This document shows positions 1 to 64,000 of a stretch of 64,000 nucleotides of DNA, in pieces (positions within the stretch are counted from its first letter, which is position 1; every line of letters begins with the position of its first letter). Position numbers and translations under genes: made by a program. Source of the DNA: Methanolobus sp. WCC4 (GTDB lineage Archaea > Halobacteriota > Methanosarcinia > Methanosarcinales > Methanosarcinaceae). Location: contig NZ_CP150629.1 in assembly GCF_038022665.1 (NCBI RefSeq), positions 1,594,480 through 1,658,479 on the forward strand. Direction: 5' to 3'. Below the pieces are notes generated by a model, which saw nothing but the letters and a program-made list of their open reading frames with translations, had not been told where the DNA came from and searched no databases.

Positions 1-1132
1 TTTGTATTACATAACCACCTGTCGAATATATTCCTAAATTTCTGTAATATCCTTTAGCATAGGTATCATTTGTAGAAGTAAATTGCCAGCTTTCATTAGA
101 TTCCATTGAAGGGTTATCCAAGTTTATGAAGTCAATAAGTTTAGAATTAGTAGATGAAAAAGTGGTCAATTCCTGAGTTACCCACAAATAAACTGATCTA
201 TGGTTATATCCATTTTTGTATAGTGCAAATTCTAATTTTTGTATTCCTTTTTTGTATTTTGTAGGTAAAATCGATACTTCTTCTTCCCATTTTTCATTTT
301 TCTCTAGAAACACATCACTTTGTGCTACTATATCATTATCTAATTTCACTTGAAGTGTATAATTTGCAGATGCGGATTCATAATTCTCAATTCCTACAAT
401 CAAACTTGTAGGTTGTATCATTGATAATGTACTTGGATAATTTTCAGCTTTTCCTTCTGGACCAAGAATATAAAGTGAAGTGAATGTCTCTTTCTCTTTT
501 GTGAAAGTCTTATGAACAAAGGTACCACTTACAATAATTAGTGAACATAGTAATGCGATTAAAAGAGCTTTTCTTATTTTAGGTTCCACTCCTTCATCTA
601 TGATTTCATTGAGTTTTGCTCCATTTATAGGTTTGACCTTTATTTTATTTTTGACAATGAATTTCTTTATGTCATCACTATCTTCTTTTATTCCACTATT
701 TTCTTCGTTTTCATCTGTATGGAATTTTAGATATAAAGGAACAGTGAAACGTTCATTTTCATTGATACGACTTCTATTGATGTAAGCAAATAAACCAAGT
801 ATGCAAGTGATAAAGAAAAGAGATATTGTGATTGAGCTTGGTTTGAAGAGCCATCCTGTTTGACTTATCAACAATCCATCTATTATGACTATGGTTATAC
901 TAAAAGCTACACTCAATGTGAAACGTTGAACCCAATTAATTTCGTTCTTTCTTGGAAAGAAGGCAGCTATCAAAGCATATCCCGGGATGAAGAATATTAG
1001 TAATGATGCATATATTATTCTTAGTACTGTTTCATTTAAATGCGGAATCACTGTGAATATCACTGATAAAAAAGCAAGTATCAGTATTATTTTCAGGTCG
1101 AGTGTATAGTGATTGTTTTTGGGATTAAGCAT
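1..1132 (-). CDS. DUF1616 family membrane protein (3' end outside window)
   Basis: An open frame runs from an ATG at 1132 to the window edge, about 377 codons with no stop, so the C-terminus is missing. The first 110 residues hold about four membrane segments, with the FFIPGYALIAAFFPR stretch near residue 38 that is typical of DUF1616 proteins. A charged cytoplasmic linker (about residues 120-185) follows, then another membrane segment (about 187-207) and a beta-rich extracellular part. DUF1616 proteins are common beside archaeal S-layer and glycan genes; their role is unknown. The outer portion could bind or present glycans, but that is inference. Family call is fairly sure, function is not. 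Confidence 0.8.
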   Translation of the reverse strand, partial: MLNPKNNHYTLDLKIILILAFLSVIFTVIPHLNETVLRIIYASLLIFFIPGYALIAAFFPRKNEINWVQRFTLSVAFSITIVIIDGLLISQTGWLFKPSSITISLFFITCILGLFAYINRSRINENERFTVPLYLKFHTDENEENSGIKEDSDDIKKFIVKNKIKVKPINGAKLNEIIDEGVEPKIRKALLIALLCSLIIVSGTFVHKTFTKEKETFTSLYILGPEGKAENYPSTLSMIQPTSLIVGIENYESASANYTLQVKLDNDIVAQSDVFLEKNEKWEEEVSILPTKYKKGIQKLEFALYKNGYNHRSVYLWVTQELTTFSSTNSKLIDFINLDNPSMESNESWQFTSTNDTYAKGYYRNLGIYSTGGYVIQ

Positions 1133-1223
1133 CAATGAACACCATTCCTTTATGTGCATATATTGATTATATTTCTTAAGGTATACTTATAAAAGCTCTT
1201 CTTTTGATGATGTATGGATTCTC

Positions 1224-2297
1224 TTAATCAGAAGAAATATGGTTCTCAAGGATTTTACATATCTTCTTGCTAGCATCGCCTTTTCCATATATCGTTTTGT
1301 CACCATCATCCCCTTCAAAAAAGTTTATTGCGCTCAGTATTTTGCTATGATTGAATCCAACAAGTATGTTGCTTCCAGCTTCAACTGTCTCGATCCACTC
1401 CGTATTATCGCGTAAAGTGATGCATGGAACATTTAGAATGTAAGCTTCTTTTTGGATACCACCAGAATCAGTAACTATCTTCTTAGATTTTGACATTAGT
1501 TTCAACATGTCGAAATAACCTAGTGGGGGGATAAATCTGATACTTGTATTGTACTTATCTAACAGATTGCATGCTTCCAGTGATTTTTTCGTTCTTGGGT
1601 GTAATGGTAGTATTATTTCGGTGTTGGATTCTGCAAGCGCTTTCATTATATTATTCAATTTATCAAGATTATCTGTATTAGAAGCGCGGTGCACAGTTGC
1701 TACAATATAGTCTTTCTCATTCAAGTTTAAGTCTTTAAGGATAGTTGATTTTCTTTCTGCTAATTTCAGGTTATTCTTCACAGCTTCAACCATGAGGTCT
1801 CCAACATTGTGGACATTTTCAATTACCCCTTCATAAGCTAAATTTTCAATTGCAGTTTGGGATGGACTCAGCAATATTTGCGATAAGTGATCAGTTACTA
1901 CTCTATTAATCTCTTCCGGCATGCTTCTGTCGAAAGAACGAAGTCCGGCTTCTACATGAGCAATATTCACATCTATTTTTGAAGCTGCAATGGCACCTGC
2001 TAAGGTAGAGTTTGTGTCTCCATAAACAAGAACAACATTAGGTTTTTCTTTTAAAAGAAAATTTTCAATTTCAATAATCATTTTTCCTGTTTGATATCCA
2101 TGGCTTCCAGAACCAATTTCAAGATTAATGTCTGGTGCAGGTATTTTTAGTTCTTGGAAGAAAAAGGCTGACATCTCTTCATTGTAGTGTTGCCCAGTAT
2201 GAATGATGATTTCTTCATGGTTCTTGCGCAATTCTTTCGATAGTGGTGCGCACTTTATGAATTGTGGTCGTGCACCTACAATTGAGATAACTTTCAT
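1224..2297 (-). CDS. wecB: UDP-N-acetylglucosamine 2-epimerase (non-hydrolysing)
   Basis: Interconverts UDP-GlcNAc and UDP-ManNAc in the cytoplasm, the first step toward ManNAc and ManNAcA sugars. The 357 residues match the family's usual length. Visible motifs are GARPQFIK (8-15), HTGQHY (33-38), the HVEAGLRS loop (114-121) with the following MPEE, THR-type VHR (202-204) and DSGG (277-280) followed by PCITLRDNTEW (291-301), which binds the UDP moiety. It stands alone, divergent from the deacetylase-like gene at 2620. The dehydrogenases at 44394 and 60830 could use its product or sister sugars. A related hydrolysing or 2,3-diacetamido epimerase (WbpI type) is the main alternative. Confidence 0.92.
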   Translation of the reverse strand: MKVISIVGARPQFIKCAPLSKELRKNHEEIIIHTGQHYNEEMSAFFFQELKIPAPDINLEIGSGSHGYQTGKMIIEIENFLLKEKPNVVLVYGDTNSTLAGAIAASKIDVNIAHVEAGLRSFDRSMPEEINRVVTDHLSQILLSPSQTAIENLAYEGVIENVHNVGDLMVEAVKNNLKLAERKSTILKDLNLNEKDYIVATVHRASNTDNLDKLNNIMKALAESNTEIILPLHPRTKKSLEACNLLDKYNTSIRFIPPLGYFDMLKLMSKSKKIVTDSGGIQKEAYILNVPCITLRDNTEWIETVEAGSNILVGFNHSKILSAINFFEGDDGDKTIYGKGDASKKICKILENHISSD

Positions 2298-2324
2298 AAA
2301 ATCACTGATAATGATTGATTACTG

Positions 2325-2334
2325 TTTTATATAA
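2325..2334 (-). promoter_or_regulatory. TATA box for wecB
   Basis: The minus strand reads TTATATAAAA centred about 33 bases upstream of the wecB ATG (2297). An archaeal start site about 27 bases downstream would give a very short leader. Position and sequence are seen; use as a promoter is inferred. Confidence 0.55.
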
Positions 2335-2619
2335 TCTAATATAATTTACATATTTACTAGAAGCATATTATATAAAGGTATAATGTCAATTTTTCATTCT
2401 TCTTTGATAATCTTGAGTAAAACATGTGAGTACACAATCAATTATTTATAATAATATGTTCCATTAGCAATAGAAATCATTTAATTAAAGCAGTCAATTA
2501 ATTATACTTTTATGTCACATATAAATGAAAAAATCATATAATATTTAATCTTGAAAAAAACATGTATTCTTTGAGATGATTGTTATACATATTTGAGAAC
2601 CAACATCTTTTCCAAAATT

Positions 2620-3405
2620 ATGATTAAACAAGATTTTACACTTAAGGAGTATTCTTTATTGTTGGACTCTATTAAAGCCACTGATTATGAGATCTGCAAT
2701 TTTCAGTCCTATTTAAGAATTTCTCCGGAAAAATGTCTGATTTTAAGACATGATGTTGACAGGGAGATAAAAAGGGCATTAGAAATGGCTTCCCTGGAAT
2801 ATGAAAAAAATATCAGTTCCACATATTTTTTCAGGTATAATAAGGATGTTTTTGTTCCAACCGCCATTCAAGAGATTGAGGATATGGGGCACGAGATAGG
2901 TTATCATTACGAAGTAATGGATAAAGCCAAAGGCGATGTAAGGACCGCTGCAGAGATATTTAAGAAAGAACTCGATTATTTCAGGGAAATTGCAGACGTA
3001 AATACCGTATGTATGCATGGTAATCCTCTTGCAAGTTGGTCGAACCGAGATATGTGGAAATCCTATGATCTTAGCCAATTTGACCTGTTAGGAGAACCAT
3101 ACCTCTCTATAGATTATGATAAAGTTGTTTACCTGACAGACACTGGCCGAAAATGGAATAATTCTAATGTAAGAGTCAAGGATATTGTTAGTTCAGAACT
3201 GGCCAACAAAGATTATATCAGAAATATACGGTCCACTAACGATATAATTGAACTTATAAAATCTAGCAAAGTTCCACAGATTTGTATATTGGTTCATCCA
3301 AACAGGTGGTGCGATGATTTTGCAGGATGGACAAAAGAATTGCTTTTTCAAAATATAAAGAATATCGGCAAATTTATGATTGTTTATTATAGAAGTATGG
3401 TTTAA
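2620..3405 (+). CDS. polysaccharide deacetylase-like (NodB-fold) protein
   Basis: About 261 residues. The open frame reaches back to a TTG at 2593, but the ATG at 2620 (MIKQDF) gives the more natural N-terminus. Two metal-binding motifs of the carbohydrate esterase 4/NodB fold are visible: RHDVD (43-47, in place of the usual TFDD) and GHEIGYHYE (90-98). A later MHGNPLASWSN stretch probably completes the active site. Such proteins remove acetyl groups from N-acetylated sugars. It precedes a DUF354 protein and a GT4 on the same strand, so it probably edits a sugar or lipid-linked glycan made there. Fold assignment is good; the substrate is unknown. Confidence 0.72.
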   Translation: MIKQDFTLKEYSLLLDSIKATDYEICNFQSYLRISPEKCLILRHDVDREIKRALEMASLEYEKNISSTYFFRYNKDVFVPTAIQEIEDMGHEIGYHYEVMDKAKGDVRTAAEIFKKELDYFREIADVNTVCMHGNPLASWSNRDMWKSYDLSQFDLLGEPYLSIDYDKVVYLTDTGRKWNNSNVRVKDIVSSELANKDYIRNIRSTNDIIELIKSSKVPQICILVHPNRWCDDFAGWTKELLFQNIKNIGKFMIVYYRSMV

Positions 3406-3469
3406 ATATGTATGGATATTATAAAAAAAGCCAAATTTGGTTTTTATGTGTTCTTCGTAAGGTGTTTGA

Positions 3470-4537
3470 ATGAGGCTACTAATTGATATTGGGCATCCAT
3501 CCCATGTTCATTTTTTTAAAAACATTATCACTTCAATGGAATCTAAAGGACATAATATCATTATTACATCCCGGAATAAGGATGTTGCACTAGATTTGCT
3601 GGATGCTTATAATCTAAGTTATTTTTTGGTCGGAGAGTCAAAAAAAGGTTTTTTGAACAAAGCGTTGAATGTATTAAGTGTTGAACGCAACATCTACAAA
3701 ATAGCTAAAAAATTCAAACCTGATGTTTTCTTAGGAGCATCTGGTAATTTTTATGTTGCACATGTTGCAACTCTTTTAGGAAAACCATCTATTATATTTG
3801 AGGATTCTGAGCCGGATTTATCAGTTAGATTGTTATGTAAACCATTCGTCACATACTTTTTCACTCCAGAATTGTTCTTTTTGAATTTGGGTCAAAAAAA
3901 GCATATTAGATATAAGGGTTATAAAGAATTGGCATATCTTCATCCTAATTATTTTCATCCAGACTCTCAGATTCTTACTGAATTAAATCTGGAACATGAT
4001 GAAAAATTTACATTATTTCGGTTTGTAGATTGGGCAGCTGTGCATGATGTAGGACAGTCAGGTATGGATGGGGAATGGAAGCACAAGTTCGTGCATGAAA
4101 TGAGTAAATATGGGAAAGTTTTCATAAGTTCTGAATCTAAATTACCATCCGAGTTTGCTCAGTATGAATTGAAGATTAGTCCCGCAAAATTACATGATCT
4201 CCTTTACTTTTCACATATTTTCATATGCGACAGTCAAACAATGGCAACGGAAGCAAGTATATTAGGTGTGCCGACGATACGATCAAACTCATTTGTGGGT
4301 ACGATGAGCAATTTTAAAGAACTCCAAGAAAAATACGGTCTGCTTTATTCATATAAGGATTCTCAAAAAGCTTATGACAAAGCAGTTGAACTACAAAACG
4401 AGAATGATGTAAAGATTAAATGGAACATGCAAAAAATGAGATTATTGGAAGATAAAATAGATGTGACTTCCTTTGTTGTAGAATTGTTAGCAGGTTATCC
4501 TCAATCCTGTATAGATATGATAAAACATAAAAGATAA
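3470..4537 (+). CDS. DUF354 family protein (GT-B-fold, glycosyltransferase-like)
   Basis: 355 residues opening with RLLIDIGHPSHVHFFKN, the signature of DUF354, an archaeal and bacterial family related to UDP-GlcNAc 2-epimerase and GT28-type GT-B enzymes. A C-terminal FICDSQTMATEASILGVPTIR stretch near residue 243 corresponds to the nucleotide-sugar binding region of those folds. An AAGGTG ribosome-binding site at 3459-3464 supports the ATG at 3470. It follows the deacetylase-like gene by about 65 bases and precedes a GT4, suggesting one transcript. A glycosyltransferase or sugar-nucleotide epimerase role is inferred; the family has no settled function. Confidence 0.75.
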   Translation: MRLLIDIGHPSHVHFFKNIITSMESKGHNIIITSRNKDVALDLLDAYNLSYFLVGESKKGFLNKALNVLSVERNIYKIAKKFKPDVFLGASGNFYVAHVATLLGKPSIIFEDSEPDLSVRLLCKPFVTYFFTPELFFLNLGQKKHIRYKGYKELAYLHPNYFHPDSQILTELNLEHDEKFTLFRFVDWAAVHDVGQSGMDGEWKHKFVHEMSKYGKVFISSESKLPSEFAQYELKISPAKLHDLLYFSHIFICDSQTMATEASILGVPTIRSNSFVGTMSNFKELQEKYGLLYSYKDSQKAYDKAVELQNENDVKIKWNMQKMRLLEDKIDVTSFVVELLAGYPQSCIDMIKHKR

Positions 4538-4587
4538 TTACACAGTTTAGTGATTTTTATGATAAGCAAATATTGGATGTGATACTT

Positions 4588-5700
4588 ATGCAAGTTTGTT
4601 TCATTACTCCATATTCTCCAAAAGAAGTCACGGGTGTTAGCAAATTCGTGGATGATCTCAGCAGAACTTTAGCTGATTTAAATATAGATTCTTTTGCGAT
4701 AACAAAACTTGCAGAGCCAAGTGTACAAACATCTACTCAACTGGTAGAAATAAACTGTGATGTTATCCCAAGGTTTAAAGATATTTATTTCTCTATTCAG
4801 ACAGCAACTGAAATATTCAAGTCAAGGAAGAACATTGATCTTCTACACTTACAAACACCTCTTCCTCAATCTGCTTGTTCTGCTATGGTGGGAAAACTTC
4901 TAAAAATACCAGTTATAACTACAGTTCATGGAAGGTTCCCTTCTCCCAACTCCTTTTTCAAAAGAATGATATATGATTTGTTCGAAAGTTTAACTTTCAT
5001 ATTTTCTGATTCATTGGTATTTGTTAGTAGTGATGCAAAAGATTATTTTAGTTCAGCGAATGGAACAGTGATTCTGAATGGAATAGACATAAGCAGGGTT
5101 CATTTTGACAAAGAAATCAGGGAAAAGAAGAGAATTGAACTTGGGATTGGAAATGAGTTTGTCTTTATATATGTAGGTCGTTGGGTGGGGCATAAAGGAA
5201 TTTATGATTTAGTTGAAGCTTTTGGAAAAATAACCTCTGAATTTAACAATACAAAATTACTTTTTATTGGAACTGGGGAGGCTGAGGCTTTGAAGGCAAA
5301 AATAAGAGAGTTAAATGTATGTGATAATGTTTTGCTTCTTGGCAGGGTAGATAATGTTCAGGAATATTTTTGTGTGGCAGATTCTTTTATTTTATTCACA
5401 TCTAGTTTAGAAGGATTACCTTTAGCACTTTTGGAAGCAATGGCATGCCGTGTTGTGCCAATTGCTACTAATGTGAGTGGCATTCCTGAAGTGGTCATAA
5501 ATGGGAACAATGGATACCTGATAGAGCAGGGCAATCAGACGCAGCTGATAGAAAGAATGTCCTGGTGTATTACTAATATTGAAAAAGTGCATTTAATTGG
5601 TGAAAATTCTGAAAGGACAATAATCAATTCTCATAGCGTTGAAAAAATGGCTGATGAATATATTCAGATATACAAAAAGCATGTAAAGTTCCATAACTAA
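4588..5700 (+). CDS. glycosyltransferase family 4
   Basis: Retaining GT-B glycosyltransferase using a nucleotide sugar. The frame opens at a TTG (4573), but the ATG at 4588 begins the conserved MQVCFITPYSP strand and has GGATGTGA upstream. The N-terminal domain carries TTVHGRFPSP; the C-terminal domain has VGRWVGHKG, then the EGLPLALLE catalytic pair with the usual E-x7-E spacing, and TNVSGIPEV. The gene ends overlapping by four bases the end of the convergent GT4 at 5697. It is probably the last gene of the 2620-5700 run. Acceptor and donor cannot be read from sequence. Confidence 0.88.
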   Translation: MQVCFITPYSPKEVTGVSKFVDDLSRTLADLNIDSFAITKLAEPSVQTSTQLVEINCDVIPRFKDIYFSIQTATEIFKSRKNIDLLHLQTPLPQSACSAMVGKLLKIPVITTVHGRFPSPNSFFKRMIYDLFESLTFIFSDSLVFVSSDAKDYFSSANGTVILNGIDISRVHFDKEIREKKRIELGIGNEFVFIYVGRWVGHKGIYDLVEAFGKITSEFNNTKLLFIGTGEAEALKAKIRELNVCDNVLLLGRVDNVQEYFCVADSFILFTSSLEGLPLALLEAMACRVVPIATNVSGIPEVVINGNNGYLIEQGNQTQLIERMSWCITNIEKVHLIGENSERTIINSHSVEKMADEYIQIYKKHVKFHN

Positions 5701-6767
5701 TTTATTCCATATATTTTTTTGAATTCTCTGGCAATCTTTTCCCATGAAAAGTCTTCAGAAACTCTTTTTTTGGCAAATTGCCCAATATGTTTTCTTTTTG
5801 TTTCATTCTTCAATAAATTTACAATAACATTCCCTATGTCATCTGAAAAAGGGTCAATCAGTATCCCATTTTCCCCATCAACTACAAGTTCTGGGATTCC
5901 GCCAACATTAGTTGCAATGACTGGTTTGCCCATGCTCATTGCTTCCAGTATGGATATCGATACTCCTCCTTCTTGAAGGCTGATATGTACATATATATCG
6001 CAAACTGAAAGTGCTGTAAATACATTTTTTAAAGAACCTGTAAATATAACATGTTTTTCAAGATTTAGTTGGATAACCAAAGACTCAAGATTATTCTTGT
6101 ATTCTCCATCACCTATAATTAATAGTTTGGAGTTATTGAATTCTTCGACAACGTGAGAAAATGAACGAACAAGTAGCTCTACTCCTTGACTTTTGAGCTT
6201 CCAGCTCATGTTACCTATATAACAGATAATTGGGCCTGTACCAGCCAAGTTATATTTATAAATGAATTCTGATAACTCTTGCTCTTTGACTAACTTTGAT
6301 GTTACTCCACTGTATATTACCATCTTTTCGGAACTGATTGTTAGTTCTTTGGCAACTTTATTCATAAGGTATGAACTAGAAAATGTTACGGTGTCGCAAT
6401 TAGAAAGAAGCCATTCAAATATATTCTTCTTTTTAAAGGACATGTTGTAGGGAGTATCAGTGTGAAAAGTGTGGATTAATCTGGTTTTTGGTTCTATTAA
6501 TTTAAAAAGGACAGCTGGGGCCAGTACATGCCAGTGAGCATGTGTGTGAATTACATATGGCCTCATATATAACAAAAAAAAGAAGGATTTCACTATAAAC
6601 AGTACTTTTACTTTGGGAATTTTAATCCAATTGTTGGATGTAACAAATGCAAGTATACTAACTTTTATATCGGAATCCCGTTCAAGTTGTATACTCAAAC
6701 TGGATACATATGTGGTAATTCCTCCGACAATCTGTCCAAAATATGGGGTAATTATACAGATTTTCAT
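5697..6767 (-). CDS. glycosyltransferase family 4
   Basis: 356 residues with MKICIITPYFGQIVGGITTYV at the N-terminus (acceptor side, GGI loop) and IGNMSWKLKSQG plus QEGGVSISILEAMSMGKPVIATN in the donor domain. The two glutamates are spaced one residue wider than in the neighbouring family members, a small deviation that may still be functional. The gene starts 15 bases after the stop of the GT-C protein at 6783-8459 on the same strand, so the two are likely cotranscribed and may act on the same glycan. Confidence 0.87.
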   Translation of the reverse strand: MKICIITPYFGQIVGGITTYVSSLSIQLERDSDIKVSILAFVTSNNWIKIPKVKVLFIVKSFFFLLYMRPYVIHTHAHWHVLAPAVLFKLIEPKTRLIHTFHTDTPYNMSFKKKNIFEWLLSNCDTVTFSSSYLMNKVAKELTISSEKMVIYSGVTSKLVKEQELSEFIYKYNLAGTGPIICYIGNMSWKLKSQGVELLVRSFSHVVEEFNNSKLLIIGDGEYKNNLESLVIQLNLEKHVIFTGSLKNVFTALSVCDIYVHISLQEGGVSISILEAMSMGKPVIATNVGGIPELVVDGENGILIDPFSDDIGNVIVNLLKNETKRKHIGQFAKKRVSEDFSWEKIAREFKKIYGIN

Positions 6768-6782
6768 TTTTTCGATTTAAGC

Positions 6783-8459
6783 TCAATTTTCTGGAATACT
6801 ATAGATTTCTTCAATACCATTGTCGTAAATTACATTTCCAGTACCTTCAAGGGAAAGAAACAGTCTTGAATACAACCATTTCCAATAGTAATATCCATTC
6901 TGTCCCTTTGTATGAATCGCCAAGTTGGCATTGTAAGAGTTTAACATTGGTCTTGCATCCCAATAATAATTCTGGACTATGTTTATCCATTCAGTTCTTG
7001 CATTTGGAGCTGCTATTAAGTGATAGAAATAATTCATACTTGGATTTATTTCAGAAATAGTAATGGGACGTGTTTGTATATCTTCTGGATTTGCAAATCC
7101 ATAAGCTAGCTGGTTGGAAGGTGCATTATATACAGTAGTACCGCCTAATGGAAGTGTTGGAACTCCTGAGTATCCTGTGATCATACTAGCTAAATTTCCG
7201 TTGTTTGCTATAACATTTCCTGTGGCTTTTTGCTTAATGAAGTCAGCAGAATTAACAGTTTCAGAATTTATTATGTCATCATCCACATTCCAGTGGTCGA
7301 TCATGTATATGGGCAATATAGTTGAAGTAAGTATACAGATGAATATAAAGCTGCATTGAAGAATTTTGTTCCATCTGCTATGATTAAGAACTGTGTTTGC
7401 TATTAAGAAAATACCGCTTGTTCCTACTATGATAACAATTGGTGCGAAAATAAGCGGGGAATAATTATAAAGTCCCATCAATGGTAAGAGGAGGAGAAAA
7501 CAAAAAATCATAAATTGATCTCTAAAATATATCTTCTTTTTACTTGATAGTGCCAGAATACCGATACTCGAAAGTACAAAAGCTATACCTATCTTGCTCG
7601 AGTAATCGACCAATAAATTAACAAGTATAGTCAAAAAATCGTTTCCACTACCAAAAAAGCCTGAATGATAGTCTTGTAAGCCAATAAAAGACATATCTGT
7701 AAATTGAAATAAGAACAAGGCAAGCGATAAATCCAATACGATGAATATTCTATATAGACTGATATTTGGAAAATGAAAGTGGTGGAATACTCGAGCGGTA
7801 AATGTTGTAAATAGACTTAATACAAAGGCAGCCGCAATAACAGAAAGGAACCATGAAGTTCTATGGATAGATACAGATAAAATTGCTACTGAAACAAGTA
7901 AGATTGCAAATTTGTATCTTATTTTTTCCCCACATTTAATGAATAACCATAATACTACAGGAAGGATTGCAATAAAAAACCCTCTTGAAGAAGCATCCCA
8001 GTAAGTGAACCTGATAAAGTTTGGTGATAATGAATATAGAAATGCAGCAATCAGGCTGTATATTTCATTATCAAAAAATTCATCTGCAAATATATAAAAT
8101 GAGAATAAGCTAAATACGCCTAAAAAAATTGAAAACAATAATATTGAATATTCAATAGATATTCCTAATGCTTGTGAAACACCTGAGAGGATAAAAGGTT
8201 GCGCACTTGGGTATGAGAATGGATAAACTCCAAAAAAAGATGCAGGGTGTATTATCCATCCAGCTTTTCCTAAAACAGATATCGATGACGCAAGTGAATG
8301 AAGATAAAAAGTATCAATCCCAACTTCATGAGCGGTAACTGGAAGCCGTATTATTATATTCAACAAAGCTATTAATAAGAGTGAAATCCCTTTGAAGTTT
8401 TGAGTAAAGATATGATTTATATCTTCCAAGTTTTTCGTGTATTCCATCTTAGAACCCAT
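6783..8459 (-). CDS. multi-pass GT-C-like membrane glycosyltransferase
   Basis: Up to 558 residues with about 12 hydrophobic segments in the first 380 residues and a soluble C-terminal part of about 150 residues. The layout (early acidic loop near HEVGIDTFYLHS, then FTYWDASSRG near residue 160, then a C-terminal globular domain) resembles STT3/AglB and related GT-C enzymes that use lipid-linked donors at the outer membrane face. No WWDYG motif of true oligosaccharyltransferases is visible, so this is not AglB itself. A TATA-like TTTATACA at about 8476-8484 would place transcription close to 8453, favouring the second ATG (8447) as start. Upstream lies the shared motif described at 8473-8527. 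Confidence 0.65.
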   Translation of the reverse strand: MGSKMEYTKNLEDINHIFTQNFKGISLLLIALLNIIIRLPVTAHEVGIDTFYLHSLASSISVLGKAGWIIHPASFFGVYPFSYPSAQPFILSGVSQALGISIEYSILLFSIFLGVFSLFSFYIFADEFFDNEIYSLIAAFLYSLSPNFIRFTYWDASSRGFFIAILPVVLWLFIKCGEKIRYKFAILLVSVAILSVSIHRTSWFLSVIAAAFVLSLFTTFTARVFHHFHFPNISLYRIFIVLDLSLALFLFQFTDMSFIGLQDYHSGFFGSGNDFLTILVNLLVDYSSKIGIAFVLSSIGILALSSKKKIYFRDQFMIFCFLLLLPLMGLYNYSPLIFAPIVIIVGTSGIFLIANTVLNHSRWNKILQCSFIFICILTSTILPIYMIDHWNVDDDIINSETVNSADFIKQKATGNVIANNGNLASMITGYSGVPTLPLGGTTVYNAPSNQLAYGFANPEDIQTRPITISEINPSMNYFYHLIAAPNARTEWINIVQNYYWDARPMLNSYNANLAIHTKGQNGYYYWKWLYSRLFLSLEGTGNVIYDNGIEEIYSIPEN

Positions 8460-8472
8460 TTATCGACTGCTA

Positions 8473-8527
8473 TGTATAAATACTTTTTTAAGGTTAATAT
8501 TTTGTCCGAAAAATAGGGTACTTTTTG
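8473..8527 (-). promoter_or_regulatory. promoter with repeated upstream motif
   Basis: On the minus strand a TTTATACA box (about 8476-8484) is preceded about 17 bases upstream by a 25-base sequence (8501-8525) containing TTCGGACAAA. The same 25 bases occur exactly at 42566-42590, also upstream of a glycosyltransferase gene. The repeat is seen directly; a role as an operator or activator site is inferred from its position just upstream of each TATA box. Confidence 0.5.
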
Positions 8528-8567
8528 GCCAAATACATGATTTTTAGCTCAAAAATAGTATTATTTG

Positions 8568-8762
8568 GGCTCTGTAGAAAACCTACTTTTATTTTATATT
8601 GGCATGATTATTTAAAAAGGATTAATGCCCTTTGCAGTATATGCTACCGAAAACACATAGGTATGATTGTGTTTTGTCTAATAAGTACTTAAAGTTTGTT
8701 GATACAGTGCTAGCTGTATCAGGAAACTCACATCTTCAGATTTATAGTTGTAAATATTCTAA
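8568..8762 (+). mobile_element. 5' fragment of an IS5-like element (copy A)
   Basis: Begins with the terminal repeat GGCTCTGTAGAAAACC that also bounds the copies at 13669-14652 and 33740-34732. It continues through the leader and the N-terminal transposase codons (SNKYLKFVDT near 8678) and stops abruptly inside the gene at about 8762, where an unrelated palindrome begins. It lies in the opposite orientation to the other two copies. About 80% of the element is missing, so it cannot move. Confidence 0.75.
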
Positions 8763-8840
8763 CCCAAGTTTGACAGTTTTCACTCTTTTTTGAAGAGAAT
8801 ACATTCTATTCAACAAAAAATGAAAACTGTCAAACTTGGG
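8763..8840. repeat. 78-bp palindromic element with 20-bp perfect arms
   Basis: Arms 8763-8782 and 8821-8840 are exact inverted complements (CCCAAGTTTGACAG... and its reverse), separated by 38 bases. The left arm and loop resemble 12826-12890, the 3' end of the IS1634-like remnant, and the right arm resembles the sequence near 57074, at the 5' end of another such remnant. I infer an internally deleted, MITE-like derivative of that IS. It sits exactly at the breakpoint of IS copy A. It would also form a strong RNA hairpin if transcribed. Confidence 0.6.
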
Positions 8841-8846
8841 AATTAA

Positions 8847-8966
8847 CTCTCCGAATCTGCCATCAAGGGAATTACTCAAAAGATTTTAGAAGAAATCCAA
8901 TCCCTACAAGAAATCAATGATAAAGTAATCAAGGAATTCTTGACAGCTGTTCTGAATAAATATTGA
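8847..8966 (+). pseudogene. C-terminal coding fragment of unknown protein
   Basis: About 39 codons stay open and end in TGA at 8964-8966. The product is charged and helical (ITQKILEEIQSLQEINDKV) with no start codon. It begins just after the palindrome, so it looks like the tail of a gene truncated by the mobile elements. The parent family is not recognised. It is short enough that chance cannot be excluded. Confidence 0.35.
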
Positions 8967-9002
8967 TTGCATCAATAACATCGCATATTTTTATAATGTA
9001 AA

Positions 9003-9947
9003 TTAATCTTTTTGAAACTTATTTATATTCAAACTCAAAACAACAATTCCCGACAATACTCCAAACCACAATGTACCAAATCGGATAATTAAAGCAGTTC
9101 CTGTAGCAATTGAATTAGGTACATCCAGAGTATGCAACAATCCGACAATACTGCCTTCAGCTATTCCCAATCCACCAGGGAGCATAGAGACTGCTCCTGC
9201 AAGTGATGAAAAAGCAAATACAAAGGTTGCATCAAGCAAGGGCCTACCAAGTCCAAAACCTTTGAGTACATACCACATTGCAATACATTCAAAGAACCAG
9301 GAAACGATGCTAATTGCTATTGTAAACAAAAGGGGTTTGTGCCTTAAAAGTGTATAAGCACTCTCATAGGATAGGCGTAAATGGTGAACATAATTTGAAA
9401 CAAGGGGTAACCTCTCACAGAAATCTATGATTTTCATCGATAAAATTCTGGACTGAATAACAAGTACGATTAATGCAAATATTGTAAGAATTGCTATTAA
9501 CAAATTCAAACTATAATCATAAACAATAATTCCCACAGAGGCAAGAATCAACAGACCCATGACATCTGTAAGTCTCTCGGCAAATATAATAGGAGCAGAT
9601 TTGCTAATTTGAATATCATCTAGTTGCTTTAATAAATAGGACTTGAATACTTCACCAAGTTTTCCAGGGGTAATAGACATTACCAATCCACTAAAGAAAA
9701 CGACGAAACTATCCTTTTTAGAAATATCAATGTCAAGTTTTCCTAGATAATAATCCCATTTGTAAAACCTGAAAATGTAATTAAGCAATGTAAGTAAGAC
9801 AATTACAGGAATATAGGTCCACTTGAACTGGATGAAAGCTTCTGTAAGTTTCCCTACATCTGCATATATCAACAGAGCTATTATGACAAAAATCCCAAAA
9901 ATGGATGAATACAACATTCGTTTTTTGATCTTATCTATTACTGACAA
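9003..9947 (-). CDS. flippase-like (YbhN/UPF0104, LPG-synthase TM domain) membrane protein
   Basis: About 315 residues with seven to eight membrane segments and the family hallmarks SITPGKLGEVFKSYLL and AERLTDVMGLL, plus MLPGGLGIAEGS near the C-terminus. The frame reaches back to 10016, deep inside the upstream gene, but a TTG at 9947 with GGAG eight bases upstream fits better and leaves a 17-base overlap with the PHP gene. Relatives translocate or modify lipids, and in archaea often sit with polyprenyl-linked sugar genes. As last gene of the UbiA/DUF362/PHP operon it could flip the lipid-linked pentose; that is inference. Confidence 0.75.
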   Translation of the reverse strand: MSVIDKIKKRMLYSSIFGIFVIIALLIYADVGKLTEAFIQFKWTYIPVIVLLTLLNYIFRFYKWDYYLGKLDIDISKKDSFVVFFSGLVMSITPGKLGEVFKSYLLKQLDDIQISKSAPIIFAERLTDVMGLLILASVGIIVYDYSLNLLIAILTIFALIVLVIQSRILSMKIIDFCERLPLVSNYVHHLRLSYESAYTLLRHKPLLFTIAISIVSWFFECIAMWYVLKGFGLGRPLLDATFVFAFSSLAGAVSMLPGGLGIAEGSIVGLLHTLDVPNSIATGTALIIRFGTLWFGVLSGIVVLSLNINKFQKD

Positions 9948-10599
9948 TTCTTCGTCTCCATTTTCGTAATTTTGTCCATGCATGATTGTACAATGGGGAT
10001 CGATTGCCATTTCCATCAGTAGAGAAGGAGTTGATAGCCGTGAGAATTAAATCTTTAGTATCACGTCCTTCCATTTCTGGAACTAATGTATATCCCAAAC
10101 CAATCTCATTCAGATTATGGGCATCACTTCCCCCAACCCTGGGCATATTATTTTCTAATGCAAATTGTCTGGCCATGAGATTACTTTTTTCATCGATGCA
10201 CCTAGAATTGAAAACCTCAATTGCATCGATTTTGGAACAATATTTGTCAACTTCTTTCAATCTCTTTGCTCGATATGTATCAAAGGGATGTGGTACAACT
10301 GCAATCCCTCCCTGCTTGTGAATTTCATCAATTACATCTTCTGCTTCTTTTGACATAATTGGGTGATGTAAAAATAGTCCCGTAATTTCCCCTTCATTTG
10401 TAGTTATTTCACAACCTATGATTACAGCAAAGTCTTTAGTTTCGTATTTCTTTGCTTCCAAGGCCCCATCTATAGTATCATGATCTGTAACTGCAATTCC
10501 ATTCAAACCTCTTTGCATTGCGGCGTGGACAAGTTTTTTGGGAGGAAGTGCACCGCATTTTTTTGAATATTTGGTATGAGTATGTAGGTCGAATTTCAT
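9931..10599 (-). CDS. PHP domain metal-dependent phosphoesterase
   Basis: 222 residues. Metal ligands are visible in order: HTHTKYS (6-12), TDHDT (38-42), a glutamate in CEITTNEGE, VPHPFDTYR (about 101-109) and GGSDAHNLNEIG (about 157-168). This matches small archaeal TrpH-like phosphoesterases. It lies 12 bases after the DUF362 gene and overlaps the flippase-like gene, so it belongs to the 9003-12625 operon. If the UbiA protein makes a lipid-linked ribose 5-phosphate, this enzyme could remove that phosphate, the job of a PAP2 enzyme in mycobacteria; this is inference. Confidence 0.85.
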   Translation of the reverse strand: MKFDLHTHTKYSKKCGALPPKKLVHAAMQRGLNGIAVTDHDTIDGALEAKKYETKDFAVIIGCEITTNEGEITGLFLHHPIMSKEAEDVIDEIHKQGGIAVVPHPFDTYRAKRLKEVDKYCSKIDAIEVFNSRCIDEKSNLMARQFALENNMPRVGGSDAHNLNEIGLGYTLVPEMEGRDTKDLILTAINSFSTDGNGNRSPLYNHAWTKLRKWRRRIVSNR

Positions 10600-10611
10600 A
10601 AGTACCTCATT

Positions 10612-11742
10612 TCAGTAAGGGTCCCAATTATTGATATCTGGATAAGTGGGGTAAGGACCGTTTCCGTATTTGTCGAACAATTGACCCCATTCAGTTTGCA
10701 TGAAATCCTGAATATGCTTTTTTCCAACTGTGGGATACCATATCCTGTCATGATAGGTTTCTGAGGCAAATATGAAAGATCTGAATATGGGAGAACGGAA
10801 CAATAAAGAATGCAACCATTTGATATTAGCAGTGTTTTTACGTATTCTCTGATCCCATTTTATGATTGGGCTTTTACTGGCTTCAAAACCAAAATTCATG
10901 TCTTCAAATTCAGATCTGTCCAAACCTACGATATCTATTTGATCAATATCTCCAATCCCCAGTCCCCTATCGTGGGCCAGGCGTATATAATCAATATCCA
11001 TTGGTTCAAAACCCATCATTTTTGCAGCGACTGCATCAATGGCAACCTGATCATCACTTCCCAGAATCACATTTCCTGCAAAAGGAACCATTGTTCTAGG
11101 GCCTGCACCATTACCACATATACAACCATCCATTGTGGCAAAAATACCTTTATGAATCTCTTGTTGGATTGCCAGTAGATCGACCAGCACTTCATGTATC
11201 TTTTTATGAGCATGATGTCGATGTTTGGGAATAAGGCCACCAAAAGCATTTTTCATGGAACCAGTGGTGGTTGTATGCCCATGGGTTTTGACAGTGGGCA
11301 GGTGGATAACATTCGTATCCAGAAACATTTCAGGCACAATAATTTCATCAAATATATCGTGCATAGCAAGCATTTCAGCTTTAGGTTCATGTTTAACCCA
11401 ATTTACATCAGTTAGAGGCTGGAAATCCACATTGTGTTTTTCAAGGATTGGTAACCACTTGTTATAATAAGCACCTTTCCATGGATGGGTGACAACAGTT
11501 TGGTTTTCTACACCCACAATGTTTTCATAACCATCTTCCCTGAGAGTTTTAAGTACTCCATCCAACTGCCACGGTGGTGTGGAACATGCGGGATAGAAAA
11601 GGGTCCATGAAAGGTTTATTTTTATTGTTGTAGGATAGTTCTTTGAAACATGTTTGTTATAGTCTGCAAGATGCATTAATTCCTTGTAATCATCAAGAAT
11701 TGTTTCCTGAGATGTTTTGAGTATTGAAACTTTTGAAGACAT
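10612..11742 (-). CDS. DUF362 domain protein
   Basis: About 376 residues starting at ATG 11742 (MSSKVSILKT), which has GGAGTG upstream; the frame itself opens at 11781. Family features are KINLSW near residue 45, a VVTHPWKGAYY segment, HLPTVKTHGHTTTTGSMKNAFGG near 157-179, and DDQVAIDAVAAKMMGFEPMDIDYI. Cysteines occur in PACSTPP and DGCICG but no classical 4Fe-4S ferredoxin domain is present. DUF362 proteins have no agreed function. Tight linkage (31 bases after UbiA, 12 before PHP) indicates a shared pathway. Confidence 0.85.
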   Translation of the reverse strand: MSSKVSILKTSQETILDDYKELMHLADYNKHVSKNYPTTIKINLSWTLFYPACSTPPWQLDGVLKTLREDGYENIVGVENQTVVTHPWKGAYYNKWLPILEKHNVDFQPLTDVNWVKHEPKAEMLAMHDIFDEIIVPEMFLDTNVIHLPTVKTHGHTTTTGSMKNAFGGLIPKHRHHAHKKIHEVLVDLLAIQQEIHKGIFATMDGCICGNGAGPRTMVPFAGNVILGSDDQVAIDAVAAKMMGFEPMDIDYIRLAHDRGLGIGDIDQIDIVGLDRSEFEDMNFGFEASKSPIIKWDQRIRKNTANIKWLHSLLFRSPIFRSFIFASETYHDRIWYPTVGKKHIQDFMQTEWGQLFDKYGNGPYPTYPDINNWDPY

Positions 11743-11773
11743 AATTTTACACTCCAATTTAATAAAGTCGCAA

Positions 11774-12625
11774 CTATCCAATTATGAATATCAATATCAC
11801 TGTAATTCCCCATACTACCATACTTGTAATCATACTTTTATCTTTGAATAACATCTCGGGTTCTCCTCCTATATTCTTTGAATGAATAAGAAAGAGGTAT
11901 CTGAAAGTTCCATATATTGTAATAGGGATAGTTACCATCATTAAAATGTTTTCTGCAAGAAATGTATATAGTGAATATGACATTATCAGGGCAGCAGTGA
12001 CGATTGTAATCATCTGGTCGAGCATTTGAGGTGAAACTCCATCCAATGATTTGCGATGCTTGTTTGCTTTATCATCAAGTAAGATAAGTTCATGTCTTCT
12101 TTTGCCCAAAGCTAAGAATAATGCTGCAAGAAATGTACATATTATCAACCAGGGAGAGATGAATACATTTATTGCTACACAACCCGCAGTGGCACGTAAC
12201 ACAAAACCTATGGATATGGTCAGCACATCAACCACCACGAGATTTTTGAGATATAACGAATAACTCAAGCTTAGAATAAAATATCCTATACCTACTATAA
12301 GAAATTGCCAGTTGATCAAGTACGCCCATATGGTCGCTAAGGCAAGAAATAGTGATGATGCAACAATTGCATGAGATATTTTCAGTTTTCCAGAAGCGAT
12401 GGGCCTATTCTTTTTGGTGGGATGATGAATGTCCTTTTCTTTGTCAAGAATATCATTAATGATATACTGCGCACCTGAAAGCAGGCAAAACACAATGAAT
12501 GCGGATATAGTGGTAATCCACATCTGCAAATTGAAATAGTTTAAAGAAAAGATTATGCATACAAAAATGATTAAATTTTTATACCACTGATGTGGGCGCA
12601 TACTTTTGAGTATATCTTTTATCAT
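11774..12625 (-). CDS. UbiA family prenyltransferase, decaprenyl-phosphate phosphoribosyltransferase-like
   Basis: About 283 residues from ATG 12625 (MIKDILKSMRPHQWYKN); the longer frame to 12682 adds a poor N-terminus and overlaps the likely promoter. Hallmarks are the first Asp-rich motif NDILDKEKDIHHP with the KKNRPIASG that follows, and GKRRHELILL, characteristic of the DPPR synthase branch rather than quinone or lipid UbiA enzymes. About eight membrane helices. DPPR synthases join phosphoribosyl pyrophosphate to a polyprenyl phosphate, giving a lipid-linked pentose phosphate for surface glycans. First gene of the operon with DUF362, PHP and flippase-like genes. Confidence 0.85.
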   Translation of the reverse strand: MIKDILKSMRPHQWYKNLIIFVCIIFSLNYFNLQMWITTISAFIVFCLLSGAQYIINDILDKEKDIHHPTKKNRPIASGKLKISHAIVASSLFLALATIWAYLINWQFLIVGIGYFILSLSYSLYLKNLVVVDVLTISIGFVLRATAGCVAINVFISPWLIICTFLAALFLALGKRRHELILLDDKANKHRKSLDGVSPQMLDQMITIVTAALIMSYSLYTFLAENILMMVTIPITIYGTFRYLFLIHSKNIGGEPEMLFKDKSMITSMVVWGITVILIFIIG

Positions 12626-12825
12626 GCGTATTATAAAAGGTAGCAATATTGAAATATTTATTGTTTCAGCTCTGTAGGACATCTATTAAAATAATCTTTG
12701 CATAAATGTTTAAGTTATGTTCATCTCTTTGCTTTCTCATTTTTTAGTTAAGCTTGTTTTTTTCTTTTTGAATGGAACAAGAATAGCTACATAAGTAGTT
12801 GTCTGCTGGTTGTTAAATGTATTGT

Positions 12826-13660
12826 ACAAGTTTGAAAGTTTTCATTCCTTGATGAAGAGAATGTCTTCTCTTTCAACCCAAAATTTTCATTATTTGTCAG
12901 GAAAACGTATTTGACAGTTTGAATGATTTCGAACAGACTACTATGATTTTACCCGCCTTTCCCTTAAAATCAGTGAATTTATGCCATTAATTGGAGTAAA
13001 GGTACTTTTTTGACCCCCCTTTACCTTGAAATTTACCGTCACTGCCAAATTCAATAAGCTATTTTTAATGAATATTGTCTACCTATGCTTTAGTTCATTG
13101 AACTCATATTGCATTAGCGATATGGACAATTGTGCAATGAACCCAATGCTCACCGCACCATAAATGGTAGCACCCGTCCATACTCATAATACTTAAATCT
13201 CGATATCATTCTTCAGAGAATTGATAATCTTTTCGATTGAGTCTTTTTTCCGGTCAGTTTGTAGGGCTTGTTTTAGTTCACTTGACTTTAAGCAGAAAAA
13301 TCCTTCTCTGCCCGTAACTAGCTTTTCTTCCAACAATTTGATAGCATCCTGTTTGTTAAGTTGCATCAATTTCGTCTGTAGAGAATAACTAACATCAACA
13401 AGGACATTGCTGATTCTGAACCTTTTAGGGAGTTTCTTATTCTTATCAATGGATTCCTGTATGGCCTTTGCTTCCTGCAAAAACCTCATAATTTTTCTTG
13501 CTTTAGAATCAGGCTGCTCCTTTTGGCGTTTTTTAGAAAATACATGTGATTGAAACTGTTTGGTTTAATGTTCTTCAGACTATATATCTCGTTTTCCTGA
13601 TAAATGAGTTGTTGGACATTAAATATTAATGCTGTGCTGTGAAAGTATAGGCATTTCAGA
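12826..13660 (-). pseudogene. IS1634-like (IS4 superfamily) transposase remnant
   Basis: The clearest coding piece is 13193-13489 (98 codons), which ends in RKKDSIEKIINSLKND, matching the Y(2)R(3)E(6)K region of IS1634-type transposases. The frame upstream (13486 to about 13660) appears to continue the protein after a frameshift. Downstream the gene is decayed to 12826, where CAAGTTTGAAAGTTTTCATT resembles the terminal repeat of the palindrome at 8763. The 5' side ends at the target site of the IS5-like element at 13669. Family recognised from memory of methanosarcinal transposases; not verified by search. Confidence 0.55.
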
Positions 13661-13668
13661 GTAGTTTC

Positions 13669-14652
13669 GGTTCTGTAGGGGGTCCTTATTTTTATAGCAA
13701 GCCTTGACATATCTGTCAAGTTTATGCACTAACAGCTTGAATTTGACCGCTTTTAGTTGATTCCAATACCCTTTTGCCCTTATTTATTCACCATATTTTC
13801 TTTTTAGTACAGAGAACACCGTTTCAACCGGGTTTTTGTTATGGTGCAATTCTCTTTCAAATTCCCACACCATTTTTCTTCGATATGCTCCTTTAATTCT
13901 TTTCCTCTTTCTTTGTCTTAAAGGGATCATAGCTATCGCATCTAGTTGTTCTCTTGCTATTGAATGTATCTTTTCAGAATCTATCCTTTATCCATTATAT
14001 AGCATTTTGATTTGCGAGTTTTATGGCATTGCTTAAGCAATGCCATTGAATGTTTTTCATCATGAACAGGCTTATCTGATATCTTTTAATCAGTAATAAT
14101 GAACTTTGCAGTATCAACAGAGATGCTCGTTTTCAGGAACGATTATCGCTTCTTTCCTGTCCTCAACGAATAATAGTAGCTACAGTGACCACTAGTGACC
14201 CACTTGAATCAATAGTAGTAATTTCTATTTGTTCTCCATGTGAATAAAATGGCTTCAATGTTTGATGCAGTAATCCACTGAAATAGGTAGATTTTAGTCT
14301 TAGAATTAATTTATTAATTGTAGTAAAATGTGGAACCTCTTTGAGTCCAATTTTCTCTTTGACTTATCCATTAATTCTATAATTTCTACGATATTCCTCA
14401 TCGAGATACACTTTCACCAAAAACAATGTCATAGCTGGCGTTGAGTATATTTCCTTTTAGAATATTTACAACTATAAATCTGAAGATGTGAGTTTCCTGA
14501 TACAGCTAACGCTGTATCGACAAACTTTAAGTATTTATTAGACTAAACACAATCATTCTCTATGTGTTTTTGGTAGCATATGGCGCTAAGGGTTTAATCC
14601 TTTTTTATTTATTATGTATAAATAAAATATGGAGTGGTTTTTCTACAGAGCC
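13669..14652 (-). mobile_element. degenerate IS5-like element (copy B) with 8-bp target duplication
   Basis: 984 bases bounded by imperfect terminal repeats (GGTTCTGTAGGGGGTCC on the left, GGCTCTGTAGAAAAACC inward from the right). The 8-base GTAGTTTC is repeated directly at 13661-13668 and 14653-14660, so the whole element inserted here. The transposase, read on the minus strand from near 14570, is broken by many stops and frameshifts, but pieces match copy C (SNKYLKFVDT-like start, KRKYGEE-type end). It landed at the very 3' end of the GT4 gene without altering its TGA stop. Inactive unless helped in trans. Confidence 0.8.
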
Positions 14653-14658
14653 GTAGTT

Positions 14659-15849
14659 TCAGTTATTAAGAATGTCGTCGTAAACTGACAATGTTTGCTG
14701 TACTACATTTGTCCATGTGTATTTTTTTGAAGATTCAGTAATAAATTCGTAATCCCAGTTAGTTTGAAATGCTTTTTGTATTGAATCTGAGAGCAAATCT
14801 GAGTTACCAGATTCTACTATAATACCCAATTTATCATCATTTATGATATCAGGAACTCCTCCAACATTTGTCCCTATAAATGGTTTGCCACATCCCATTG
14901 CTTCAAACATTACAGTAGGATTTCCTTCATTTAAGCTTGGTAATACAAATAAATCACATGCACCTAACCAAAAAACAATTTCCTCATGGGGCTTAATCCC
15001 TATTAGTTTCACTTTATTTTCCAGTTTCAAATTGAGTACTTGTTTTTTTAGTGTGTCTTTAAGAGGTCCCTCACCAATAATGATTAATATAAAATCATCT
15101 CTTTTGTCTGTCAATTTTGCCACAGCTTCTAACAAATACTTGTGGCCTTTTATTTCTACTAAGTTTCCGATTGACAATAATATTTTTTTATTTAATGGCA
15201 AGTTGAGCTTGTCTCTGCAAGAATTCATGTCCTTTGGCTTAAATAAATGTGAATTATAACCATTTGTAATAACTTTTTTTTCTGTAGATGTGTTCAAAGA
15301 TGCAATAAGTTCCATATTTTTTTTACTTACTGTTAATACATAATCTACTTCATTTAGTAAATGACTTATTTTTCGACACCACCATTCATCCCTGAATGGC
15401 AGTTCATATATGTCGAAACCATGTGCAGTAATTATGGCAGGAACATTGTACATGAATTTCAATTTCGAGGCAACATAGCCAGAGGTCCAGGTAAAGTGCG
15501 CGTGGATTAGGTCAAATTTCAGGTTATTTTGCTCAATTTGCTTAACAACTGAGTTTAAATGTTGGTTTCCGGCTCTTCTCAAAAAGAATCCACGCGGTAT
15601 ATAGAAAAATTTATTGACAATAATGACCACATTGGATGGTTTATCGTTATTATTTATTTTATATTGGAGGGTTTTGTGAGAATACTTCCCCTTTTTTAGA
15701 ATATTGGCTATATCAAATAATGTATTGTAGCGAACAAACACGTAAACATTATTAAAGCTCTTCGATATTTCGTCAGTCCAATCTTTTACAAATGCATTGT
15801 AACCATGACAAACAACTAGCAAGTTTTTTTTCCTTTCTTTTTCAGTCAT
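14659..15849 (-). CDS. glycosyltransferase family 4
   Basis: 396 residues. N-terminal half has LIHAHFTWTSGYVA and ITAHGFDIYELPFRD; donor half has SIGNLVEIKGHKYLLEA and NEGNPTVMFEAMGCGKPFIGTNVGG with normal E-x7-E spacing. It lies 33 bases after the archaeosortase gene's stop on the same strand, so is probably cotranscribed with it. The stop codon overlaps the IS copy B target duplication. Likely a cytoplasmic sugar transferase for the surface glycan; sugar unknown. Confidence 0.88.
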   Translation of the reverse strand: MTEKERKKNLLVVCHGYNAFVKDWTDEISKSFNNVYVFVRYNTLFDIANILKKGKYSHKTLQYKINNNDKPSNVVIIVNKFFYIPRGFFLRRAGNQHLNSVVKQIEQNNLKFDLIHAHFTWTSGYVASKLKFMYNVPAIITAHGFDIYELPFRDEWWCRKISHLLNEVDYVLTVSKKNMELIASLNTSTEKKVITNGYNSHLFKPKDMNSCRDKLNLPLNKKILLSIGNLVEIKGHKYLLEAVAKLTDKRDDFILIIIGEGPLKDTLKKQVLNLKLENKVKLIGIKPHEEIVFWLGACDLFVLPSLNEGNPTVMFEAMGCGKPFIGTNVGGVPDIINDDKLGIIVESGNSDLLSDSIQKAFQTNWDYEFITESSKKYTWTNVVQQTLSVYDDILNN

Positions 15850-15882
15850 ACTTAGTGAGTTTTTAATCTTATGAATTGTTAT

Positions 15883-16764
15883 TTATTTATCGTTTGGTTT
15901 AAAATTATTTATTAATAAATACCAAAAGAAGCTCATTCCTATTACGAAAAAAATCCACCCTAAATGTCTATGGACTAAATAGAACGCATCTAAGCTGATA
16001 TAATATCCTGCCAAGATTATACTCATCACACGTAAAATATTGATTATATACAGTATGATAATTCCTATAAATATAAAAACAACCATTTTTTTGTAATCTT
16101 TAGACTTGATAGAAATCATATAAGCAAGTGCTGCCGATAAAAATATGGATATTGATTCTACTCCTGAGCAAGCATCGCCGATATAAACAACAAAGCTATC
16201 AAAATCTATTACATTACCATAATAACTTGTTGGTTTGATGAAGTTTAATAGAATTGCCGATAGCGCAGCTACAGATTTTGTCACGAAGTCAAAAAATAGG
16301 TTATTATCTTTATCTCCAGCTATGAAAGGTAGGCCACTAAATAGGAATCCGTATAGAATCATTGTAATAAATAAGAAATAAGTTATAAAGGATATACTAT
16401 TTTTAGTTAGATTCAAGAAGTTGAGTACTCCTAGATTAAGCAAAATTATTATGAAGCCTGAGACCAGCATTCCGATGTCGAATGACCCAAGTTCGTCTAA
16501 AGCGAGAAAATTATAGATGAAAACAAGGATTACTAAAGCAATTCCAGCTAACAATTGCAATCGGTTAACTTCAAATCTTTCTTTTTCAAGAAGCGGTGTG
16601 GTTTTGCGATAAATATAGTATGCAAGTGCTATGGAACATAGACTAATAAAAACTCCAACAAAACGATTGTTGTAGGACCAGCTTAAAGATATCCTTAATC
16701 CAATTATGAAAATAGTTATACTCAGAATATATCCCAATTTATATAAGTCGAGTTTTTTATTCAT
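15883..16764 (-). CDS. archaeosortase/exosortase family protein
   Basis: Multi-pass membrane cysteine transpeptidase that cleaves C-terminal sorting signals and joins the protein to a membrane lipid. About 293 residues from ATG 16764 (MNKKLDLYK); the frame reaches to 16815. The three hallmark catalytic residues are in place: Cys199 in GDACSGVES, Arg245 in NILRV, and His265/267 in HRHLGW. About eight hydrophobic segments. It lies beside glycosyltransferases, as exosortases commonly do. No protein in the window shows a clear C-terminal motif, membrane helix and basic tail in the standard pattern, so its substrate is probably elsewhere. Subtype (ArtA to ArtF) not assigned. Confidence 0.85.
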   Translation of the reverse strand: MNKKLDLYKLGYILSITIFIIGLRISLSWSYNNRFVGVFISLCSIALAYYIYRKTTPLLEKERFEVNRLQLLAGIALVILVFIYNFLALDELGSFDIGMLVSGFIIILLNLGVLNFLNLTKNSISFITYFLFITMILYGFLFSGLPFIAGDKDNNLFFDFVTKSVAALSAILLNFIKPTSYYGNVIDFDSFVVYIGDACSGVESISIFLSAALAYMISIKSKDYKKMVVFIFIGIIILYIINILRVMSIILAGYYISLDAFYLVHRHLGWIFFVIGMSFFWYLLINNFKPNDK

Positions 16765-16989
16765 TGTTAGCACCACACTATAATACGGAGTCTTTGGTTC
16801 AAAGGTATTTTTCACTTTTCTAATTAAGATGTTTGTTTTATTCTCGAAAACTTACCAATGCTTATGTGTTAAATTTATTAAAAACTCTTCTAAATTAGAA
16901 CTTTTCCTAGAATTATTATTTGTTAATGTACTTTAATGTTCTGATTATTTGTTTAAGATTTGCTTTAGCTATGTATCTTTTGTAGATGA

Positions 16990-18480
16990 TTAGATTTGAT
17001 TATCTTTTGATGAATATTCGTTTTTGTATTCATAAACAATTGCTGAATAGAATTTCTTTATGGTACATTTATCATACTGCTCCTCAAGATATATTTTTTC
17101 ATTTTCATTTAAATCTCTTGTGTGAGCTCCAATAATTATTAAATCATTAACATTTGTTAATGATGCATTATAATATTCAATTAAGTCCATATTTGGGTTT
17201 TGCATAACTAAAGTTACATCTGTTGGGATATTTTGCTTATTTACGTAATAATTATATCTGTTATGCATATCATAGTCCCCTAAAAATAATAAGTATGTTC
17301 CAATGTCAGCCTGATTTACAGAATATTCAATTGCTTCTCTAAATTGTTCTTTGTTTGGACTATAATAAGAAGGTAGCAACATCATTAAACAGATTAAACA
17401 TGTTGCTAGTATGTATGCATTTTGTTTATGATTTCCAAATAATGGATTCATTGATACCCATAAAGCTATCAGAAGATATACCATAGGGGCTATTATTAAC
17501 AAATTCCTTACGGTGAGAATAGGAGTATGCTGGGATATTAAAAATGTTATTGATGAAGAACTTAAAATTAGATACACTGCAATGAAGGTTGGGGATTTAA
17601 GACTTATAGTATTTATTGTACTGAACAGATTGCTCCTAAATTGTTTGAAGTTAATTATTAAAGGGATTATAACTATTAAAAGAAAAAAGATTAGTACGAT
17701 TGTTTTTTTTGGATAGGTTGCCGTCATGAAAAAGTCAATGAATAGGTGTAAAGTTGGTGTTGGTATCCAAAAGTTTCCACCATTTTTTTCAGATATAGTA
17801 GTCTTTAATATTTGGAACCAAGGTAAATACGAAATAATCAAAATGAGCGCAACCAAAATGGGCTTGTATTTGTTTTCACCATAAACATAACTTATAGTAA
17901 TCCAATATATACATTGCAATATAATTAATAGCAAGCCAAAATAGTGAGTATAAGATATCAGTATTGCGATAACTGAGTAGAACGCATAATGGTAATAATT
18001 TACTTTATTTTCTTCAGGAGTAGTAACAATTTTCATAAACAAAAAAGTTGAAACAATGGAAAACAATAGTAAAAAACTATAGCTTCTTGCTTCTTGGGAA
18101 TAATATATACCTGCAAAAGTTAACGATAGCAAAATAGTTGCTGAGGTTGCTATATTTTTCCCATAAAATTGTTTTGTGTAATGATACATTGCTATCATTG
18201 ATAAGAAGCCAGCCATTGCACTTGGCAACCGAACTGATACTTCAGAGTCTCCAAATAACTTCATCCAGAGGAATAAGAATAGATTATGTAGTGGTGGATG
18301 CACATCATATGATAATGTATCAAATAAGTAAGCTAAAGAGAATGAGGCATTAGTGATTGTATATAGCTCATCAACCCAAAGACTTTGTATGTCAAGTCCA
18401 TAAAACCTCATTGAAGTCCCAATCACTAGGGCTATCAGTAGGTATGTTTTGTGACTGTTCATCATGTTGGAAAAATTCAC
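16990..18480 (-). CDS. GT39-like membrane glycosyltransferase (PMT_2, GT-C)
   Basis: 496 residues. The signature acidic loop SLWVDELYTITNAS (about 33-46) follows the first helix, then DVHPPLHNLFLFLWMKLFGDSEVSVRLPSA (about 59-88) and FAGIYYSQEARSYSF, all typical of the PMT_2/ArnT branch. About ten membrane helices and a short outer C-terminal domain. These enzymes use polyprenyl-phosphate sugars on the outer face. Spacing of about 150 bases to each neighbour on the same strand suggests a loose operon with the archaeosortase and the GT-C at 18645. Confidence 0.85.
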   Translation of the reverse strand: MNFSNMMNSHKTYLLIALVIGTSMRFYGLDIQSLWVDELYTITNASFSLAYLFDTLSYDVHPPLHNLFLFLWMKLFGDSEVSVRLPSAMAGFLSMIAMYHYTKQFYGKNIATSATILLSLTFAGIYYSQEARSYSFLLLFSIVSTFLFMKIVTTPEENKVNYYHYAFYSVIAILISYTHYFGLLLIILQCIYWITISYVYGENKYKPILVALILIISYLPWFQILKTTISEKNGGNFWIPTPTLHLFIDFFMTATYPKKTIVLIFFLLIVIIPLIINFKQFRSNLFSTINTISLKSPTFIAVYLILSSSSITFLISQHTPILTVRNLLIIAPMVYLLIALWVSMNPLFGNHKQNAYILATCLICLMMLLPSYYSPNKEQFREAIEYSVNQADIGTYLLFLGDYDMHNRYNYYVNKQNIPTDVTLVMQNPNMDLIEYYNASLTNVNDLIIIGAHTRDLNENEKIYLEEQYDKCTIKKFYSAIVYEYKNEYSSKDNQI

Positions 18481-18644
18481 ACATGTATACTATAAATTAT
18501 TGTATATATGTTTTACTAAATTTGTATGGTGGAAGTTAATATTTTTAAATTAGTAATCTTCTTCTATCTTTAACTCTATGCTTATTGATCTCTTCATGTG
18601 GCCTATTAGCTTGATTTGATTCGATGGGCTGGGATATTTATTAA

Positions 18645-20063
18645 TCATTCATTGGTAATCTCTAGTAATTTTGCTTCATACATCCTTAAATCATAGTCCA
18701 AATCATCCTCTAAGATGCAATTCTCTAGGTAGTAGATAGTATAGTTTTTCAATACGTATTCCCTTATCTGATTTTCAGATAATCTGTATACATAATATCT
18801 ATTTTTAGATTCATCATAATAATACCCATCGATGACAGAATGACTAATTGTTCCATTTGCTGAATTCGCCAAATAAGTCATCTCTATATAAGGTAAGTAG
18901 CTTCTAACAATAAATACTGAATTTTTCATATCAAAATCGATTATTTCATTGGTAATTTCTATATTTGTAACTCTATCATTTGCATTATCAAGAACTAAAC
19001 CCTCTCCAATGATTTTAATATTAATTTCTTCTTTATTGGTTGCATCAATGTCTCCAATTGCGAATATTGAGTTTGATACCAATAATAGACTGAGTATCAG
19101 GATGTGTTTATCGTTTCCTATTTTCTCCAAAAATAAAAGAATAAATGGTACTGTAGGTATCAAATAACCTGCATCATACGGTACTTTTGCATAAAGCAGT
19201 AAAAATGGTACAATAGCAATTAAATAAAATATAACTTGTTTATTTTCTGAATGAATTTCATTAGAAAAAGTAGATTTGAACTTAACAACATAAAATAGAA
19301 TATAAGAAATAGATATTAGGCCAATAGAATCATAAATATTGTAACCAAAACGTTCAATGTGCTCTATTAATGTATAATTTGTTGGATAATAAGTAATAAA
19401 GGTAAATCCATATTTTAAAAACAGTGGTGTGTATACTATTGTTGATACAATACCAACAACTACTACGTATTCTCCAATAAATCTCTTAATCTTTTTGTGG
19501 GAATATTGGCCATAAATGTAGAACAAAATTGCTGGTAGCAACAATAATGAAGTTGACCTGGAACCAATAGCCAGGCCAAACAAAGCTGCTGAAAGCACAT
19601 ATCTGCTTTCTAGCAAAGTGCAAATGCTAAGCATGATGAAGCACATTGCCCACATATAGTCCATAGTATTTGTACTGTTGATCCATATAAGGGGAACAAA
19701 AGCGTATGTTAAAAACAATATACCTTTATTTTTGACATTGAGTTCCAACAGAATTTTCCCAAAAGCATATATAGAAATCAGGGTGATTATCATTGTAAGG
19801 GTATTTGTTGCAAACCAACCGTAATTAATAAGTACAGAATTTAAATATTCAGGAAATGGATATCCCGGAAAACGAGATGGAAAATATACACCTGTATTTT
19901 TCAGATAAAATGCTGATACTGCAATTCTCCATGAATCCGGGTCGTCACCAAATCCTTTATTCAAAAAAGGAAACCGTGTAATAATATATATAAATGAAAA
20001 GATTAAAAAAAGCCTGATTTTGGTAAAATCTAAATAACGGATGCCATTTTTATCAGAAAACAT
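18645..20063 (-). CDS. GT-C-like membrane glycosyltransferase
   Basis: 472 residues with about ten hydrophobic helices. An acidic DDPDSWRIAVSA motif (about 40-51) sits in the first outer loop, the usual catalytic position for GT-C enzymes, followed by SRFPGYPFPEYL. A soluble C-terminal part of about 140 residues ends the protein. It diverges from the GT-C at 20470 across a 405-base AT-rich gap. Family by architecture; no close named homologue recognised. Confidence 0.65.
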   Translation of the reverse strand: MFSDKNGIRYLDFTKIRLFLIFSFIYIITRFPFLNKGFGDDPDSWRIAVSAFYLKNTGVYFPSRFPGYPFPEYLNSVLINYGWFATNTLTMIITLISIYAFGKILLELNVKNKGILFLTYAFVPLIWINSTNTMDYMWAMCFIMLSICTLLESRYVLSAALFGLAIGSRSTSLLLLPAILFYIYGQYSHKKIKRFIGEYVVVVGIVSTIVYTPLFLKYGFTFITYYPTNYTLIEHIERFGYNIYDSIGLISISYILFYVVKFKSTFSNEIHSENKQVIFYLIAIVPFLLLYAKVPYDAGYLIPTVPFILLFLEKIGNDKHILILSLLLVSNSIFAIGDIDATNKEEINIKIIGEGLVLDNANDRVTNIEITNEIIDFDMKNSVFIVRSYLPYIEMTYLANSANGTISHSVIDGYYYDESKNRYYVYRLSENQIREYVLKNYTIYYLENCILEDDLDYDLRMYEAKLLEITNE

Positions 20064-20469
20064 TTTAACTTTTCTCCAAATTTGTGGGGTAAATAAGTTG
20101 TTATGTTTGTAATAATTCTAATTCAATTCACAACTATATTGAACTCATTTTTAGGTATCTATTAACTATTATACTGTATATATCACTTTCCAAATTTGAT
20201 TGATTAGCTAAATTAAACGTAAGATTTCTTACATTCCTGATAATATCACAGGGAAATACTTTTCATACTTTGTTTATATTCATATAAGGAAAGTACGTCT
20301 AATCATTTCGCATCAAATTAATAATTATCTGCAATATAGTATTTACTTGATAGGATTGTCTAAATATAATATACTATAATATGTAGATTGAACTTTCTAA
20401 TAGAAATCTAATTAAGTTTGAATTGGATACCATAAATTGGTTTAGTCAAACTGTTATTTTGGTGATATT
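20064..20469. other. divergent AT-rich intergenic region
   Basis: No open frame of note on either strand. It separates two divergent GT-C genes, so it should hold promoters for both; several TATA-like stretches occur (for example near 20360-20385) but none can be singled out. A GGTGAT ribosome-binding site at 20461-20466 serves the plus-strand gene. Confidence 0.5.
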
Positions 20470-21864
20470 TTGAATCTCAAATATGATTTGAATCCTATGA
20501 AGGATGGGTTAATAAATGTTAGCATTAAATATTGTTTCTTTTTCATAATCATATTTGCTCTAGGAAATATCCTTGTTAATCTATCTCGTGTTTATTTGTT
20601 CCCTAATGCTGATATCCCGTTATTCTGGCCAATTAGTGTATTTCATCCAAAGATTTTATGGCCGATAACACTATTACCTTTTAATCTAGATAAAATTAAT
20701 CTGTTATCTGCTTTTATTTCAATAGCATTGTATAGTGTTGTTTTCATAAACACTATTTTAAACCTAGATAAAATAAAGTCAAAATATTTAATATATTTTA
20801 TTGGGGCGGCTTCTATTTCATTAAGTAATTTGGTACATGGTATCCACGATGGCCTTTTTTATCCGATTGCAGGATGTGTCCAAAATTACTACTATGATGC
20901 CATTGAGATAGTTAATCCTTACTTATTTGTCTCTACTTACAATCAAATACAGCCAGAATTATTGACTCATTCATCTACCCATCCACCAGGGGCTGTTCTC
21001 TTATACTATTATTTAAATCAATTTTTGATATATCCTGAAATTTCAAGTTTGTTTTTGATGCTTATTTCACTATCTATTGTCTACTTTGTTTACAATTTGA
21101 TGCGACAATTCTATGAAGAAAAACTATCTTTAAATATGACATTAATTTTTATATTTATTCCTGCCATACAAATATATTACCTTTCATCTATTGACAGTAT
21201 AATAAGCTTATTATTCATAGGTTTGATATATTATTATTTACAGTTGAAATCCAATAAGTCACTATATGCTATAATTGCTATTTTTATATTTACCTTTATT
21301 TCTTCTTTTGCTACGTATCTTGTTATATACCCAATAATGGCAATGTATATTGATATGTTGTACAAAAGAAATTATGGAAATATGATGTTGTTTGGAAGTA
21401 TGATTTCTATCATATTGTCCATATATGGATATTTTAATTTTGATTATATAGGAGGCTTTTTGACAGCTTCATTTTTGGAAAATCCACAAGGTTTTCGTTT
21501 TTTTTCAGAACCTTTTTCATATCTATTTACACGCCTTGAAAATATTGCAGAAATAGTATTATTTTATGGCCCATTACTTACAATTGCTACATATAAAGGG
21601 ATTAGACATAATTTAGATAATGAATGTATTAGATTTATTTTGACCTTCATTATTTTATTGTTGTTGTTCTTTTTTGCAGGTGTTGCGAGGACAGGTGAAA
21701 CTGCTAGATGTTGTATTTTTATCTATCCTTTATTGCTAATTCCAGCTGCATACTTTTTTGTCGACTTAGATTGTACAGTTAGGTTTAATAAAGTAAAACT
21801 AATATTAACAACTTTATGGATACAAACGTTGTTAATGCAAACATTTGGGTTTTATTATTGGTGA
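20470..21864 (+). CDS. GT-C-like membrane protein
   Basis: 464 residues starting at TTG 20470, chosen because GGTGAT lies immediately upstream (20461-20466). About eleven hydrophobic segments. An outer-loop motif HSSTHPPGAVLLYYY (about residues 174-188) resembles the HPPL-type loops of GT39/GT-C enzymes. A conserved early acidic pair is less clear (LFPNADIPLFWP). The gene is strongly AT-rich. A lipid-linked-sugar glycosyltransferase is the best guess; a polymerase-like (Wzy) role is the alternative. Confidence 0.55.
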   Translation: MNLKYDLNPMKDGLINVSIKYCFFFIIIFALGNILVNLSRVYLFPNADIPLFWPISVFHPKILWPITLLPFNLDKINLLSAFISIALYSVVFINTILNLDKIKSKYLIYFIGAASISLSNLVHGIHDGLFYPIAGCVQNYYYDAIEIVNPYLFVSTYNQIQPELLTHSSTHPPGAVLLYYYLNQFLIYPEISSLFLMLISLSIVYFVYNLMRQFYEEKLSLNMTLIFIFIPAIQIYYLSSIDSIISLLFIGLIYYYLQLKSNKSLYAIIAIFIFTFISSFATYLVIYPIMAMYIDMLYKRNYGNMMLFGSMISIILSIYGYFNFDYIGGFLTASFLENPQGFRFFSEPFSYLFTRLENIAEIVLFYGPLLTIATYKGIRHNLDNECIRFILTFIILLLLFFFAGVARTGETARCCIFIYPLLLIPAAYFFVDLDCTVRFNKVKLILTTLWIQTLLMQTFGFYYW

Positions 21865-22286
21865 TGTCCTAAAAGTCAGATAGAATTATTTACAACCTTA
21901 TCTATAATCATATCTCAAAAAGTATACTTGAATCGATAGAATGTTTTTTAATAAAACAGGAACAGAATATTAAGTTTTATAATAAATTAAATTTTTGAAA
22001 TCAACAAAATCATATATTAGGAAGCGTTGCAAGAAAAGGCACCAACTTTATCAAAATGAAATCAACAACTTTACAAAAATTCAGATTTTTATATATTGAA
22101 ATATGCGAAATGTATGGGGCAATGAATAATTTTATAATGTATATGATTTATATCTAAGTTAACAATATTCCTTTTGGCATTATAGGTAAGTTCATATCCT
22201 TTGTTCGATAAAGAACTATTGATATTTATTGATTTATAATATAGTACGTATATAGCTACAAATTGATATAATTAGTTGATTAAAAA
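21865..22286. other. AT-rich intergenic region without recognisable gene
   Basis: About 420 bases with no open frame or repeat that I can support. A TTTATAATATAG stretch at about 22230-22241 is a plausible TATA region for the GT4 at 22287. Confidence 0.4.
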
Positions 22287-23465
22287 ATGAATATATTATT
22301 TATTGCATATAACGTTAATTTGCACTCAAGAACCGGGGATGCGATACATGTTTCTGAATTATCGATGAATCTGGCAGCTTTAGAAAACAAAGTTTCTCTC
22401 CTAGCTTCTTTTGATTCTCCTTCCAACAATGACCTAAATTTTCTTACAAATAACAAAAATGTGATATTAGTTCCGTTTATAAGATCAAAAGGAAAATATT
22501 TTAAATCTAGAAACCTAAGTCTATTATTACAGTGTTTTAAATTAGCTAAAGAAGCTCATCCAGATATAATCTATGAAAGAAATTTCTCATGTAAGATTGG
22601 TTCCATACTAAGTTTTTTATTAGGAATTCCACTAATCGTTGAGATTAATGGTGTCATGGATGAAGAAATGTTATTGAAAAATGGCTTTATCTTCCGAAAA
22701 AAGGCAATTGTTTCAAATTGGTTGAAAAAGATTTTTTATAGGAGTGCAAGTACTATTATTGCAGTATCTCCAATGATAAAAGAAAAAATGATTGATACTT
22801 ATCACATCGAAAGCTCAAAAGTAGAGGTTGTTCCAAATGGAGCAGATGTTGATTTGTTCTCACCACTGGACAAAAACATTGCTCGAAGAAAGCTAGGATT
22901 AGATTCTAACTTAAAGTATCTATGTTTTGTTGGAAACCTTGCTTCATGGCAAGGTCTTGATTTTCTTGTTAGTTCAGCACCATTCATATTGGAACAAGAG
23001 CCTGACATCAGATTTTTGATAGTAGGAGATGGTGTCATGCGTAATGAGTTGGAAAGCATGACTAATGATAACAATACAGTTGATATGTTCGTATTTACGG
23101 GAAATGTTCCTTTCAAGGATGTTCCACTTTACATAAATTCAAGTGACATCTGCATTGCTCTGTTCAACGAGGGCCGCAAATGTTCCCCACTAAAAGTATT
23201 TGAGTACTTGGCCTGTGGTAAACCTGTTATAATCACCGATCTTGGTGGAGATACTGAAATATTTCGTGGAATTGATTCTGTATTCTTCCTTGAATCAAGA
23301 CAACCAAAAAGTCTGGCAGATTTGATATCTCATGTTCTTCCACATGTTGATAATCAAAAACGTGTAATCGAAGCAAGAAATTTCATTGTTGAGAAGTATG
23401 CATGGGAAAACACTGCTCAAAGAGTTGTTGATATTTGCAACAAAGCCATGAGGAATAAATACTGA
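22287..23465 (+). CDS. glycosyltransferase family 4
   Basis: 392 residues. N-terminal MNILFIAYNVNLHSRTGDAIHV contains the acceptor-side glycine region; the donor domain shows VGNLASWQGLDFLV, VGDGVM, and EGRKCSPLKVFEYLACGKPVIITDLGG. First of a compact run (gaps of 8, 21 and 15 bases) with the GT4 at 23474 and the two GT2 genes, so these four are very likely one transcript making one repeat unit. Confidence 0.88.
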   Translation: MNILFIAYNVNLHSRTGDAIHVSELSMNLAALENKVSLLASFDSPSNNDLNFLTNNKNVILVPFIRSKGKYFKSRNLSLLLQCFKLAKEAHPDIIYERNFSCKIGSILSFLLGIPLIVEINGVMDEEMLLKNGFIFRKKAIVSNWLKKIFYRSASTIIAVSPMIKEKMIDTYHIESSKVEVVPNGADVDLFSPLDKNIARRKLGLDSNLKYLCFVGNLASWQGLDFLVSSAPFILEQEPDIRFLIVGDGVMRNELESMTNDNNTVDMFVFTGNVPFKDVPLYINSSDICIALFNEGRKCSPLKVFEYLACGKPVIITDLGGDTEIFRGIDSVFFLESRQPKSLADLISHVLPHVDNQKRVIEARNFIVEKYAWENTAQRVVDICNKAMRNKY

Positions 23466-23473
23466 GGACTTTT

Positions 23474-24460
23474 ATGCATAAAATGATTAAGATTTTGTTC
23501 CTTTATGATGAACCTCGAACCTTCATACTTCAGGATTTAGCTATATTGAAGGATTATTATGATGTTGTACCTTTAAAGTATAGTGGTAAGAAAGATATTC
23601 CACTTATTGCTTGGTATATTCTGATAACAGACATTAATTTTTCCTGGTTTGCACTAGGGTATGCATCTGTAGCTGTTTTTTTCTCAAAATTATTTCGTAA
23701 AAAATCAGTTGTTGTTGCTGGCGGATGGGATGTGGCTAGTGTTCCCGAGATAAACTATGGTGCGATGCAAACACCAAAACGTCGGAGGAAAACAAAGTTT
23801 ACATTGGATCATGCAGACCGAATTCTCGCAGTATCGGAATCTACTAAAAAAGAAGTACTAAGCTGGAGTCCGGATAGTAAAGTTGCAGTTGTCTATAATG
23901 GAATAAATCCTACGTTATATGTCCCCAATGATCAGAAAAAGAAAATTGTTCTTACTGTAGGTGGTGTTAGTTGGAGCACAGTTTACAAAAAGGGTCTGGA
24001 AACCTTTGTCAAGGCTGCAAAATACATGCAAGATACGGAATTTGTATTGGCGGGGAAGCATTTCGATGATGCACATGAATATTTGGAATCAATATCCACT
24101 CCAAATGTAAGATTCACTGGATACATTCCATCTGATGATCTACGCAAATTATATCAGGATGCTAAAGTATATGTTCAGGTGTCTGCTCATGAATCTTTTG
24201 GATGTTCGCTGGCTGAAGCAATGCTTTGCGAATGTGTACCGGTTGCAACAGAAAGGGCAGCTCTAACAGAAGTTGTAGGTGATGTAGGGTATTATGTGGA
24301 TTACAATGACCCTGAGGGAACAGCTCAAGCAATAAAAGAAGCATTATCATCTAACAAAGGTCTGGATGCTAGATCTCGAATAGAAAAATTATATCCCAGA
24401 GAGAGACGAAAAGATAAAATAATAGAGATCATTGAAGGTTTTTCTCAGGAAAGTCTTTAA
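23474..24460 (+). CDS. glycosyltransferase family 4
   Basis: 328 residues, short for the family because the acceptor domain is reduced. Motifs: VVVAGGWDVAS in the N-terminal half, VGGVSWSTVYKKGLETF at the donor-domain start, and HESFGCSLAEAMLCECVPVATERAAL with normal E-x7-E spacing. GAGGA precedes the ATG. Central gene of the 22287-26557 run. Confidence 0.88.
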   Translation: MHKMIKILFLYDEPRTFILQDLAILKDYYDVVPLKYSGKKDIPLIAWYILITDINFSWFALGYASVAVFFSKLFRKKSVVVAGGWDVASVPEINYGAMQTPKRRRKTKFTLDHADRILAVSESTKKEVLSWSPDSKVAVVYNGINPTLYVPNDQKKKIVLTVGGVSWSTVYKKGLETFVKAAKYMQDTEFVLAGKHFDDAHEYLESISTPNVRFTGYIPSDDLRKLYQDAKVYVQVSAHESFGCSLAEAMLCECVPVATERAALTEVVGDVGYYVDYNDPEGTAQAIKEALSSNKGLDARSRIEKLYPRERRKDKIIEIIEGFSQESL

Positions 24461-24481
24461 TCTATATGGAAATCAAAGAAC

Positions 24482-25570
24482 ATGACAAATAAATCCTTGG
24501 TTGATTGTGATCTATCTGTGGTTGTCATCGCACGAAATGAAGAAGATATGATAGCTACCTGTATAGAATCAGTACTTACTTCTGTAAAGAATGCTCATGA
24601 TGCTGGTATAATAGGGTCAAGTGAATTGATCTTGGCTGATTCTGCTTCTACTGACAGGACAATAGAGATTGCGAAAAGATATCCTATTAAGATTGTCCAG
24701 TTAGACCAAAAATGGCCTCTTTCGGCATCTGCTGGACGCTACATCGGCTTTCTCAATTCCATTGGGAGATATGTTTATTTTATGGATGGAGATTGTACGA
24801 TGGATGAGCAGTGGTTTTCCAAGTCGATTCCATATTTAAAAGATGAACGAATTGGTGGTCTCGAAGGTATTGAAGCTGAATATGTAAGCAGTAACTCTCT
24901 ATTGCAGACAATGGTGGAGTCCTCTAGTTCAAAAACAGAAACGGTTATAGAAACTGATTTTGTAGGTAAGGCATTGTTTAAGAGAGAGGTATTGGAAGAA
25001 GTTGGACCATACAATCCTTATTTAATAGGTGGGGAAGATCGCGATATTTCATATAGGGTATGTTCTGCCGGATATTTGTTGCTTAGACTTCCTTTTAATG
25101 CTGTAACTCATTTCTGGGCAAAAAAAGAAGGGAATCTGAGTCTGAAGAGATATTTACAATCAGTCTATGTATGGAGCAAAGGGGATGGTCAGGCTTTCCG
25201 CTACACTTATAAAGACAGCGATATGTTCTACAGGCACATCTTGAGATATGTCAATACATTTTACTTGAAGGTTTACGGCCTGATTTTTCTGCTTGTTTCT
25301 TTCACTTACATGAATATACTGGCATTTATTTTATCTTCAGAATCAATTGCTTCTTTTCTAATTGCAGTATTTATTGACTTAATACTTATGGGCTTTGCAG
25401 GATTATATATGGTTATTCGCAAAAAGGGAGGACAGTGGAAAGAATTCCTTTTTTCATTCCATATGATTCCTTATGTACTTGTACGTCATTATGGGTTTAT
25501 CGTGGGTTTTTTGAAGTTTCCAAAAGATCCCAAGAACTATCCTACAAATGCAATGCTTATAAAAGATTAA
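24482..25570 (+). CDS. glycosyltransferase family 2 with C-terminal membrane segments
   Basis: 362 residues. GT-A fold: VVVIARNEEDMIATCIESVL at the N-terminus, ADSASTDRT (nucleotide binding), YFMDGDCTMDEQWF containing the metal-binding DxD, and GGEDRDISYRV (catalytic ED). Three hydrophobic segments between about residues 265 and 345 anchor it to the membrane. Inverting transfer of a sugar to a lipid-linked acceptor is expected. It is 21 bases after the GT4 and 15 before the next GT2. Confidence 0.87.
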   Translation: MTNKSLVDCDLSVVVIARNEEDMIATCIESVLTSVKNAHDAGIIGSSELILADSASTDRTIEIAKRYPIKIVQLDQKWPLSASAGRYIGFLNSIGRYVYFMDGDCTMDEQWFSKSIPYLKDERIGGLEGIEAEYVSSNSLLQTMVESSSSKTETVIETDFVGKALFKREVLEEVGPYNPYLIGGEDRDISYRVCSAGYLLLRLPFNAVTHFWAKKEGNLSLKRYLQSVYVWSKGDGQAFRYTYKDSDMFYRHILRYVNTFYLKVYGLIFLLVSFTYMNILAFILSSESIASFLIAVFIDLILMGFAGLYMVIRKKGGQWKEFLFSFHMIPYVLVRHYGFIVGFLKFPKDPKNYPTNAMLIKD

Positions 25571-25585
25571 TATAAAGGTGAAACA

Positions 25586-26557
25586 ATGGTTTTGTCTGAA
25601 AAACAGGGTGTTTCGGTATATTGCACTGTATTAAATGAAGAGTCCTCAATAAAAGCACTACTTGAATCTTTGCTTTCACAGACGAGGTTGCCCGATGAAA
25701 TTGTGATTGTTGACGGAGGTTCAACCGACAGAACGATTGATGTTATTCATGATTATACTCAAAAATATCCTATTATCAGGCTGTTCATTGAAAAGAATGC
25801 TAATGTGGCTCAGGGCAGAAACATGGCCATAGCAAACACTAGTTATGATATTATTGTTTCAATAGATGCGGGGTGTATAGCCGATAGGTTCTGGCTTGAA
25901 AACATTATTGAATATTTTGATAGTAGTGTTGATATTGTTGCTGGGGTTTGTGTACCGGATGGTAAGACATTGTTTGAGATTTGCTCTGGGGAAGTGTTAT
26001 ATCCATCAGTTGATGAATTTAAGGCAGATTGGCCTTCCCATCAGAACTTAGCTTTCCGGAAGCATGTGTGGACCAAAATTAAATATCCTGAAAAATGTTA
26101 TCGCTCCGAAGACAGTTGGTTCAATCTAAGACTCAGGGAAAATGGATTTAAATGTAAACTTGCAAAAAATTCAGTAGTTTATTGGCGACCTCGCAAGAAC
26201 TTCCGAGAAGTATTTAACAACTCATATATGTGGGCCAAATCCAATATTGAGAATGATGTAAGAGCTTCTAAGACAAGGCAACTGGCTCAACTTGGTTCAC
26301 GCAAGTTAATATGGAATTCATCCAGTCTTCTTGCATTTTTTGTTGTGTTTGTCTTCTTCTCAAAAGTCGGAGCTATTATATTATTTCCATTTATTTTGAA
26401 ACCTATGATTAATACTTATCCTGGAGAAAAAAACATTTCAAAAATAATCTACAAAAATACAATATATTATACGCATATTTTAGCCTATAGCCTAGGCTAT
26501 AGAGATGGGCAAAAAATAGTAAAGAGACGATTAAAAGCTGAATCTGGTAAGCGTTAG
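25586..26557 (+). CDS. glycosyltransferase family 2
   Basis: 323 residues. Typical VYCTVLNEESSIKALLESLLSQ start, VDGGSTDRT, VSIDAGCIADRFW (DxG in place of DxD) and YRSEDSWFNLRLRENG (ED motif). A hydrophobic stretch near 245-270 suggests membrane association. The ribosome-binding site AAAGGTG lies just upstream of the ATG. It precedes the flippase gene by about 45 bases. Confidence 0.86.
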   Translation: MVLSEKQGVSVYCTVLNEESSIKALLESLLSQTRLPDEIVIVDGGSTDRTIDVIHDYTQKYPIIRLFIEKNANVAQGRNMAIANTSYDIIVSIDAGCIADRFWLENIIEYFDSSVDIVAGVCVPDGKTLFEICSGEVLYPSVDEFKADWPSHQNLAFRKHVWTKIKYPEKCYRSEDSWFNLRLRENGFKCKLAKNSVVYWRPRKNFREVFNNSYMWAKSNIENDVRASKTRQLAQLGSRKLIWNSSSLLAFFVVFVFFSKVGAIILFPFILKPMINTYPGEKNISKIIYKNTIYYTHILAYSLGYRDGQKIVKRRLKAESGKR

Positions 26558-26603
26558 AAATAGCTTTTATTTAGGAAGTACTTTTAAACCTATTGGAGGA
26601 AGT

Positions 26604-28052
26604 TTGTCACTAAAACAATTGACAATAACAAATTTAAAAATATCTGCAGGGATGTCAGTCTTCTCTAAAGTGCTTGGGATGCTAACTTCTGTAGTTCTGG
26701 CTAGATTGCTTTTGCCCTCTGATTTCGGAATCATTACTATTGTGTACATATTTCTTGGTGCAATGAATCTTTTTACTGAACTGGGATTTGGCTCTGCTGT
26801 TATACACAGGAAAGAAAAAATAGAAGAGGCTCTTGGCACAAGTTTTACAATAAACCTCATTATTTCTGTTTTTTTGTTTTTTATTATTTTTTTTGCAGCG
26901 CCTTATTTAGCATCATTTTATGATGAACCAGTTATTACAAATGTATTGCGAGTTCTTGGAATTGGGATTATTTTCAGCGCATTTCAGTTTGTTCCTTCTG
27001 TTTATTTCAGGAAGAATTTACAGTTTGGAAAAACGGCCATTCCTGCATTTGTAAGCGGATTAACTAACACTATAGTTGCAATTATTCTGGCTTACTCGGG
27101 TTTTGGGGTCTGGAGTCTGGTTTATGGTTCCCTTGCATCTACATTTGTGAATGTGGTTATGCTTCTCATAATGTGTCCCTGCAAACCAAAATTAACTTTC
27201 GATATGGATATTGGAAAAGAACTATTTGTTTTCGGTAAATATCTGTTTGCTGCAAATATAATAATTTTTATTAATCTTCATATTGATGATGCTATTGGAG
27301 GCAAGCTACTCGGCATAACTGCACTTGGATATTACTACCTTGCTTATAGATGGGGAACCTTTGCAGAGCGGATTATTGGAATAACTGAGAAAGTGATGTT
27401 CCCTACATATGCAAAGATACAGGATGATTTGCCTAAAATGAGAAAAGGTTACCTTGGAGTTTTAAAATATGTATCAATAATGACATTTCCTATATCTATT
27501 GGTTTGTTTGCAATTGCTCCTGAATTTGTTACGGTTGTTCTAGGTGAGAAATGGGTTCCTTCTATAATACCAATGCAGATTCTTTGTTTCTTTGGATTGT
27601 TTTCAACAATAGCATCAACAACAGGTAGTGTTTTCACAGCTGCAGGGAAACCAAAATTTGTTCGAGATATTTCTTCATTGATGACAGTTTTGATTATAGT
27701 TCTCATATACCCGATGAGTATTTACTATGGTATTATTGGCTTGTCTTTGACAGTAACAATTGGAGCAATTCTATCTGCAATAATAGCTTCTTATTATTTG
27801 CTAAAAGTTCTTGATTTGGATTTTTTACAATACATAAGTGCAATAAAATATTCTATTGTTGCAAGTTCTATAGCTTTGATTGCCACAGTAGCCATAAAGT
27901 ATGCTTTAAAAAATTGGTATTATGTATCAAACATTAATTCATTAATTGTTCTGTTTTCTACTTTCAGCATTGTATATATGGCAGTTCTATATCTTACTGA
28001 TAAAAAAACAGTTTTTGATTTAGTACGGATGACAAGATTGGGTTTTAGATAA
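26604..28052 (+). CDS. Wzx-type oligosaccharide flippase (PST/MOP superfamily)
   Basis: 482 residues with 12-14 hydrophobic helices. The start is a TTG at 26604 with GGAGGA at 26595-26600. The opening KISAGMSVFSKVLGMLTSVVLARLLLPSDFGI is the classic first helix of polysaccharide exporters of this superfamily. It would move the completed lipid-linked oligosaccharide to the outer face. It ends the 22287-28052 run. A second, different family member lies at 54966, so the locus probably exports two glycans. Confidence 0.88.
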   Translation: MSLKQLTITNLKISAGMSVFSKVLGMLTSVVLARLLLPSDFGIITIVYIFLGAMNLFTELGFGSAVIHRKEKIEEALGTSFTINLIISVFLFFIIFFAAPYLASFYDEPVITNVLRVLGIGIIFSAFQFVPSVYFRKNLQFGKTAIPAFVSGLTNTIVAIILAYSGFGVWSLVYGSLASTFVNVVMLLIMCPCKPKLTFDMDIGKELFVFGKYLFAANIIIFINLHIDDAIGGKLLGITALGYYYLAYRWGTFAERIIGITEKVMFPTYAKIQDDLPKMRKGYLGVLKYVSIMTFPISIGLFAIAPEFVTVVLGEKWVPSIIPMQILCFFGLFSTIASTTGSVFTAAGKPKFVRDISSLMTVLIIVLIYPMSIYYGIIGLSLTVTIGAILSAIIASYYLLKVLDLDFLQYISAIKYSIVASSIALIATVAIKYALKNWYYVSNINSLIVLFSTFSIVYMAVLYLTDKKTVFDLVRMTRLGFR

Positions 28053-28235
28053 AATATGTTCACAGAAAACAAAATCAATATTGAACAAAATAATTTAATA
28101 TTTTAAAGTTAGAAGTATCGTTTCAATATTTATCTGCAATACTCTTAAGGGCTATTAATAGGCAGATATTAATATATATTATAATGATACTAAATTGGGT
28201 AGGGACTTCAAATAGTAAATAGAGGAAGGATAAGT

Positions 28236-29411
28236 TTGAAAAAAATAATACATTGGTCTTTTCTTTACTTTCCTCATTTAGGAGGAATCAGTACTCACAT
28301 CGATTCTATTGTAAGGAATATTCCTGAATATGGATTTGAGGTCATTACCAATCAAATACCGGGAACATCAAAAGTAGAAAAATATTCCGATAACACACAA
28401 ATAAAGAGAATACCTCCCTTGGATTATGTACATTTTCCTCCAAAATGGATGAAAAGGAAATATTCAATACCTTATGGAGTCTATAGTGAATTTCTGAGAA
28501 CGTTAAAACAAAAAAGATATTTTCAGAATGCAGACTTTGATGTTCTTCATATGCATGAAACGGACAAAAATATTTTCAATCTGGACATATTTTTGAATAC
28601 AAACATTTTTTCAAAGCTATCATGTATGAACTATGATTTGGATAAAATAAAAAAACCAAAACTAATGACTAAACATTTTATGTTTGCAGAAGGTTACCTA
28701 CATCCTAAATTTGAAGAGTGGGAGAGACACTCTTTCAACAGTTTTGAAAATATTATTTTTCCAACAAAATATGGGTATGACAAATATACTCGCTATTTTG
28801 AATCCACAAATCAGGAAAAGAATGTTTATTACATTCCAAATAGCGTAGATACAACTTATTTTAATTACAACTCCCTGTCAAATGATTCTAAATTAAAGAT
28901 TGGTTGCGTCGCCAGGTTGTCTCCAGAGAAAGGTCAGGAATTTCTAATTGAATTCTTAAAAAAAATACCTGATGATGTAGATTTCTATTGGGCATGTTCA
29001 GGTTCAGAGAAAATGATTGAAAACTTAATACAAATATTCGATAAGCCAAATATACATATATTTCCAAATTTTAAATATGAGAAAATACATTTATTCTATC
29101 ATAAATTCGATTTACTGTTAAATTCAACCATGATTATTGCAAATGATAGAGTAATTCCTGAATCCATGGCATGTGGGCGTCCAGTTATAGCGATTGATGT
29201 AGGAGAACACTGTCACGTGCAGCAGGATAAAACCGGCTTTTTGATACAGCCAGACATAAATGAACTAATGCAACTTATAAATGCTATTAAGGATGATAGG
29301 GAAAGACTTGAAAAAATGGGTTTGAACGCAAGAACTCTTATTGAAAATAAATTCAGCAATGAAGTAATTATTCCGAAGATTAAGAAGGTCTACGACCAAA
29401 TATCTGAATGA
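28236..29411 (+). CDS. glycosyltransferase family 4 (atypical donor site)
   Basis: 391 residues from a TTG at 28236 preceded by GAGGAAGGA. N-terminal FPHLGGISTHIDSIVRNI and donor-domain VARLSPEKGQEFLIEF are normal. The usual first catalytic-region glutamate is missing: the segment reads MIIANDRVIPESMACGRPVIA, keeping only the second. It may still bind donor, or use a variant mechanism. It follows a 180-base gap with its own likely promoter and leads toward the aminotransferase at 29491. Confidence 0.78.
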   Translation: MKKIIHWSFLYFPHLGGISTHIDSIVRNIPEYGFEVITNQIPGTSKVEKYSDNTQIKRIPPLDYVHFPPKWMKRKYSIPYGVYSEFLRTLKQKRYFQNADFDVLHMHETDKNIFNLDIFLNTNIFSKLSCMNYDLDKIKKPKLMTKHFMFAEGYLHPKFEEWERHSFNSFENIIFPTKYGYDKYTRYFESTNQEKNVYYIPNSVDTTYFNYNSLSNDSKLKIGCVARLSPEKGQEFLIEFLKKIPDDVDFYWACSGSEKMIENLIQIFDKPNIHIFPNFKYEKIHLFYHKFDLLLNSTMIIANDRVIPESMACGRPVIAIDVGEHCHVQQDKTGFLIQPDINELMQLINAIKDDRERLEKMGLNARTLIENKFSNEVIIPKIKKVYDQISE

Positions 29412-29490
29412 TGTATTTTTAATGGACTGAGACAAATTATCACTGATATTTTGTAGAAATCGTGAAAAATGAGACTATGTTTGAATATAT

Positions 29491-30597
29491 ATGAAATCAT
29501 CACAAAAAACAATCTACCATAATGAACCGACGATTGGGCAGGAAGAAATTGAAGCTGTCGCAGCTGCTCTCTCAAATCTGGAGTTAACAATAGGGTCAAA
29601 GGTTGAAATATTTGAAAGATCATTTTCAAAATATATCGGTATTAATTCGGTTTCAACCTCTTCTGGGACCTCCGCTCTTCATATGGCATTGAATGCTATC
29701 GGTGTATCAAAGGATGATCATGTAATAGTCCCTTCCTATACATGCATAGCTGTTGCTTTACCTGTATTGTATCAGCAAGCACGTCCCATTCTAGTTGATG
29801 TAAAGGACGATTTCAATATATCTGTTGATGAAATAAGAAAGAATATCACAGACAGGACAAAAGCAATAGTAGTCCCTCACATGTTTGGGTATCCTGCAGA
29901 TATGAATGAGATAAAAAAGTTGTGTGTGGATACTGGAATCTATATGATAGAGGACTGCTCACAATCCATTGGTGCCGAATATCATGGTAAAAAGGTCGGT
30001 ACGGTGGGGGATATTTCTATTTTCAGCTTTTATGCTACGAAACTGATGACCTCTATCAGAGGCGGGATGGTCTGTAGCAAGGACCCGCAACTTTTAGATT
30101 CAGTGAAGGAACTAAGGTATCATGATCAATGTCGCTTATCAGAAGATCATGATATGAGATTGAAATACAGTTATATGATGTCAGACATTGAAGCATCCGT
30201 GGGAATCATTCAATTAAGTAAGCTGGGAGACTTTATACTAAGAAGAAGGGAAATTTCAAAGATGTACAAGGAGCTGCTGGAAGGTTATAAGATAGAACAC
30301 CCTCCTGAAGATTCATACAAAAAACATGTTTTCTCACGTTATGTGATAAAGACACCATTTAATCCGGTAAAGGTGATTGACAGAATGAGGAGCAAGGATA
30401 TTTTTTGTGAACGGATGCACATTCCGCCACTCCATAAGCGCTCTTTGTTCAACAGTTCTCTTTCATCTACAGGATTTGCACAGACAGATAGGATTATCAA
30501 TTCTGCAGTATCATTGCCTATATATCCAACCCTTGATGATGATCAAGTTGTTTATATCATTGACTCGTTAAATGAGGTTTTAGGAGATTTTACTTAA
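29491..30597 (+). CDS. DegT/DnrJ/EryC1/StrS family sugar aminotransferase
   Basis: PLP-dependent transamination of a keto nucleotide sugar. 368 residues, standard length. Visible: TSSGTSALHMAL (56-67, phosphate binding), the ring-stacking EDCSQSIGA (154-162), and FSFYATK with the PLP lysine at 184. It overlaps the WbqC gene by one base (TAATG) and lies in the WbqC/PIG-L module. Perosamine- or 4-amino-4,6-dideoxy-type sugars are the most common products of this branch, but the substrate is not readable. Confidence 0.88.
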   Translation: MKSSQKTIYHNEPTIGQEEIEAVAAALSNLELTIGSKVEIFERSFSKYIGINSVSTSSGTSALHMALNAIGVSKDDHVIVPSYTCIAVALPVLYQQARPILVDVKDDFNISVDEIRKNITDRTKAIVVPHMFGYPADMNEIKKLCVDTGIYMIEDCSQSIGAEYHGKKVGTVGDISIFSFYATKLMTSIRGGMVCSKDPQLLDSVKELRYHDQCRLSEDHDMRLKYSYMMSDIEASVGIIQLSKLGDFILRRREISKMYKELLEGYKIEHPPEDSYKKHVFSRYVIKTPFNPVKVIDRMRSKDIFCERMHIPPLHKRSLFNSSLSSTGFAQTDRIINSAVSLPIYPTLDDDQVVYIIDSLNEVLGDFT

Positions 30598-31271
30598 TGA
30601 TAATAGCTGTTCATCAACCTAACTATTTGCCTTATCTGGGTTTTTTTGACAAAATGGAAAAAGCTGATATTTTTGTGATTTACGATAATGCTCAATTTAG
30701 TAAAGAAGATTATCATCACAGAAACAGAGTCAGGATATTCAATGGTTGGAAATGGCTGACAGTTCCAGTTGAAAAAAAACGTATACCTATTAATCAGATA
30801 ATGGTGGTGAACAGTTCTTCTACTAAAGAAGAGAATAAATGGAATCATAAACACTTAAGGGTCATTAGCGACAATTATAAGAATGCACCCTTTTATGAAG
30901 ATTATATAGATGCTTTTTACAAAATATATGAAAAAGAATATTGTTCTTTATGTGAATTGAATATGGACTTGATTCTTCTTTTGAAAGAAGCGTTTGATAT
31001 AGGCACGGAGATTCTCTATACAAGTGATTTAGGTCAGTTGTCCAGTTCGTCACAAGGATTAGTTGAGATTGTACAGAAAGTTGATGGAGACACTTATCTA
31101 TCCGGACAGGGTGGGAAAAACTATCTTGATATATCATTGTTTAAAGATAAGGGCATAAAAGTGGATTTCCAGAATTATGTTCATCCTATCTATAAGCAGT
31201 GCTACGAGGGTTTTGTTCCCTACATGTCAGCAATAGATGCATTGTTCAATACTGGTAAACTACCAATATAA
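30597..31271 (+). CDS. WbqC family protein
   Basis: 224 residues opening with AVHQPNYLPYLGFFDKM and YDNAQFSKEDYHHRNRVR, hallmarks of the WbqC family found in O-antigen and glycan loci. Biochemistry of the family is poorly known; it is often beside DegT aminotransferases and may transfer an acyl or amino-acid group to an amino sugar. Start overlaps the aminotransferase stop, and the next gene follows after 12 bases, so translation is coupled. Confidence 0.85.
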   Translation: MIIAVHQPNYLPYLGFFDKMEKADIFVIYDNAQFSKEDYHHRNRVRIFNGWKWLTVPVEKKRIPINQIMVVNSSSTKEENKWNHKHLRVISDNYKNAPFYEDYIDAFYKIYEKEYCSLCELNMDLILLLKEAFDIGTEILYTSDLGQLSSSSQGLVEIVQKVDGDTYLSGQGGKNYLDISLFKDKGIKVDFQNYVHPIYKQCYEGFVPYMSAIDALFNTGKLPI

Positions 31272-31283
31272 GGAGTAGGAATT

Positions 31284-31928
31284 ATGGCAAATGTTCTTGC
31301 AGTCGGAGCACATCCAGATGATGTTGAAATAGGTTGTGGAGGTACTGTTGCAAAACATATCTCTAAAGGAGATAATGTTGTAATAGTTATAATGATAGAA
31401 CCAGTGTCTTTTCATTATAGTGGAAAATCTATCCGCTCAAAAGATGAGGGGCATACTGAGTCAAAAAATGCAGTGGATATAATGGGAGCAAAACTGATTA
31501 ATCTGGGTTTTAAAGATAAGAATGTTCCCTATTCACAAGAAACTATTGAAGCACTTAATAGAATTATTGATGAATACAATATTGATATAATCTATACTCA
31601 TTGGTATCACGATACCCATCAGGATCATAAAAGGACCACAGAATCAGTAATATCTGCTGGCAGATATGTCCACAATATTCTGATGTATGAACCTGAGTAT
31701 CCTGCTGGCAGATCATATCTAGGCTTCAGAAATCAATACTATGTCGATATATCTAATGAGTTCAATGTAAAGATGGATGCATTAAAATGCCATAAAAGTC
31801 AAATCGAAAGATATGGCGATGATTTTCTGAAGGCTGTTGAGGCAAGAGCTATTCACAGAGGATATGAGATTCGCACGAAGTATGCTGAATGCTTTGAAGT
31901 TCTCCGGATGATGGACGATATACAATAA
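31284..31928 (+). CDS. PIG-L/LmbE family N-deacetylase
   Basis: 214 residues with the zinc-binding AHPDDVEIGCGGT (9-21) near the start and HWYHDTHQDHKRT in the middle supplying the histidine ligand. These enzymes remove N-acetyl groups from GlcNAc-type sugars. GGAGTAGGA precedes the ATG. Linked to the aminotransferase and WbqC genes, it suggests a modified amino sugar whose acetyl group is exchanged for another substituent. Confidence 0.9.
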   Translation: MANVLAVGAHPDDVEIGCGGTVAKHISKGDNVVIVIMIEPVSFHYSGKSIRSKDEGHTESKNAVDIMGAKLINLGFKDKNVPYSQETIEALNRIIDEYNIDIIYTHWYHDTHQDHKRTTESVISAGRYVHNILMYEPEYPAGRSYLGFRNQYYVDISNEFNVKMDALKCHKSQIERYGDDFLKAVEARAIHRGYEIRTKYAECFEVLRMMDDIQ

Positions 31929-31939
31929 TTACTTAAAGG

Positions 31940-33088
31940 TTGCTGAACACAGTGCGCATAGTTTTAATCAATGTACTTTCATGGGGCTCGAGTATTACAA
32001 AGCATACAGTCTCATATGCTAATGAACTGGTCAAAAATAATGATGTTCTTCTAATTTTGAAAGATGAAGCCATTTGGAAAGATATTGGTGTAATATCTAA
32101 AAATGTTCAGTGTTCGTACATTAAAACCTTTAAGGCAACTGATTCACGAAATATATTTTCGATTTATCGTATGCTACAAGAAATAAAAGACTTTAATCCG
32201 GATATAATTGATTTAAGGGCTGGCAATCCTTGGATGATTATCCTGTTTCCTTTGTTAAGAAAATATCCTATAATATCTACATTTGTAACTTCTAATCCAA
32301 GGGCTGGTGAAAAAGAACTAATCCACTATAGGCTGTACTCTTACATTACAAAAAAATACTCCGACCATTTGATAGTATTTGATTCATTTTCAAAAGATGA
32401 CATTTCTAGTAATTATTCAGTGTCTCCTTCAAAAATAAGTATTATTCCTATTGGTGATTATACTGGTGTGTTTACATCTATGAAGACAAATATAATGTCG
32501 AATTTGGACGAGAATGAACACAAATTCATTTTGTTCTTAGGAAGAATTGTTGCTTACAAGGGTTTGGAATTTCTTATTAAAGCTGAACCTGCTATCACAA
32601 AAGAAGTGCCAGATGCTAAGATTATAATTGCAGGTCCATGTGATGATTTTTCATATTACGAAAATTTAATGATAAACAAGGACTCTTTCATAGTCTATAA
32701 CTCTTGGATTGAGGGTGAAAAGATTCATGATTTGTTCTCAAAATCAAATGTCGTGGTGTTACCTTATATAGAGTATTCAAAAAGTGATAATATTCAGTTA
32801 GCTTATGCTTTTAAAAAACCAATCGTTGCAACGCAATTAGGTAGTGTCTCAGAATATATCCTAGATGGTAGAACTGGTTATTTAGTACCTCCAATGGATA
32901 TTGAAGCGCTAAGTGATGCAATAATAAAAATACTAAATAATCCTGATTTAGCAAAGGATATGGGTGAAAACGGGTTTGAGATATTAAAGCGCGGTTTTAT
33001 TTCCTGGCCAAACATTATATCGCAGACTACAGATATTTACTCAAACCTTTCAAATAAAGATAATGATCCATCGGAATACATAGTATGA
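31940..33088 (+). CDS. glycosyltransferase family 4 variant
   Basis: 382 residues if read from TTG 31940; a GTG at 31952 (VRIVLINVLSWG) is an alternative start. Donor domain shows FLGRIVAYKGLEFL and AGPCDDFSYY. The catalytic-region segment is EYSKSDNIQLAYAFKKPIVA, where the second glutamate of E-x7-E is replaced by Gln, a variant known in part of GT4. Last gene of the plus-strand run, facing the acyltransferase at 33119. Confidence 0.82.
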   Translation: MLNTVRIVLINVLSWGSSITKHTVSYANELVKNNDVLLILKDEAIWKDIGVISKNVQCSYIKTFKATDSRNIFSIYRMLQEIKDFNPDIIDLRAGNPWMIILFPLLRKYPIISTFVTSNPRAGEKELIHYRLYSYITKKYSDHLIVFDSFSKDDISSNYSVSPSKISIIPIGDYTGVFTSMKTNIMSNLDENEHKFILFLGRIVAYKGLEFLIKAEPAITKEVPDAKIIIAGPCDDFSYYENLMINKDSFIVYNSWIEGEKIHDLFSKSNVVVLPYIEYSKSDNIQLAYAFKKPIVATQLGSVSEYILDGRTGYLVPPMDIEALSDAIIKILNNPDLAKDMGENGFEILKRGFISWPNIISQTTDIYSNLSNKDNDPSEYIV

Positions 33089-33118
33089 ATTTACGGCCTA
33101 CAAAAATGAATTGCCATT

Positions 33119-33685
33119 TTATTCTACATTTTCTACTATAGTATTCTTATTCAAGTTTTGAGTATGTTCTTCAACCTTTTTATTGATTTTTGCTGGTACT
33201 CCTGACACAATTGTCATTGCTGGGACATCTTTTGTCACAACTGCTCCAGCTCCTATAATTGCTTTCTCACCAATATCAACACCAGGAAGAATTATAGCTC
33301 CAGCACCTATCCAAGCATCATTTCCAATAGTAATATCTTCAGTTTTAATTAAATTACCTTTTACGTAATCATTTGATTTAAGAAGTGAGTTATTTGGTGA
33401 TGAGCAAGATATCAAGATGACACCCGGGGATATAGCAACTCTATCTCCGATTTTAACTTTTATTTGAGTTGAAAATCTATCATCGACAATAATAACATTT
33501 TGATTTACAAAAGTATCGTCCCCAATTTCAATTCCTGTTAATTTAAAAAACTTTATTCTTATTTCAGGATCCGGATGATTTGAAGCTAGCCATTTTTTGT
33601 AAGTGTACGGTAAAAATCTGCCAACAGACATTAATATTTTATTAGGATAATCTTGAACAATCCATCTAAATAACTTTCTTGACAT
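33119..33685 (-). CDS. hexapeptide-repeat (left-handed beta-helix) O/N-acyltransferase
   Basis: 188 residues. Imperfect hexapeptide repeats are dense from about 50 to 165 ([62 protein letters not shown]), the acetyl-CoA binding fold of maltose/serine/CatB-like acetyltransferases. It would acetylate a sugar of the local glycan. It lies alone between the main cluster and IS copy C, with IS sequence starting about 55 bases upstream of its ATG, so its native promoter may be damaged or replaced. Confidence 0.88.
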
Positions 33686-33739
33686 TTGATTAAACGAGTA
33701 TCTTAAGATTTAAGCTAATTTCGGTAAGGGTAGATTTTC

Positions 33740-34732
33740 GGCTCTGTGAAATCCTCATTTTGACAACAAGTATAACCTTGACATACCTGTCAAGGTTATG
33801 CACTAATAGTTTGAATTTTACTTCTTTTAGTTGATTCCAATACCTTTCTGCTCTTATTTCTTCACCATATTTTCCTTTTCAGGAAAGAGAACATCGTTTC
33901 AACCAGATTTCTGTTATGATACAATTCTTTGTAGAATTCCCATGTCATTTTCCTGCGGTATAATCCTTTGACCCTCTTCCTCTTTTTGTCTCAAAGGAAT
34001 CATAGCTATGGATTCAAGTTGTTCTCTTGTTAGTGAATGTATATACTCAAAATTGTATCCTTTATCCATCACATAGTACTTTGATCTACAAGTTTTATGG
34101 CATTGCTTCAGTAATGTTTTGGCGTGCTTGATGTCTTTTACAGCTTTACCTGATATCTTGAAATCAGTAACAATGAACTTTGCTGTGTCAATGGAAATAC
34201 TTGCTTTAAAGAAAGATTTTCGTTTTTTCCTGTCCCCCATGAATAATAGCTACAATGGCCATTAGTAAACCCACTTGAACCAATAGCATTAATCTCTATC
34301 CGTTCTCCATGAGAATAAAGCAGTTTTAGTGTTTGGTGCAATAATCCACTAAAATTGATCGAGTTCAATTTTGCAATGAATTTATGAAAGTAGTAAAATG
34401 TGGTACTCGTTTTAGTCAAATTTTTGCTTTCACTTTGTCCATTACTTCTACAATTTCAACTATATCTCGATAATCCTCATTAAGGTATTCTTTCAATAAA
34501 ACAAGTTTCAATAGCTGGTGTCGAGTATATTTCCGTTTAGAACATTTGCAACTATATATCTGGATGCATGAATTTCCTGATACAGCTTGCGCTGTATCAA
34601 CAAACTTTAAGTACTTATTAGACAAAACACAATCATCTTCTCTGTGTTGTCGGTGGTAGATTAAGCTAAGGGATTAATCTTTTTTAAATTGTTATTTCAA
34701 AATAAAATTGGAAGTAGGTTTTCTACAGAGTC
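33740..34732 (-). mobile_element. IS5-like element (copy C) with 8-bp target duplication, transposase frameshifted
   Basis: 993 bases. Ends are GGCTCTGTGAAATCC on the left and, read inward from the right, GACTCTGTAGAAAACC. AGATTTTC is duplicated at 33732-33739 and 34733-34740. The transposase on the minus strand runs from about 34640 to 33780 in at least four frame segments: 34625-34416, 34419-34138, 34240-33914, then a piece ending [13 protein letters not shown], whose glutamate fits the DDE triad. QLLKLVLLKEYLNEDYRDI and YVMDKGY are typical of IS5-type enzymes. Better preserved than copy B but not intact. Family assignment is from motifs only. Confidence 0.8.
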
Positions 34733-34772
34733 AGATTTTCTGCATCTCATAAATTAAAATAATTCATAATAA

Positions 34773-36491
34773 CTATTTTTGAACTATGCATAGTTGTGTT
34801 TGTGAGTGGTATAATTGAATTGGATTTGAGCAATTCCACTTTTGTACTTCGCTATATTCTATTGCATAATCATTTAAACGATAGCGGTTTGAATTAAATC
34901 CATTGAACTTCACTATAATTTCATTATTAGTTATCGATGATATATGATTTAGCTGTTTGTCTACTGATTTTGTCTCTGAATATTGGTATTCTGAGTACAC
35001 TGCTGAAATTATAAGCACATTAATTAGCAATACAAGTATGATGGAGTAATTTATAATTTTGTATTTAATACTATTATTATTGTTTTTCTCCAATGAAATG
35101 AATAGTGGAAAAATAGGAAATAGCCATAATTGTGGTGCAAATCTTGCCCACCAAGATTCTGGAAAAATAAGAACAGATATTATTACTAATAATATTAATG
35201 TTGAAATTATCATTGAATTATTTTGTTTTTTTGTGATATCATATTTTTTCCCATTCAATATAAGCAAAATATTTAATACTGATAAAATAATTGCTCCGCT
35301 AAAAAAGGGTCCAAATCCTTCGATTCTTGCATCAGGTTTTCTAAATGACTTCAAATCGTCTTTGGTGAATGTAAAAGGAATTTTATATTCACTAATGCCT
35401 GATCCAGTGCTTGAATGTGAAAACAATGAGCTAAATAGTTTTTCAAATTGACTCATATTTTGGAGATTTGTCGGTGTGTTTCCAGTCATGAAGTCATAAT
35501 CGTCCATAATACTTGTTCCAATAAGAGGATAGAAAGGGTTGCCACCTGTAAGGGTGTTTGTAACATATGGGTTGAATCCGACAACTATTGTTCCTATTAA
35601 AAAGCTAGCTATTAAACATTTTGAAATTTTACTTAAATCACTTTTTTTATAGACATAAAACCAACACAAAAATCCAAATATAAATATTGCTAAATACAAA
35701 AGACCGGATAACTTTGCGTTGAGTATTATTATGATTAAGGCGCTTAACGTTACACTTCGTAATTTTGTAATTTTATCAGAAATTAATATGAATATAAAGA
35801 ATAAACAGGTGATAGTAGATGCTAAATATCCATCCACGTAAAAGCTAAGGGATTGGTAAATGCTTACAGGGTTCAATGAAATTATGAAAGCAAGGATTAG
35901 TCCAATCTTTATAGTAATAAAATCATACATTAGCAGAATCGTTGCAAAACTGATATAAAAAGAAGTAATTATTAAAAAGAGATTTATTGCCTTTCCGTCT
36001 TCTATATTTCCCGTTGCTCTAGAAATAGCTGCAGAATTTATCTCTAATCCTTTGGAATAATGGTTTGTAAAAATAAAACCTGAATTTTCATTTGAAATAA
36101 CATTGTAAACCGGATTATAGTCCTCTAATAATTGGATTATAGTTTCCTGATGATATGTTTGGCCATCCCAAGACAAATCAAAAAACGATCCCCCAATAAT
36201 GATACATAAAAATAATGATATACAAAATATGGTTGCTAGACTTAAAGAAATATAGTCCGTTTTTCTGCTTTTTCCAAAAACTTGGCGAGATGCGGAAAAG
36301 CACCATATGCATGCAATGATCAAAGCTAATATTAGAATTTTGTTCGAAAACTGTAATTTTAACAAAAAAACAAATGATGATAGTAGTAATATTGCTGAAG
36401 TAAATACTATGTTTGTCGAACCTAAAATTAAACAATAGTTTCCAACTTCATGTCGTATCATCATGTCTTTTATGTAAAAAAAGGATGGCAT
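34773..36491 (-). CDS. GT-C-like membrane glycosyltransferase
   Basis: 572 residues (possible later start at 36464). About 12 helices in the first 470 residues. The first outer loop has DLSWDGQTYHQETIIQLLE (about 122-140), an acidic motif in the position used by GT-C enzymes, and NHYSKGLEINSAAISR follows. A C-terminal soluble part of about 90 residues completes it. Strongly AT-rich. It stands alone between IS copy C and the large secreted protein. Function by architecture only. Confidence 0.6.
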   Translation of the reverse strand: MPSFFYIKDMMIRHEVGNYCLILGSTNIVFTSAILLLSSFVFLLKLQFSNKILILALIIACIWCFSASRQVFGKSRKTDYISLSLATIFCISLFLCIIIGGSFFDLSWDGQTYHQETIIQLLEDYNPVYNVISNENSGFIFTNHYSKGLEINSAAISRATGNIEDGKAINLFLIITSFYISFATILLMYDFITIKIGLILAFIISLNPVSIYQSLSFYVDGYLASTITCLFFIFILISDKITKLRSVTLSALIIIILNAKLSGLLYLAIFIFGFLCWFYVYKKSDLSKISKCLIASFLIGTIVVGFNPYVTNTLTGGNPFYPLIGTSIMDDYDFMTGNTPTNLQNMSQFEKLFSSLFSHSSTGSGISEYKIPFTFTKDDLKSFRKPDARIEGFGPFFSGAIILSVLNILLILNGKKYDITKKQNNSMIISTLILLVIISVLIFPESWWARFAPQLWLFPIFPLFISLEKNNNNSIKYKIINYSIILVLLINVLIISAVYSEYQYSETKSVDKQLNHISSITNNEIIVKFNGFNSNRYRLNDYAIEYSEVQKWNCSNPIQLYHSQTQLCIVQK

Positions 36492-36919
36492 AATTTCTAC
36501 TTTCTTTCCAACTTTAAAATATTTAACATTTATGCACTATTTAGTACTTTTAACTTCTTAAAAATCAGGCTGCGGAGGTTTTTGAAAAGATTGTCTACAC
36601 TATTGTCAATCACAGATGAATCATCTCTTTTAGAGTTAAGTGCCTACTGATAAAATTCAGCGGGTAGCATAGATGAATACCGTTAATGTCTATTTGCATA
36701 TGTATAAATCTTGTGAACCTGTGGTTTATGTGGATAAAGAGTATTTAGCCATTTTTTGTATAGTTTATCTTCAGTATTTTGCTTTTTTAGAGTTTCAAGG
36801 TTTCAGGTTTTTCATATCACTGACATGGTATGGATATTTATGAACACATTACTCTTATCTGTGTTCATAACATTGGTCTTGTTATATAGGCTGATGTCCG
36901 GTCTTATAGGTGATATAAA
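36492..36919. other. intergenic region upstream of the large secreted protein
   Basis: About 430 bases between divergent genes. A TTATATAGG stretch at about 36882-36890 could be a TATA box, and AGGTGAT just before 36920 is a clear ribosome-binding site for the plus-strand gene. A short minus-strand open stretch (about 36537-36648) reads like a protein tail but has no start and no recognised family. Confidence 0.45.
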
Positions 36920-39900
36920 ATGTTCTCAAAAAAAAACGTACTTTTTTTCATAACAATTTTTTCTTTTATAATTCTAATAATTGAACCTGCGATAGCTCAA
37001 GAACAAGCAATAATTTCATACGATCAGTCCTCAAAAACAATCTCAATTGAATCTGGAACAGCGACATTGCAAGACATTGCTGATAATATTAATGCTGTTG
37101 GTGTAATAGAACAAACTGATAATATTTATACTGTATCTGCAACTATTTATGTTGCTACGAATGCAGGGTTGGTACTTAATAATGATATATTAAAAATGAA
37201 TTGTTCGTTTGATGGAGAGTATGCCATAATCAATAATGGTGATTTAGATATAGTTTCTTCACATATTACAACAATAAATCCTAATTTTAATAGTTATATT
37301 GATTCATTTAATGCACGATATATTCCAAGGGGTTGGTCTTTTACCTTACTTGATAGTAGTATCTCGAACATGGGCAGTAATTCCCGAGGTATTCCAGCTA
37401 TTATGCTTGGACACATGGCCTCAGCAGTAGGCAATATTCCTAAATCTCCTGTTATTATTAAAAATTCAACTATGGAATATTGTGAATATGGATTACTAGA
37501 ATTTAACGCGTTTGGAATCCTTCCGGATGATTATTATATTGTTGAAAACAACAATTTTTTACAAATATCCAGTTCCAAAGTTGGTAATGCCGGACTTATT
37601 ACATTACCAGGTGGTTCACAATTCAAAAATAATTCTATAAGTTATGTTTCGACCAAGTCTTATCTTATCTGGACTATTGGACAGGCAGACGTATTGATTC
37701 AAAATAATGAATTATATTATTCAAATGCTTTGTGCCTTATAGGTAGCAAACATTCTAATAATGTTACTATCCAAGATAATTACATGTACGGCAACTCAGG
37801 TAGTGCTATAATCATCTACAAAGGGTGGGTCGACAATTATGAATTCGGTGATATTGTAATTAATAATACCATTAAAAAACACTATGGTGATTATGCTTTT
37901 AGGGTGCAATATTATTCAAGTGGTCGCAATATTATAAAAGACAACACCATTCAAAATGTAACTGGAAATGCCTTCTTTTTCTTAGCTACTAACAATACAC
38001 TTTTTGAAGGGAATACTATTCAAAGCTGCACGGGCACAGGAATTGACTTTTGGTCTACTAGTTATAGGGACGTGATGATGACAAATAGTAATTTGACGTT
38101 TAAAGACAACGTAATTCAGGATTGTTTCTACTCTTTGAATTTCATACACCCGGTTGAAAACTCTTTTTCCATAAATGATTCATATCTTGGAAGTGTAAAG
38201 GGCATACGTCAGATTACTAATTTTACTGGTGGCTTTATCAATCGTCATCCTGGTGATGGTGTGATACTTTCTGCTAATTCAGTATACAATGATTATAAGT
38301 ATCTTGATACAAAAGTAGTAGATATTAATGGAAACCCTTTGGAAAATGTAAAAGTAACTGTAAGAAATGATGTTGATACTAACTACCCTGCTGTTAATTT
38401 AGTTGGTGAAAAAAAGATATCTGTTCTGACTAGTGCAACAGGCCATATTCCTTCAGTCTCTAATCTGGAAAACTCACTAGCAATCATGGATTTCAAGAAA
38501 TCTTCATCTGAAACCAAACATATGAGTTACACAATTGAAGTAGAAAAAGATATAGTAATCAATCTGAGTTCAATAAAACCGGATTCAACTTGGTATCGTG
38601 AGAATTCCAGTGTATCTTCTTATACAATTACAGCCGTAATTCCTGAAGGAAGCACTTCCAATCCAAGTATAATTGGATTTGCTCCTAGCGAAAACAATCC
38701 GTTTACTAAAGGTGAGACCAAGAAGTTTCAGGTATGGTCTGATGAGGACCTGACGACAATGAAATGGTACGTTGATAGTGACCTTAGGTCTTCAGGATCA
38801 ATGTCCTATGACTGGACTGTGGAAACAGGTTCTCATACTATTATGTTCACAGGTTCAAACTCAAATGGTGCTGTAGTTAAAATATGGGAAATTACTGAAG
38901 GTGAATCGTCTGTAGAGTCTCCGGTATCTTCAGGTTCAACTCTTACATTTGTTCCATCAGCAACCTCTCTAACAGCAACAACAGGTGAATCCGCATCATT
39001 CTCTGTAGAGTCAAGCGATGAATTTGCTCTCACCACATGGTACCTCGACGATTTAGAAGTTGCTACTGGAACAACTACCTATATACAGGACTGGGACACA
39101 GCAGGAACTCACACATTGACATTTGAGGGACTTACAACCACAGAGACAATTACCAGAACATGGAATGCAGTTGTTTCAGAATCAGAACCGTCTGCATTCT
39201 CCTCTATAAGCATATCACCATCTTCAACTACTGTTGCGCCAGGTGAATCATTCACCATAGATGTGTATGTAGATCCTGCTGAAGCTCTTACAGGTTCACA
39301 GTTTGACCTTCAGTACAGCCAGTTTGCAAGTGTATCCACAGTTTCCGAGGGTAACCTGTTCACACAGGGAGGACTCTCAACAACGTTCGAGTACGGAAGT
39401 ATTGATAATACCCTTGGTGTCCTGACCGATGTCTACTCTGCAATAGTAGATTCAGGTACAGTTTCTGTGCCGGGTACTATGGCCACGATTACTATGAACG
39501 CAGGTACGGATTCAGGTATACTGGACCTGAGTCTTGGTAATGTTGTCCTGAGTGACGCAAGCTCCAACCCTGCAGGGTACACAGTGACAAGTACTTCAGT
39601 TCTTATTGATACAGCTCCGGTGTTCCCAACTATCTCTGCACAGTCAGTAGAGGAAGGCCTGACTCTGGGTTTCGATATAAGTGCAACTGATGCAGAGGGT
39701 GATGCACTGACGTATACATCTACATCAATTCCTTCTGGTGCATCATTAAGTGCTCAGACATTCAGCTGGACACCAGCAGACGGAGATGCAGGAAGCTATA
39801 CTGCAGTGTTTGAAGTAACGGATGGATATCTCACTGATACCTTGACTGTACCAATAACTGTGACACCAATGAACCATGCTCCTGTGATTACGCTCTTCGA

Positions 39901-40324
39901 ACCAGCCGATGAATCGGTCTTTGAGGAAGGTTCCATAATCGACGTGAATGTTGCCGCAAATGATGAGGACGGTGACAGTCTTAGCTACGTAATAAAAATA
40001 GATGGTATTCAGGTCTCTACTGCTTCAAGTTATGTATGGACAGTTGACTATGAATCAGCAGGAACCCATACTATCGAAGTGATAGTAAGTGATGGAACTG
40101 ACACTGTCAGCTCTTCAGGCACTGTAACCATTACAGACCTGCAGCCACGCTGGGATGTGAACGAGGATGGTGTTGTCAATGTACTTGACATCACACTAAT
40201 AGGCCAGAATTATGGTTCAAACTATTCTGAGGATTTGCCAAGGTGGGATGTCAATCAGGATGGTACGATTAACATTCAGGATTTGTCTATAGTTTCAGGT
40301 CATTTTGGTGAAACTGTTGAGTGA
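36920..40324 (+). CDS. secreted multidomain surface protein: beta-helix, Ig-like, cohesin and dockerin domains
   Basis: 1134 residues. An N-terminal signal peptide ends near IAQEQA (about 26). Residues about 100-440 form right-handed beta-helix repeats (many VIIKNSTMEYC / IIKDNTIQNVTGN turns), a pectate-lyase-like fold often binding or cutting polysaccharide. A carboxypeptidase-regulatory-like piece (VVDINGNPLENVKVTV, near 470) follows, then two Ig-like units around 580-745. Residues about 757-895 look like a cohesin (ISISPSSTTVAPGESFTID..., LTGSQFDLQY). Two further Ig/cadherin-like units follow to 1073. The end (about 1074-1134) is a type I dockerin with two calcium loops (DVNEDGVVNVLD, DVNQDGTINIQD). 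No membrane anchor or archaeosortase signal at the C-terminus. Confidence 0.8.
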   Translation: MFSKKNVLFFITIFSFIILIIEPAIAQEQAIISYDQSSKTISIESGTATLQDIADNINAVGVIEQTDNIYTVSATIYVATNAGLVLNNDILKMNCSFDGEYAIINNGDLDIVSSHITTINPNFNSYIDSFNARYIPRGWSFTLLDSSISNMGSNSRGIPAIMLGHMASAVGNIPKSPVIIKNSTMEYCEYGLLEFNAFGILPDDYYIVENNNFLQISSSKVGNAGLITLPGGSQFKNNSISYVSTKSYLIWTIGQADVLIQNNELYYSNALCLIGSKHSNNVTIQDNYMYGNSGSAIIIYKGWVDNYEFGDIVINNTIKKHYGDYAFRVQYYSSGRNIIKDNTIQNVTGNAFFFLATNNTLFEGNTIQSCTGTGIDFWSTSYRDVMMTNSNLTFKDNVIQDCFYSLNFIHPVENSFSINDSYLGSVKGIRQITNFTGGFINRHPGDGVILSANSVYNDYKYLDTKVVDINGNPLENVKVTVRNDVDTNYPAVNLVGEKKISVLTSATGHIPSVSNLENSLAIMDFKKSSSETKHMSYTIEVEKDIVINLSSIKPDSTWYRENSSVSSYTITAVIPEGSTSNPSIIGFAPSENNPFTKGETKKFQVWSDEDLTTMKWYVDSDLRSSGSMSYDWTVETGSHTIMFTGSNSNGAVVKIWEITEGESSVESPVSSGSTLTFVPSATSLTATTGESASFSVESSDEFALTTWYLDDLEVATGTTTYIQDWDTAGTHTLTFEGLTTTETITRTWNAVVSESEPSAFSSISISPSSTTVAPGESFTIDVYVDPAEALTGSQFDLQYSQFASVSTVSEGNLFTQGGLSTTFEYGSIDNTLGVLTDVYSAIVDSGTVSVPGTMATITMNAGTDSGILDLSLGNVVLSDASSNPAGYTVTSTSVLIDTAPVFPTISAQSVEEGLTLGFDISATDAEGDALTYTSTSIPSGASLSAQTFSWTPADGDAGSYTAVFEVTDGYLTDTLTVPITVTPMNHAPVITLFEPADESVFEEGSIIDVNVAANDEDGDSLSYVIKIDGIQVSTASSYVWTVDYESAGTHTIEVIVSDGTDTVSSSGTVTITDLQPRWDVNEDGVVNVLDITLIGQNYGSNYSEDLPRWDVNQDGTINIQDLSIVSGHFGETVE

Positions 40325-40401
40325 TGTAGGCCACATTGCTCAATTATCTTTTCACCATTAAAATGATAAACATCAAGCGCAAATCTGAGCTCATATTCAA
40401 A

Positions 40402-41376
40402 CTAATCTCTCAATAATTCCTTGACTGTGAGCCTAACACTCTTTTCTGAGTTAAGTTCAGGTTTCCATCCCTTTTCCTTTAATTTATTAATTGAAAGTGA
40501 CATTTTAGGGACATCGCCTTTCCATCCTCGTTTTCCACCAGTATAGGTAAATTCAACGTTTTCAAGTCCCATTTCTTCAGCAATAATTTTCCCAATCCTA
40601 GTGGTGGTAATTATGTCCTCTGATCCAATATTGAATATGTTTACTTCATCTTTAGAGTTTTCAATTGAAAACATAATTGATTTGACACATTCTTCTACAT
40701 GAAGATAGGACTTGGATTGTTTCCCGTCTCCAAGGATTTCAAGTATTTCTGGATTTTGTCTTAGTTTTCTGATGAAATCAACTATTACACCGTGTGTTCC
40801 CCTGTCCCCAATGATGTTTGCAAATCTGAATATCCATGACTTGATGTTAAATGTGTGTGAATAAGATGTGATCAATGCTTCACATGATAATTTGGATGCC
40901 CCATAGAGTGATATTGGCACAAGAGGGCCATAATTCTCAGGAGTTGGAATAACTGTTGCTTCGCCATATACTGTGGACGTGGATGTAAAAGCAATATTTT
41001 GAATTTTTTTCTTTCGAACAGCTTCAAGCACATTATAAGTTGCCTTTATATTCTGATTAAAATGAACTTTTGTATCGGTCATACCCAGTTTGACATCCGG
41101 GTTTGCAGCTACATGAAAAACGATGTCAATATTTTCACATGCCTCTTCTATCTCACTATCGTTCAGCAGATCTCCTTCGAATAAATTGAAATAAGGTTGG
41201 TCTAAGTGTTTTCCCAGAAAATCTATCTTCCCGGAACTTAAATTATCGAAAACTACGATGTCATTTCCTGCTTTTGAAAGTTGATCCACGATGTGGCTTC
41301 CAATAAATCCTGCTCCTCCAGTAACTAAAATACGTTTTTTCGTGAGATCATATGTTCCCGTGTTCACTATTTTCAA
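40402..41376 (-). CDS. NAD-dependent nucleotide-sugar epimerase (GalE-like SDR)
   Basis: 324 residues. Extended SDR fold: VTGGAGFIGSHIVDQL (NAD binding, about 19-34), FTSTSTVYGE, and the catalytic Y-x3-K in SLYGASKLSCEAL. Most like archaeal UDP-glucose/UDP-GlcNAc 4-epimerases. It begins five bases after the GlcNAc-phosphate transferase stop, so the pair is one transcript; the epimerase may set the sugar that the transferase or next enzymes use. Confidence 0.85.
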   Translation of the reverse strand: MKIVNTGTYDLTKKRILVTGGAGFIGSHIVDQLSKAGNDIVVFDNLSSGKIDFLGKHLDQPYFNLFEGDLLNDSEIEEACENIDIVFHVAANPDVKLGMTDTKVHFNQNIKATYNVLEAVRKKKIQNIAFTSTSTVYGEATVIPTPENYGPLVPISLYGASKLSCEALITSYSHTFNIKSWIFRFANIIGDRGTHGVIVDFIRKLRQNPEILEILGDGKQSKSYLHVEECVKSIMFSIENSKDEVNIFNIGSEDIITTTRIGKIIAEEMGLENVEFTYTGGKRGWKGDVPKMSLSINKLKEKGWKPELNSEKSVRLTVKELLRD

Positions 41377-41381
41377 ACTCC

Positions 41382-42362
41382 TTAAATCCTGCCGGGCAGC
41401 AGTATCCCGAGTAAACAGAAGAGACCGGTTAATGCGTACATTGCATAAGTTGCCTGTTTTTCTGTAACATTATAATAATATGGAAGCACCCATTTCAATG
41501 TGAGTTGATTTGGAACTTCCAGTATACCATCACCACGATCTTTCCCAAACTTTGCTTTGGGTAATTTTCGTGCTCTCCAGTAAACGTACATCAGAAAGTT
41601 CACCGTATGAGGAATCAGCATTATAAATCCACTGACTATGAAACCCTGGATAACAATGATCGTACCAATGGTTGCACCAATTGTTAAAGAACCCACGTTA
41701 CCCCAGAAAATCTTTGATGGATATCTGTCATACAAGAAATATGCGACAGTAGCTCCTGTGATGCTTACAACTGCAAAAATGTTCTCAACATCTGACAATA
41801 TAATAGATTTCAGGATTAGGGATAACAGTACTATTACAGACAGGCCTGAAGCAAGACCGTTGTACCCAGAATGCATATTTACGAGGTTGGATGCAACCAG
41901 GACATATGTGGGTACTATGAATTGCAAATAGAGGATTCCAAGTTCGATACTCCCAAAAGCCGGAAGAATGAAAGCTGTATGTGTAGCATACTGAATTAAT
42001 GGATATGAACAATAGTACATCAATAAGAGTTTTGTTACCCTCCCGATATCTATCATATCGTCCAGTACTCCAAACAGTCCGAAAAGGGCGATAACTATTA
42101 ATACCACATAATTTGTGGTCGAGAACTTGAAAAAAAGTGTATTGAGCGAGAAGGATACCATGGAAATAAGCAGAATGGCAATTCCCCCTCTTTCCGGAAC
42201 CATCGTCTTCTTGTGTTTGTAATAATCCCTTGCAAGAATGCCTTTTTCAGTTAGCTTATTTATGAAATAAGGCATTGACAAATATGTTGCTAAAAAAGGT
42301 ACCATAAAATTGCTGGCTAGTACGATGCCAAGTAGTTTGGTAGGGGTTTCTAAGTCAAGCAT
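41382..42362 (-). CDS. MraY/WecA-family polyprenyl-phosphate sugar-1-phosphate transferase (GlcNAc-1-P type)
   Basis: Starts lipid-linked glycan assembly by moving a HexNAc-1-phosphate onto polyprenyl (dolichyl) phosphate. 326 residues, about ten helices. Motifs: VPERGGIAILL (about 54-64), FGVLDDMID with the metal-binding DD (about 98-106), NMHSGYNGLASGLS, and FWGNVGSLTIGATIG. The profile resembles archaeal and eukaryotic GPT enzymes more than bacterial MraY. The only initiating transferase of this type in the window, so it may prime several of the glycans here. Confidence 0.88.
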   Translation of the reverse strand: MLDLETPTKLLGIVLASNFMVPFLATYLSMPYFINKLTEKGILARDYYKHKKTMVPERGGIAILLISMVSFSLNTLFFKFSTTNYVVLIVIALFGLFGVLDDMIDIGRVTKLLLMYYCSYPLIQYATHTAFILPAFGSIELGILYLQFIVPTYVLVASNLVNMHSGYNGLASGLSVIVLLSLILKSIILSDVENIFAVVSITGATVAYFLYDRYPSKIFWGNVGSLTIGATIGTIIVIQGFIVSGFIMLIPHTVNFLMYVYWRARKLPKAKFGKDRGDGILEVPNQLTLKWVLPYYYNVTEKQATYAMYALTGLFCLLGILLPGRI

Positions 42363-42565
42363 TATTTCAACAACTAGTTAATTTATTAGTGTTTAGATTT
42401 GTTTTATGTGTAATAGATTCAGCGATATATAGCGGTTATGCTATTACTTCATCAAGGAACAAACAATTTCAGTTCATATTAATATGGCCATATATTAACT
42501 TTTTTACAACTATTAATAAGATACAATGAAATATATGGCTCTTACATAATGTTTACAAATTACGC

Positions 42566-42640
42566 TTTGTCCGAAAAATAGGGTACTTTTCGGTCAACGA
42601 CAGGATTCTTCGGACAAATTAGAAAATTTTATATCTATGA
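42566..42640 (+). promoter_or_regulatory. candidate operator plus TATA box upstream of tandem GT2
   Basis: 42566-42590 repeats exactly the 25 bases at 8501-8525. It contains inverted arms CCGAAAA/TTTTCGG (42571-42577, 42587-42593), and its first ten bases TTTGTCCGAA pair perfectly with TTCGGACAAA at 42609-42618. About 14 bases later comes a TTTTATAT box (about 42632-42639) serving the gene at 42746 with a leader of roughly 80 bases. The symmetry and position suggest a regulator site; the regulator is not known. Confidence 0.5.
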
Positions 42641-42745
42641 ACAAACAATGAAGATGCATTACTTGTAACACATGTATACTACAATGCTTCATATGCCTTA
42701 TTCATAATGAGGTATACTTTCAACATCGTAAAAATGGTGTAATAT

Positions 42746-44311
42746 ATGGCAACGGTAGCGGTAATTCCAACTTTTAATGAAGAAGTTCATATACACGATG
42801 TAATAAAAAAAACTAAACATTATGTTGATGCCATTGTCGTTGTAGATGATTGCAGTACAGATTCAACTGCATTTATTGCTCATAATTTAGGGGCGAAGGT
42901 TGTTAAACATGAACACCATATGGGGAAAGCTGAAGCTTTGAAGTCAGGCTTTAAGGCTGCAATGGCTTTAAATCCAGAAATTATAGTCACTCTTTATGCA
43001 AATGGTAAGCATAATCCAGAAGATATTCCTAAACTAGTTGAGCCTATATATTGGCTTGAATACGATGTGGTTTCGGGAACTACACATTTTAGTGATTCTA
43101 CTGGTTTCCCGACGTTTGACGAGGAATTTTCTTCTGATGAACACTTATTATTTGATGCAAAAGTGAATGCAGATTCCCTCGACAAGTGTATGGGATTTAC
43201 TGCATTTTCATCAAAAATTTTTGATACCCTTCATTTTCATGAAAATGGAGATAGTGTTGAAGTTTCTCTTCTTAAGGATGCCTACAATGGAGGTTTCAAT
43301 GTCAGAATGCTTTCATCATCATGTTTACATAATCATGACTTGGAGCTTTTTCAGGATTATCGTATAGGGGTTGTTGTTGCTGCTTACAATGAGGAGACAT
43401 TAATTAAGACAACAGTCAATGGAATGCCTGATTATATTGATCGAATATATGTGATTAATGATTGCAGTACTGACGCTACGGCAGAAGTGTTAAAGACCAT
43501 TGATGATCAACGCTTGAGTATAATTACCCATGAAGTAAACCAAGGCGTTGGCGCGGCGAACCTTCATGGTTATCAGGAAGCTCTTAAAGAAAACATGGAT
43601 ATTGTTGTGATAATGAATGGTGACAATCAGATGAATCCTCTACAACTTCCGTACTTATTGTATCCGATTATTGAAGGTAAAGCGGACTATACAAAAGGAA
43701 ATCGTCTTTTCTGTGAGGAGTATCGTGTAGGTATGAGCAAATGGAGGGCATTTGGTAATGGTCTCCTTACAATGGTTACCAAGATTGCAAGTGGTTACTG
43801 GCACATTATGGACCCTCAAAATGGCTATACGGCTATCTCCAAAAAGGCTCTCTCAAATATAGAGATTCATACTCTCTACACTTATTATGGTTATTGCAAC
43901 GATATGCTAATCAAACTTAACACATTTGGTTTTCGTACTATGGACATACCTATGCCATCTCGCTACGGTCAGGAGAAATCTTCAATTAAGTACGGTCGGT
44001 ACATGGGAAAAGTTTCACTTATGCTTTTCCGCAAGTTTTTATGGAGACTTAAGACGAAGTACATGATATTAAACTTCCACCCTCTTGTGCTATTTTACAT
44101 ATTTGGTATGATTCTGTTACCTTTGGGTTTTGTGTTTGGAGTTTATATTTTCCTGACAAAAGTTATATTTGGATATCCTATATCACCAAATTTTCCCTTA
44201 CTTGACGCATTATTAATAATAACAGGTATACAGTTTACGTTGTTTGCAATGCTATTTGATATGCAAGAATGTAATCGTCAGAGTGATTTCGCCTCATATC
44301 GCTGTAAATAA
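42746..44311 (+). CDS. tandem glycosyltransferase family 2 with degenerate first domain
   Basis: 521 residues containing two GT2 (GT-A) domains: about 1-200 and 205-420, then two membrane helices (about 447-515). Both start with a VAVIPTFNEE or VVVAAYNEET strand and have a DDCSTD or NDCSTD loop. The metal-binding DxDGQH region is lost in domain 1 (YANGKHNPED, 84-93) and only partly changed in domain 2 (MNGDNQMNP, 290-298). Domain 2 resembles dolichyl-phosphate sugar synthases. Domain 1 is therefore probably a non-catalytic duplicate. Preceded by the candidate operator at 42566. Confidence 0.8.
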   Translation: MATVAVIPTFNEEVHIHDVIKKTKHYVDAIVVVDDCSTDSTAFIAHNLGAKVVKHEHHMGKAEALKSGFKAAMALNPEIIVTLYANGKHNPEDIPKLVEPIYWLEYDVVSGTTHFSDSTGFPTFDEEFSSDEHLLFDAKVNADSLDKCMGFTAFSSKIFDTLHFHENGDSVEVSLLKDAYNGGFNVRMLSSSCLHNHDLELFQDYRIGVVVAAYNEETLIKTTVNGMPDYIDRIYVINDCSTDATAEVLKTIDDQRLSIITHEVNQGVGAANLHGYQEALKENMDIVVIMNGDNQMNPLQLPYLLYPIIEGKADYTKGNRLFCEEYRVGMSKWRAFGNGLLTMVTKIASGYWHIMDPQNGYTAISKKALSNIEIHTLYTYYGYCNDMLIKLNTFGFRTMDIPMPSRYGQEKSSIKYGRYMGKVSLMLFRKFLWRLKTKYMILNFHPLVLFYIFGMILLPLGFVFGVYIFLTKVIFGYPISPNFPLLDALLIITGIQFTLFAMLFDMQECNRQSDFASYRCK

Positions 44312-44393
44312 CTATTCAAAAGTAATATATTCATAAAAAAATTAATATATTTATCTATGTTGTGATATCTTTATTGTTAGTGAGTGGTGCTTT

Positions 44394-45737
44394 ATGCAAG
44401 GATTGATGAAAAAAATAAATGATGGTAGTGCATGTGTAGGAATTATTGGCTTAGGATATGTTGGGCTGCCTTTGGCTGTTGAATTTTCTAAAAAGTTTGA
44501 TGTTATTGGATATGATGTTAATCAGTTAGCCGTTGAGCAGCTTTTGAATGGAATTTCCTATATTCAAGATGTTCCCAATTCTACTCTTTCTGCACAAGTT
44601 AATCAGTCTTTTCATCCAACTACAAATCAGGAAGAACTTTCAAAATGTGATTTCATATTAATTTGTGTTCCAACACCTCTCACCTTAGCTAATGAACCTG
44701 ATCTTAAGTACATTAAGGATGCATGCGAAACAATCTCTGAAATATTAAGAAAAGGTCAACTTATCATTCTTGAAAGTACAACTTATCCGGGTACTACTGA
44801 AGAAATAGTACTTCCTATACTGGAGTCATCTGGTTTGAAAGTCATGGATGATTTTGGTCTTGCGTATTCGCCTGAAAGAATAGATCCCGGTAATGCTAAA
44901 TATACTGTTTCAAATACTGCTAAAGTAGTAGGTGGCATTAATAAGGAGAGCACAGAAATTGCCTCCAAGTTGTACGGAAGCATTATTGATCAGGTAGTTC
45001 CTGTAACGGATGCTAAAACCGCTGAAGCCGTAAAGATTGTTGAAAATATTTTCAGGAATGTAAATATAGCTCTTGTGAATGAACTTTCGTTGATATTTGA
45101 AAAAATGGACATCGATGCCTGGGAAGTGATAGATGCAGCATCCACAAAACCCTATGGCTTCATGCCGTTTTATCCGGGTCCTGGTGTAGGTGGTCATTGC
45201 ATTCCTCTTGATCCATTCTATATGTCATATAAAGCCAAAAAACATGATTTCATTCCTCGATTTATTGAGACTTCAGGTGAAATTAACAATTTTATGAAAA
45301 TTCATGTTATCAATTTGGTCGAAAAGGGATTGAATCAAGTCAGTAAAAGAATATATGGATCAACAGTTGCAGTATTGGGATTGGCTTATAAGAAGGATAT
45401 TGATGATACAAGAGAATCTCCTTCTAAAAAGATAATTGAAGAACTTGTAAATCTTGGAGCTAGTGTAAAAACATATGATCCATATGCTTCTTTCATAGAA
45501 ACTGGTGCTGGAAAATTTAATTCCGAAACAAGTATGGAAACTACCTTGGATGATGTGGACTGTGCTATATTTGTAGTTGATCATACCATCTTTAAGGAAA
45601 TTGATCTTAGGAATGTAGCTAGACTTATGAAATCTCCAGTTATTGTCGATTGCAAAAATGTATTCTCAGATATGGATGGATTTGTATATTTGGGCATTGG
45701 AAAAGCAATAAATACGGACAGTTATAATATAAAATAA
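44394..45737 (+). CDS. UDP-glucose/UDP-HexNAc 6-dehydrogenase (WbpO/TviB-like)
   Basis: NAD-dependent two-step oxidation of C6 of a UDP-sugar to the uronic acid. 447 residues. Rossmann motif GIIGLGYVGLPLAVEF (16-31), ESTTYPGTTEE (127-137), SPERIDPG (159-166), and catalytic Cys269 in GVGGHCIPLDP. The SPERIDPGN form and length are like the UDP-GalNAc/GlcNAc dehydrogenases WbpO and TviB rather than UDP-glucose dehydrogenase. It follows the tandem GT2 on the same strand. A distinct second dehydrogenase lies at 60830. Confidence 0.87.
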   Translation: MQGLMKKINDGSACVGIIGLGYVGLPLAVEFSKKFDVIGYDVNQLAVEQLLNGISYIQDVPNSTLSAQVNQSFHPTTNQEELSKCDFILICVPTPLTLANEPDLKYIKDACETISEILRKGQLIILESTTYPGTTEEIVLPILESSGLKVMDDFGLAYSPERIDPGNAKYTVSNTAKVVGGINKESTEIASKLYGSIIDQVVPVTDAKTAEAVKIVENIFRNVNIALVNELSLIFEKMDIDAWEVIDAASTKPYGFMPFYPGPGVGGHCIPLDPFYMSYKAKKHDFIPRFIETSGEINNFMKIHVINLVEKGLNQVSKRIYGSTVAVLGLAYKKDIDDTRESPSKKIIEELVNLGASVKTYDPYASFIETGAGKFNSETSMETTLDDVDCAIFVVDHTIFKEIDLRNVARLMKSPVIVDCKNVFSDMDGFVYLGIGKAINTDSYNIK

Positions 45738-45832
45738 TTTTATGCTCTTACAAATTTGCAAGTGGTATAGCTATTAATGTTTTAAGTTTTATAATATGTA
45801 CATTTCAAGAAAGAGTAATTGGGACATAAAAA

Positions 45833-46873
45833 ATGAACCTGAAATTTATTGCACTGATAGTTTCTTTGCTAGTAAGCATTTTTTGTCCTTTTGTGGTAAG
45901 TGCACAAAATGTTGTTTTTGACAATTCCGCAGGTTTTTTTGGAATCGACTCTTACAGCGGAGTTGGAGTTGCGCTACTTGCTGATGAATTAAGATTAGAA
46001 GGGTATGATGTCAAAGAAACAAATGATTTTCATAATGTAGATTGCTCAATGATTACGGATGATATGTTGAATAGTACAGATATACTTGTATTAATAAATC
46101 CACGAAGGTCTTTTAGTTTTGAAGAGAAAATTGTAGTGAATAAGTTTGTAACAAATGGAAAAAGTCTTTTGTTAGTTTGTGACAATCCCGAATCAATTGA
46201 ATATGCAAATACGCTTTCTTCGGTATTTGGTGCATGGTTCCTTCCACAGTATCTTGGAGACGTTTTCATAAACTCAACGTTGGGACAAATGCATTTCTAT
46301 TCCCCTTTACCAATAATCACTGATATTGAACCGGATATTTCAATTCAGTATGAGGGATCTGCAGGTGATTGGACAAACCGCTGGATTATCCCTGAAAAAA
46401 CCTATAATTCATCATATAGCATTTTATCCGGTTTTAATTATGGTGAGGGAAGGATTATATTGTTGGGTGATAGTGATATTCTTCAGAATGAGAATTTTAA
46501 CGCTAATAAGGACTTCAATATGTTGGTTTTTGATTATTTATGCAATAATGATACTGACACGAAAGTAAGTTACTCTCCAGATGCACTTCAGATCACTACA
46601 GATGAAAGTAAAAAAGGAATAGCATATTTGCATGTAAAAAACACTTGTGACTATAATGTAACTATTGACTTAATAAAACCTCCTTTACTTGACAATATAA
46701 TTACAATTAATCCCCAAGTAATCAAGTTGGAGCCAGGGCAGGAATCACAAGTTATTCTTTTAGCTACCTGGAATGAGAGTTATTCCAGTATTAGTGACAT
46801 TATACGGATTGAGACGGATTATGGTTTAATCACTCAAAATGATTATTTTGGAGTTACGGTTGGTTTTCTATGA
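45833..46873 (+). CDS. exported protein with GldG/DUF4350-like (GATase-fold) domain
   Basis: 346 residues. A signal peptide (FIALIVSLLVSIFCPFVVSAQ) ends near residue 24. Residues about 30-240 read like a class I glutamine amidotransferase-like fold (DILVLINPRRSFSFEEKIVVNKFVTNGKSLLLV and GRIILLGDSDI), as in GldG-type and DUF4350 proteins, but without a visible catalytic cysteine. A beta-sandwich-like tail follows. It overlaps the next gene by four bases (ATGA), so the pair is translationally coupled. Function unknown; sensing or binding on the outer surface is a guess. Confidence 0.6.
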   Translation: MNLKFIALIVSLLVSIFCPFVVSAQNVVFDNSAGFFGIDSYSGVGVALLADELRLEGYDVKETNDFHNVDCSMITDDMLNSTDILVLINPRRSFSFEEKIVVNKFVTNGKSLLLVCDNPESIEYANTLSSVFGAWFLPQYLGDVFINSTLGQMHFYSPLPIITDIEPDISIQYEGSAGDWTNRWIIPEKTYNSSYSILSGFNYGEGRIILLGDSDILQNENFNANKDFNMLVFDYLCNNDTDTKVSYSPDALQITTDESKKGIAYLHVKNTCDYNVTIDLIKPPLLDNIITINPQVIKLEPGQESQVILLATWNESYSSISDIIRIETDYGLITQNDYFGVTVGFL

Positions 46874-47961
46874 GATGGATTCCCATTTTTATGCTAGTCT
46901 TTATTTTGTTTCTGCCTACGCCTGTCATTGCAGATGATATTACTATCACCTATGACCAAGTTCTCATCGGTGACAATCATATTTTCTGGTATGGTCAGGG
47001 TGAACTTATCTCGGAAGCTGGAAATGATTTCTTTTTTGATTATGGCGAAAGTGAAATATTAACCACTAGCAGCAGTGCGAAAGCTGTAGGACTTGACGAT
47101 TCTAAAATACATTTCAGCTCATCCAATGATGTATTTGAAGCAAATTTCCTTTCTTCGATGCCGGAAACATTTGGAACGGGTATTTTTAAAGTATACACTA
47201 TTAAAGTTGAACTTCCTGAAGTTAATGAAGAAAAAAAAGTTCAAATTAAAATAGAGGATGCAGGAAAGATTATTGTCTCGAATGTCGATATAATAAGCAG
47301 TAAAACAGATGGGCAGTATTTAATTCTTAATTTTGAAACAAAGAATCGTGATATGGAAATAACGTATATTACAAAACCTACATTTAAATTATTTTCAATT
47401 CTACTTGCCACTGCATTATTTTCATTGTTGTTTTTAATTTTAATTCTCATTAGAAGAATAGATATTCTGGAAGGCATCAAAATGAATGTCAATGACTTTA
47501 AAAAGGCAGCAATATTCGAATCACGCATGAACAAAGACAATTACGAACTATCTTTGGATCTGTTCAAATTAAAGCTTTACAATTTACTTGAAATTAGTGG
47601 CAACAGATTTTATTTGAGAATTCCTTTCTGGCTATTCTATTGTTTTATTTTTATAGTCCTTTTGTGTTCATTTTTTAGATCTATGACTTACCCGGTGGAA
47701 GATATCTGGAACATGCTTAATAGAGGTCGTATAGTGATATTCTTTTTTGTATCTGTATTAGCTTTGTTATCATTGATACTGATTGCGTCTATCAGGACAG
47801 ATCGGGATGCTTCCATAGTTTTTGGATTGATAGGGGGATGCCTTGTTGGAATAATTTTATCTCATTTCGGTTCAATAGCAGTTATCCTTTCTCTAACTAC
47901 CGCTCTGCTAATTTATTTCCTATCAATGGCAGCACTCAACAAAAATTTAGCAGAGGTGTGA
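46870..47961 (+). CDS. exported multi-pass membrane protein of unknown function
   Basis: 363 residues. A signal peptide (RWIPIFMLVFILFLPTPVIA) ends near residue 22; a beta-rich outer domain runs to about 170; a membrane helix follows (about 174-196), then a cytoplasmic stretch of about 55 residues and four to five more helices to the C-terminus. Overlaps the GldG/DUF4350-like gene by four bases and is followed directly by a GT2 stub with a good ribosome-binding site, so these three once formed an operon. No family recognised. Confidence 0.6.
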   Translation: MRWIPIFMLVFILFLPTPVIADDITITYDQVLIGDNHIFWYGQGELISEAGNDFFFDYGESEILTTSSSAKAVGLDDSKIHFSSSNDVFEANFLSSMPETFGTGIFKVYTIKVELPEVNEEKKVQIKIEDAGKIIVSNVDIISSKTDGQYLILNFETKNRDMEITYITKPTFKLFSILLATALFSLLFLILILIRRIDILEGIKMNVNDFKKAAIFESRMNKDNYELSLDLFKLKLYNLLEISGNRFYLRIPFWLFYCFIFIVLLCSFFRSMTYPVEDIWNMLNRGRIVIFFFVSVLALLSLILIASIRTDRDASIVFGLIGGCLVGIILSHFGSIAVILSLTTALLIYFLSMAALNKNLAEV

Positions 47962-47962
47962 T

Positions 47963-48025
47963 TTGAAACTCATTGTAACAATACCAGCATATAAGGACGG
48001 AAAGACAATAGGAAATTTGAAGTAA
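47963..48025 (+). pseudogene. N-terminal stub of a glycosyltransferase family 2 gene
   Basis: A TTG at 47963 has GAGGTG upstream and begins KLIVTIPAYKDGKTIGN, the first strand of dolichyl-phosphate-type GT2 enzymes (usual form IPAYNEEKTIG). After 20 codons it stops at TAA (48023-48025) and the sequence changes to the rfbC leader. I infer the rest of the gene was lost when the rfb genes arrived or by an adjoining deletion. Confidence 0.6.
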
Positions 48026-48055
48026 GTAAATTTACTTGAAAATTGAATCATAATA

Positions 48056-48619
48056 ATGGACAAAGCCATGAAATTAATAAAAACTAATATAGAAGATTTA
48101 TTCATCTTTGAACCAAAGATTTTCGAAGATGAAAGAGGATACTTTTTTGAAAGTTATAACAAAAAGGTACTGGATAATCTAATAGACACGAAATATAATT
48201 TTGTTCAAGATAATGAATCAAAATCCTCATATGGTGTGATTCGCGGACTTCACTATCAAGTGGAACCATACAGCCAGACGAAACTGGTAAGGGTATTACA
48301 AGGGAAGGTCTACGATGTTGTTGTTGATATTAGAAAAGATTCACACACGTTTGGAGAATGGGTTGGCGTGGAACTTTCTGCTGCTAATAAAAGACAATTT
48401 TTGATACCCAAAGGTTTTGCTCACGGTTTTTCTGTATTAAGTGAAAGTGCCATATTTGCATACAAATGCGATGAATTCTATCATCCTGAAGCTGAAAAAG
48501 GTATCGCTTTTGATGATCTTACACTTAATATTGACTGGAAGATAAAGGATGAAGATATTGTGGTAGCAGACCGTGACAAGAACTGGCCAACACTGGAAAA
48601 TGCAAAGTTGATGTTTTAA
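48056..48619 (+). CDS. rfbC: dTDP-4-dehydrorhamnose 3,5-epimerase
   Basis: Third step of dTDP-L-rhamnose synthesis. 187 residues (183 if read from the ATG at 48068), standard length. Cupin fold with FEDERGYFFESYN (about 23-35), VQDNESKSSYGVIRGLHYQ including the catalytic histidine (about residue 66), and FLIPKGFAHGFSVLSE. First gene of rfbC-rfbB-rfbD-rfbA. No obvious ribosome-binding site, and a gap of 44 bases to rfbB. It begins just after the truncated GT2 stub. Confidence 0.93.
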   Translation: MDKAMKLIKTNIEDLFIFEPKIFEDERGYFFESYNKKVLDNLIDTKYNFVQDNESKSSYGVIRGLHYQVEPYSQTKLVRVLQGKVYDVVVDIRKDSHTFGEWVGVELSAANKRQFLIPKGFAHGFSVLSESAIFAYKCDEFYHPEAEKGIAFDDLTLNIDWKIKDEDIVVADRDKNWPTLENAKLMF

Positions 48620-48662
48620 TTTTTATTAATTATTTGTGACTGATAAATATTGACAAGAGGAG

Positions 48663-49628
48663 ATGAATGAATTGAAATTACTGGTAACTGGAGGTTGTGG
48701 ATTCATAGGTAGCAATTTTATCCGCATTATGCTTGAAAAATATTCGGATTGCGAAATAATCAATCTAGACAAACTTACCTATGCAGGAAACCCAGCCAAC
48801 TTAAAAGATATTGACAATAATCCTAATTATTCATTTATCAAAGGAGACATCTGCGACCCACATGTCTCAAATGTAGCCATGGAAAATGTTGATACAGTAG
48901 TTCACTTCGCCGCCGAAAGCCATGTGGACCGCTCAATAGAAGATGGCTCAGTATTTATAAGAACAAATGTGCTTGGTACAAACACGCTCCTGAATTGTGC
49001 ACTGGATTCTGATATCAAAAATTTCATCCATGTTTCCACCGATGAGGTATATGGAAGCATAGAGAACGGATCATTTGCTGAAGAGGATAATCTCAACCCT
49101 TCAAGTCCGTATTCATCAAGCAAGGCAGGATCCGACCTGCTGGCCATGTCCTTTCATACCACCTATGGCCTGCCGGTAAGCATTACCAGATGTACCAACA
49201 ACTTCGGACCATATCAGTACCCGGAAAAATTGATTCCACTCTTCATCACAAACCTGATGGAAGGCAAGCAGGTACCTGTCTATGGCACAGGACTGAACGT
49301 GAGGGACTGGATCTATGTAGATGACCACTGTTCAGGCATCGATTTTGTGCTCAACAACGGAAACAGTGGAGAGCTCTACAACATCGGAGGTGGCAGCGAA
49401 CTCACAAACCTTGAGATCACACATCGCATACTGGAAACCTTGGGAAAGGACGAATCCATGATCAGGTATGTAGAAGACCGCAAAGGACATGATTTCCGTT
49501 ATTCCCTTGACTGCACGAAATTGAAGAAGATGGGATGGAAACCGAAATATGACTTTAAAGCTGCTCTTTCCAATACCGTGAAATGGTACGTTGAAAACAG
49601 ATGGTGGTGGGAGTCATTAAAACAGTGA
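48663..49628 (+). CDS. rfbB: dTDP-glucose 4,6-dehydratase
   Basis: Second step of the rhamnose pathway: dTDP-glucose to dTDP-4-keto-6-deoxyglucose. 321 residues. NAD site VTGGCGFIGSNFI (8-20), HFAAESHVDRS (81-91), STDEVYG (125-131) supplying the Asp-Glu catalytic pair, and Y150-x3-K154 in SPYSSSK. GAGGAGATGA near the ATG gives a ribosome-binding site. It overlaps rfbD by 28 bases. From here to 51126 the DNA is visibly richer in GC than the surrounding AT-rich genes. Confidence 0.94.
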   Translation: MNELKLLVTGGCGFIGSNFIRIMLEKYSDCEIINLDKLTYAGNPANLKDIDNNPNYSFIKGDICDPHVSNVAMENVDTVVHFAAESHVDRSIEDGSVFIRTNVLGTNTLLNCALDSDIKNFIHVSTDEVYGSIENGSFAEEDNLNPSSPYSSSKAGSDLLAMSFHTTYGLPVSITRCTNNFGPYQYPEKLIPLFITNLMEGKQVPVYGTGLNVRDWIYVDDHCSGIDFVLNNGNSGELYNIGGGSELTNLEITHRILETLGKDESMIRYVEDRKGHDFRYSLDCTKLKKMGWKPKYDFKAALSNTVKWYVENRWWWESLKQ

Positions 49629-50410
49629 TTCTCGGTGCAGGTGGAATGCTTGGCACAGACCTGTGCAAGATATTTCCTGATGCTGCAAAGCTAAAACATA
49701 ATGACCTTGATATCACAAAAAGAGAGAAAGTCATTGAATGTATCAGGAGGATTAAACCTGATGTTGTAATAAATGCTGCTGCGTATACCGATGTGGATGG
49801 TTGTGAGGGCAATCAGGAACTTGTCTTCGACGTCAATGGATATGGACCAGGATACCTTGCTGAAGCTTGTTCAAATGCCAGCGCAGTACTTGTGCATTTT
49901 AGCACTGACTACGTATTTGATGGCTCAAAAAAAGAATACTTAGAGGCTGATACAACAAATCCAGTCAACGCATACGGTAGATCAAAACTTCTCGGTGAAC
50001 AGAAAATTGCCGAAAACATGGATGACTACAGGATTATCCGAACCTCTTGGTTATTCGGAGCCAATGGGATAAATTTTGTGGACACCATGCTGAAGCTATC
50101 CGAAGAGATGGAAACTGTAAAGGTTGTTAACGATCAGTTCGGAAAGCCTACATATACACTGGACTTGGCCCACAAGACTGCAGAGATAATTGGAATTGAG
50201 CCGGGAATCTACCACCTATCAAACGAAGGGGTATGTTCCTGGTACGAGTTTGCATCAGCAATCATCGATAACACAATTCCTTGTACAAGCAATGAATTTC
50301 CAAGAAAGGCAAAAAGACCTACATATTCGGCTCTTGTAAACACAAAAACAAGTCCAATGAGGCACTGGAAAGAAGCACTTAATGATTACTTAAAGGAGAA
50401 TAAAGCATGA
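49601..50410 (+). CDS. rfbD: dTDP-4-dehydrorhamnose reductase
   Basis: Last step, NADPH-dependent reduction to dTDP-L-rhamnose. 269 residues. VILGAGGMLGTDL (9-21) binds the cofactor; HFSTDYVFDGS (99-109) and Y125-x3-K129 in NAYGRSK form the active site. Several ATG/GTG codons (49601-49607) lie inside the end of rfbB, so the exact start is uncertain by a few residues. Its stop overlaps the rfbA start (ATGA). Confidence 0.93.
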   Translation: MVVGVIKTVILGAGGMLGTDLCKIFPDAAKLKHNDLDITKREKVIECIRRIKPDVVINAAAYTDVDGCEGNQELVFDVNGYGPGYLAEACSNASAVLVHFSTDYVFDGSKKEYLEADTTNPVNAYGRSKLLGEQKIAENMDDYRIIRTSWLFGANGINFVDTMLKLSEEMETVKVVNDQFGKPTYTLDLAHKTAEIIGIEPGIYHLSNEGVCSWYEFASAIIDNTIPCTSNEFPRKAKRPTYSALVNTKTSPMRHWKEALNDYLKENKA

Positions 50411-51126
50411 AAGGAATAGTACTTGCCGGAGGTACAGGTAGCAGACTGTATCCACTTACTAAAGTGACGAACAAGCATCTTCTACCTGTATATGATAAAC
50501 CAATGATCTATTACCCTCTTCTGACACTGATTAATGCAGGAATTACCGATATAATGATAGTTTCAGGCCGTGGACATGCCGGACATTTCCTTGAACTTCT
50601 TGGGTCTGGTGCCGAGTTAGGGGCACGTTTTACTTATGAGATTCAGGACGAGGCTGGCGGTATTGCACAGGCGTTGAGCTTAGCAGAAGATTTTGCGGAT
50701 GATGAGGATGTGGCTGTCATCCTTGGGGATAACATATTCCAAGATAACATTCATGCTACGATTCAATCATTCGAATCCGGTGCACATATATTCCTTAAGC
50801 AAGTTTCCGATGCAGCACGGTTTGGAGTGGCAGAGGTGGATAAAAGCAATGAAAAGATACTTGGCATTGAGGAGAAACCTGAGGTTCCTAAATCAAATTA
50901 TGCAGTGACCGGACTATACATCTATGACAACGATGTATTTGACATTATTCACACATTAAAACCATCAGGGAGGGGAGAACTTGAGATTACAGATGTGAAT
51001 AACGAGTATATCCAGCAGGGTCTGATGAAATACACAGTTTTAGATAGAAACTGGAGCGATGCAGGGACATTCGAGAGCTTGTTGAAAGCAAGTATCATTG
51101 CAAGAGAAGACAAGGAATCTAAATGA
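50407..51126 (+). CDS. rfbA: glucose-1-phosphate thymidylyltransferase
   Basis: First pathway step: dTTP plus glucose-1-phosphate to dTDP-glucose. 239 residues with LAGGTGSRLYPLT (6-18), LPVYDKPMIYYPL (26-38), ILGDNIFQDNI and EEKPEVPKSNYAVTGLY. It is about 50 residues shorter than enteric RmlA (about 290), lacking the C-terminal part that forms the allosteric site, as in short SpsI-type forms. Feedback control by dTDP-rhamnose may therefore be weaker (inference). Overlaps rfbD by four bases. Confidence 0.92.
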   Translation: MKGIVLAGGTGSRLYPLTKVTNKHLLPVYDKPMIYYPLLTLINAGITDIMIVSGRGHAGHFLELLGSGAELGARFTYEIQDEAGGIAQALSLAEDFADDEDVAVILGDNIFQDNIHATIQSFESGAHIFLKQVSDAARFGVAEVDKSNEKILGIEEKPEVPKSNYAVTGLYIYDNDVFDIIHTLKPSGRGELEITDVNNEYIQQGLMKYTVLDRNWSDAGTFESLLKASIIAREDKESK

Positions 51127-51155
51127 GTGTGAGATGTGTTGACAATCTCACTCAT
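51123..51155 (+). other. hairpin between rfbA and the next glycosyltransferase
   Basis: Left arm 51123-51135 pairs with 51145-51155 over 11 base pairs with a two-base bulge and a nine-base loop. It includes the rfbA stop codon and ends just before the strong GGAGGT site (51160-51165) of the gene at 51170. No T-run follows, so it is not a simple terminator; RNA processing or stabilisation is possible. Confidence 0.45.
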
Positions 51156-51169
51156 GTTGGAGGTCCAGG

Positions 51170-52225
51170 ATGAAGAAAAAAGTTCTTTTCATATGTGGTG
51201 CACGCGGCGATTACACCAGAAACGAAGTTGTGGTGCAATCACTCAAAGAGAACTATGATGTGATCGAGATATCTTCGAACGGCAAGTCATATATGTTTCG
51301 ATTGCCGAATGTCGTTATTAGATACTTATTGAACTTTAAGAAATACGACATTCTTTTTGTCGGGTTTTATGGACAGTTACTAGTCCCAATAGTACGTTTG
51401 TTCTCAAGAAAGCCAATAATCTTCGATGCATTTATATCTACATACGATACCTTATGTTTTGATAGGAAAAAGTTCAAGCCTAACTCGATAATCGGCAGGA
51501 TTACATATTACATTGATAAATTATCCTGCAGTCTAGCAGACAAAATAATCTTGGATACCAATGCCCATATCGACTATTTTATTGATACCTTTGGATTATC
51601 GAAGAACAAGTTTCAGAGGATATTTGTTGGTGCTAACGAGGAAATATTTTATCCACGACAAATCGAAAATGATTCGGACAAATTCATTGTATTTTACTAT
51701 GGGACGTTTCTGCCATTGCAAGGTATAGAGTATCTAGTCAGAGCTGCAAAGTTGTTGGAAAACGAAGATGATATCAAATTTATTGTTGTCGGTTCTGGGA
51801 TGGAAACGGACAAGATAATCAGATTGTCGAATGAGCTTCAGAACAAGAACATAGAATTCATTGATTGGATACCCTATCAGGAATTGCCTTTAAAAATAGC
51901 AGAAGCCGATGTCTGTTTGGGCGGGCATTTTTCAAATGTAGACAAGGCAAAACGAGTAATTGCAGGAAAAACATTTCAATTCATTGCAATGAAGAAGCCA
52001 GTGATAGTTGGAGATAACCCCGCAAATTGGGAAATATTTGAGCATGGAATTGATGCTTTTTTTGTTGAAATGGCTAGTGCTGAAGCATTAGCTGATGCAA
52101 TTCTTGTTCTTAAAAAGGATGACGAATTGAGAACAGAGATGGCAATAAATGCAAACAATACATTTAGGGAAGTTTGCAAGGGAATGTCATATGATTTGAA
52201 TAATATAATTGAAGACATAATATGA
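51170..52225 (+). CDS. glycosyltransferase (GT4-like, GT-B fold)
   Basis: 351 residues. The start at 51170 has GGAGGT upstream. N-terminal KKVLFICGARGDYTRNEVVVQSL; donor-domain FYYGTFLPLQGIEYLVRAA, VVGSGMETDKI and KTFQFIAMKKPVIVGDNPAN. The EX7E segment is replaced by KRVIAGKTFQFIAMKKP, typical of GT4 members that act on lipid-linked sugars. It directly follows rfbA, so a rhamnosyltransferase is the natural guess, but the donor is not shown by sequence. Confidence 0.78.
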   Translation: MKKKVLFICGARGDYTRNEVVVQSLKENYDVIEISSNGKSYMFRLPNVVIRYLLNFKKYDILFVGFYGQLLVPIVRLFSRKPIIFDAFISTYDTLCFDRKKFKPNSIIGRITYYIDKLSCSLADKIILDTNAHIDYFIDTFGLSKNKFQRIFVGANEEIFYPRQIENDSDKFIVFYYGTFLPLQGIEYLVRAAKLLENEDDIKFIVVGSGMETDKIIRLSNELQNKNIEFIDWIPYQELPLKIAEADVCLGGHFSNVDKAKRVIAGKTFQFIAMKKPVIVGDNPANWEIFEHGIDAFFVEMASAEALADAILVLKKDDELRTEMAINANNTFREVCKGMSYDLNNIIEDII

Positions 52226-52286
52226 TGGCATTACATAAAATATACTTTTGTTAGGCAAAATATTCGATAATAAAGGAGAATAAAAG

Positions 52287-54197
52287 TTGATTAATATTAC
52301 TTTGTTATTAATTTTATCAATCATGTTATGCATAATCCCAGGATATGCTATATTTTCATCATTTTTGAATAATGAAAATTACGATTTTATTCAAACCTTT
52401 ACTATATCCCTTGTTTTAGGTTTATCAGCAACTCCTATAATTTTATTATTCTTCAGCATCATAGATATAAAATTAAATCGTACGATTATATATTCTTTAA
52501 TCTTGTGTTCTATATTAATAATATCATACAACTGCAGTAAAAATAATGTAATTAGCTGTTTAAATAAGCAATTAAAAATCTCATTTGACAAAGCATCAAT
52601 CATAATGATTTCTATTTTTTTAACAAATTTAATGATAAAATTATTCATTAATAATAATCAAATAGTTCCTTTAGGAATTGATAGTTATGCACATGTAATG
52701 ATAACCAGTTTAATAGTTGAAAATGAGAGCATTCCAAAATCATACATGCCTTTTATGCCGATTGATAATTTCACGTATCATTTTGGATTTCATGCACTAT
52801 CTGGATTTATAAGTTGGGTCACGGGAGCAGAGATAGCAAGTTCGGTACTTATTGCAGAAACACTATTAATCGCATTACCGCCATTAACAATATATGTATT
52901 TACTCTTTCCCTCTTAAAAGATAAAAAAACTGCACTAATATCTGCATTTATTGTTTCATTTATCTCAATATTTCCTGCTTATTATTTGAATTGGGGTAGA
53001 ATGACTCAAATAATGGGTCTAACAATACTACCAATCCTCATTACAGTTTTGCTAACTAATTTTGATAAAAATTCATACCATCATATAATTGTATCAAGTA
53101 TATTGTTATCAGGATTATTTTTATCACATTATCGAATTTTTATAATGTTTATGTACTTCTTACTGTTAATCTTTATTTCTGATGTCCTAGGAAAGAATAT
53201 ATCAATGGAAAAAATTCAAAAAATATTTGTTTTGTTCGTATTATTCACTGCAATAACAGGGCCTTGGATGTTAAATTTATTTGATAATAGTAACTTCATA
53301 AAAACAGTAAACGTGGGTGAGGACTCTACAAGAATATCTCCGGAATATTATTATTCTTTGGACCGAGTACACTATCTTTATTCAGATTATTCAAATTACT
53401 TATTTGTAATAGGCGAAAGTTTTGCCTACTTGCTTATTTTTGCAGGTATCTTACTTGGATTTTACAAAAAGCAAAATGAAATAATCCTACTATCTTTTTG
53501 GATTTTTGTGCTTTTAATATTTTCGAATCCTCATTGGCTTGATTTTCCAATCAATGGACTTATAGATTTTATCACCGTCCTTAGTGTCTTGTGGGTGCCA
53601 ATATCTATAATTTGCGGCTATTTAATATGCTCTTTACTAAATAAAACTATTTTAGGAAAAAAAGAAATAAATTTTATTGTTAGTATTATTATTTTATTAA
53701 TTGTTACTTCTTCAATAGTTAGTCAAATACAATTAATTAAACCTTCATCTCAATATGTATTTGAACCTGATGTTGATGCAATGTGTTGGATAAACGAGAA
53801 CACAAAAGAAAATTCACAATTTTTAATAAGTTCTGAAAAAAGCATAGGATTTGTTGAGGCAAGCGATGCAGGTTCGTGGATACCTATTTTCACACAAAGA
53901 CAAGTTTCTGTACCATCGATGTTATATGGTGGGGAAGGTAACCAAGATTTACTTGATCAAGTAAAACTATTGCATGAAGCATCTAACAATCCCTCATCGA
54001 ATAGTTCATTAGAAATATTTAAAAAATATAATGTTACACATGTTTATATAGGTGTCCGAAAAACTACAAATTCAATGAATATTGCTAATTTTACAACATG
54101 TGATGCTTTTAAGCTAATTTACAACAATAATGGAGTTTACATTTTTGAAATTCAAGAGACAAATACTAAAAATATCGGTATTGTTAATCAAACATAA
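52287..54197 (+). CDS. large GT-C-like membrane protein
   Basis: 636 residues from TTG 52287 (GGAG upstream). At least 13 helices in the first 500 residues and a soluble C-terminal domain. The first outer loop has PLGIDSYAHVMITSLIVEN (about 130-148) and FTYHFGFHALSGF, and WGRMTQIMG lies later; this arrangement is seen in archaeal GT-C/DUF6541-like proteins. The C-terminus overlaps the IS1 relic by 14 bases, so the last residues may have been replaced when that element inserted. Possibly adds rhamnose-containing units outside; inference. Confidence 0.6.
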   Translation: MINITLLLILSIMLCIIPGYAIFSSFLNNENYDFIQTFTISLVLGLSATPIILLFFSIIDIKLNRTIIYSLILCSILIISYNCSKNNVISCLNKQLKISFDKASIIMISIFLTNLMIKLFINNNQIVPLGIDSYAHVMITSLIVENESIPKSYMPFMPIDNFTYHFGFHALSGFISWVTGAEIASSVLIAETLLIALPPLTIYVFTLSLLKDKKTALISAFIVSFISIFPAYYLNWGRMTQIMGLTILPILITVLLTNFDKNSYHHIIVSSILLSGLFLSHYRIFIMFMYFLLLIFISDVLGKNISMEKIQKIFVLFVLFTAITGPWMLNLFDNSNFIKTVNVGEDSTRISPEYYYSLDRVHYLYSDYSNYLFVIGESFAYLLIFAGILLGFYKKQNEIILLSFWIFVLLIFSNPHWLDFPINGLIDFITVLSVLWVPISIICGYLICSLLNKTILGKKEINFIVSIIILLIVTSSIVSQIQLIKPSSQYVFEPDVDAMCWINENTKENSQFLISSEKSIGFVEASDAGSWIPIFTQRQVSVPSMLYGGEGNQDLLDQVKLLHEASNNPSSNSSLEIFKKYNVTHVYIGVRKTTNSMNIANFTTCDAFKLIYNNNGVYIFEIQETNTKNIGIVNQT

Positions 54198-54650
54198 CTA
54201 GTTCTTTATTTCTGTATTTCATCAATAACAAAACAGAATATTTCAGCATTTCAAGACTTTTTGTATAACACTTTGACTTACTCCTCAGTCTTGCCAGAAA
54301 GTGCCTAGATATATTGTTGTATCCTTCAACAGTATATGTTTCTGCTTTTGAACGAGTGTAAATATTCGGGGGGAAATTCTGCATATGCCCTCCAGGAATC
54401 ATTCATATTTCTCCAACTACTTTTGCCTTTAACTTTTTGCCCAGTTTTTGTTCTTCTGCTGCCAAAAGAGCAGTCGATGAATTTCTTCCAATCTCTATCA
54501 ACAGCAATCCAAATCCAGCAGTAGTTTTGTTGTCTCCATATAAGTATGCATTTCATCTAGTTTCACAACGGATATTTAGTTTTCACTTTTCAACTCCTCT
54601 AGTTCACTACCAAATACGTTTTTCTTTACTTCATAGTTTTTCTTCATAGT
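54184..54650 (-). pseudogene. IS1-family transposase relic
   Basis: Minus-strand pieces in different frames give the InsB-like core: DEMHTY (near 54560), WIWIAVDRDWKKFIDC, then TYTVEGYNNISRHFLARLRSK and a KCYTKSLEMLKYS tail ending at 54184. These match IS1-type DDE transposases. At least two frameshifts and loss of the N-terminal zinc-binding part make it inactive. The 5' side stops at the MITE-like repeat (54650). Confidence 0.65.
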
Positions 54651-54840
54651 ATAGAGACTGTTGGAAAAATCGATTCGTATGAAATTTACGTCAAATTGTA
54701 GTAATAATAGCTTAAAATACATATATGCAATTTATTCATAAGTGATTGATGATACTGATAATATTATTATTCATGACTGTTTGGCTTTGTGTGTATGACA
54801 AAAATTGTCTTATTTGATGACTTTTCAAACAATCTCTATA
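54650..54840. repeat. 191-bp MITE-like element with 22-bp terminal inverted repeats
   Basis: 54650-54671 (TATAGAGACTGTTGG...) and the complement of 54819-54840 (TATAGAGATTGTTTG...) match at 19 of 22 positions. The interior is AT-rich and non-coding. It abuts the truncated 5' end of the IS1 relic. A clear target duplication cannot be picked out. A non-autonomous mobile element is inferred. Confidence 0.5.
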
Positions 54841-54965
54841 GCGATTATAAAACGTATATATTACATTGACATCGAGTATTTTTTGTTAAAACTTACACTA
54901 TTATTGACATTAAATTTATAAATGTTTGGTTGAATTTAGGAAAAAGGAATTCTACATAACTATTT

Positions 54966-56249
54966 TTAAAGGTATCTGTATACACATAATGAAGATAGAA
55001 TTAATCCAATCAAAGACGTTGTACTTGTTGCTATTGCTGCACCTATGATATGATATTTCGGTATCAAAGTAATATTTAGTAAGATATTAATAAATAATAA
55101 TAATATACTGATGGCTACTGAAATTCTTGGCATCCCAATTCCATTTAATATGGTTGTCAATAATGAAAACAAAGAGAAGAATCCAATACCAATAATTAGA
55201 ATACTAAGAACTTGAGCACCACCTATGTACTCAATGGAATACAACAATGTAAGTAGTTCTTCTGATAGCATATAGATAACAAACACAGTTGGTGCCATTG
55301 CTATAAATAAGTACTTAAATGATTTCACTGCATACTTTCGATTTTTTTTAATGTTGTTGCTTGCTGCGTTCTTGGATATTAATGGAAAAAGTGCACCATA
55401 TAGCCCTGTAGTCAGATAGAATGGAACTTTCGATATCGTCGATGACGCTGAGTAAATTCCTGCATCATAATCTGTTAAATATGCCTTGACAAAAAACAAA
55501 TCAATATTTGAAATTAAATTAGTAATTACTGAAAAAAATATAATGGGAATAGCAAAATCCAAAACTTGTCTTACCGAGATTTCTTTGTTAATCTCCTGAC
55601 TGTTTTTTTCAACAAATTTTCGTTGTTTTGTACAGTAAATGCCGATTAAAAGTGCTGCCATTGGTGCTAAAACGAAACCAAAGATTGCACCTCTGAGTGC
55701 ATAACCGATTAGCACCATTACAAGTATGAATATCGCTTTGAAAAACGAATACGAGATTGCTGTTATTGCTTGTTTTTTGTATTCCTGTAAGCCGTTTAAG
55801 TATCCTGTTGAGATAGAATACAAGGCATAACTTGGGACTATGAACGATGACAATCGGATTAAAGGTGTTAAACCTTCGTCATTTAGAAGTAATGCAATTT
55901 TTCCTGCTATAATATAGTAGATTAAAAAAATTCCAAGGCTAAAAACCAATTGAATTTTAAGGGATATGTCTCTTACTGCCTTTACACTAATGTCGCCATG
56001 TGCAACATACTTCGACAAAGCCTGCGGAATGCCTGTCGCAAGAATGAGATTTACCATTGTCATCAAAGATATGACTACTGCATATATTCCGTAGTTTGAT
56101 GGACCTAGTAACCTACCTAAGCCTATGTGAATAGCATAACCTGAAGCTACAAAAACTGCCTGTGCTATTAATAAATATATTGTCCCATGTAAAATTTTAT
56201 CTTTCATAGAAAAATCCACTTTATTTTTACCATCTTCTTCTAATAGCAT
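54966..56249 (-). CDS. Wzx-type oligosaccharide flippase (PST/MOP superfamily)
   Basis: Up to 427 residues (412 from the second ATG at 56204, MKDKILHGTIYLL, which starts at the first helix). Twelve helices expected; ILHGTIYLLIAQAVFVASGYAIHIGLGRLLGPSNYGIY is the typical opening and KYVAHGD near residue 87 marks the archaeal subgroup. It is not closely similar to the flippase at 26604 by eye. It is isolated by IS relics on both sides, so its partner glycosyltransferases may be the rfb-linked genes before it or the GT-C at 57165. Confidence 0.87.
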   Translation of the reverse strand: MLLEEDGKNKVDFSMKDKILHGTIYLLIAQAVFVASGYAIHIGLGRLLGPSNYGIYAVVISLMTMVNLILATGIPQALSKYVAHGDISVKAVRDISLKIQLVFSLGIFLIYYIIAGKIALLLNDEGLTPLIRLSSFIVPSYALYSISTGYLNGLQEYKKQAITAISYSFFKAIFILVMVLIGYALRGAIFGFVLAPMAALLIGIYCTKQRKFVEKNSQEINKEISVRQVLDFAIPIIFFSVITNLISNIDLFFVKAYLTDYDAGIYSASSTISKVPFYLTTGLYGALFPLISKNAASNNIKKNRKYAVKSFKYLFIAMAPTVFVIYMLSEELLTLLYSIEYIGGAQVLSILIIGIGFFSLFSLLTTILNGIGMPRISVAISILLLFINILLNITLIPKYHIIGAAIATSTTSLIGLILSSLCVYRYL

Positions 56250-56394
56250 AGTACAAAATATCTTTCACGTAGTATAACCGGCTAATATAAACAAAACCCA
56301 AGTGTACCGACTGTTTTAAGTGGATTTAATCTTGGTATATCCACATTATTGTGGACGCTGCACGCTTTGAATAATTGACCACACAATTCATAAG

Positions 56395-56472
56395 TCATGA
56401 TTTACTCTCAAGTTTGCGGAAGTCAATCGTATTTTCTTCATTGTATTCTGGAATCGTGACTATGAGTTTCAC
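56395..56472 (-). pseudogene. N-terminal stub of a second glycosyltransferase family 2 gene
   Basis: From a GTG at 56472 the minus strand reads KLIVTIPEYNEENTID, an unmistakable GT2 first strand, then diverges and stops at 56395-56397. It resembles the stub at 47963-48025 but is not identical. It sits between the flippase and IS1634 relics, so deletion by IS activity is the likely cause. Confidence 0.55.
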
Positions 56473-56499
56473 GATACTTCTGTATGAGAATTTTGATAT

Positions 56500-57077
56500 A
56501 TATATCTATATGTTTTTGTGCAGATTCAAGAAATAGGTACAGATAGAATGTGCCATATTCTTTTGCATGAACATTTTATGCATATTTACCTAATGGTACT
56601 TGCTGCTGTGCAGAACAATGCTTTTCTAATCCATGTTGTTATTGGTATGCTCAAAGTCATGTCTCGAAAACAATCTATTTTGAATGTCATAAATAATCGT
56701 TTAATTATTGTTTCTCATGGTTTCAAGAACCCAGCGTATAGGGTTCTTTCACTGAATTCTGGAAGATTGAAACTATCAAGCACCTCATCACGATTAATTC
56801 AATCATGAGCTTTACTTATGCTGAAATTATCTGTAAGCTTGTAGCCTGCATGTTTTTTATCAAATTATTGATGTCACTGCAATTCTTTTTGTGTTTACCA
56901 AAAACAGTGTAAAATCAAGAATATTGTAAAGTTGCTCCACGATTAGAATGGCTATAATTGGAAAGCACATATTATCACTGTAATTATTTAATATGTTCTC
57001 TGTTTTGATTGTATTTTTGGGTCAAATACAACAAATAAAAAACATTTTTTATTGCTTTTGACTATCAAACTTGGTTG
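56500..57077 (-). pseudogene. IS1634-like transposase relic (5' part)
   Basis: The minus strand starts with CCAAGTTTGATAGTCAAAAG at 57077, similar to the palindrome arms at 8763-8840. Broken coding pieces follow: an EVLDSFNLPEFSERTLY segment near 56780 and SIVLHSSKYHLGKY near 56600, matching the N-terminal third of IS1634-type transposases. Stops and frameshifts interrupt it and the 3' two thirds are gone. Together with 12826-13660 it shows this IS family once had several copies here. Confidence 0.5.
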
Positions 57078-57164
57078 AAAGGGAGATATCTTTTGGGAAT
57101 AATCATCCAATACATAAAGTTTAAGTTCTATTGAATAATTGTACGTAGATAAGGGGATGTTCGC

Positions 57165-58733
57165 GTGACTTTATATGATTGGAAACAGAAATTAGAATAT
57201 TTAAACAGAGTTTCGATGTTTCTCAAATCAAAACCCTATTTTTCTGTTATTTTAGTTACTTTAATTACCTCTGCAATTTATTCTATTTCATTTTTGAATG
57301 GACATAATTGGGGTGGCGACTTTGCTCATTATATTTTGCAAGCAAAAGCTTTGGTTGATGGTAATGTTAATGAGGTAATTCAATTGTGTATTTATCGAAG
57401 CGAAAATAGTTCTATAATTTTCGCTCCGACGTTAGTAGCTTGGGGTTATCCTCTTCTATTAGCGGTTGTGTATTATTTAGTTGGATTTAATATTCTAGCA
57501 TTTAAAATGGTTACTAGTTTATTCTTTTTTATGTCCTTTTTTATTGTTTATTTGTTGTTTAGAGAAAAAGTGAAAGATGGTCATGTTTTGTTTTTAGTTA
57601 TGCTTGTTGCATTCAATCCTTACTTTTTTGAGTTTAAAGAAAATGTTTTAACGGAATTTGTGTTTTTCTTTTTTGGTCTATTGACTATTTACATAATTCA
57701 ACATGTAATAATTGAAAAAAAACTGTTGCTACAGAAATATGTAGATTATGTAATATTACTAGTTTTCCTATTCTTTTCATATAATATCAGAGCACAAGGA
57801 GTTCTTTTGCTTCCAACCTTAGCGCTTTGTTATTGTATTGCAAACAAAGATGTTTTTTACAATAGAAATTTACTTTCTATGATCAAAAGAAAGGATATAT
57901 ACTTTTTTAGTCCAATAATAGTTCTTAGTGCGTTGGTTTTGATTTTAGTAATCCATAAAATACCAACAACAAATACAGAATATTTTATAAATGGCAGCCT
58001 GATTGAAACATTAATGGCTGTACCATTTTTATCTAATATGTTTATGTATTTCAAAGTTTGGTCTTGGTTTTTTTCTCCACCATCCTCTCTCTCTATGCTA
58101 GTATATGGTATGACTTTGCCATTTGTTATAGCAGGTGTTCTTAACAATTATAAAAAAGACTATTTGTATATCTTATATGCATCTATCACATTGATTACAC
58201 TTTCCAGCATACACAGGCCTGTTTTCCGGTATATAATTACATTGTTCCCATTCTATATGTATTTCTTTTTGGTGGGTATAAGCAGAATACCAACAGATTC
58301 TTTCATTCCCCGTAATTTAAATCCATTTAACTGGAAATTAGCTAATATTGCGTGTATTATACTCATTCTGTATTCGATTATCGGTATGGCTCTTGTCTAT
58401 GATGACTTGAAGCACCTTGAGATATCAGATACATATGGTCCGTATTCTGCTTCAAGCGTTGAGATGTTTGCATATATAAAAAATAACACTTCAGAAGAAG
58501 ATGTAATAGTATTCTGGAAACCCCGGGTTATGACCCTATATGGTGATAGAAGATCAATTCTAATTTTAAATCTCGACGAATTTTTGGAATCTGATGCCAG
58601 GTTTGTTGTTTATGACAAGACTGAACTCCATGAGTATAATCAATTAATGGGTGCTACAATAAAAGATCAGGATAATCATTTTAAGCTTGTATATGAAAAT
58701 GATATTTTTGAGATTTTTGAGATTAATAGGTAG
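57165..58733 (+). CDS. GT-C (GT39/PMT_2-like) membrane glycosyltransferase
   Basis: 522 residues from GTG 57165, with GGGGATG upstream. The first outer loop carries NWGGDFAHYILQAKAL (about 49-64), the Asp-rich position of GT39-type enzymes, and VAWGYPLLLAVVYYLVG follows. About eleven helices, then a soluble C-terminal part of about 110 residues. Begins a plus-strand series after the IS relics. Transfers a sugar from a polyprenyl carrier on the outer face, if family behaviour holds. Confidence 0.75.
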   Translation: MTLYDWKQKLEYLNRVSMFLKSKPYFSVILVTLITSAIYSISFLNGHNWGGDFAHYILQAKALVDGNVNEVIQLCIYRSENSSIIFAPTLVAWGYPLLLAVVYYLVGFNILAFKMVTSLFFFMSFFIVYLLFREKVKDGHVLFLVMLVAFNPYFFEFKENVLTEFVFFFFGLLTIYIIQHVIIEKKLLLQKYVDYVILLVFLFFSYNIRAQGVLLLPTLALCYCIANKDVFYNRNLLSMIKRKDIYFFSPIIVLSALVLILVIHKIPTTNTEYFINGSLIETLMAVPFLSNMFMYFKVWSWFFSPPSSLSMLVYGMTLPFVIAGVLNNYKKDYLYILYASITLITLSSIHRPVFRYIITLFPFYMYFFLVGISRIPTDSFIPRNLNPFNWKLANIACIILILYSIIGMALVYDDLKHLEISDTYGPYSASSVEMFAYIKNNTSEEDVIVFWKPRVMTLYGDRRSILILNLDEFLESDARFVVYDKTELHEYNQLMGATIKDQDNHFKLVYENDIFEIFEINR

Positions 58734-58899
58734 CAACTCGATTTGCGAATAAAATGAAATTCAAATAGATTTGTGTTTGGATCTCTTTGATTTTTATTTA
58801 TCCTTATTGAAAATACGGATTTAAATTATTATCCAGCCACTTAAATATGATATCTACTGATATCTCATTATGAGGATGATATTTGACATCGAACATATC

Positions 58900-58907
58900 T
58901 TTATATA
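58900..58907 (+). promoter_or_regulatory. TATA box for the small zinc-ribbon gene
   Basis: TTTATATA at 58900-58907 lies about 130 bases before the ATG at 59034, implying an untranslated leader of about 100 bases, longer than most in this window. Confidence 0.45.
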
Positions 58908-59033
58908 GAACATATCTGCATAAGAACTTATGAGTAAGGTTGTAAGTGGGTTATTGCCTTGTTCAAAATTAAAAATTTGTATTCAATCAATATTACTTGT
59001 TTATTGTTTGTTCACAAATTTAAAGGTGGTACG

Positions 59034-59189
59034 ATGAAATTGGTAGAAACAAAATGTGAAACGTGTGGTAGTCCAATCTATGTTTATGAAGATCACTTGC
59101 ATGAAAATATGTATTGCACTCTTCATTGCATGAACTCTGCAAACAGTGAAGAAATCCAGTCCAGGGAAATCATGGGTAGTTTAAGTTGA
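59034..59189 (+). CDS. small zinc-ribbon protein
   Basis: 51 residues from ATG 59034, with AAGGTGGT just upstream; the open frame extends back to 58959 but without a site. C8ETC11 and C28TLHC32 (numbering from MKLVETKCETC) form a CxxC...CxxxC zinc knuckle like those of treble-clef or DUF-type archaeal ribbons. It is too small for an enzyme; DNA, RNA or protein binding is plausible. It has its own promoter and is followed by two hairpins, so it seems an independent gene. Confidence 0.65.
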   Translation: MKLVETKCETCGSPIYVYEDHLHENMYCTLHCMNSANSEEIQSREIMGSLS

Positions 59190-59228
59190 ACTGCCCATAA
59201 TTTAATATTCCTAGCAGCTTAGGAATAT
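59172..59228 (+). terminator. two tandem hairpins after the zinc-ribbon gene
   Basis: 59172-59181 pairs with 59189-59198 at 9 of 10 positions (loop of seven) across the stop codon, and 59205-59213 pairs perfectly with 59220-59228 (ATATTCCTA arms, loop of six). They separate this gene from the epimerase at 59285. Termination or RNA stability is inferred. Confidence 0.45.
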
Positions 59229-59284
59229 ATTTCAAGGTCTATTTTAACGATAAAAGATTTATACCCTGTTTCTTATCTACTTAC

Positions 59285-60187
59285 ATGAAAAAAGTCCTTA
59301 TCACCGGTGGCTTGGGTCAGGTTGGAAGCTATCTTGTTGACAGGCTGCATGACAGTTCACAGGTGACAGTTATAGACAATTTTTCTTCAAATAACATGGA
59401 TTATGTTCCTGCTGGTGTCTGTCTGTTTAAAGAGGACATCAGATCGCCTGTTGCAAAAGAACTGGCTGCAAAACACGATATAGTTATCCATACAGCTGCT
59501 CAGATAAGCGTTGCAAGTTCCATGGAGAATCCCTCTTTTGATGCGGATAACAATGTTTTTGGTACGCTGAATCTGCTTGAAGGTGCCCGTAAAGGGAATA
59601 TTGATAAATTTATTTATTTCAGTTCTGCTGCCGTCTATGGAAATCCTGAATACCTTCCAATTGATGAGATTCACCCGCAGAATCCGATGTCACCTTATGG
59701 AGCAAGTAAACTCTGTGGTGAGAAATATTGTACTATGTATCACAAGGCTTTTGGTCTGCCGACAGTGTGCATACGTCCCTTCAATATTTATAGCCCTCGG
59801 CAGGATTCCTCAAACCCATATTCGGGGGTAATCTCCAAATTTATAGGCAGGGCCAGGGAAGGGATGCCACCAATAATTTTTGGTGACGGTTCACAGACAA
59901 GGGATTTTGTCTCAGTGCATGACATTGTTGATATGGTTGTCTTGCTTATGGATGAGCACCAGTTTAACGGCGAAGTGTTCAATGTGGGTACTGGCAAAAA
60001 GACAAGCATTGAAAAACTTGCAAAAACCATTCTGGACGTATTCGGTCTGGATATAGAAATCGAGTTTAAAGATTGGATGGCTGGTGATATCAGGGATAGT
60101 TACTCTGATATTTCGAAATCACATAAAATAGGTTATAATCCGAAAATCAGCTTGCAGGATGGTCTGAAAGAGATTATTGGAATATAA
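59285..60187 (+). CDS. NAD-dependent nucleotide-sugar epimerase/dehydratase (GalE-like SDR)
   Basis: 300 residues. VLITGGLGQVGSYLVDRL at the start (NAD binding, with Q in place of the usual F/Y), HTAAQISVASSMENP, FSSAAVYGNP, and catalytic Y-x3-K in SPYGASKLCGEKY. RPFNIYSPRQD is typical of UDP-glucose/GlcNAc 4-epimerase relatives. Different from the epimerase at 40402 in sequence and setting. A TTTATA box at about 59249 probably drives it. Confidence 0.83.
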   Translation: MKKVLITGGLGQVGSYLVDRLHDSSQVTVIDNFSSNNMDYVPAGVCLFKEDIRSPVAKELAAKHDIVIHTAAQISVASSMENPSFDADNNVFGTLNLLEGARKGNIDKFIYFSSAAVYGNPEYLPIDEIHPQNPMSPYGASKLCGEKYCTMYHKAFGLPTVCIRPFNIYSPRQDSSNPYSGVISKFIGRAREGMPPIIFGDGSQTRDFVSVHDIVDMVVLLMDEHQFNGEVFNVGTGKKTSIEKLAKTILDVFGLDIEIEFKDWMAGDIRDSYSDISKSHKIGYNPKISLQDGLKEIIGI

Positions 60188-60240
60188 GCTATGGTCTGGT
60201 ATTTGGGTTTTATATTTATTTCATTCACTGTTAGGTATCC

Positions 60241-60843
60241 ATGAAAAAAATAATGCAAAGTAAAATAATTGTCTATTTATTACTCGGGTTACTTTACATA
60301 CTCAGGGAGTTTCTTGATATTGTTCAGGCAGTTCTGAATTTTGATTACAAGAAAAACAAGAAATACTTGTTCCTAGGCATGACCATAATATATGCTTCAA
60401 TGATTTTCTATTTATCTTCATTGACAAATATTCAGGTCCCAGCAGAAATATTTACCAATCCTCATTTTATTAAACTATATTATTTCCTTGAAAGTAATGA
60501 TTTGAAATTTGCAATTAACATACTGGGTTATTCCTTTTTACAGAGAGATAAAATAGCTCATATCTTTATCTACTTTGGTTTTGGTCTATTGTTAAATCTT
60601 ACATTCCGAAATTCAGAAAGGTCATTATTCCAAAAGTATGCTGCAATTTTTGCTATAATTACAGGTGTATTGTATGGTATTACTGATGAGATGCATCAAT
60701 CATTTGTTCCAGGAAGAGTAGCAAGTACTGCTGATCTTTTTGCAGATGGTATTGGTGTCATTCTTGCACAGGCATTTATTATTTTTCTTATTTTGGCCAG
60801 TCATCTGATTAGAAGGAATAGAAATTATCCTAAGCAGAATTAG
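60241..60843 (+). CDS. VanZ family membrane protein
   Basis: 200 residues, four to five helices. The hallmark segments DKIAHIFIYFGFGLLL and YGITDEMHQSFVPGRVASTADLFADGIG define VanZ-like proteins, small membrane proteins of unknown biochemical role often found in surface-polysaccharide loci. Its last 14 bases overlap the end of the convergent dehydrogenase gene. Confidence 0.87.
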   Translation: MKKIMQSKIIVYLLLGLLYILREFLDIVQAVLNFDYKKNKKYLFLGMTIIYASMIFYLSSLTNIQVPAEIFTNPHFIKLYYFLESNDLKFAINILGYSFLQRDKIAHIFIYFGFGLLLNLTFRNSERSLFQKYAAIFAIITGVLYGITDEMHQSFVPGRVASTADLFADGIGVILAQAFIIFLILASHLIRRNRNYPKQN

Positions 60844-62293
60844 ATTTTTCATAAGTCCAAGCTTTAATTATCTTGTGACTGTTCTTATCACCACGCCCGA
60901 TTCCCTTATACACGAATCCTGAATCGATGAACATGTCAGGATCGATCACATTCCTGCCGTCAATGATCACGGTGTGTTTCTTTCCTGTCAGTTCTTTCAT
61001 GTCTTCGGGTCTCAGGCTGAAGTATTCCTTATGACCTGTAAAGACAACAACAACATCGGAACCTGCGATGACTTCATTCATGTCCTTGTGTACCTCTACA
61101 TCCGGGTAGTTCAGCACATGCGGATCGTGAACCATGATCTCTGCGCCTGCTTCGATAACCATATCCCTGTAGGGTTCAGATGGTGGGTTACGTGCGTCAT
61201 CGGAGTCATTTATGAAAGCCCACCCGAGCATTGCTATCTTTGAACCTTTGATGTCCTTGCCTATTCTCTCAAGTGCAGCAACGGTGAGATTGTACATATG
61301 TGCAGGCATGAAATCGTTGACCCTTCTTGCAAGTACATAAATCGACTCTGCATCCTGTGGATAGTCAAGAGCCTCAGTTCCAAGTTTTACACCACGTTCA
61401 AGGTGATATGTATCCTTGGTCAGGCAGTGTCCTCCTACACCGGCTCCCGGCCAGAGTATGGCCCTTGTGATGCCTTCACCTTTGAGACTGTCAATCCCTG
61501 CCCTGACATCATAGACATTTATACCCATTGCTTCACAGTATAATGCCAGCTGGTTAGCGGCTGCTATCTGCAGGTCCCTGAAGGTATTTTCTGCAGTCTT
61601 CGTGACCTCGGCAGCAGTGGCACTCATAGGTATAACCTTGCCCTTTGTAAGTACGGGGCTGTAAAGTTCAACTGCCCTGTCAGTGCTTGGCTGGTCTATA
61701 CCTCCGACTATGCGGTCATGTTCCTGTATGTTACGGAGAAGCCTTCCGACCATGACCCTTTCAGGAGCATGTGCAAGTGCGAAATCCTCTCCTGCCTTAA
61801 GGCCGGATTCCTCTTCCAGTATCTCCTTTGCCATAGTATCGGTAGTACCTGGTGTAATTGTGGATTCCAGTACCACGAGCATGCCCGGTCTTAGATATCT
61901 TCCTACATTGCGGATCCCTTCCTTTAGTGCTCCAAAGTCAGGTTCAAGTGCTTTAGGATCAGCAAAAGGCGTCTGTATTGCCAGAGTGATGGCATCCAGT
62001 TCAGATATCCTTGAAAAGTCCGGGGTACATTCGAACTTACCTGCATCAACTACCTTCCTGAGAAGTTCTTCAAGGCCGGGTTCCTCACCTTTTAGCGGAC
62101 TTTCCCCGCGGTTGAGCATGTCTATCTTGTAACCGGATGAAGCAGAATCCCTCTGGAATCCCAGTACAAGGTCGAATTTATCAGAATCTGCAAAAAGGGC
62201 TGCAGCAGGGATGCCTACATAACCCATACCAATGACACCTATTTTCTTGATGCCCCCTTTCTCTTTCAGTATATTCTCAAGTTTTTGGCTCAT
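60830..62293 (-). CDS. UDP-N-acetylhexosamine 6-dehydrogenase (WbpA/WecC-like)
   Basis: 487 residues. GVIGMGYVGIPAAALF (19-34), ESTITPGTTD (143-152), APERVMVG (176-183) and catalytic Cys290 in GVGGHCLTKDT. The APERVMVGR form matches dehydrogenases of UDP-GlcNAc or UDP-ManNAc. Directly downstream of the Gfo/Idh oxidoreductase (12-base gap) and aminotransferase, an order recalling wbpA/wbpB/wbpE of the UDP-diacetamido-uronate pathway. Clearly richer in GC than the neighbours to the left. Confidence 0.88.
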   Translation of the reverse strand: MSQKLENILKEKGGIKKIGVIGMGYVGIPAAALFADSDKFDLVLGFQRDSASSGYKIDMLNRGESPLKGEEPGLEELLRKVVDAGKFECTPDFSRISELDAITLAIQTPFADPKALEPDFGALKEGIRNVGRYLRPGMLVVLESTITPGTTDTMAKEILEEESGLKAGEDFALAHAPERVMVGRLLRNIQEHDRIVGGIDQPSTDRAVELYSPVLTKGKVIPMSATAAEVTKTAENTFRDLQIAAANQLALYCEAMGINVYDVRAGIDSLKGEGITRAILWPGAGVGGHCLTKDTYHLERGVKLGTEALDYPQDAESIYVLARRVNDFMPAHMYNLTVAALERIGKDIKGSKIAMLGWAFINDSDDARNPPSEPYRDMVIEAGAEIMVHDPHVLNYPDVEVHKDMNEVIAGSDVVVVFTGHKEYFSLRPEDMKELTGKKHTVIIDGRNVIDPDMFIDSGFVYKGIGRGDKNSHKIIKAWTYEKSNSA

Positions 62294-62305
62294 ATCATCA
62301 CTCTC

Positions 62306-63244
62306 TCAATCTTTGATCTCTATCAGTTTTTCTCCCTTGTATGAGCTGATGGCAGCAAGGCTTACCTTAAGGGCGTGCTTGCCGTCCTCTCCGGAAGGTT
62401 CTGGTTGTTTTCCTTTGTTAATGCAATCTATAAAGTATTCAAGTTCGTTCTTCAGTGGTTCTTTCGAGTCGACCTTAGCTTTTCTTATCCATCCGCTGTC
62501 ATGCAGTTCCACGGTCTGGTCTATGTAGTCAAGATAGGCAACACCACCGACTCCTACAGCGGTCAGTTTCCTTACCTTGTGAGGTGTAAGCCAGTTGACT
62601 TCCACAAGTCCGGAATATTCATGGTCCATTCTCATATGTATGGTGGCATGGTCCTCGAACGAATGTATATCTGCACCTGCCACCGCATATACCTGATTTA
62701 CATGCGTGCCGTAAAGATATGATATTATGTCTATGTCGTGTACACCAATGTCCAGAATAACGCCTACATCCCTTATTCTTGGGTTGTAAGGTCCGACCCT
62801 TGTTGTTGATATGGAGACTACTTTTCCTAATAGTCCTTCACCGATCATCTCTTTTAATTTGATAATGGCGGGATTGAATCTCTCGATGTGACCCACCATC
62901 AAAAGCCTGTCATTCTCTTCGGCAGCTTTTATGATCGCTTCTGCATTCTCCACTGTATCGGCAATAGGTTTCTCGACAAGCACGTGAGCACCACTTTCTA
63001 TAGCATTGGTTGCTACCTGCCTGTGCATTTTCGTGGGAACGACGATGCTCACAGCATCGAGACCTTCAGCAAGCATTTCCCTGTAGTCTGTGAATGCTTT
63101 TGTATCGTATTGCTGTGCAAGTCCTTCTACAAGCTCCCTGTCTATGTCGGATATCCCGGCAAGCTCCACACCAGGCATCTCACTATAGATGCGGATATGG
63201 TTCTTTCCCATTGCACCGGAACCGATCACACCTACTTTCAGCAT
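62306..63244 (-). CDS. Gfo/Idh/MocA family oxidoreductase (WbpB/WlbA-like)
   Basis: 312 residues. GVIGSGAMGKNHIRIY (NAD binding), VEKPIADTVENAE with the conserved E-K-P (about 92-94), and DIGVHDIDIISYLYGTHV with the catalytic His. Resembles enzymes that oxidise C3 of UDP-GlcNAcA to the 3-keto sugar for transamination. It overlaps the aminotransferase gene by seven bases. Relation to WbpB is by motif and neighbourhood, not by alignment. Confidence 0.83.
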   Translation of the reverse strand: MLKVGVIGSGAMGKNHIRIYSEMPGVELAGISDIDRELVEGLAQQYDTKAFTDYREMLAEGLDAVSIVVPTKMHRQVATNAIESGAHVLVEKPIADTVENAEAIIKAAEENDRLLMVGHIERFNPAIIKLKEMIGEGLLGKVVSISTTRVGPYNPRIRDVGVILDIGVHDIDIISYLYGTHVNQVYAVAGADIHSFEDHATIHMRMDHEYSGLVEVNWLTPHKVRKLTAVGVGGVAYLDYIDQTVELHDSGWIRKAKVDSKEPLKNELEYFIDCINKGKQPEPSGEDGKHALKVSLAAISSYKGEKLIEIKD

Positions 63245-64000
63245 TTAAGACCACCCCAGTCTATGATTGAATTGGCAATTGTATCGATATCCTCATCCGT
63301 GACGCCCGGATGGACAGGCAGGGATAATACTTCCCTGGAAGCCTTCTCTGTGACCAGTAGGGAGTCATTGTAACCCATCTCCTTATAGAATGGTTGCCTG
63401 TGGGTCGGTATAGGATAGTAGATACCGCTTCCTATTCCCTTTGTCCTAAGGTAGTCTGAGAGTTCATCCCTGTCATGTGTACGAATGGTGTACTGATGGA
63501 ATGAGTGGGTACAGTTCTCTTTAACAGTGGGGCAGAGTATCCCTTCTATATCACTGAGCTTCTCGTTGAGAAGTTTGGCATTGTGTTGTCTTCCTGATGT
63601 ATAATCAGGAAGCTTTTTGAGTTGTGTAAGTCCAATTGCTGCTGATATATCTGTCATTCGCAGGTTGTATCCCAGCATCTCATGCAGGTAGCGCTGCTTT
63701 GAGCCGTGTGCACGTATCATGCGTGCCTTTGCTGCCACTTCTTCATTGTTGGTGGTTATGATGCCACCTTCACTGGTGGTCATATTCTTGGTCGGATAGA
63801 AGCTGAAGGCTCCTGTTCCAAAGGAACCGACCTTTTTCCCTCTATAGGTAGCCCCATGTGCCTGACATGCATCTTCAATAATGATAAGACCATGGTCCTC
63901 TGCAATATCCTTTATTGCATCCATCTCTGCAGGGTGTCCATAGAGGTGCACAGGCATGATCGCCTTTGTTGCAGGAGTTATCTTTTCCTCAATTAGATTC
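63238..64000 (-). CDS. DegT/DnrJ/EryC1/StrS aminotransferase (5' end outside window)
   Basis: The open frame runs through the window edge, so the N-terminus is missing; a methionine at 63957 is internal (TPATKAIMPVHLYGHPAEMD). Visible: IEDACQAHGA (PLP-ring region), SFYPTKNMTTSEGG with the PLP lysine, and a normal C-terminus. In the WbpE role it would aminate the 3-keto sugar made by the downstream oxidoreductase. First of a three-gene minus-strand operon (aminotransferase, oxidoreductase, dehydrogenase). Confidence 0.87.
   Translation of the reverse strand, partial: NLIEEKITPATKAIMPVHLYGHPAEMDAIKDIAEDHGLIIIEDACQAHGATYRGKKVGSFGTGAFSFYPTKNMTTSEGGIITTNNEEVAAKARMIRAHGSKQRYLHEMLGYNLRMTDISAAIGLTQLKKLPDYTSGRQHNAKLLNEKLSDIEGILCPTVKENCTHSFHQYTIRTHDRDELSDYLRTKGIGSGIYYPIPTHRQPFYKEMGYNDSLLVTEKASREVLSLPVHPGVTDEDIDTIANSIIDWGGLKC

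Follow-up and report, generated by a model that had tools for sequence, protein, structure and literature searches.

A conserved cohesin-dockerin tail with exchangeable heads beside glycan genes in Methanolobus

Related systems and the layout of the protein

Bacterial scaffoldins contain both cohesin and dockerin domains. In cellulosome scaffoldins the two share one protein and the dockerin is C-terminal, as in the Methanolobus sp. WCC4 protein described here, but the latter has a single cohesin rather than several and its host is a methanogen. The initial annotation of this protein regarded cohesin and dockerin in one chain as unusual; however, scaffoldins, proteins of ANME archaea, and at least four other proteins of the same genome have both, and the combination is already known from archaeal polypeptides. 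The role of archaeal cohesins and dockerins outside cellulosomes is unknown (PMC5244752). Like our protein, those of Archaeoglobus and ANME archaea are surface-located or secreted and match PF00963 and PF00404, in some cases within a single chain, with no cellulosome in either case (PMC9012536, PMC5244752). In ANME archaea, one protein can combine a dockerin with as many as five cohesins (PMC9012536). Compared with these, the present family adds exchangeable heads on a conserved cohesin-dockerin tail at a glycan island, which neither paper describes (PMC9012536, PMC5244752).

Two further systems resemble the locus in how it varies. VARTIG, an Ig surface protein of Thermococcales, has a variable part that is swapped in situ between species at a hypervariable locus (PMC8416519). 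In VARTIG (arCOG07710-type) the C-terminal Ig domain varies, whereas here the N-terminal head varies, the C-terminus is among the best-conserved parts of an Ig/cohesin/dockerin tail, and glycan genes adjoin. That study describes mosaic proteins in Methanosarcinales and reports no counterpart of VARTIG outside Thermococcales (PMC8416519). Replacement flexible genomic islands are gene clusters for exposed structures, exchanged through homologous recombination at their conserved flanks (PMC4033161). Our locus likewise shows differing gene content among relatives at one place between conserved flanks, but because one of its boundaries falls within a coding gene, a chimeric surface protein results each time. 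A literature search of mainly openly accessible papers returned no description of the locus. The new element is that a composition break marks a conserved tail with an exchangeable head beside glycan genes.

The window, a 64,000-nucleotide stretch of contig NZ_CP150629.1 (positions 1,594,480 to 1,658,479), contains an open reading frame at 36920-40324 on the + strand that encodes a 1134-aa protein with a signal peptide (MFSKKNVLFFITIFSFIILIIEPAIA, assigned by eye). Its features are as follows.

36920-36997, + strand: signal peptide, residues 1-26, cleavage after AIA (direct sequence reading)
36998-38630, + strand: variable head, residues 27-570, right-handed beta-helix and linker region (PF13229; NosD, PF05048)
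37610-38062, + strand: Beta_helix match, residues 231-381 (PF13229, Pfam scan)
38612-38705, + strand: recombination/composition boundary, residues ~565-595 (GC change point at 38,631; identity to G005 drops below residue ~593)
38675-39187, + strand: Ig-like stalk, residues 586-756, start of the conserved tail (AF2 beta-sandwiches)
39215-39607, + strand: cohesin domain, residues 766-896 (PF00963; six-frame genome search and domain-only scan)
39614-39859, + strand: Big_9/He_PIG Ig domain, residues 899-980 (Pfam)
39881-40081, + strand: Big_7/PKD-like Ig domain, residues 988-1054 (Pfam)
40145-40321, + strand: dockerin, residues 1076-1134, with two DxNxDGxxNxxD loops (PF00404)

A secreted archaeal protein combining beta-helix, cohesin, and dockerin domains had been proposed from the sequence, and Pfam scores above the cut-offs bear this out, with Cohesin PF00963, Dockerin_1 PF00404, and Beta_helix all matched. 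In the head, Beta_helix PF13229 was found at E 7e-15 to 4e-16 across Pfam scans, and NosD PF05048 also matches. Run on the head without an alignment, AF2 produced an unusable model (pLDDT 40), leaving Pfam as the sole basis for its fold, and no catalytic or active site was identified in it. We found no carbohydrate-binding module in the protein by Pfam and no C-terminal transmembrane segment by direct reading.

The tail was modeled by AF2 with a mean pLDDT of 80.6, mostly 85-93 over the cohesin domain; the dockerin model is unreliable (pLDDT <50). Foldseek with the tail matched only generic Ig chains, and residues 586-756 match no Pfam family. In a scan of residues 754-897 alone (profile positions 4-139 of 139) the cohesin scored 27.3 bits, above its cut-off of 24.1; the six-frame genome search gave 26.8 bits and placed it at 39215-39607. 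It was not listed in the Pfam scan of the full-length protein. PF00963 is matched by 15 of the 17 orthologous domains (E<=0.01). The dockerin scored 38.6 to 45.2 bits (cut-off 22.9) and has canonical, intact calcium loops at residues 1079-1090 and 1110-1121 (DVNEDGVVNVLD and DVNQDGTINIQD); it is among the best-kept regions of the family (PRWDVN, LPRWDVNQDG). Elsewhere in the same genome, at 1.088-1.099 Mb (L055), frames of 2575 and 862 aa consist of tandem Big_9/Big_7-like Ig repeats that are 33-48% identical to the Ig domains of this protein.

Exchange of heads on a conserved tail

The protein was compared across 27 Methanolobus genomes and, order-wide, 186 genomes. The tail (residue ~450-670 onward) is present in 18 other Methanolobus genomes, including a short broken copy in G014, and is 50-73% identical to 16 other Methanolobus proteins; alignments across the genus never extend into the first 320 residues. 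The tail profile matches 50 of the 186 genomes (E<=1e-40), some matches covering part of the tail only, and the window head (residues 24-450) is found in 1 of the same 186 and has no relative among them at E<=1e-6. A related-locus search with the whole protein returned no matches, because the query patterns probably fell partly in the variable head. With the tail alignment as the query, matches appeared in M. vulcani, M. profundi, M. bombayensis, M. psychrotolerans, and M. halotolerans, and more distantly in Methanosarcina and ANME-2. The G014 copy (L106:1749-2876) is truncated to the tail, has in-frame stops inside the match, and is likely decaying.

At least six head types sit on this tail, including several beta-helix families and DNRLRE-bearing, PA14, and DUF4082-like heads. 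Type A occurs in five Methanolobus and one Methanosarcina, with a DNRLRE domain in the one examined. Type B, a beta-helix, occurs in six Methanolobus and five loci from other genera. A GHN (mostly GHNG) motif is invariant in ten aligned type B heads at a mean column identity of only 35%, and is a possible active or binding site. Type C, also a beta-helix, is found in G020-G022, L146, and L149, and tentatively in G025, while G015 has a PA14 head and G002 a DUF4082-like one. The beta-helix head of the window was kept as its own type, since profile comparison with type B detected no more than a weak similarity at the N-terminus (probability 13%). A viral source of the head was unsupported, with no phage match by tblastn and no PHROG.

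The GC content of the gene rises from 0.321 to 0.442, with the best change point at residue 570 (window 38,631; 2dLL 52.8, whereas 200 permutations gave at most 13.9). The composition step noted in the initial annotation thus stands, but its position at 38.9 kb does not, the change point lying ~0.3 kb upstream. The fourfold-degenerate sites of the two halves of this gene do not differ (0.21 vs 0.25, p 0.35), so the step is mainly one of amino-acid composition, and we dropped the GC step alone as proof of fusion. In orthologues, silent-site GC differs between head and tail in G006 (0.25 vs 0.54, p 2e-14), G012 (p 1e-11), G003 (p 1e-10), and also G004; no strong difference was seen in G008. The fusion-type junction itself was confirmed by comparative data as a recombination boundary at residue ~565-595.

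Close relatives illustrate the exchange. G024 and G008 have tails that are 92% identical and a neighboring glycosyltransferase (GT4) at 97%, with heads at 34%. In G004/G020 (tails 87%) and G019/G006 (tails 90%) the head types are unrelated, and in several close pairs the DNA identity falls sharply near the start of the stalk. The converse is seen in G007/G001, where heads are 85% and tails 70% identical and DNA identity is ~0.93 through much of the head and ~0.6-0.7 in the tail. On the tail tree, head types A, B, and C require 7 changes, and type A heads as a single clade are rejected (p-AU 1.6e-54). When other genera are included, Methanolobus tails form one clade (support 100/100), and a Methanolobus clade is rejected for the type B heads (p-AU 3e-7). 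The head closest to that of G008 comes from Methanosarcina (43%), despite the near identity of the G008 tail to that of G024. The type B heads are long-branched, and single placements are unsure except for G008/Ms_L140 and G003/G005. Together, the comparisons of sequence show that heads have been exchanged across species and genera on a conserved tail.

The locus and its glycan cassettes

The gene lies between a variable cassette and a block of conserved genes.

22287-36491, strand not given: variable glycan cassette at the head end of the gene (similarity and position)
40402-41376, - strand: NAD epimerase/dehydratase between the gene and GT4 (PF01370)
41382-42362, - strand: Glycos_transf_4 (GT4, WecA/MraY-like), the conserved 3' neighbor in most orthologous loci (PF00953)
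59285-63957, strand not given: remainder of the conserved block, comprising epimerase, ~200-aa membrane protein, UDP-sugar dehydrogenase, oxidoreductase, and aminotransferase (similarity)

On the tail side, GT4 adjoins the end of the gene in 11 other Methanolobus loci (76-82% identical) and in Methanosarcina-type loci (68-73%). It is absent from the locus in G023, G006, G015, and G003, and some loci end at contig ends (G019, G012). The NAD epimerase/dehydratase was not found at that position in orthologous loci. There the block genes adjoin GT4 at 45-94% identity, in the order epimerase, ~200-aa membrane protein, and UDP-sugar dehydrogenase, followed by the oxidoreductase and aminotransferase where the contig continues. 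In the window, a stretch at 42.7-58.7 kb separates GT4 from the rest of the block. This stretch (42746-58733, ~16 kb) contains a UDP-sugar dehydrogenase and genes that resemble RmlA/B/C/D in sequence start and order, and looks like an insertion into a block that is continuous in relatives.

On the head side, the window cassette includes glycosyltransferase-, flippase-, WbqC-, and PIG-L-like genes. Its content differs between species, with glycosyltransferases, flippases, and similar genes facing the head end. On this variable side, fragments resembling a broken transposase lie at 33914-34419 (- strand), between a hexapeptide transferase gene and a 572-aa membrane protein.

Head and tail similarity are uncorrelated (rs 0.04, p 0.35; rs -0.07 in a second analysis). 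Head similarity is weakly correlated with how many genes are shared within the nearest 8.5-9 kb (p 0.035) and with shared cassette genes across 22 loci (p 0.02), in a permutation test that takes loci as exchangeable and falls short of a full phylogenetic correction. The clearest cases of a shared head and cassette are G005/G003, which have a 12-kb cassette in common, and G001/G012 within Methanolobus, and G024/Ms_L142 and G008/Ms_L140 between genera. Most type A head pairs have no proximal cassette gene in common.

Function of the head, docking partners, and rival readings

We lean toward a reading in which an Ig stalk carries a glycan-acting head, the dockerin holds the protein to anchored cohesins, and recombination replaces the head along with the glycan island. 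The modular protein would be exported to the cell surface, where binding or cleavage of a surface polysaccharide is the most likely task of the N-terminal head (beta-helix here, other folds elsewhere). This head would be carried by the Ig/cohesin stalk, and the C-terminal dockerin would hold the protein at the surface, most likely by binding cohesin proteins that are membrane-anchored via PGF-pre-PGF/C-terminal transmembrane segments. The gene would span the edge of the variable glycan-biosynthesis island, with its 5' head half in the island and its 3' half in the conserved flank. Recombination in the conserved tail and beyond would then swap the head, in many cases together with some of the glycan cassette, and each strain may thereby obtain a head suited to its own glycan. 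The reading joins observed features (domain content, conserved tail, breakpoints, weak head-cassette association, and the adjacent cohesin genes of Methanosarcina-type loci) to a glycan ligand, dockerin partner, recombination route, and functional match that we infer.

A role in binding or acting on surface polysaccharide is suggested by the disaggregatase paralogues and by the fold families of the heads, most of which are glycan-active (beta-helix, DNRLRE, and weak GH28 and Pel9A-like matches). For the window head, the fold family points to polysaccharide binding. The disaggregatase of M. mazei (PF06848/PF08480) cuts methanochondroitin, a polysaccharide of the related Methanosarcina whose genes are unidentified (PMC12369344). 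Paralogues in two Methanolobus genomes, G003b and G012b, share one head and the Big_7 and dockerin end; G003b (L107), the one scanned, has the disaggregatase domains PF06848/PF08480. The disaggregatase-type proteins lie at L107:2674-6099 and L108:7518-10085 and carry the Big_7+dockerin end of the window protein, which suggests that Methanolobus has dockable polysaccharide-degrading enzymes. A further likeness is the DNRLRE domain of the type A head. The window protein has no Pfam match to the Disaggr_repeat or Disaggr_assoc domains that are present in L107. No obvious cellulase was seen among the examined proteins with dockerin matches in the genome.

The heads could instead be exposed adhesins or virus targets, their exchange selected by viruses or neighbors and the cassette link due to hitch-hiking. 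We give this switching of receptors or antigens roughly a one-in-four standing, and it does not exclude a glycan-acting head. It fits the weak head-cassette association, the PA14 and DUF4082-like heads, and the homologous recombination of replacement islands for exposed structures, which is tied to phage pressure (PMC4033161). The glycan-active fold families of most heads and the disaggregatase paralogues speak against it.

Profile searches of the genome, a single 2.85-Mb contig, found 14 cohesin and 7 dockerin matches. The initial annotation had suggested self-assembly into a surface lattice. In this model the cohesin of one copy would bind the dockerin of another, enclosing the cell in a chain or lattice, which we consider rather improbable. 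Cohesin and dockerin are indeed kept together in most Methanolobus tails, and the window cohesin groups with membrane-anchored cohesins, separated (100/100) from the cohesins of the clusters at 2.62 and 2.76 Mb. However, the genome offers other candidate partners in several distinct cohesin proteins with transmembrane anchors, and a dedicated cohesin gene adjoins the locus in Methanosarcina-type genomes. In seven such loci, a same-strand gene for a secreted cohesin protein lies 15-624 bp downstream. The downstream proteins of 422-435 aa have a C-terminal hydrophobic segment, and both of those tested have PGF-pre-PGF (184-196 bits); the shorter ones (187-250 aa) have the cohesin only. A homologue in the window's genome, at 1,775,887-1,777,161 and ~140 kb from the window gene, has PGF-pre-PGF at 175 bits. 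Daisy-chaining through the protein's own cohesin is possible, and anchoring to another cohesin protein appears at least as likely. The 2.62 and 2.76 Mb clusters (L051, L052) are similar to each other; each holds cohesin+dockerin proteins along with two kinds of small protein, a cohesin that ends in a C-terminal transmembrane segment and a secreted dockerin protein, and their cohesins form a type distinct from that of the window.

Fast divergence of heads in place under relaxed or diversifying selection, with no exchange and a step due to amino-acid content, agrees with the equal fourfold-site GC of the window gene but is very improbable given the unrelated folds found at a single locus, the head pairs that are closer across genera than within one, the G007/G001 heads that are more similar than their tails, the silent-site GC jumps of orthologues, and the AU tests.

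A bolder extension of the glycan-acting reading, which we put forward tentatively and think unlikely to hold in full, is a matched set across the family, each island encoding a polysaccharide and its head, and the pair crossing genera as a unit onto a dockerin-bearing stalk. If true, the matched head-glycan set would be an interchangeable surface-identity system, in which the head reads, cuts, or fastens the polysaccharide. The conserved dockerin tail and the adjacent anchored cohesin of Methanosarcina-type genomes provide a concrete, testable pair, and the tail may serve as a marker for locating surface-polysaccharide loci in Methanosarcinales.

Follow-up and report, generated by a model that had tools for sequence, protein, structure and literature searches.

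The window, by which we mean the whole 64,000-nucleotide stretch of Methanolobus sp. WCC4 DNA analyzed here (1594480-1658479 on a single contig of 2851899 bases), contains the RmlC, RmlB, RmlD and RmlA families as adjacent and co-directional genes (Table 1). As in known dTDP-L-rhamnose operons (rmlCBDA / rfbCBDA), all four genes are present, in the order C-B-D-A and with the expected Pfam families; the genes themselves are ordinary, and the joint in front of rfbC alone is of interest. At this joint, a short open reading frame, R1, starts with a TTG one base behind the stop of the preceding gene (47961) and ends with a TAA at 48023-48025, its 20 codons giving the translation LKLIVTIPAYKDGKTIGNLK*. 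The R1 stop is separated by 30 bases from the first rfbC ATG and by 42 bases from the start at 48068, which matches that of relatives (MKLIKTNIED) and is likely the true one. The sequence-only reading had described a GT2 start with a good ribosome-binding site, cut after 20 codons and followed within 30 bases by the rfbC leader, and this is borne out by the coordinates and by the GT2 score given below. The palindrome in the gap, AAGTAAATTTACTT, has other near-copies in the genome at chance level only and is not a genomic repeat; it is possibly a chance occurrence.

Table 1. Features at and around the joint in front of rfbC (positions in the window)
Feature	Position	Strand	Pfam family or basis
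Upstream partner gene, DUF4350-like, first of a two-gene pair	45833..46873	+	PF14258, 29.1 bits against a cut-off of 30.4 (sub-threshold)
Membrane protein without Pfam family; nearest intact gene on the left of the joint	46870..47961	+	
GAGGTG, plausible ribosome-binding site of truncated gene R1	47952..47957	+	read from sequence
R1, start of a lost gene for a GT2-type glycosyltransferase (5' end, 20 codons plus stop)	47963..48025	+	
Perfect 14-base palindrome in the R1-rfbC gap	48024..48037		read from sequence
rfbC (rmlC), dTDP-4-dehydrorhamnose 3,5-epimerase	48056..48619	+	PF00908
rfbB (rmlB), dTDP-glucose 4,6-dehydratase	48663..49628	+	PF16363/PF01370
rfbD (rmlD), dTDP-4-dehydrorhamnose reductase	49601..50410	+	PF04321
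rfbA (rmlA), glucose-1-phosphate thymidylyltransferase	50407..51126	+	PF00483
GT1-type glycosyltransferase after the block, right side of the joint	51170..52225	+	
R2, the other GT2 remnant, with codons 1-17 joined to residues about 175-222 of a GT2 of that kind and containing stops	56284..56472	-	

GT2 remnants and base composition in the window

The N-terminal strand-loop of R1 (IPAYNEEKTI type) fits that of GT2 glycosyltransferases, an intact GT2 of genome G052 matching it at 67% across 18 residues. A Pfam scan of the 20 residues gave no PF00535/GT2 match, a dCache_3 hit at E 0.26 being at chance level. R1 is devoid of the catalytic residues and of the full GT2 domain, and it cannot be an enzyme because its frame stops after 20 codons. 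When the genome was searched for a source copy of R1, none was found by DNA comparison and R2 alone was found by protein comparison; an intact GT2 of the R1/R2 kind is absent from this genome, the best match reaching 29% over its length. Eight intact GT2 N-termini then served as references for scoring the 5226 start codons of the window plus its flanks, 103 kb in all. The two highest scores were those of R2 (61.0, at 56472 on the minus strand) and R1 (53.1), followed by a real GT2 at 42746 (34.9), and the highest score in 15 simulated random sequences of 103 kb was 31.8. As GT2 starts, R1 and R2 are thus far above chance.

The two remnants are identical at 36 of their first 51 positions, and their common break near codon 17 may be a coincidence. 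The internal deletion of R2 lies at a repeated ATTGA microhomology. R2 is located directly before a flippase gene (54966-56249, minus strand) and points towards R1, the two remnants bracketing 48-56 kb in inverted order. Decayed frames at 54184-54566 on the minus strand resemble, by eye, what we take to be a broken IS1-type transposase.

GC content ranges from 0.29 to 0.39 between about 3 kb before the window and about 60.5 kb, and is about 0.44 on both outer flanks; positions 1-60500 are mostly one AT-rich island of surface-glycan genes and debris. Within the block, GC is 0.348 in rfbC, 0.428 in rfbB, 0.416 in rfbD and 0.422 in rfbA, with 0.33-0.36 in the adjoining genes, so the rise begins with rfbB, some 0.7 kb into the block, and not at the short ORF. 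Since the rfbC of relatives is likewise lower in GC than rfbB (four of five loci), this step is a property of the module. The rise from rfbB to rfbA that had been read as the mark of a joint is therefore real (0.416-0.428) but does not mark it, rfbC being AT-rich like its surroundings. We rejected composition as a joint marker, given the position of the step inside rfbB and the fact that the flanking DNA, at 0.29-0.37 GC against 0.44 outside, is itself the AT-rich oddity.

The joint and the rhamnose block in related genomes

All comparisons used one genome per species. On the upstream side, a profile built from the 46870 protein and its G036 homologue was run against 237 genomes of the class. 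Strong homologues were found in four other genomes (G036, G064, G066, G120) and two weak matches to the family in G003 and G032, and a scan of genome contigs with the 46870 protein gave no match. The 45833-46870 pair is kept at all four homologous loci, always within glycosyltransferase operons, and rfbCBDA is absent from the stretches read at each of them. At all four, the next gene overlaps the 46870 homologue by 4 bases and encodes an intact GT1-type transferase, indicating that the slot is a glycosyltransferase slot. The earlier expectation that relatives devoid of rfbCBDA would carry an intact GT2 at this place holds for the absence of the block but not for the enzyme, the predicted intact GT2 being found at none of the four loci. 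Among the 237 genomes, no empty-site (before/after) pair was found for the exact R1 locus.

Such a pair does exist for a GT2 of the R1 kind in another genus (g8). Genomes G033 and G085 match over a flank of 3.1 kb (87%) and over 0.5 kb across the GT2 start. In G033, a GT2 of the R1/R2 kind is intact and is the first gene of its operon; in G085, the start region and the 5' end (about 55-60 codons) are kept, the match ending after about 53 residues, and other glycan genes follow. This is a true before/after replacement pair.

The rfbCBDA block keeps its C-B-D-A order in L045 (a Methanococcoides MAG), G026, G024 and G036 (loci L045, L125, L126 and L127), and G027 (L128) keeps C-B-D with no rfbA adjoining. 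In every relative locus, the neighbours differ both upstream and downstream. The best named match of the window rfbC, at 72%, is that of a Methanococcoides MAG. The close rfbC type occurs in 31 of the 237 genomes of the class and in three of 27 genus members, own genome counted. In both the rfbC and the rfbB trees, the window sequence groups with G073 and G079 (local support of 0.89 in each tree), both of genus g3, which contains a Methanococcoides-like rfb locus. The congeners G024 and G026 fall outside this grouping. The agreement of the two trees against the genus indicates one joint history and thus the arrival of the block as a unit. With a constant order, changing neighbours, a patchy distribution and its closest relatives in another genus, rfbCBDA is a module.

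We next considered what stands before rfbC at 31 places, namely 30 rfbC loci and a second copy in G122, the rfbC match in G095 being left out. A glycan-gene 5' end was found at five of them. Two are GT2 starts: R1 itself and, in G024, a 5' end of about 20 codons whose stop overlaps the rfbC ATG (ATGA). The other three derive from wecB (UDP-GlcNAc 2-epimerase), with 32 residues ending 4 bases before rfbC in G026, 15 residues ending 10 bases before it in G036, and 15 residues in front of the second rfbC of G122. An intact gene or plain non-coding DNA precedes rfbC in at least ten genomes, Methanosarcina-like or other. The same short ORF and rfb order as an old, conserved arrangement, which would have refuted the sequence-only reading, was seen in no relative. 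In G036, wecB 5' ends stand on both sides of rfbCBDA in the same direction (L127, 8035-8088 and 11285-11377). In G026 and G011, a gene of 321-328 aa (L125, 7456-8421; upstream gene of L277), related between the two genomes, precedes by about 220 bases a wecB scar with a common leader; this gene has a zinc-ribbon-like start and a weak MarR-like match and may be part of the landing place in that genus.

Survey of wecB remnants and of the sequence ahead of them

We searched 111 genomes of the family with wecB residues 1-32 and, as a control, with residues 277-308. The N-terminal query gave 91 places. We examined the 32 whose open frame was shorter than 170 codons, and 30 proved to be real 5' remnants; G114 and G100, frameshifted or gapped whole genes, were dropped, G112 was kept with only 192 bases behind it, and G121 (frame 497, two stops) was left out. 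The control query gave 92 places and 10 short frames, of which nine were tested, G114 being left out, and six were 3'-only remnants; G130 (contig end), G000 (weak) and G122:C39 (which keeps residues 1-10) were not counted as such. A ratio of 30 to 6 has a chance of 7e-5 if both ends are equally likely and the events independent, which they are not fully. Because of common origins (G128/G131/G132; G036/G122), the number of independent events is lower, possibly some 20 against 5 or 6, and for about 20 against 6 the chance is 0.009.

The 5' remnants are short: 23 of the 30 have at most 40 residues and seven are longer, the lengths being listed by hand with judgement used for G109, G112 and three g4 genomes, and since the query needs about 15 residues, shorter remnants were missed. 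The rest of wecB is absent or, in one case, deleted internally; badly decayed remnants include G110b, G093, G095 and G022. The next gene is on the same strand in 24 of the 28 cases with a gene in reach. Of 17 next genes that were scanned, 13 fall into sugar or polysaccharide families (flippase, sugar-nucleotide, pyruvyl-transferase, acetyltransferase-like, NeuB, oxidoreductase or deacetylase) and four do not. GT2 remnants are rare, with three short frames (R1, R2 and G085) among roughly 125 GT2-start matches, a count on which we rejected the idea that GT2 genes at large show a 5' remnant effect.

Alignment of the DNA ahead of wecB in genera g7 and g11 revealed a CCAAA-TTAAATA box, 83-89 bases before the start, in 10 of 15 remnants and 5 of 11 intact genes, against a chance expectation of 0.014 per stretch. 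The pattern is post hoc, having been written after the alignment, and an earlier one with a wrong spacing matched 1 of 15 and 0 of 11; the fixed position and the low chance rate nevertheless speak for this putative box, which we take to resemble an archaeal BRE/TATA promoter. Of the five remnants devoid of the box, four follow rfbA in an operon and one lies inside an operon. Thus, the remnants appear to keep an expression start, either by promoter or by operon place.

R1 is likewise a glycan-gene 5' end whose remainder is gone, with a new glycan gene, rfbC, on the same strand behind it. No conserved promoter-like box lies ahead of it, and since it directly follows a gene, what it retains is a ribosome-binding site and a place in an operon rather than a promoter. 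R1 belongs to the operon kind of retained start, and the promoter part of the general claim made below does not directly apply to it.

Origin and meaning of the joint

We consider it probable that R1 is a gene-replacement scar in a surface-glycan operon and that, generally, glycan modules of Methanosarcinaceae have been joined behind old glycan-gene starts. At this locus, a GT2 gene would once have been translated right behind the 46870 gene and been cut after about 18 codons, and rfbCBDA, now located behind the cut, would be read from the resident operon. In the general case, foreign or rearranged glycan modules would enter the islands by imprecise joining. The old promoter or operon position, the leader and the first 15-40 codons would stay while the remainder of the old gene goes. 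Joints just behind a resident start would be kept, since they place expression of the module under the old promoter or operon and leave little useless coding DNA; joints that remove the start would be lost. As for the route of cutting and joining, the ATTGA microhomology in R2 would fit end-joining or template switching. The insertion or replacement joint proposed from sequence alone is supported in part, by the GT2 5' end, the conserved block order with changing neighbours, the patchiness and the foreign phylogeny, but its composition step is not at the joint and this locus lacks an empty-site pair.

A simpler account is that the GT2 gene was lost by ordinary deletion with rfbCBDA already downstream, so that nothing entered and the scar formed in an old operon. 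R2, in the same window, is just such an internal deletion, wecB remnants with internal deletions exist (codons 1-15 joined to 329-354 in G011, 1-10 joined to 256 on in G122:C39), and the IS-like debris nearby shows a decaying region. However, plain decay explains neither the patchy distribution and foreign phylogeny of rfbCBDA nor the excess of wecB 5' over 3' remnants (30 against 6), and we regard it as rather unlikely. The layout of some scars could also suggest that the short ORF works as a leader, a first cistron through whose translation the rfbC start is opened or coupled, in the manner of bicistronic leader designs, in which the stop of a short cistron meets the next start. The G024, G026 and G036 scars are alike in layout, known here from sequence, with the ATGA overlap in the first and the 4- and 10-base gaps in the others, and the first codons of wecB remnants are nearly unchanged while the sequence behind them is unrelated. 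Against this, the 30 or 42 bases in the window are too wide for tight coupling, and a recent origin would also account for the unchanged codons; we judge a functional leader improbable. Unlike in such designs, the short cistron here derives from the 5' end of a displaced gene.

Joining could alternatively be directed by an enzyme or by conserved DNA at the 5' end of wecB-like genes. The clustering of remnant ends at codons 15-30 and the presence of wecB starts beside the rfb block in G036 and in G107/G110/G126 would agree with such a recombination or integration hot spot, but the break points spread from codon 10 to codon 150 with no common sequence at the joint, the GT2 scars have no DNA site in common with wecB, and no recombinase gene was recognised in the stretches read; we regard a hot spot as very improbable. 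Doubtful, in our view, though to be entertained, is a reading in which Methanosarcinaceae glycan-gene starts, wecB above all and one GT2 type, serve permanently as landing places: selection would keep the first 15-40 codons together with their promoter and leader, often as a coupled leader cistron, to act as an expression start behind which whole sugar modules are swapped, R1 being one such place inside an operon. The reading that we prefer remains replacement behind an old gene start.

Exchange of this kind is known from bacterial capsule and O-antigen loci such as the pneumococcal cps locus, where sugar-gene cassettes are swapped and gene remnants are left at their borders. The present case is alike in the exchange of sugar modules within an AT-rich island with border remnants, but it concerns an archaeal family, and the remnants are mostly short 5' ends, often with the old promoter-like box. 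In what our open-literature searches returned, we found no prior description of short 5' scars keeping such a box.

What viruses, predators and neighbours encounter on a cell depends on its surface sugars and, to our knowledge, little is known of how archaea reshuffle the genes for them. Leftover gene starts of this sort, located in front of swapped sugar genes across related methanogens, suggest that the exchange of such genes takes place behind the starts of older ones. The short 5' scars would account for a set of tiny ORFs whose calling by gene finders is haphazard, and each would be a readable record of an exchange, identifying the former gene and its replacement and showing that the old expression start has been retained.
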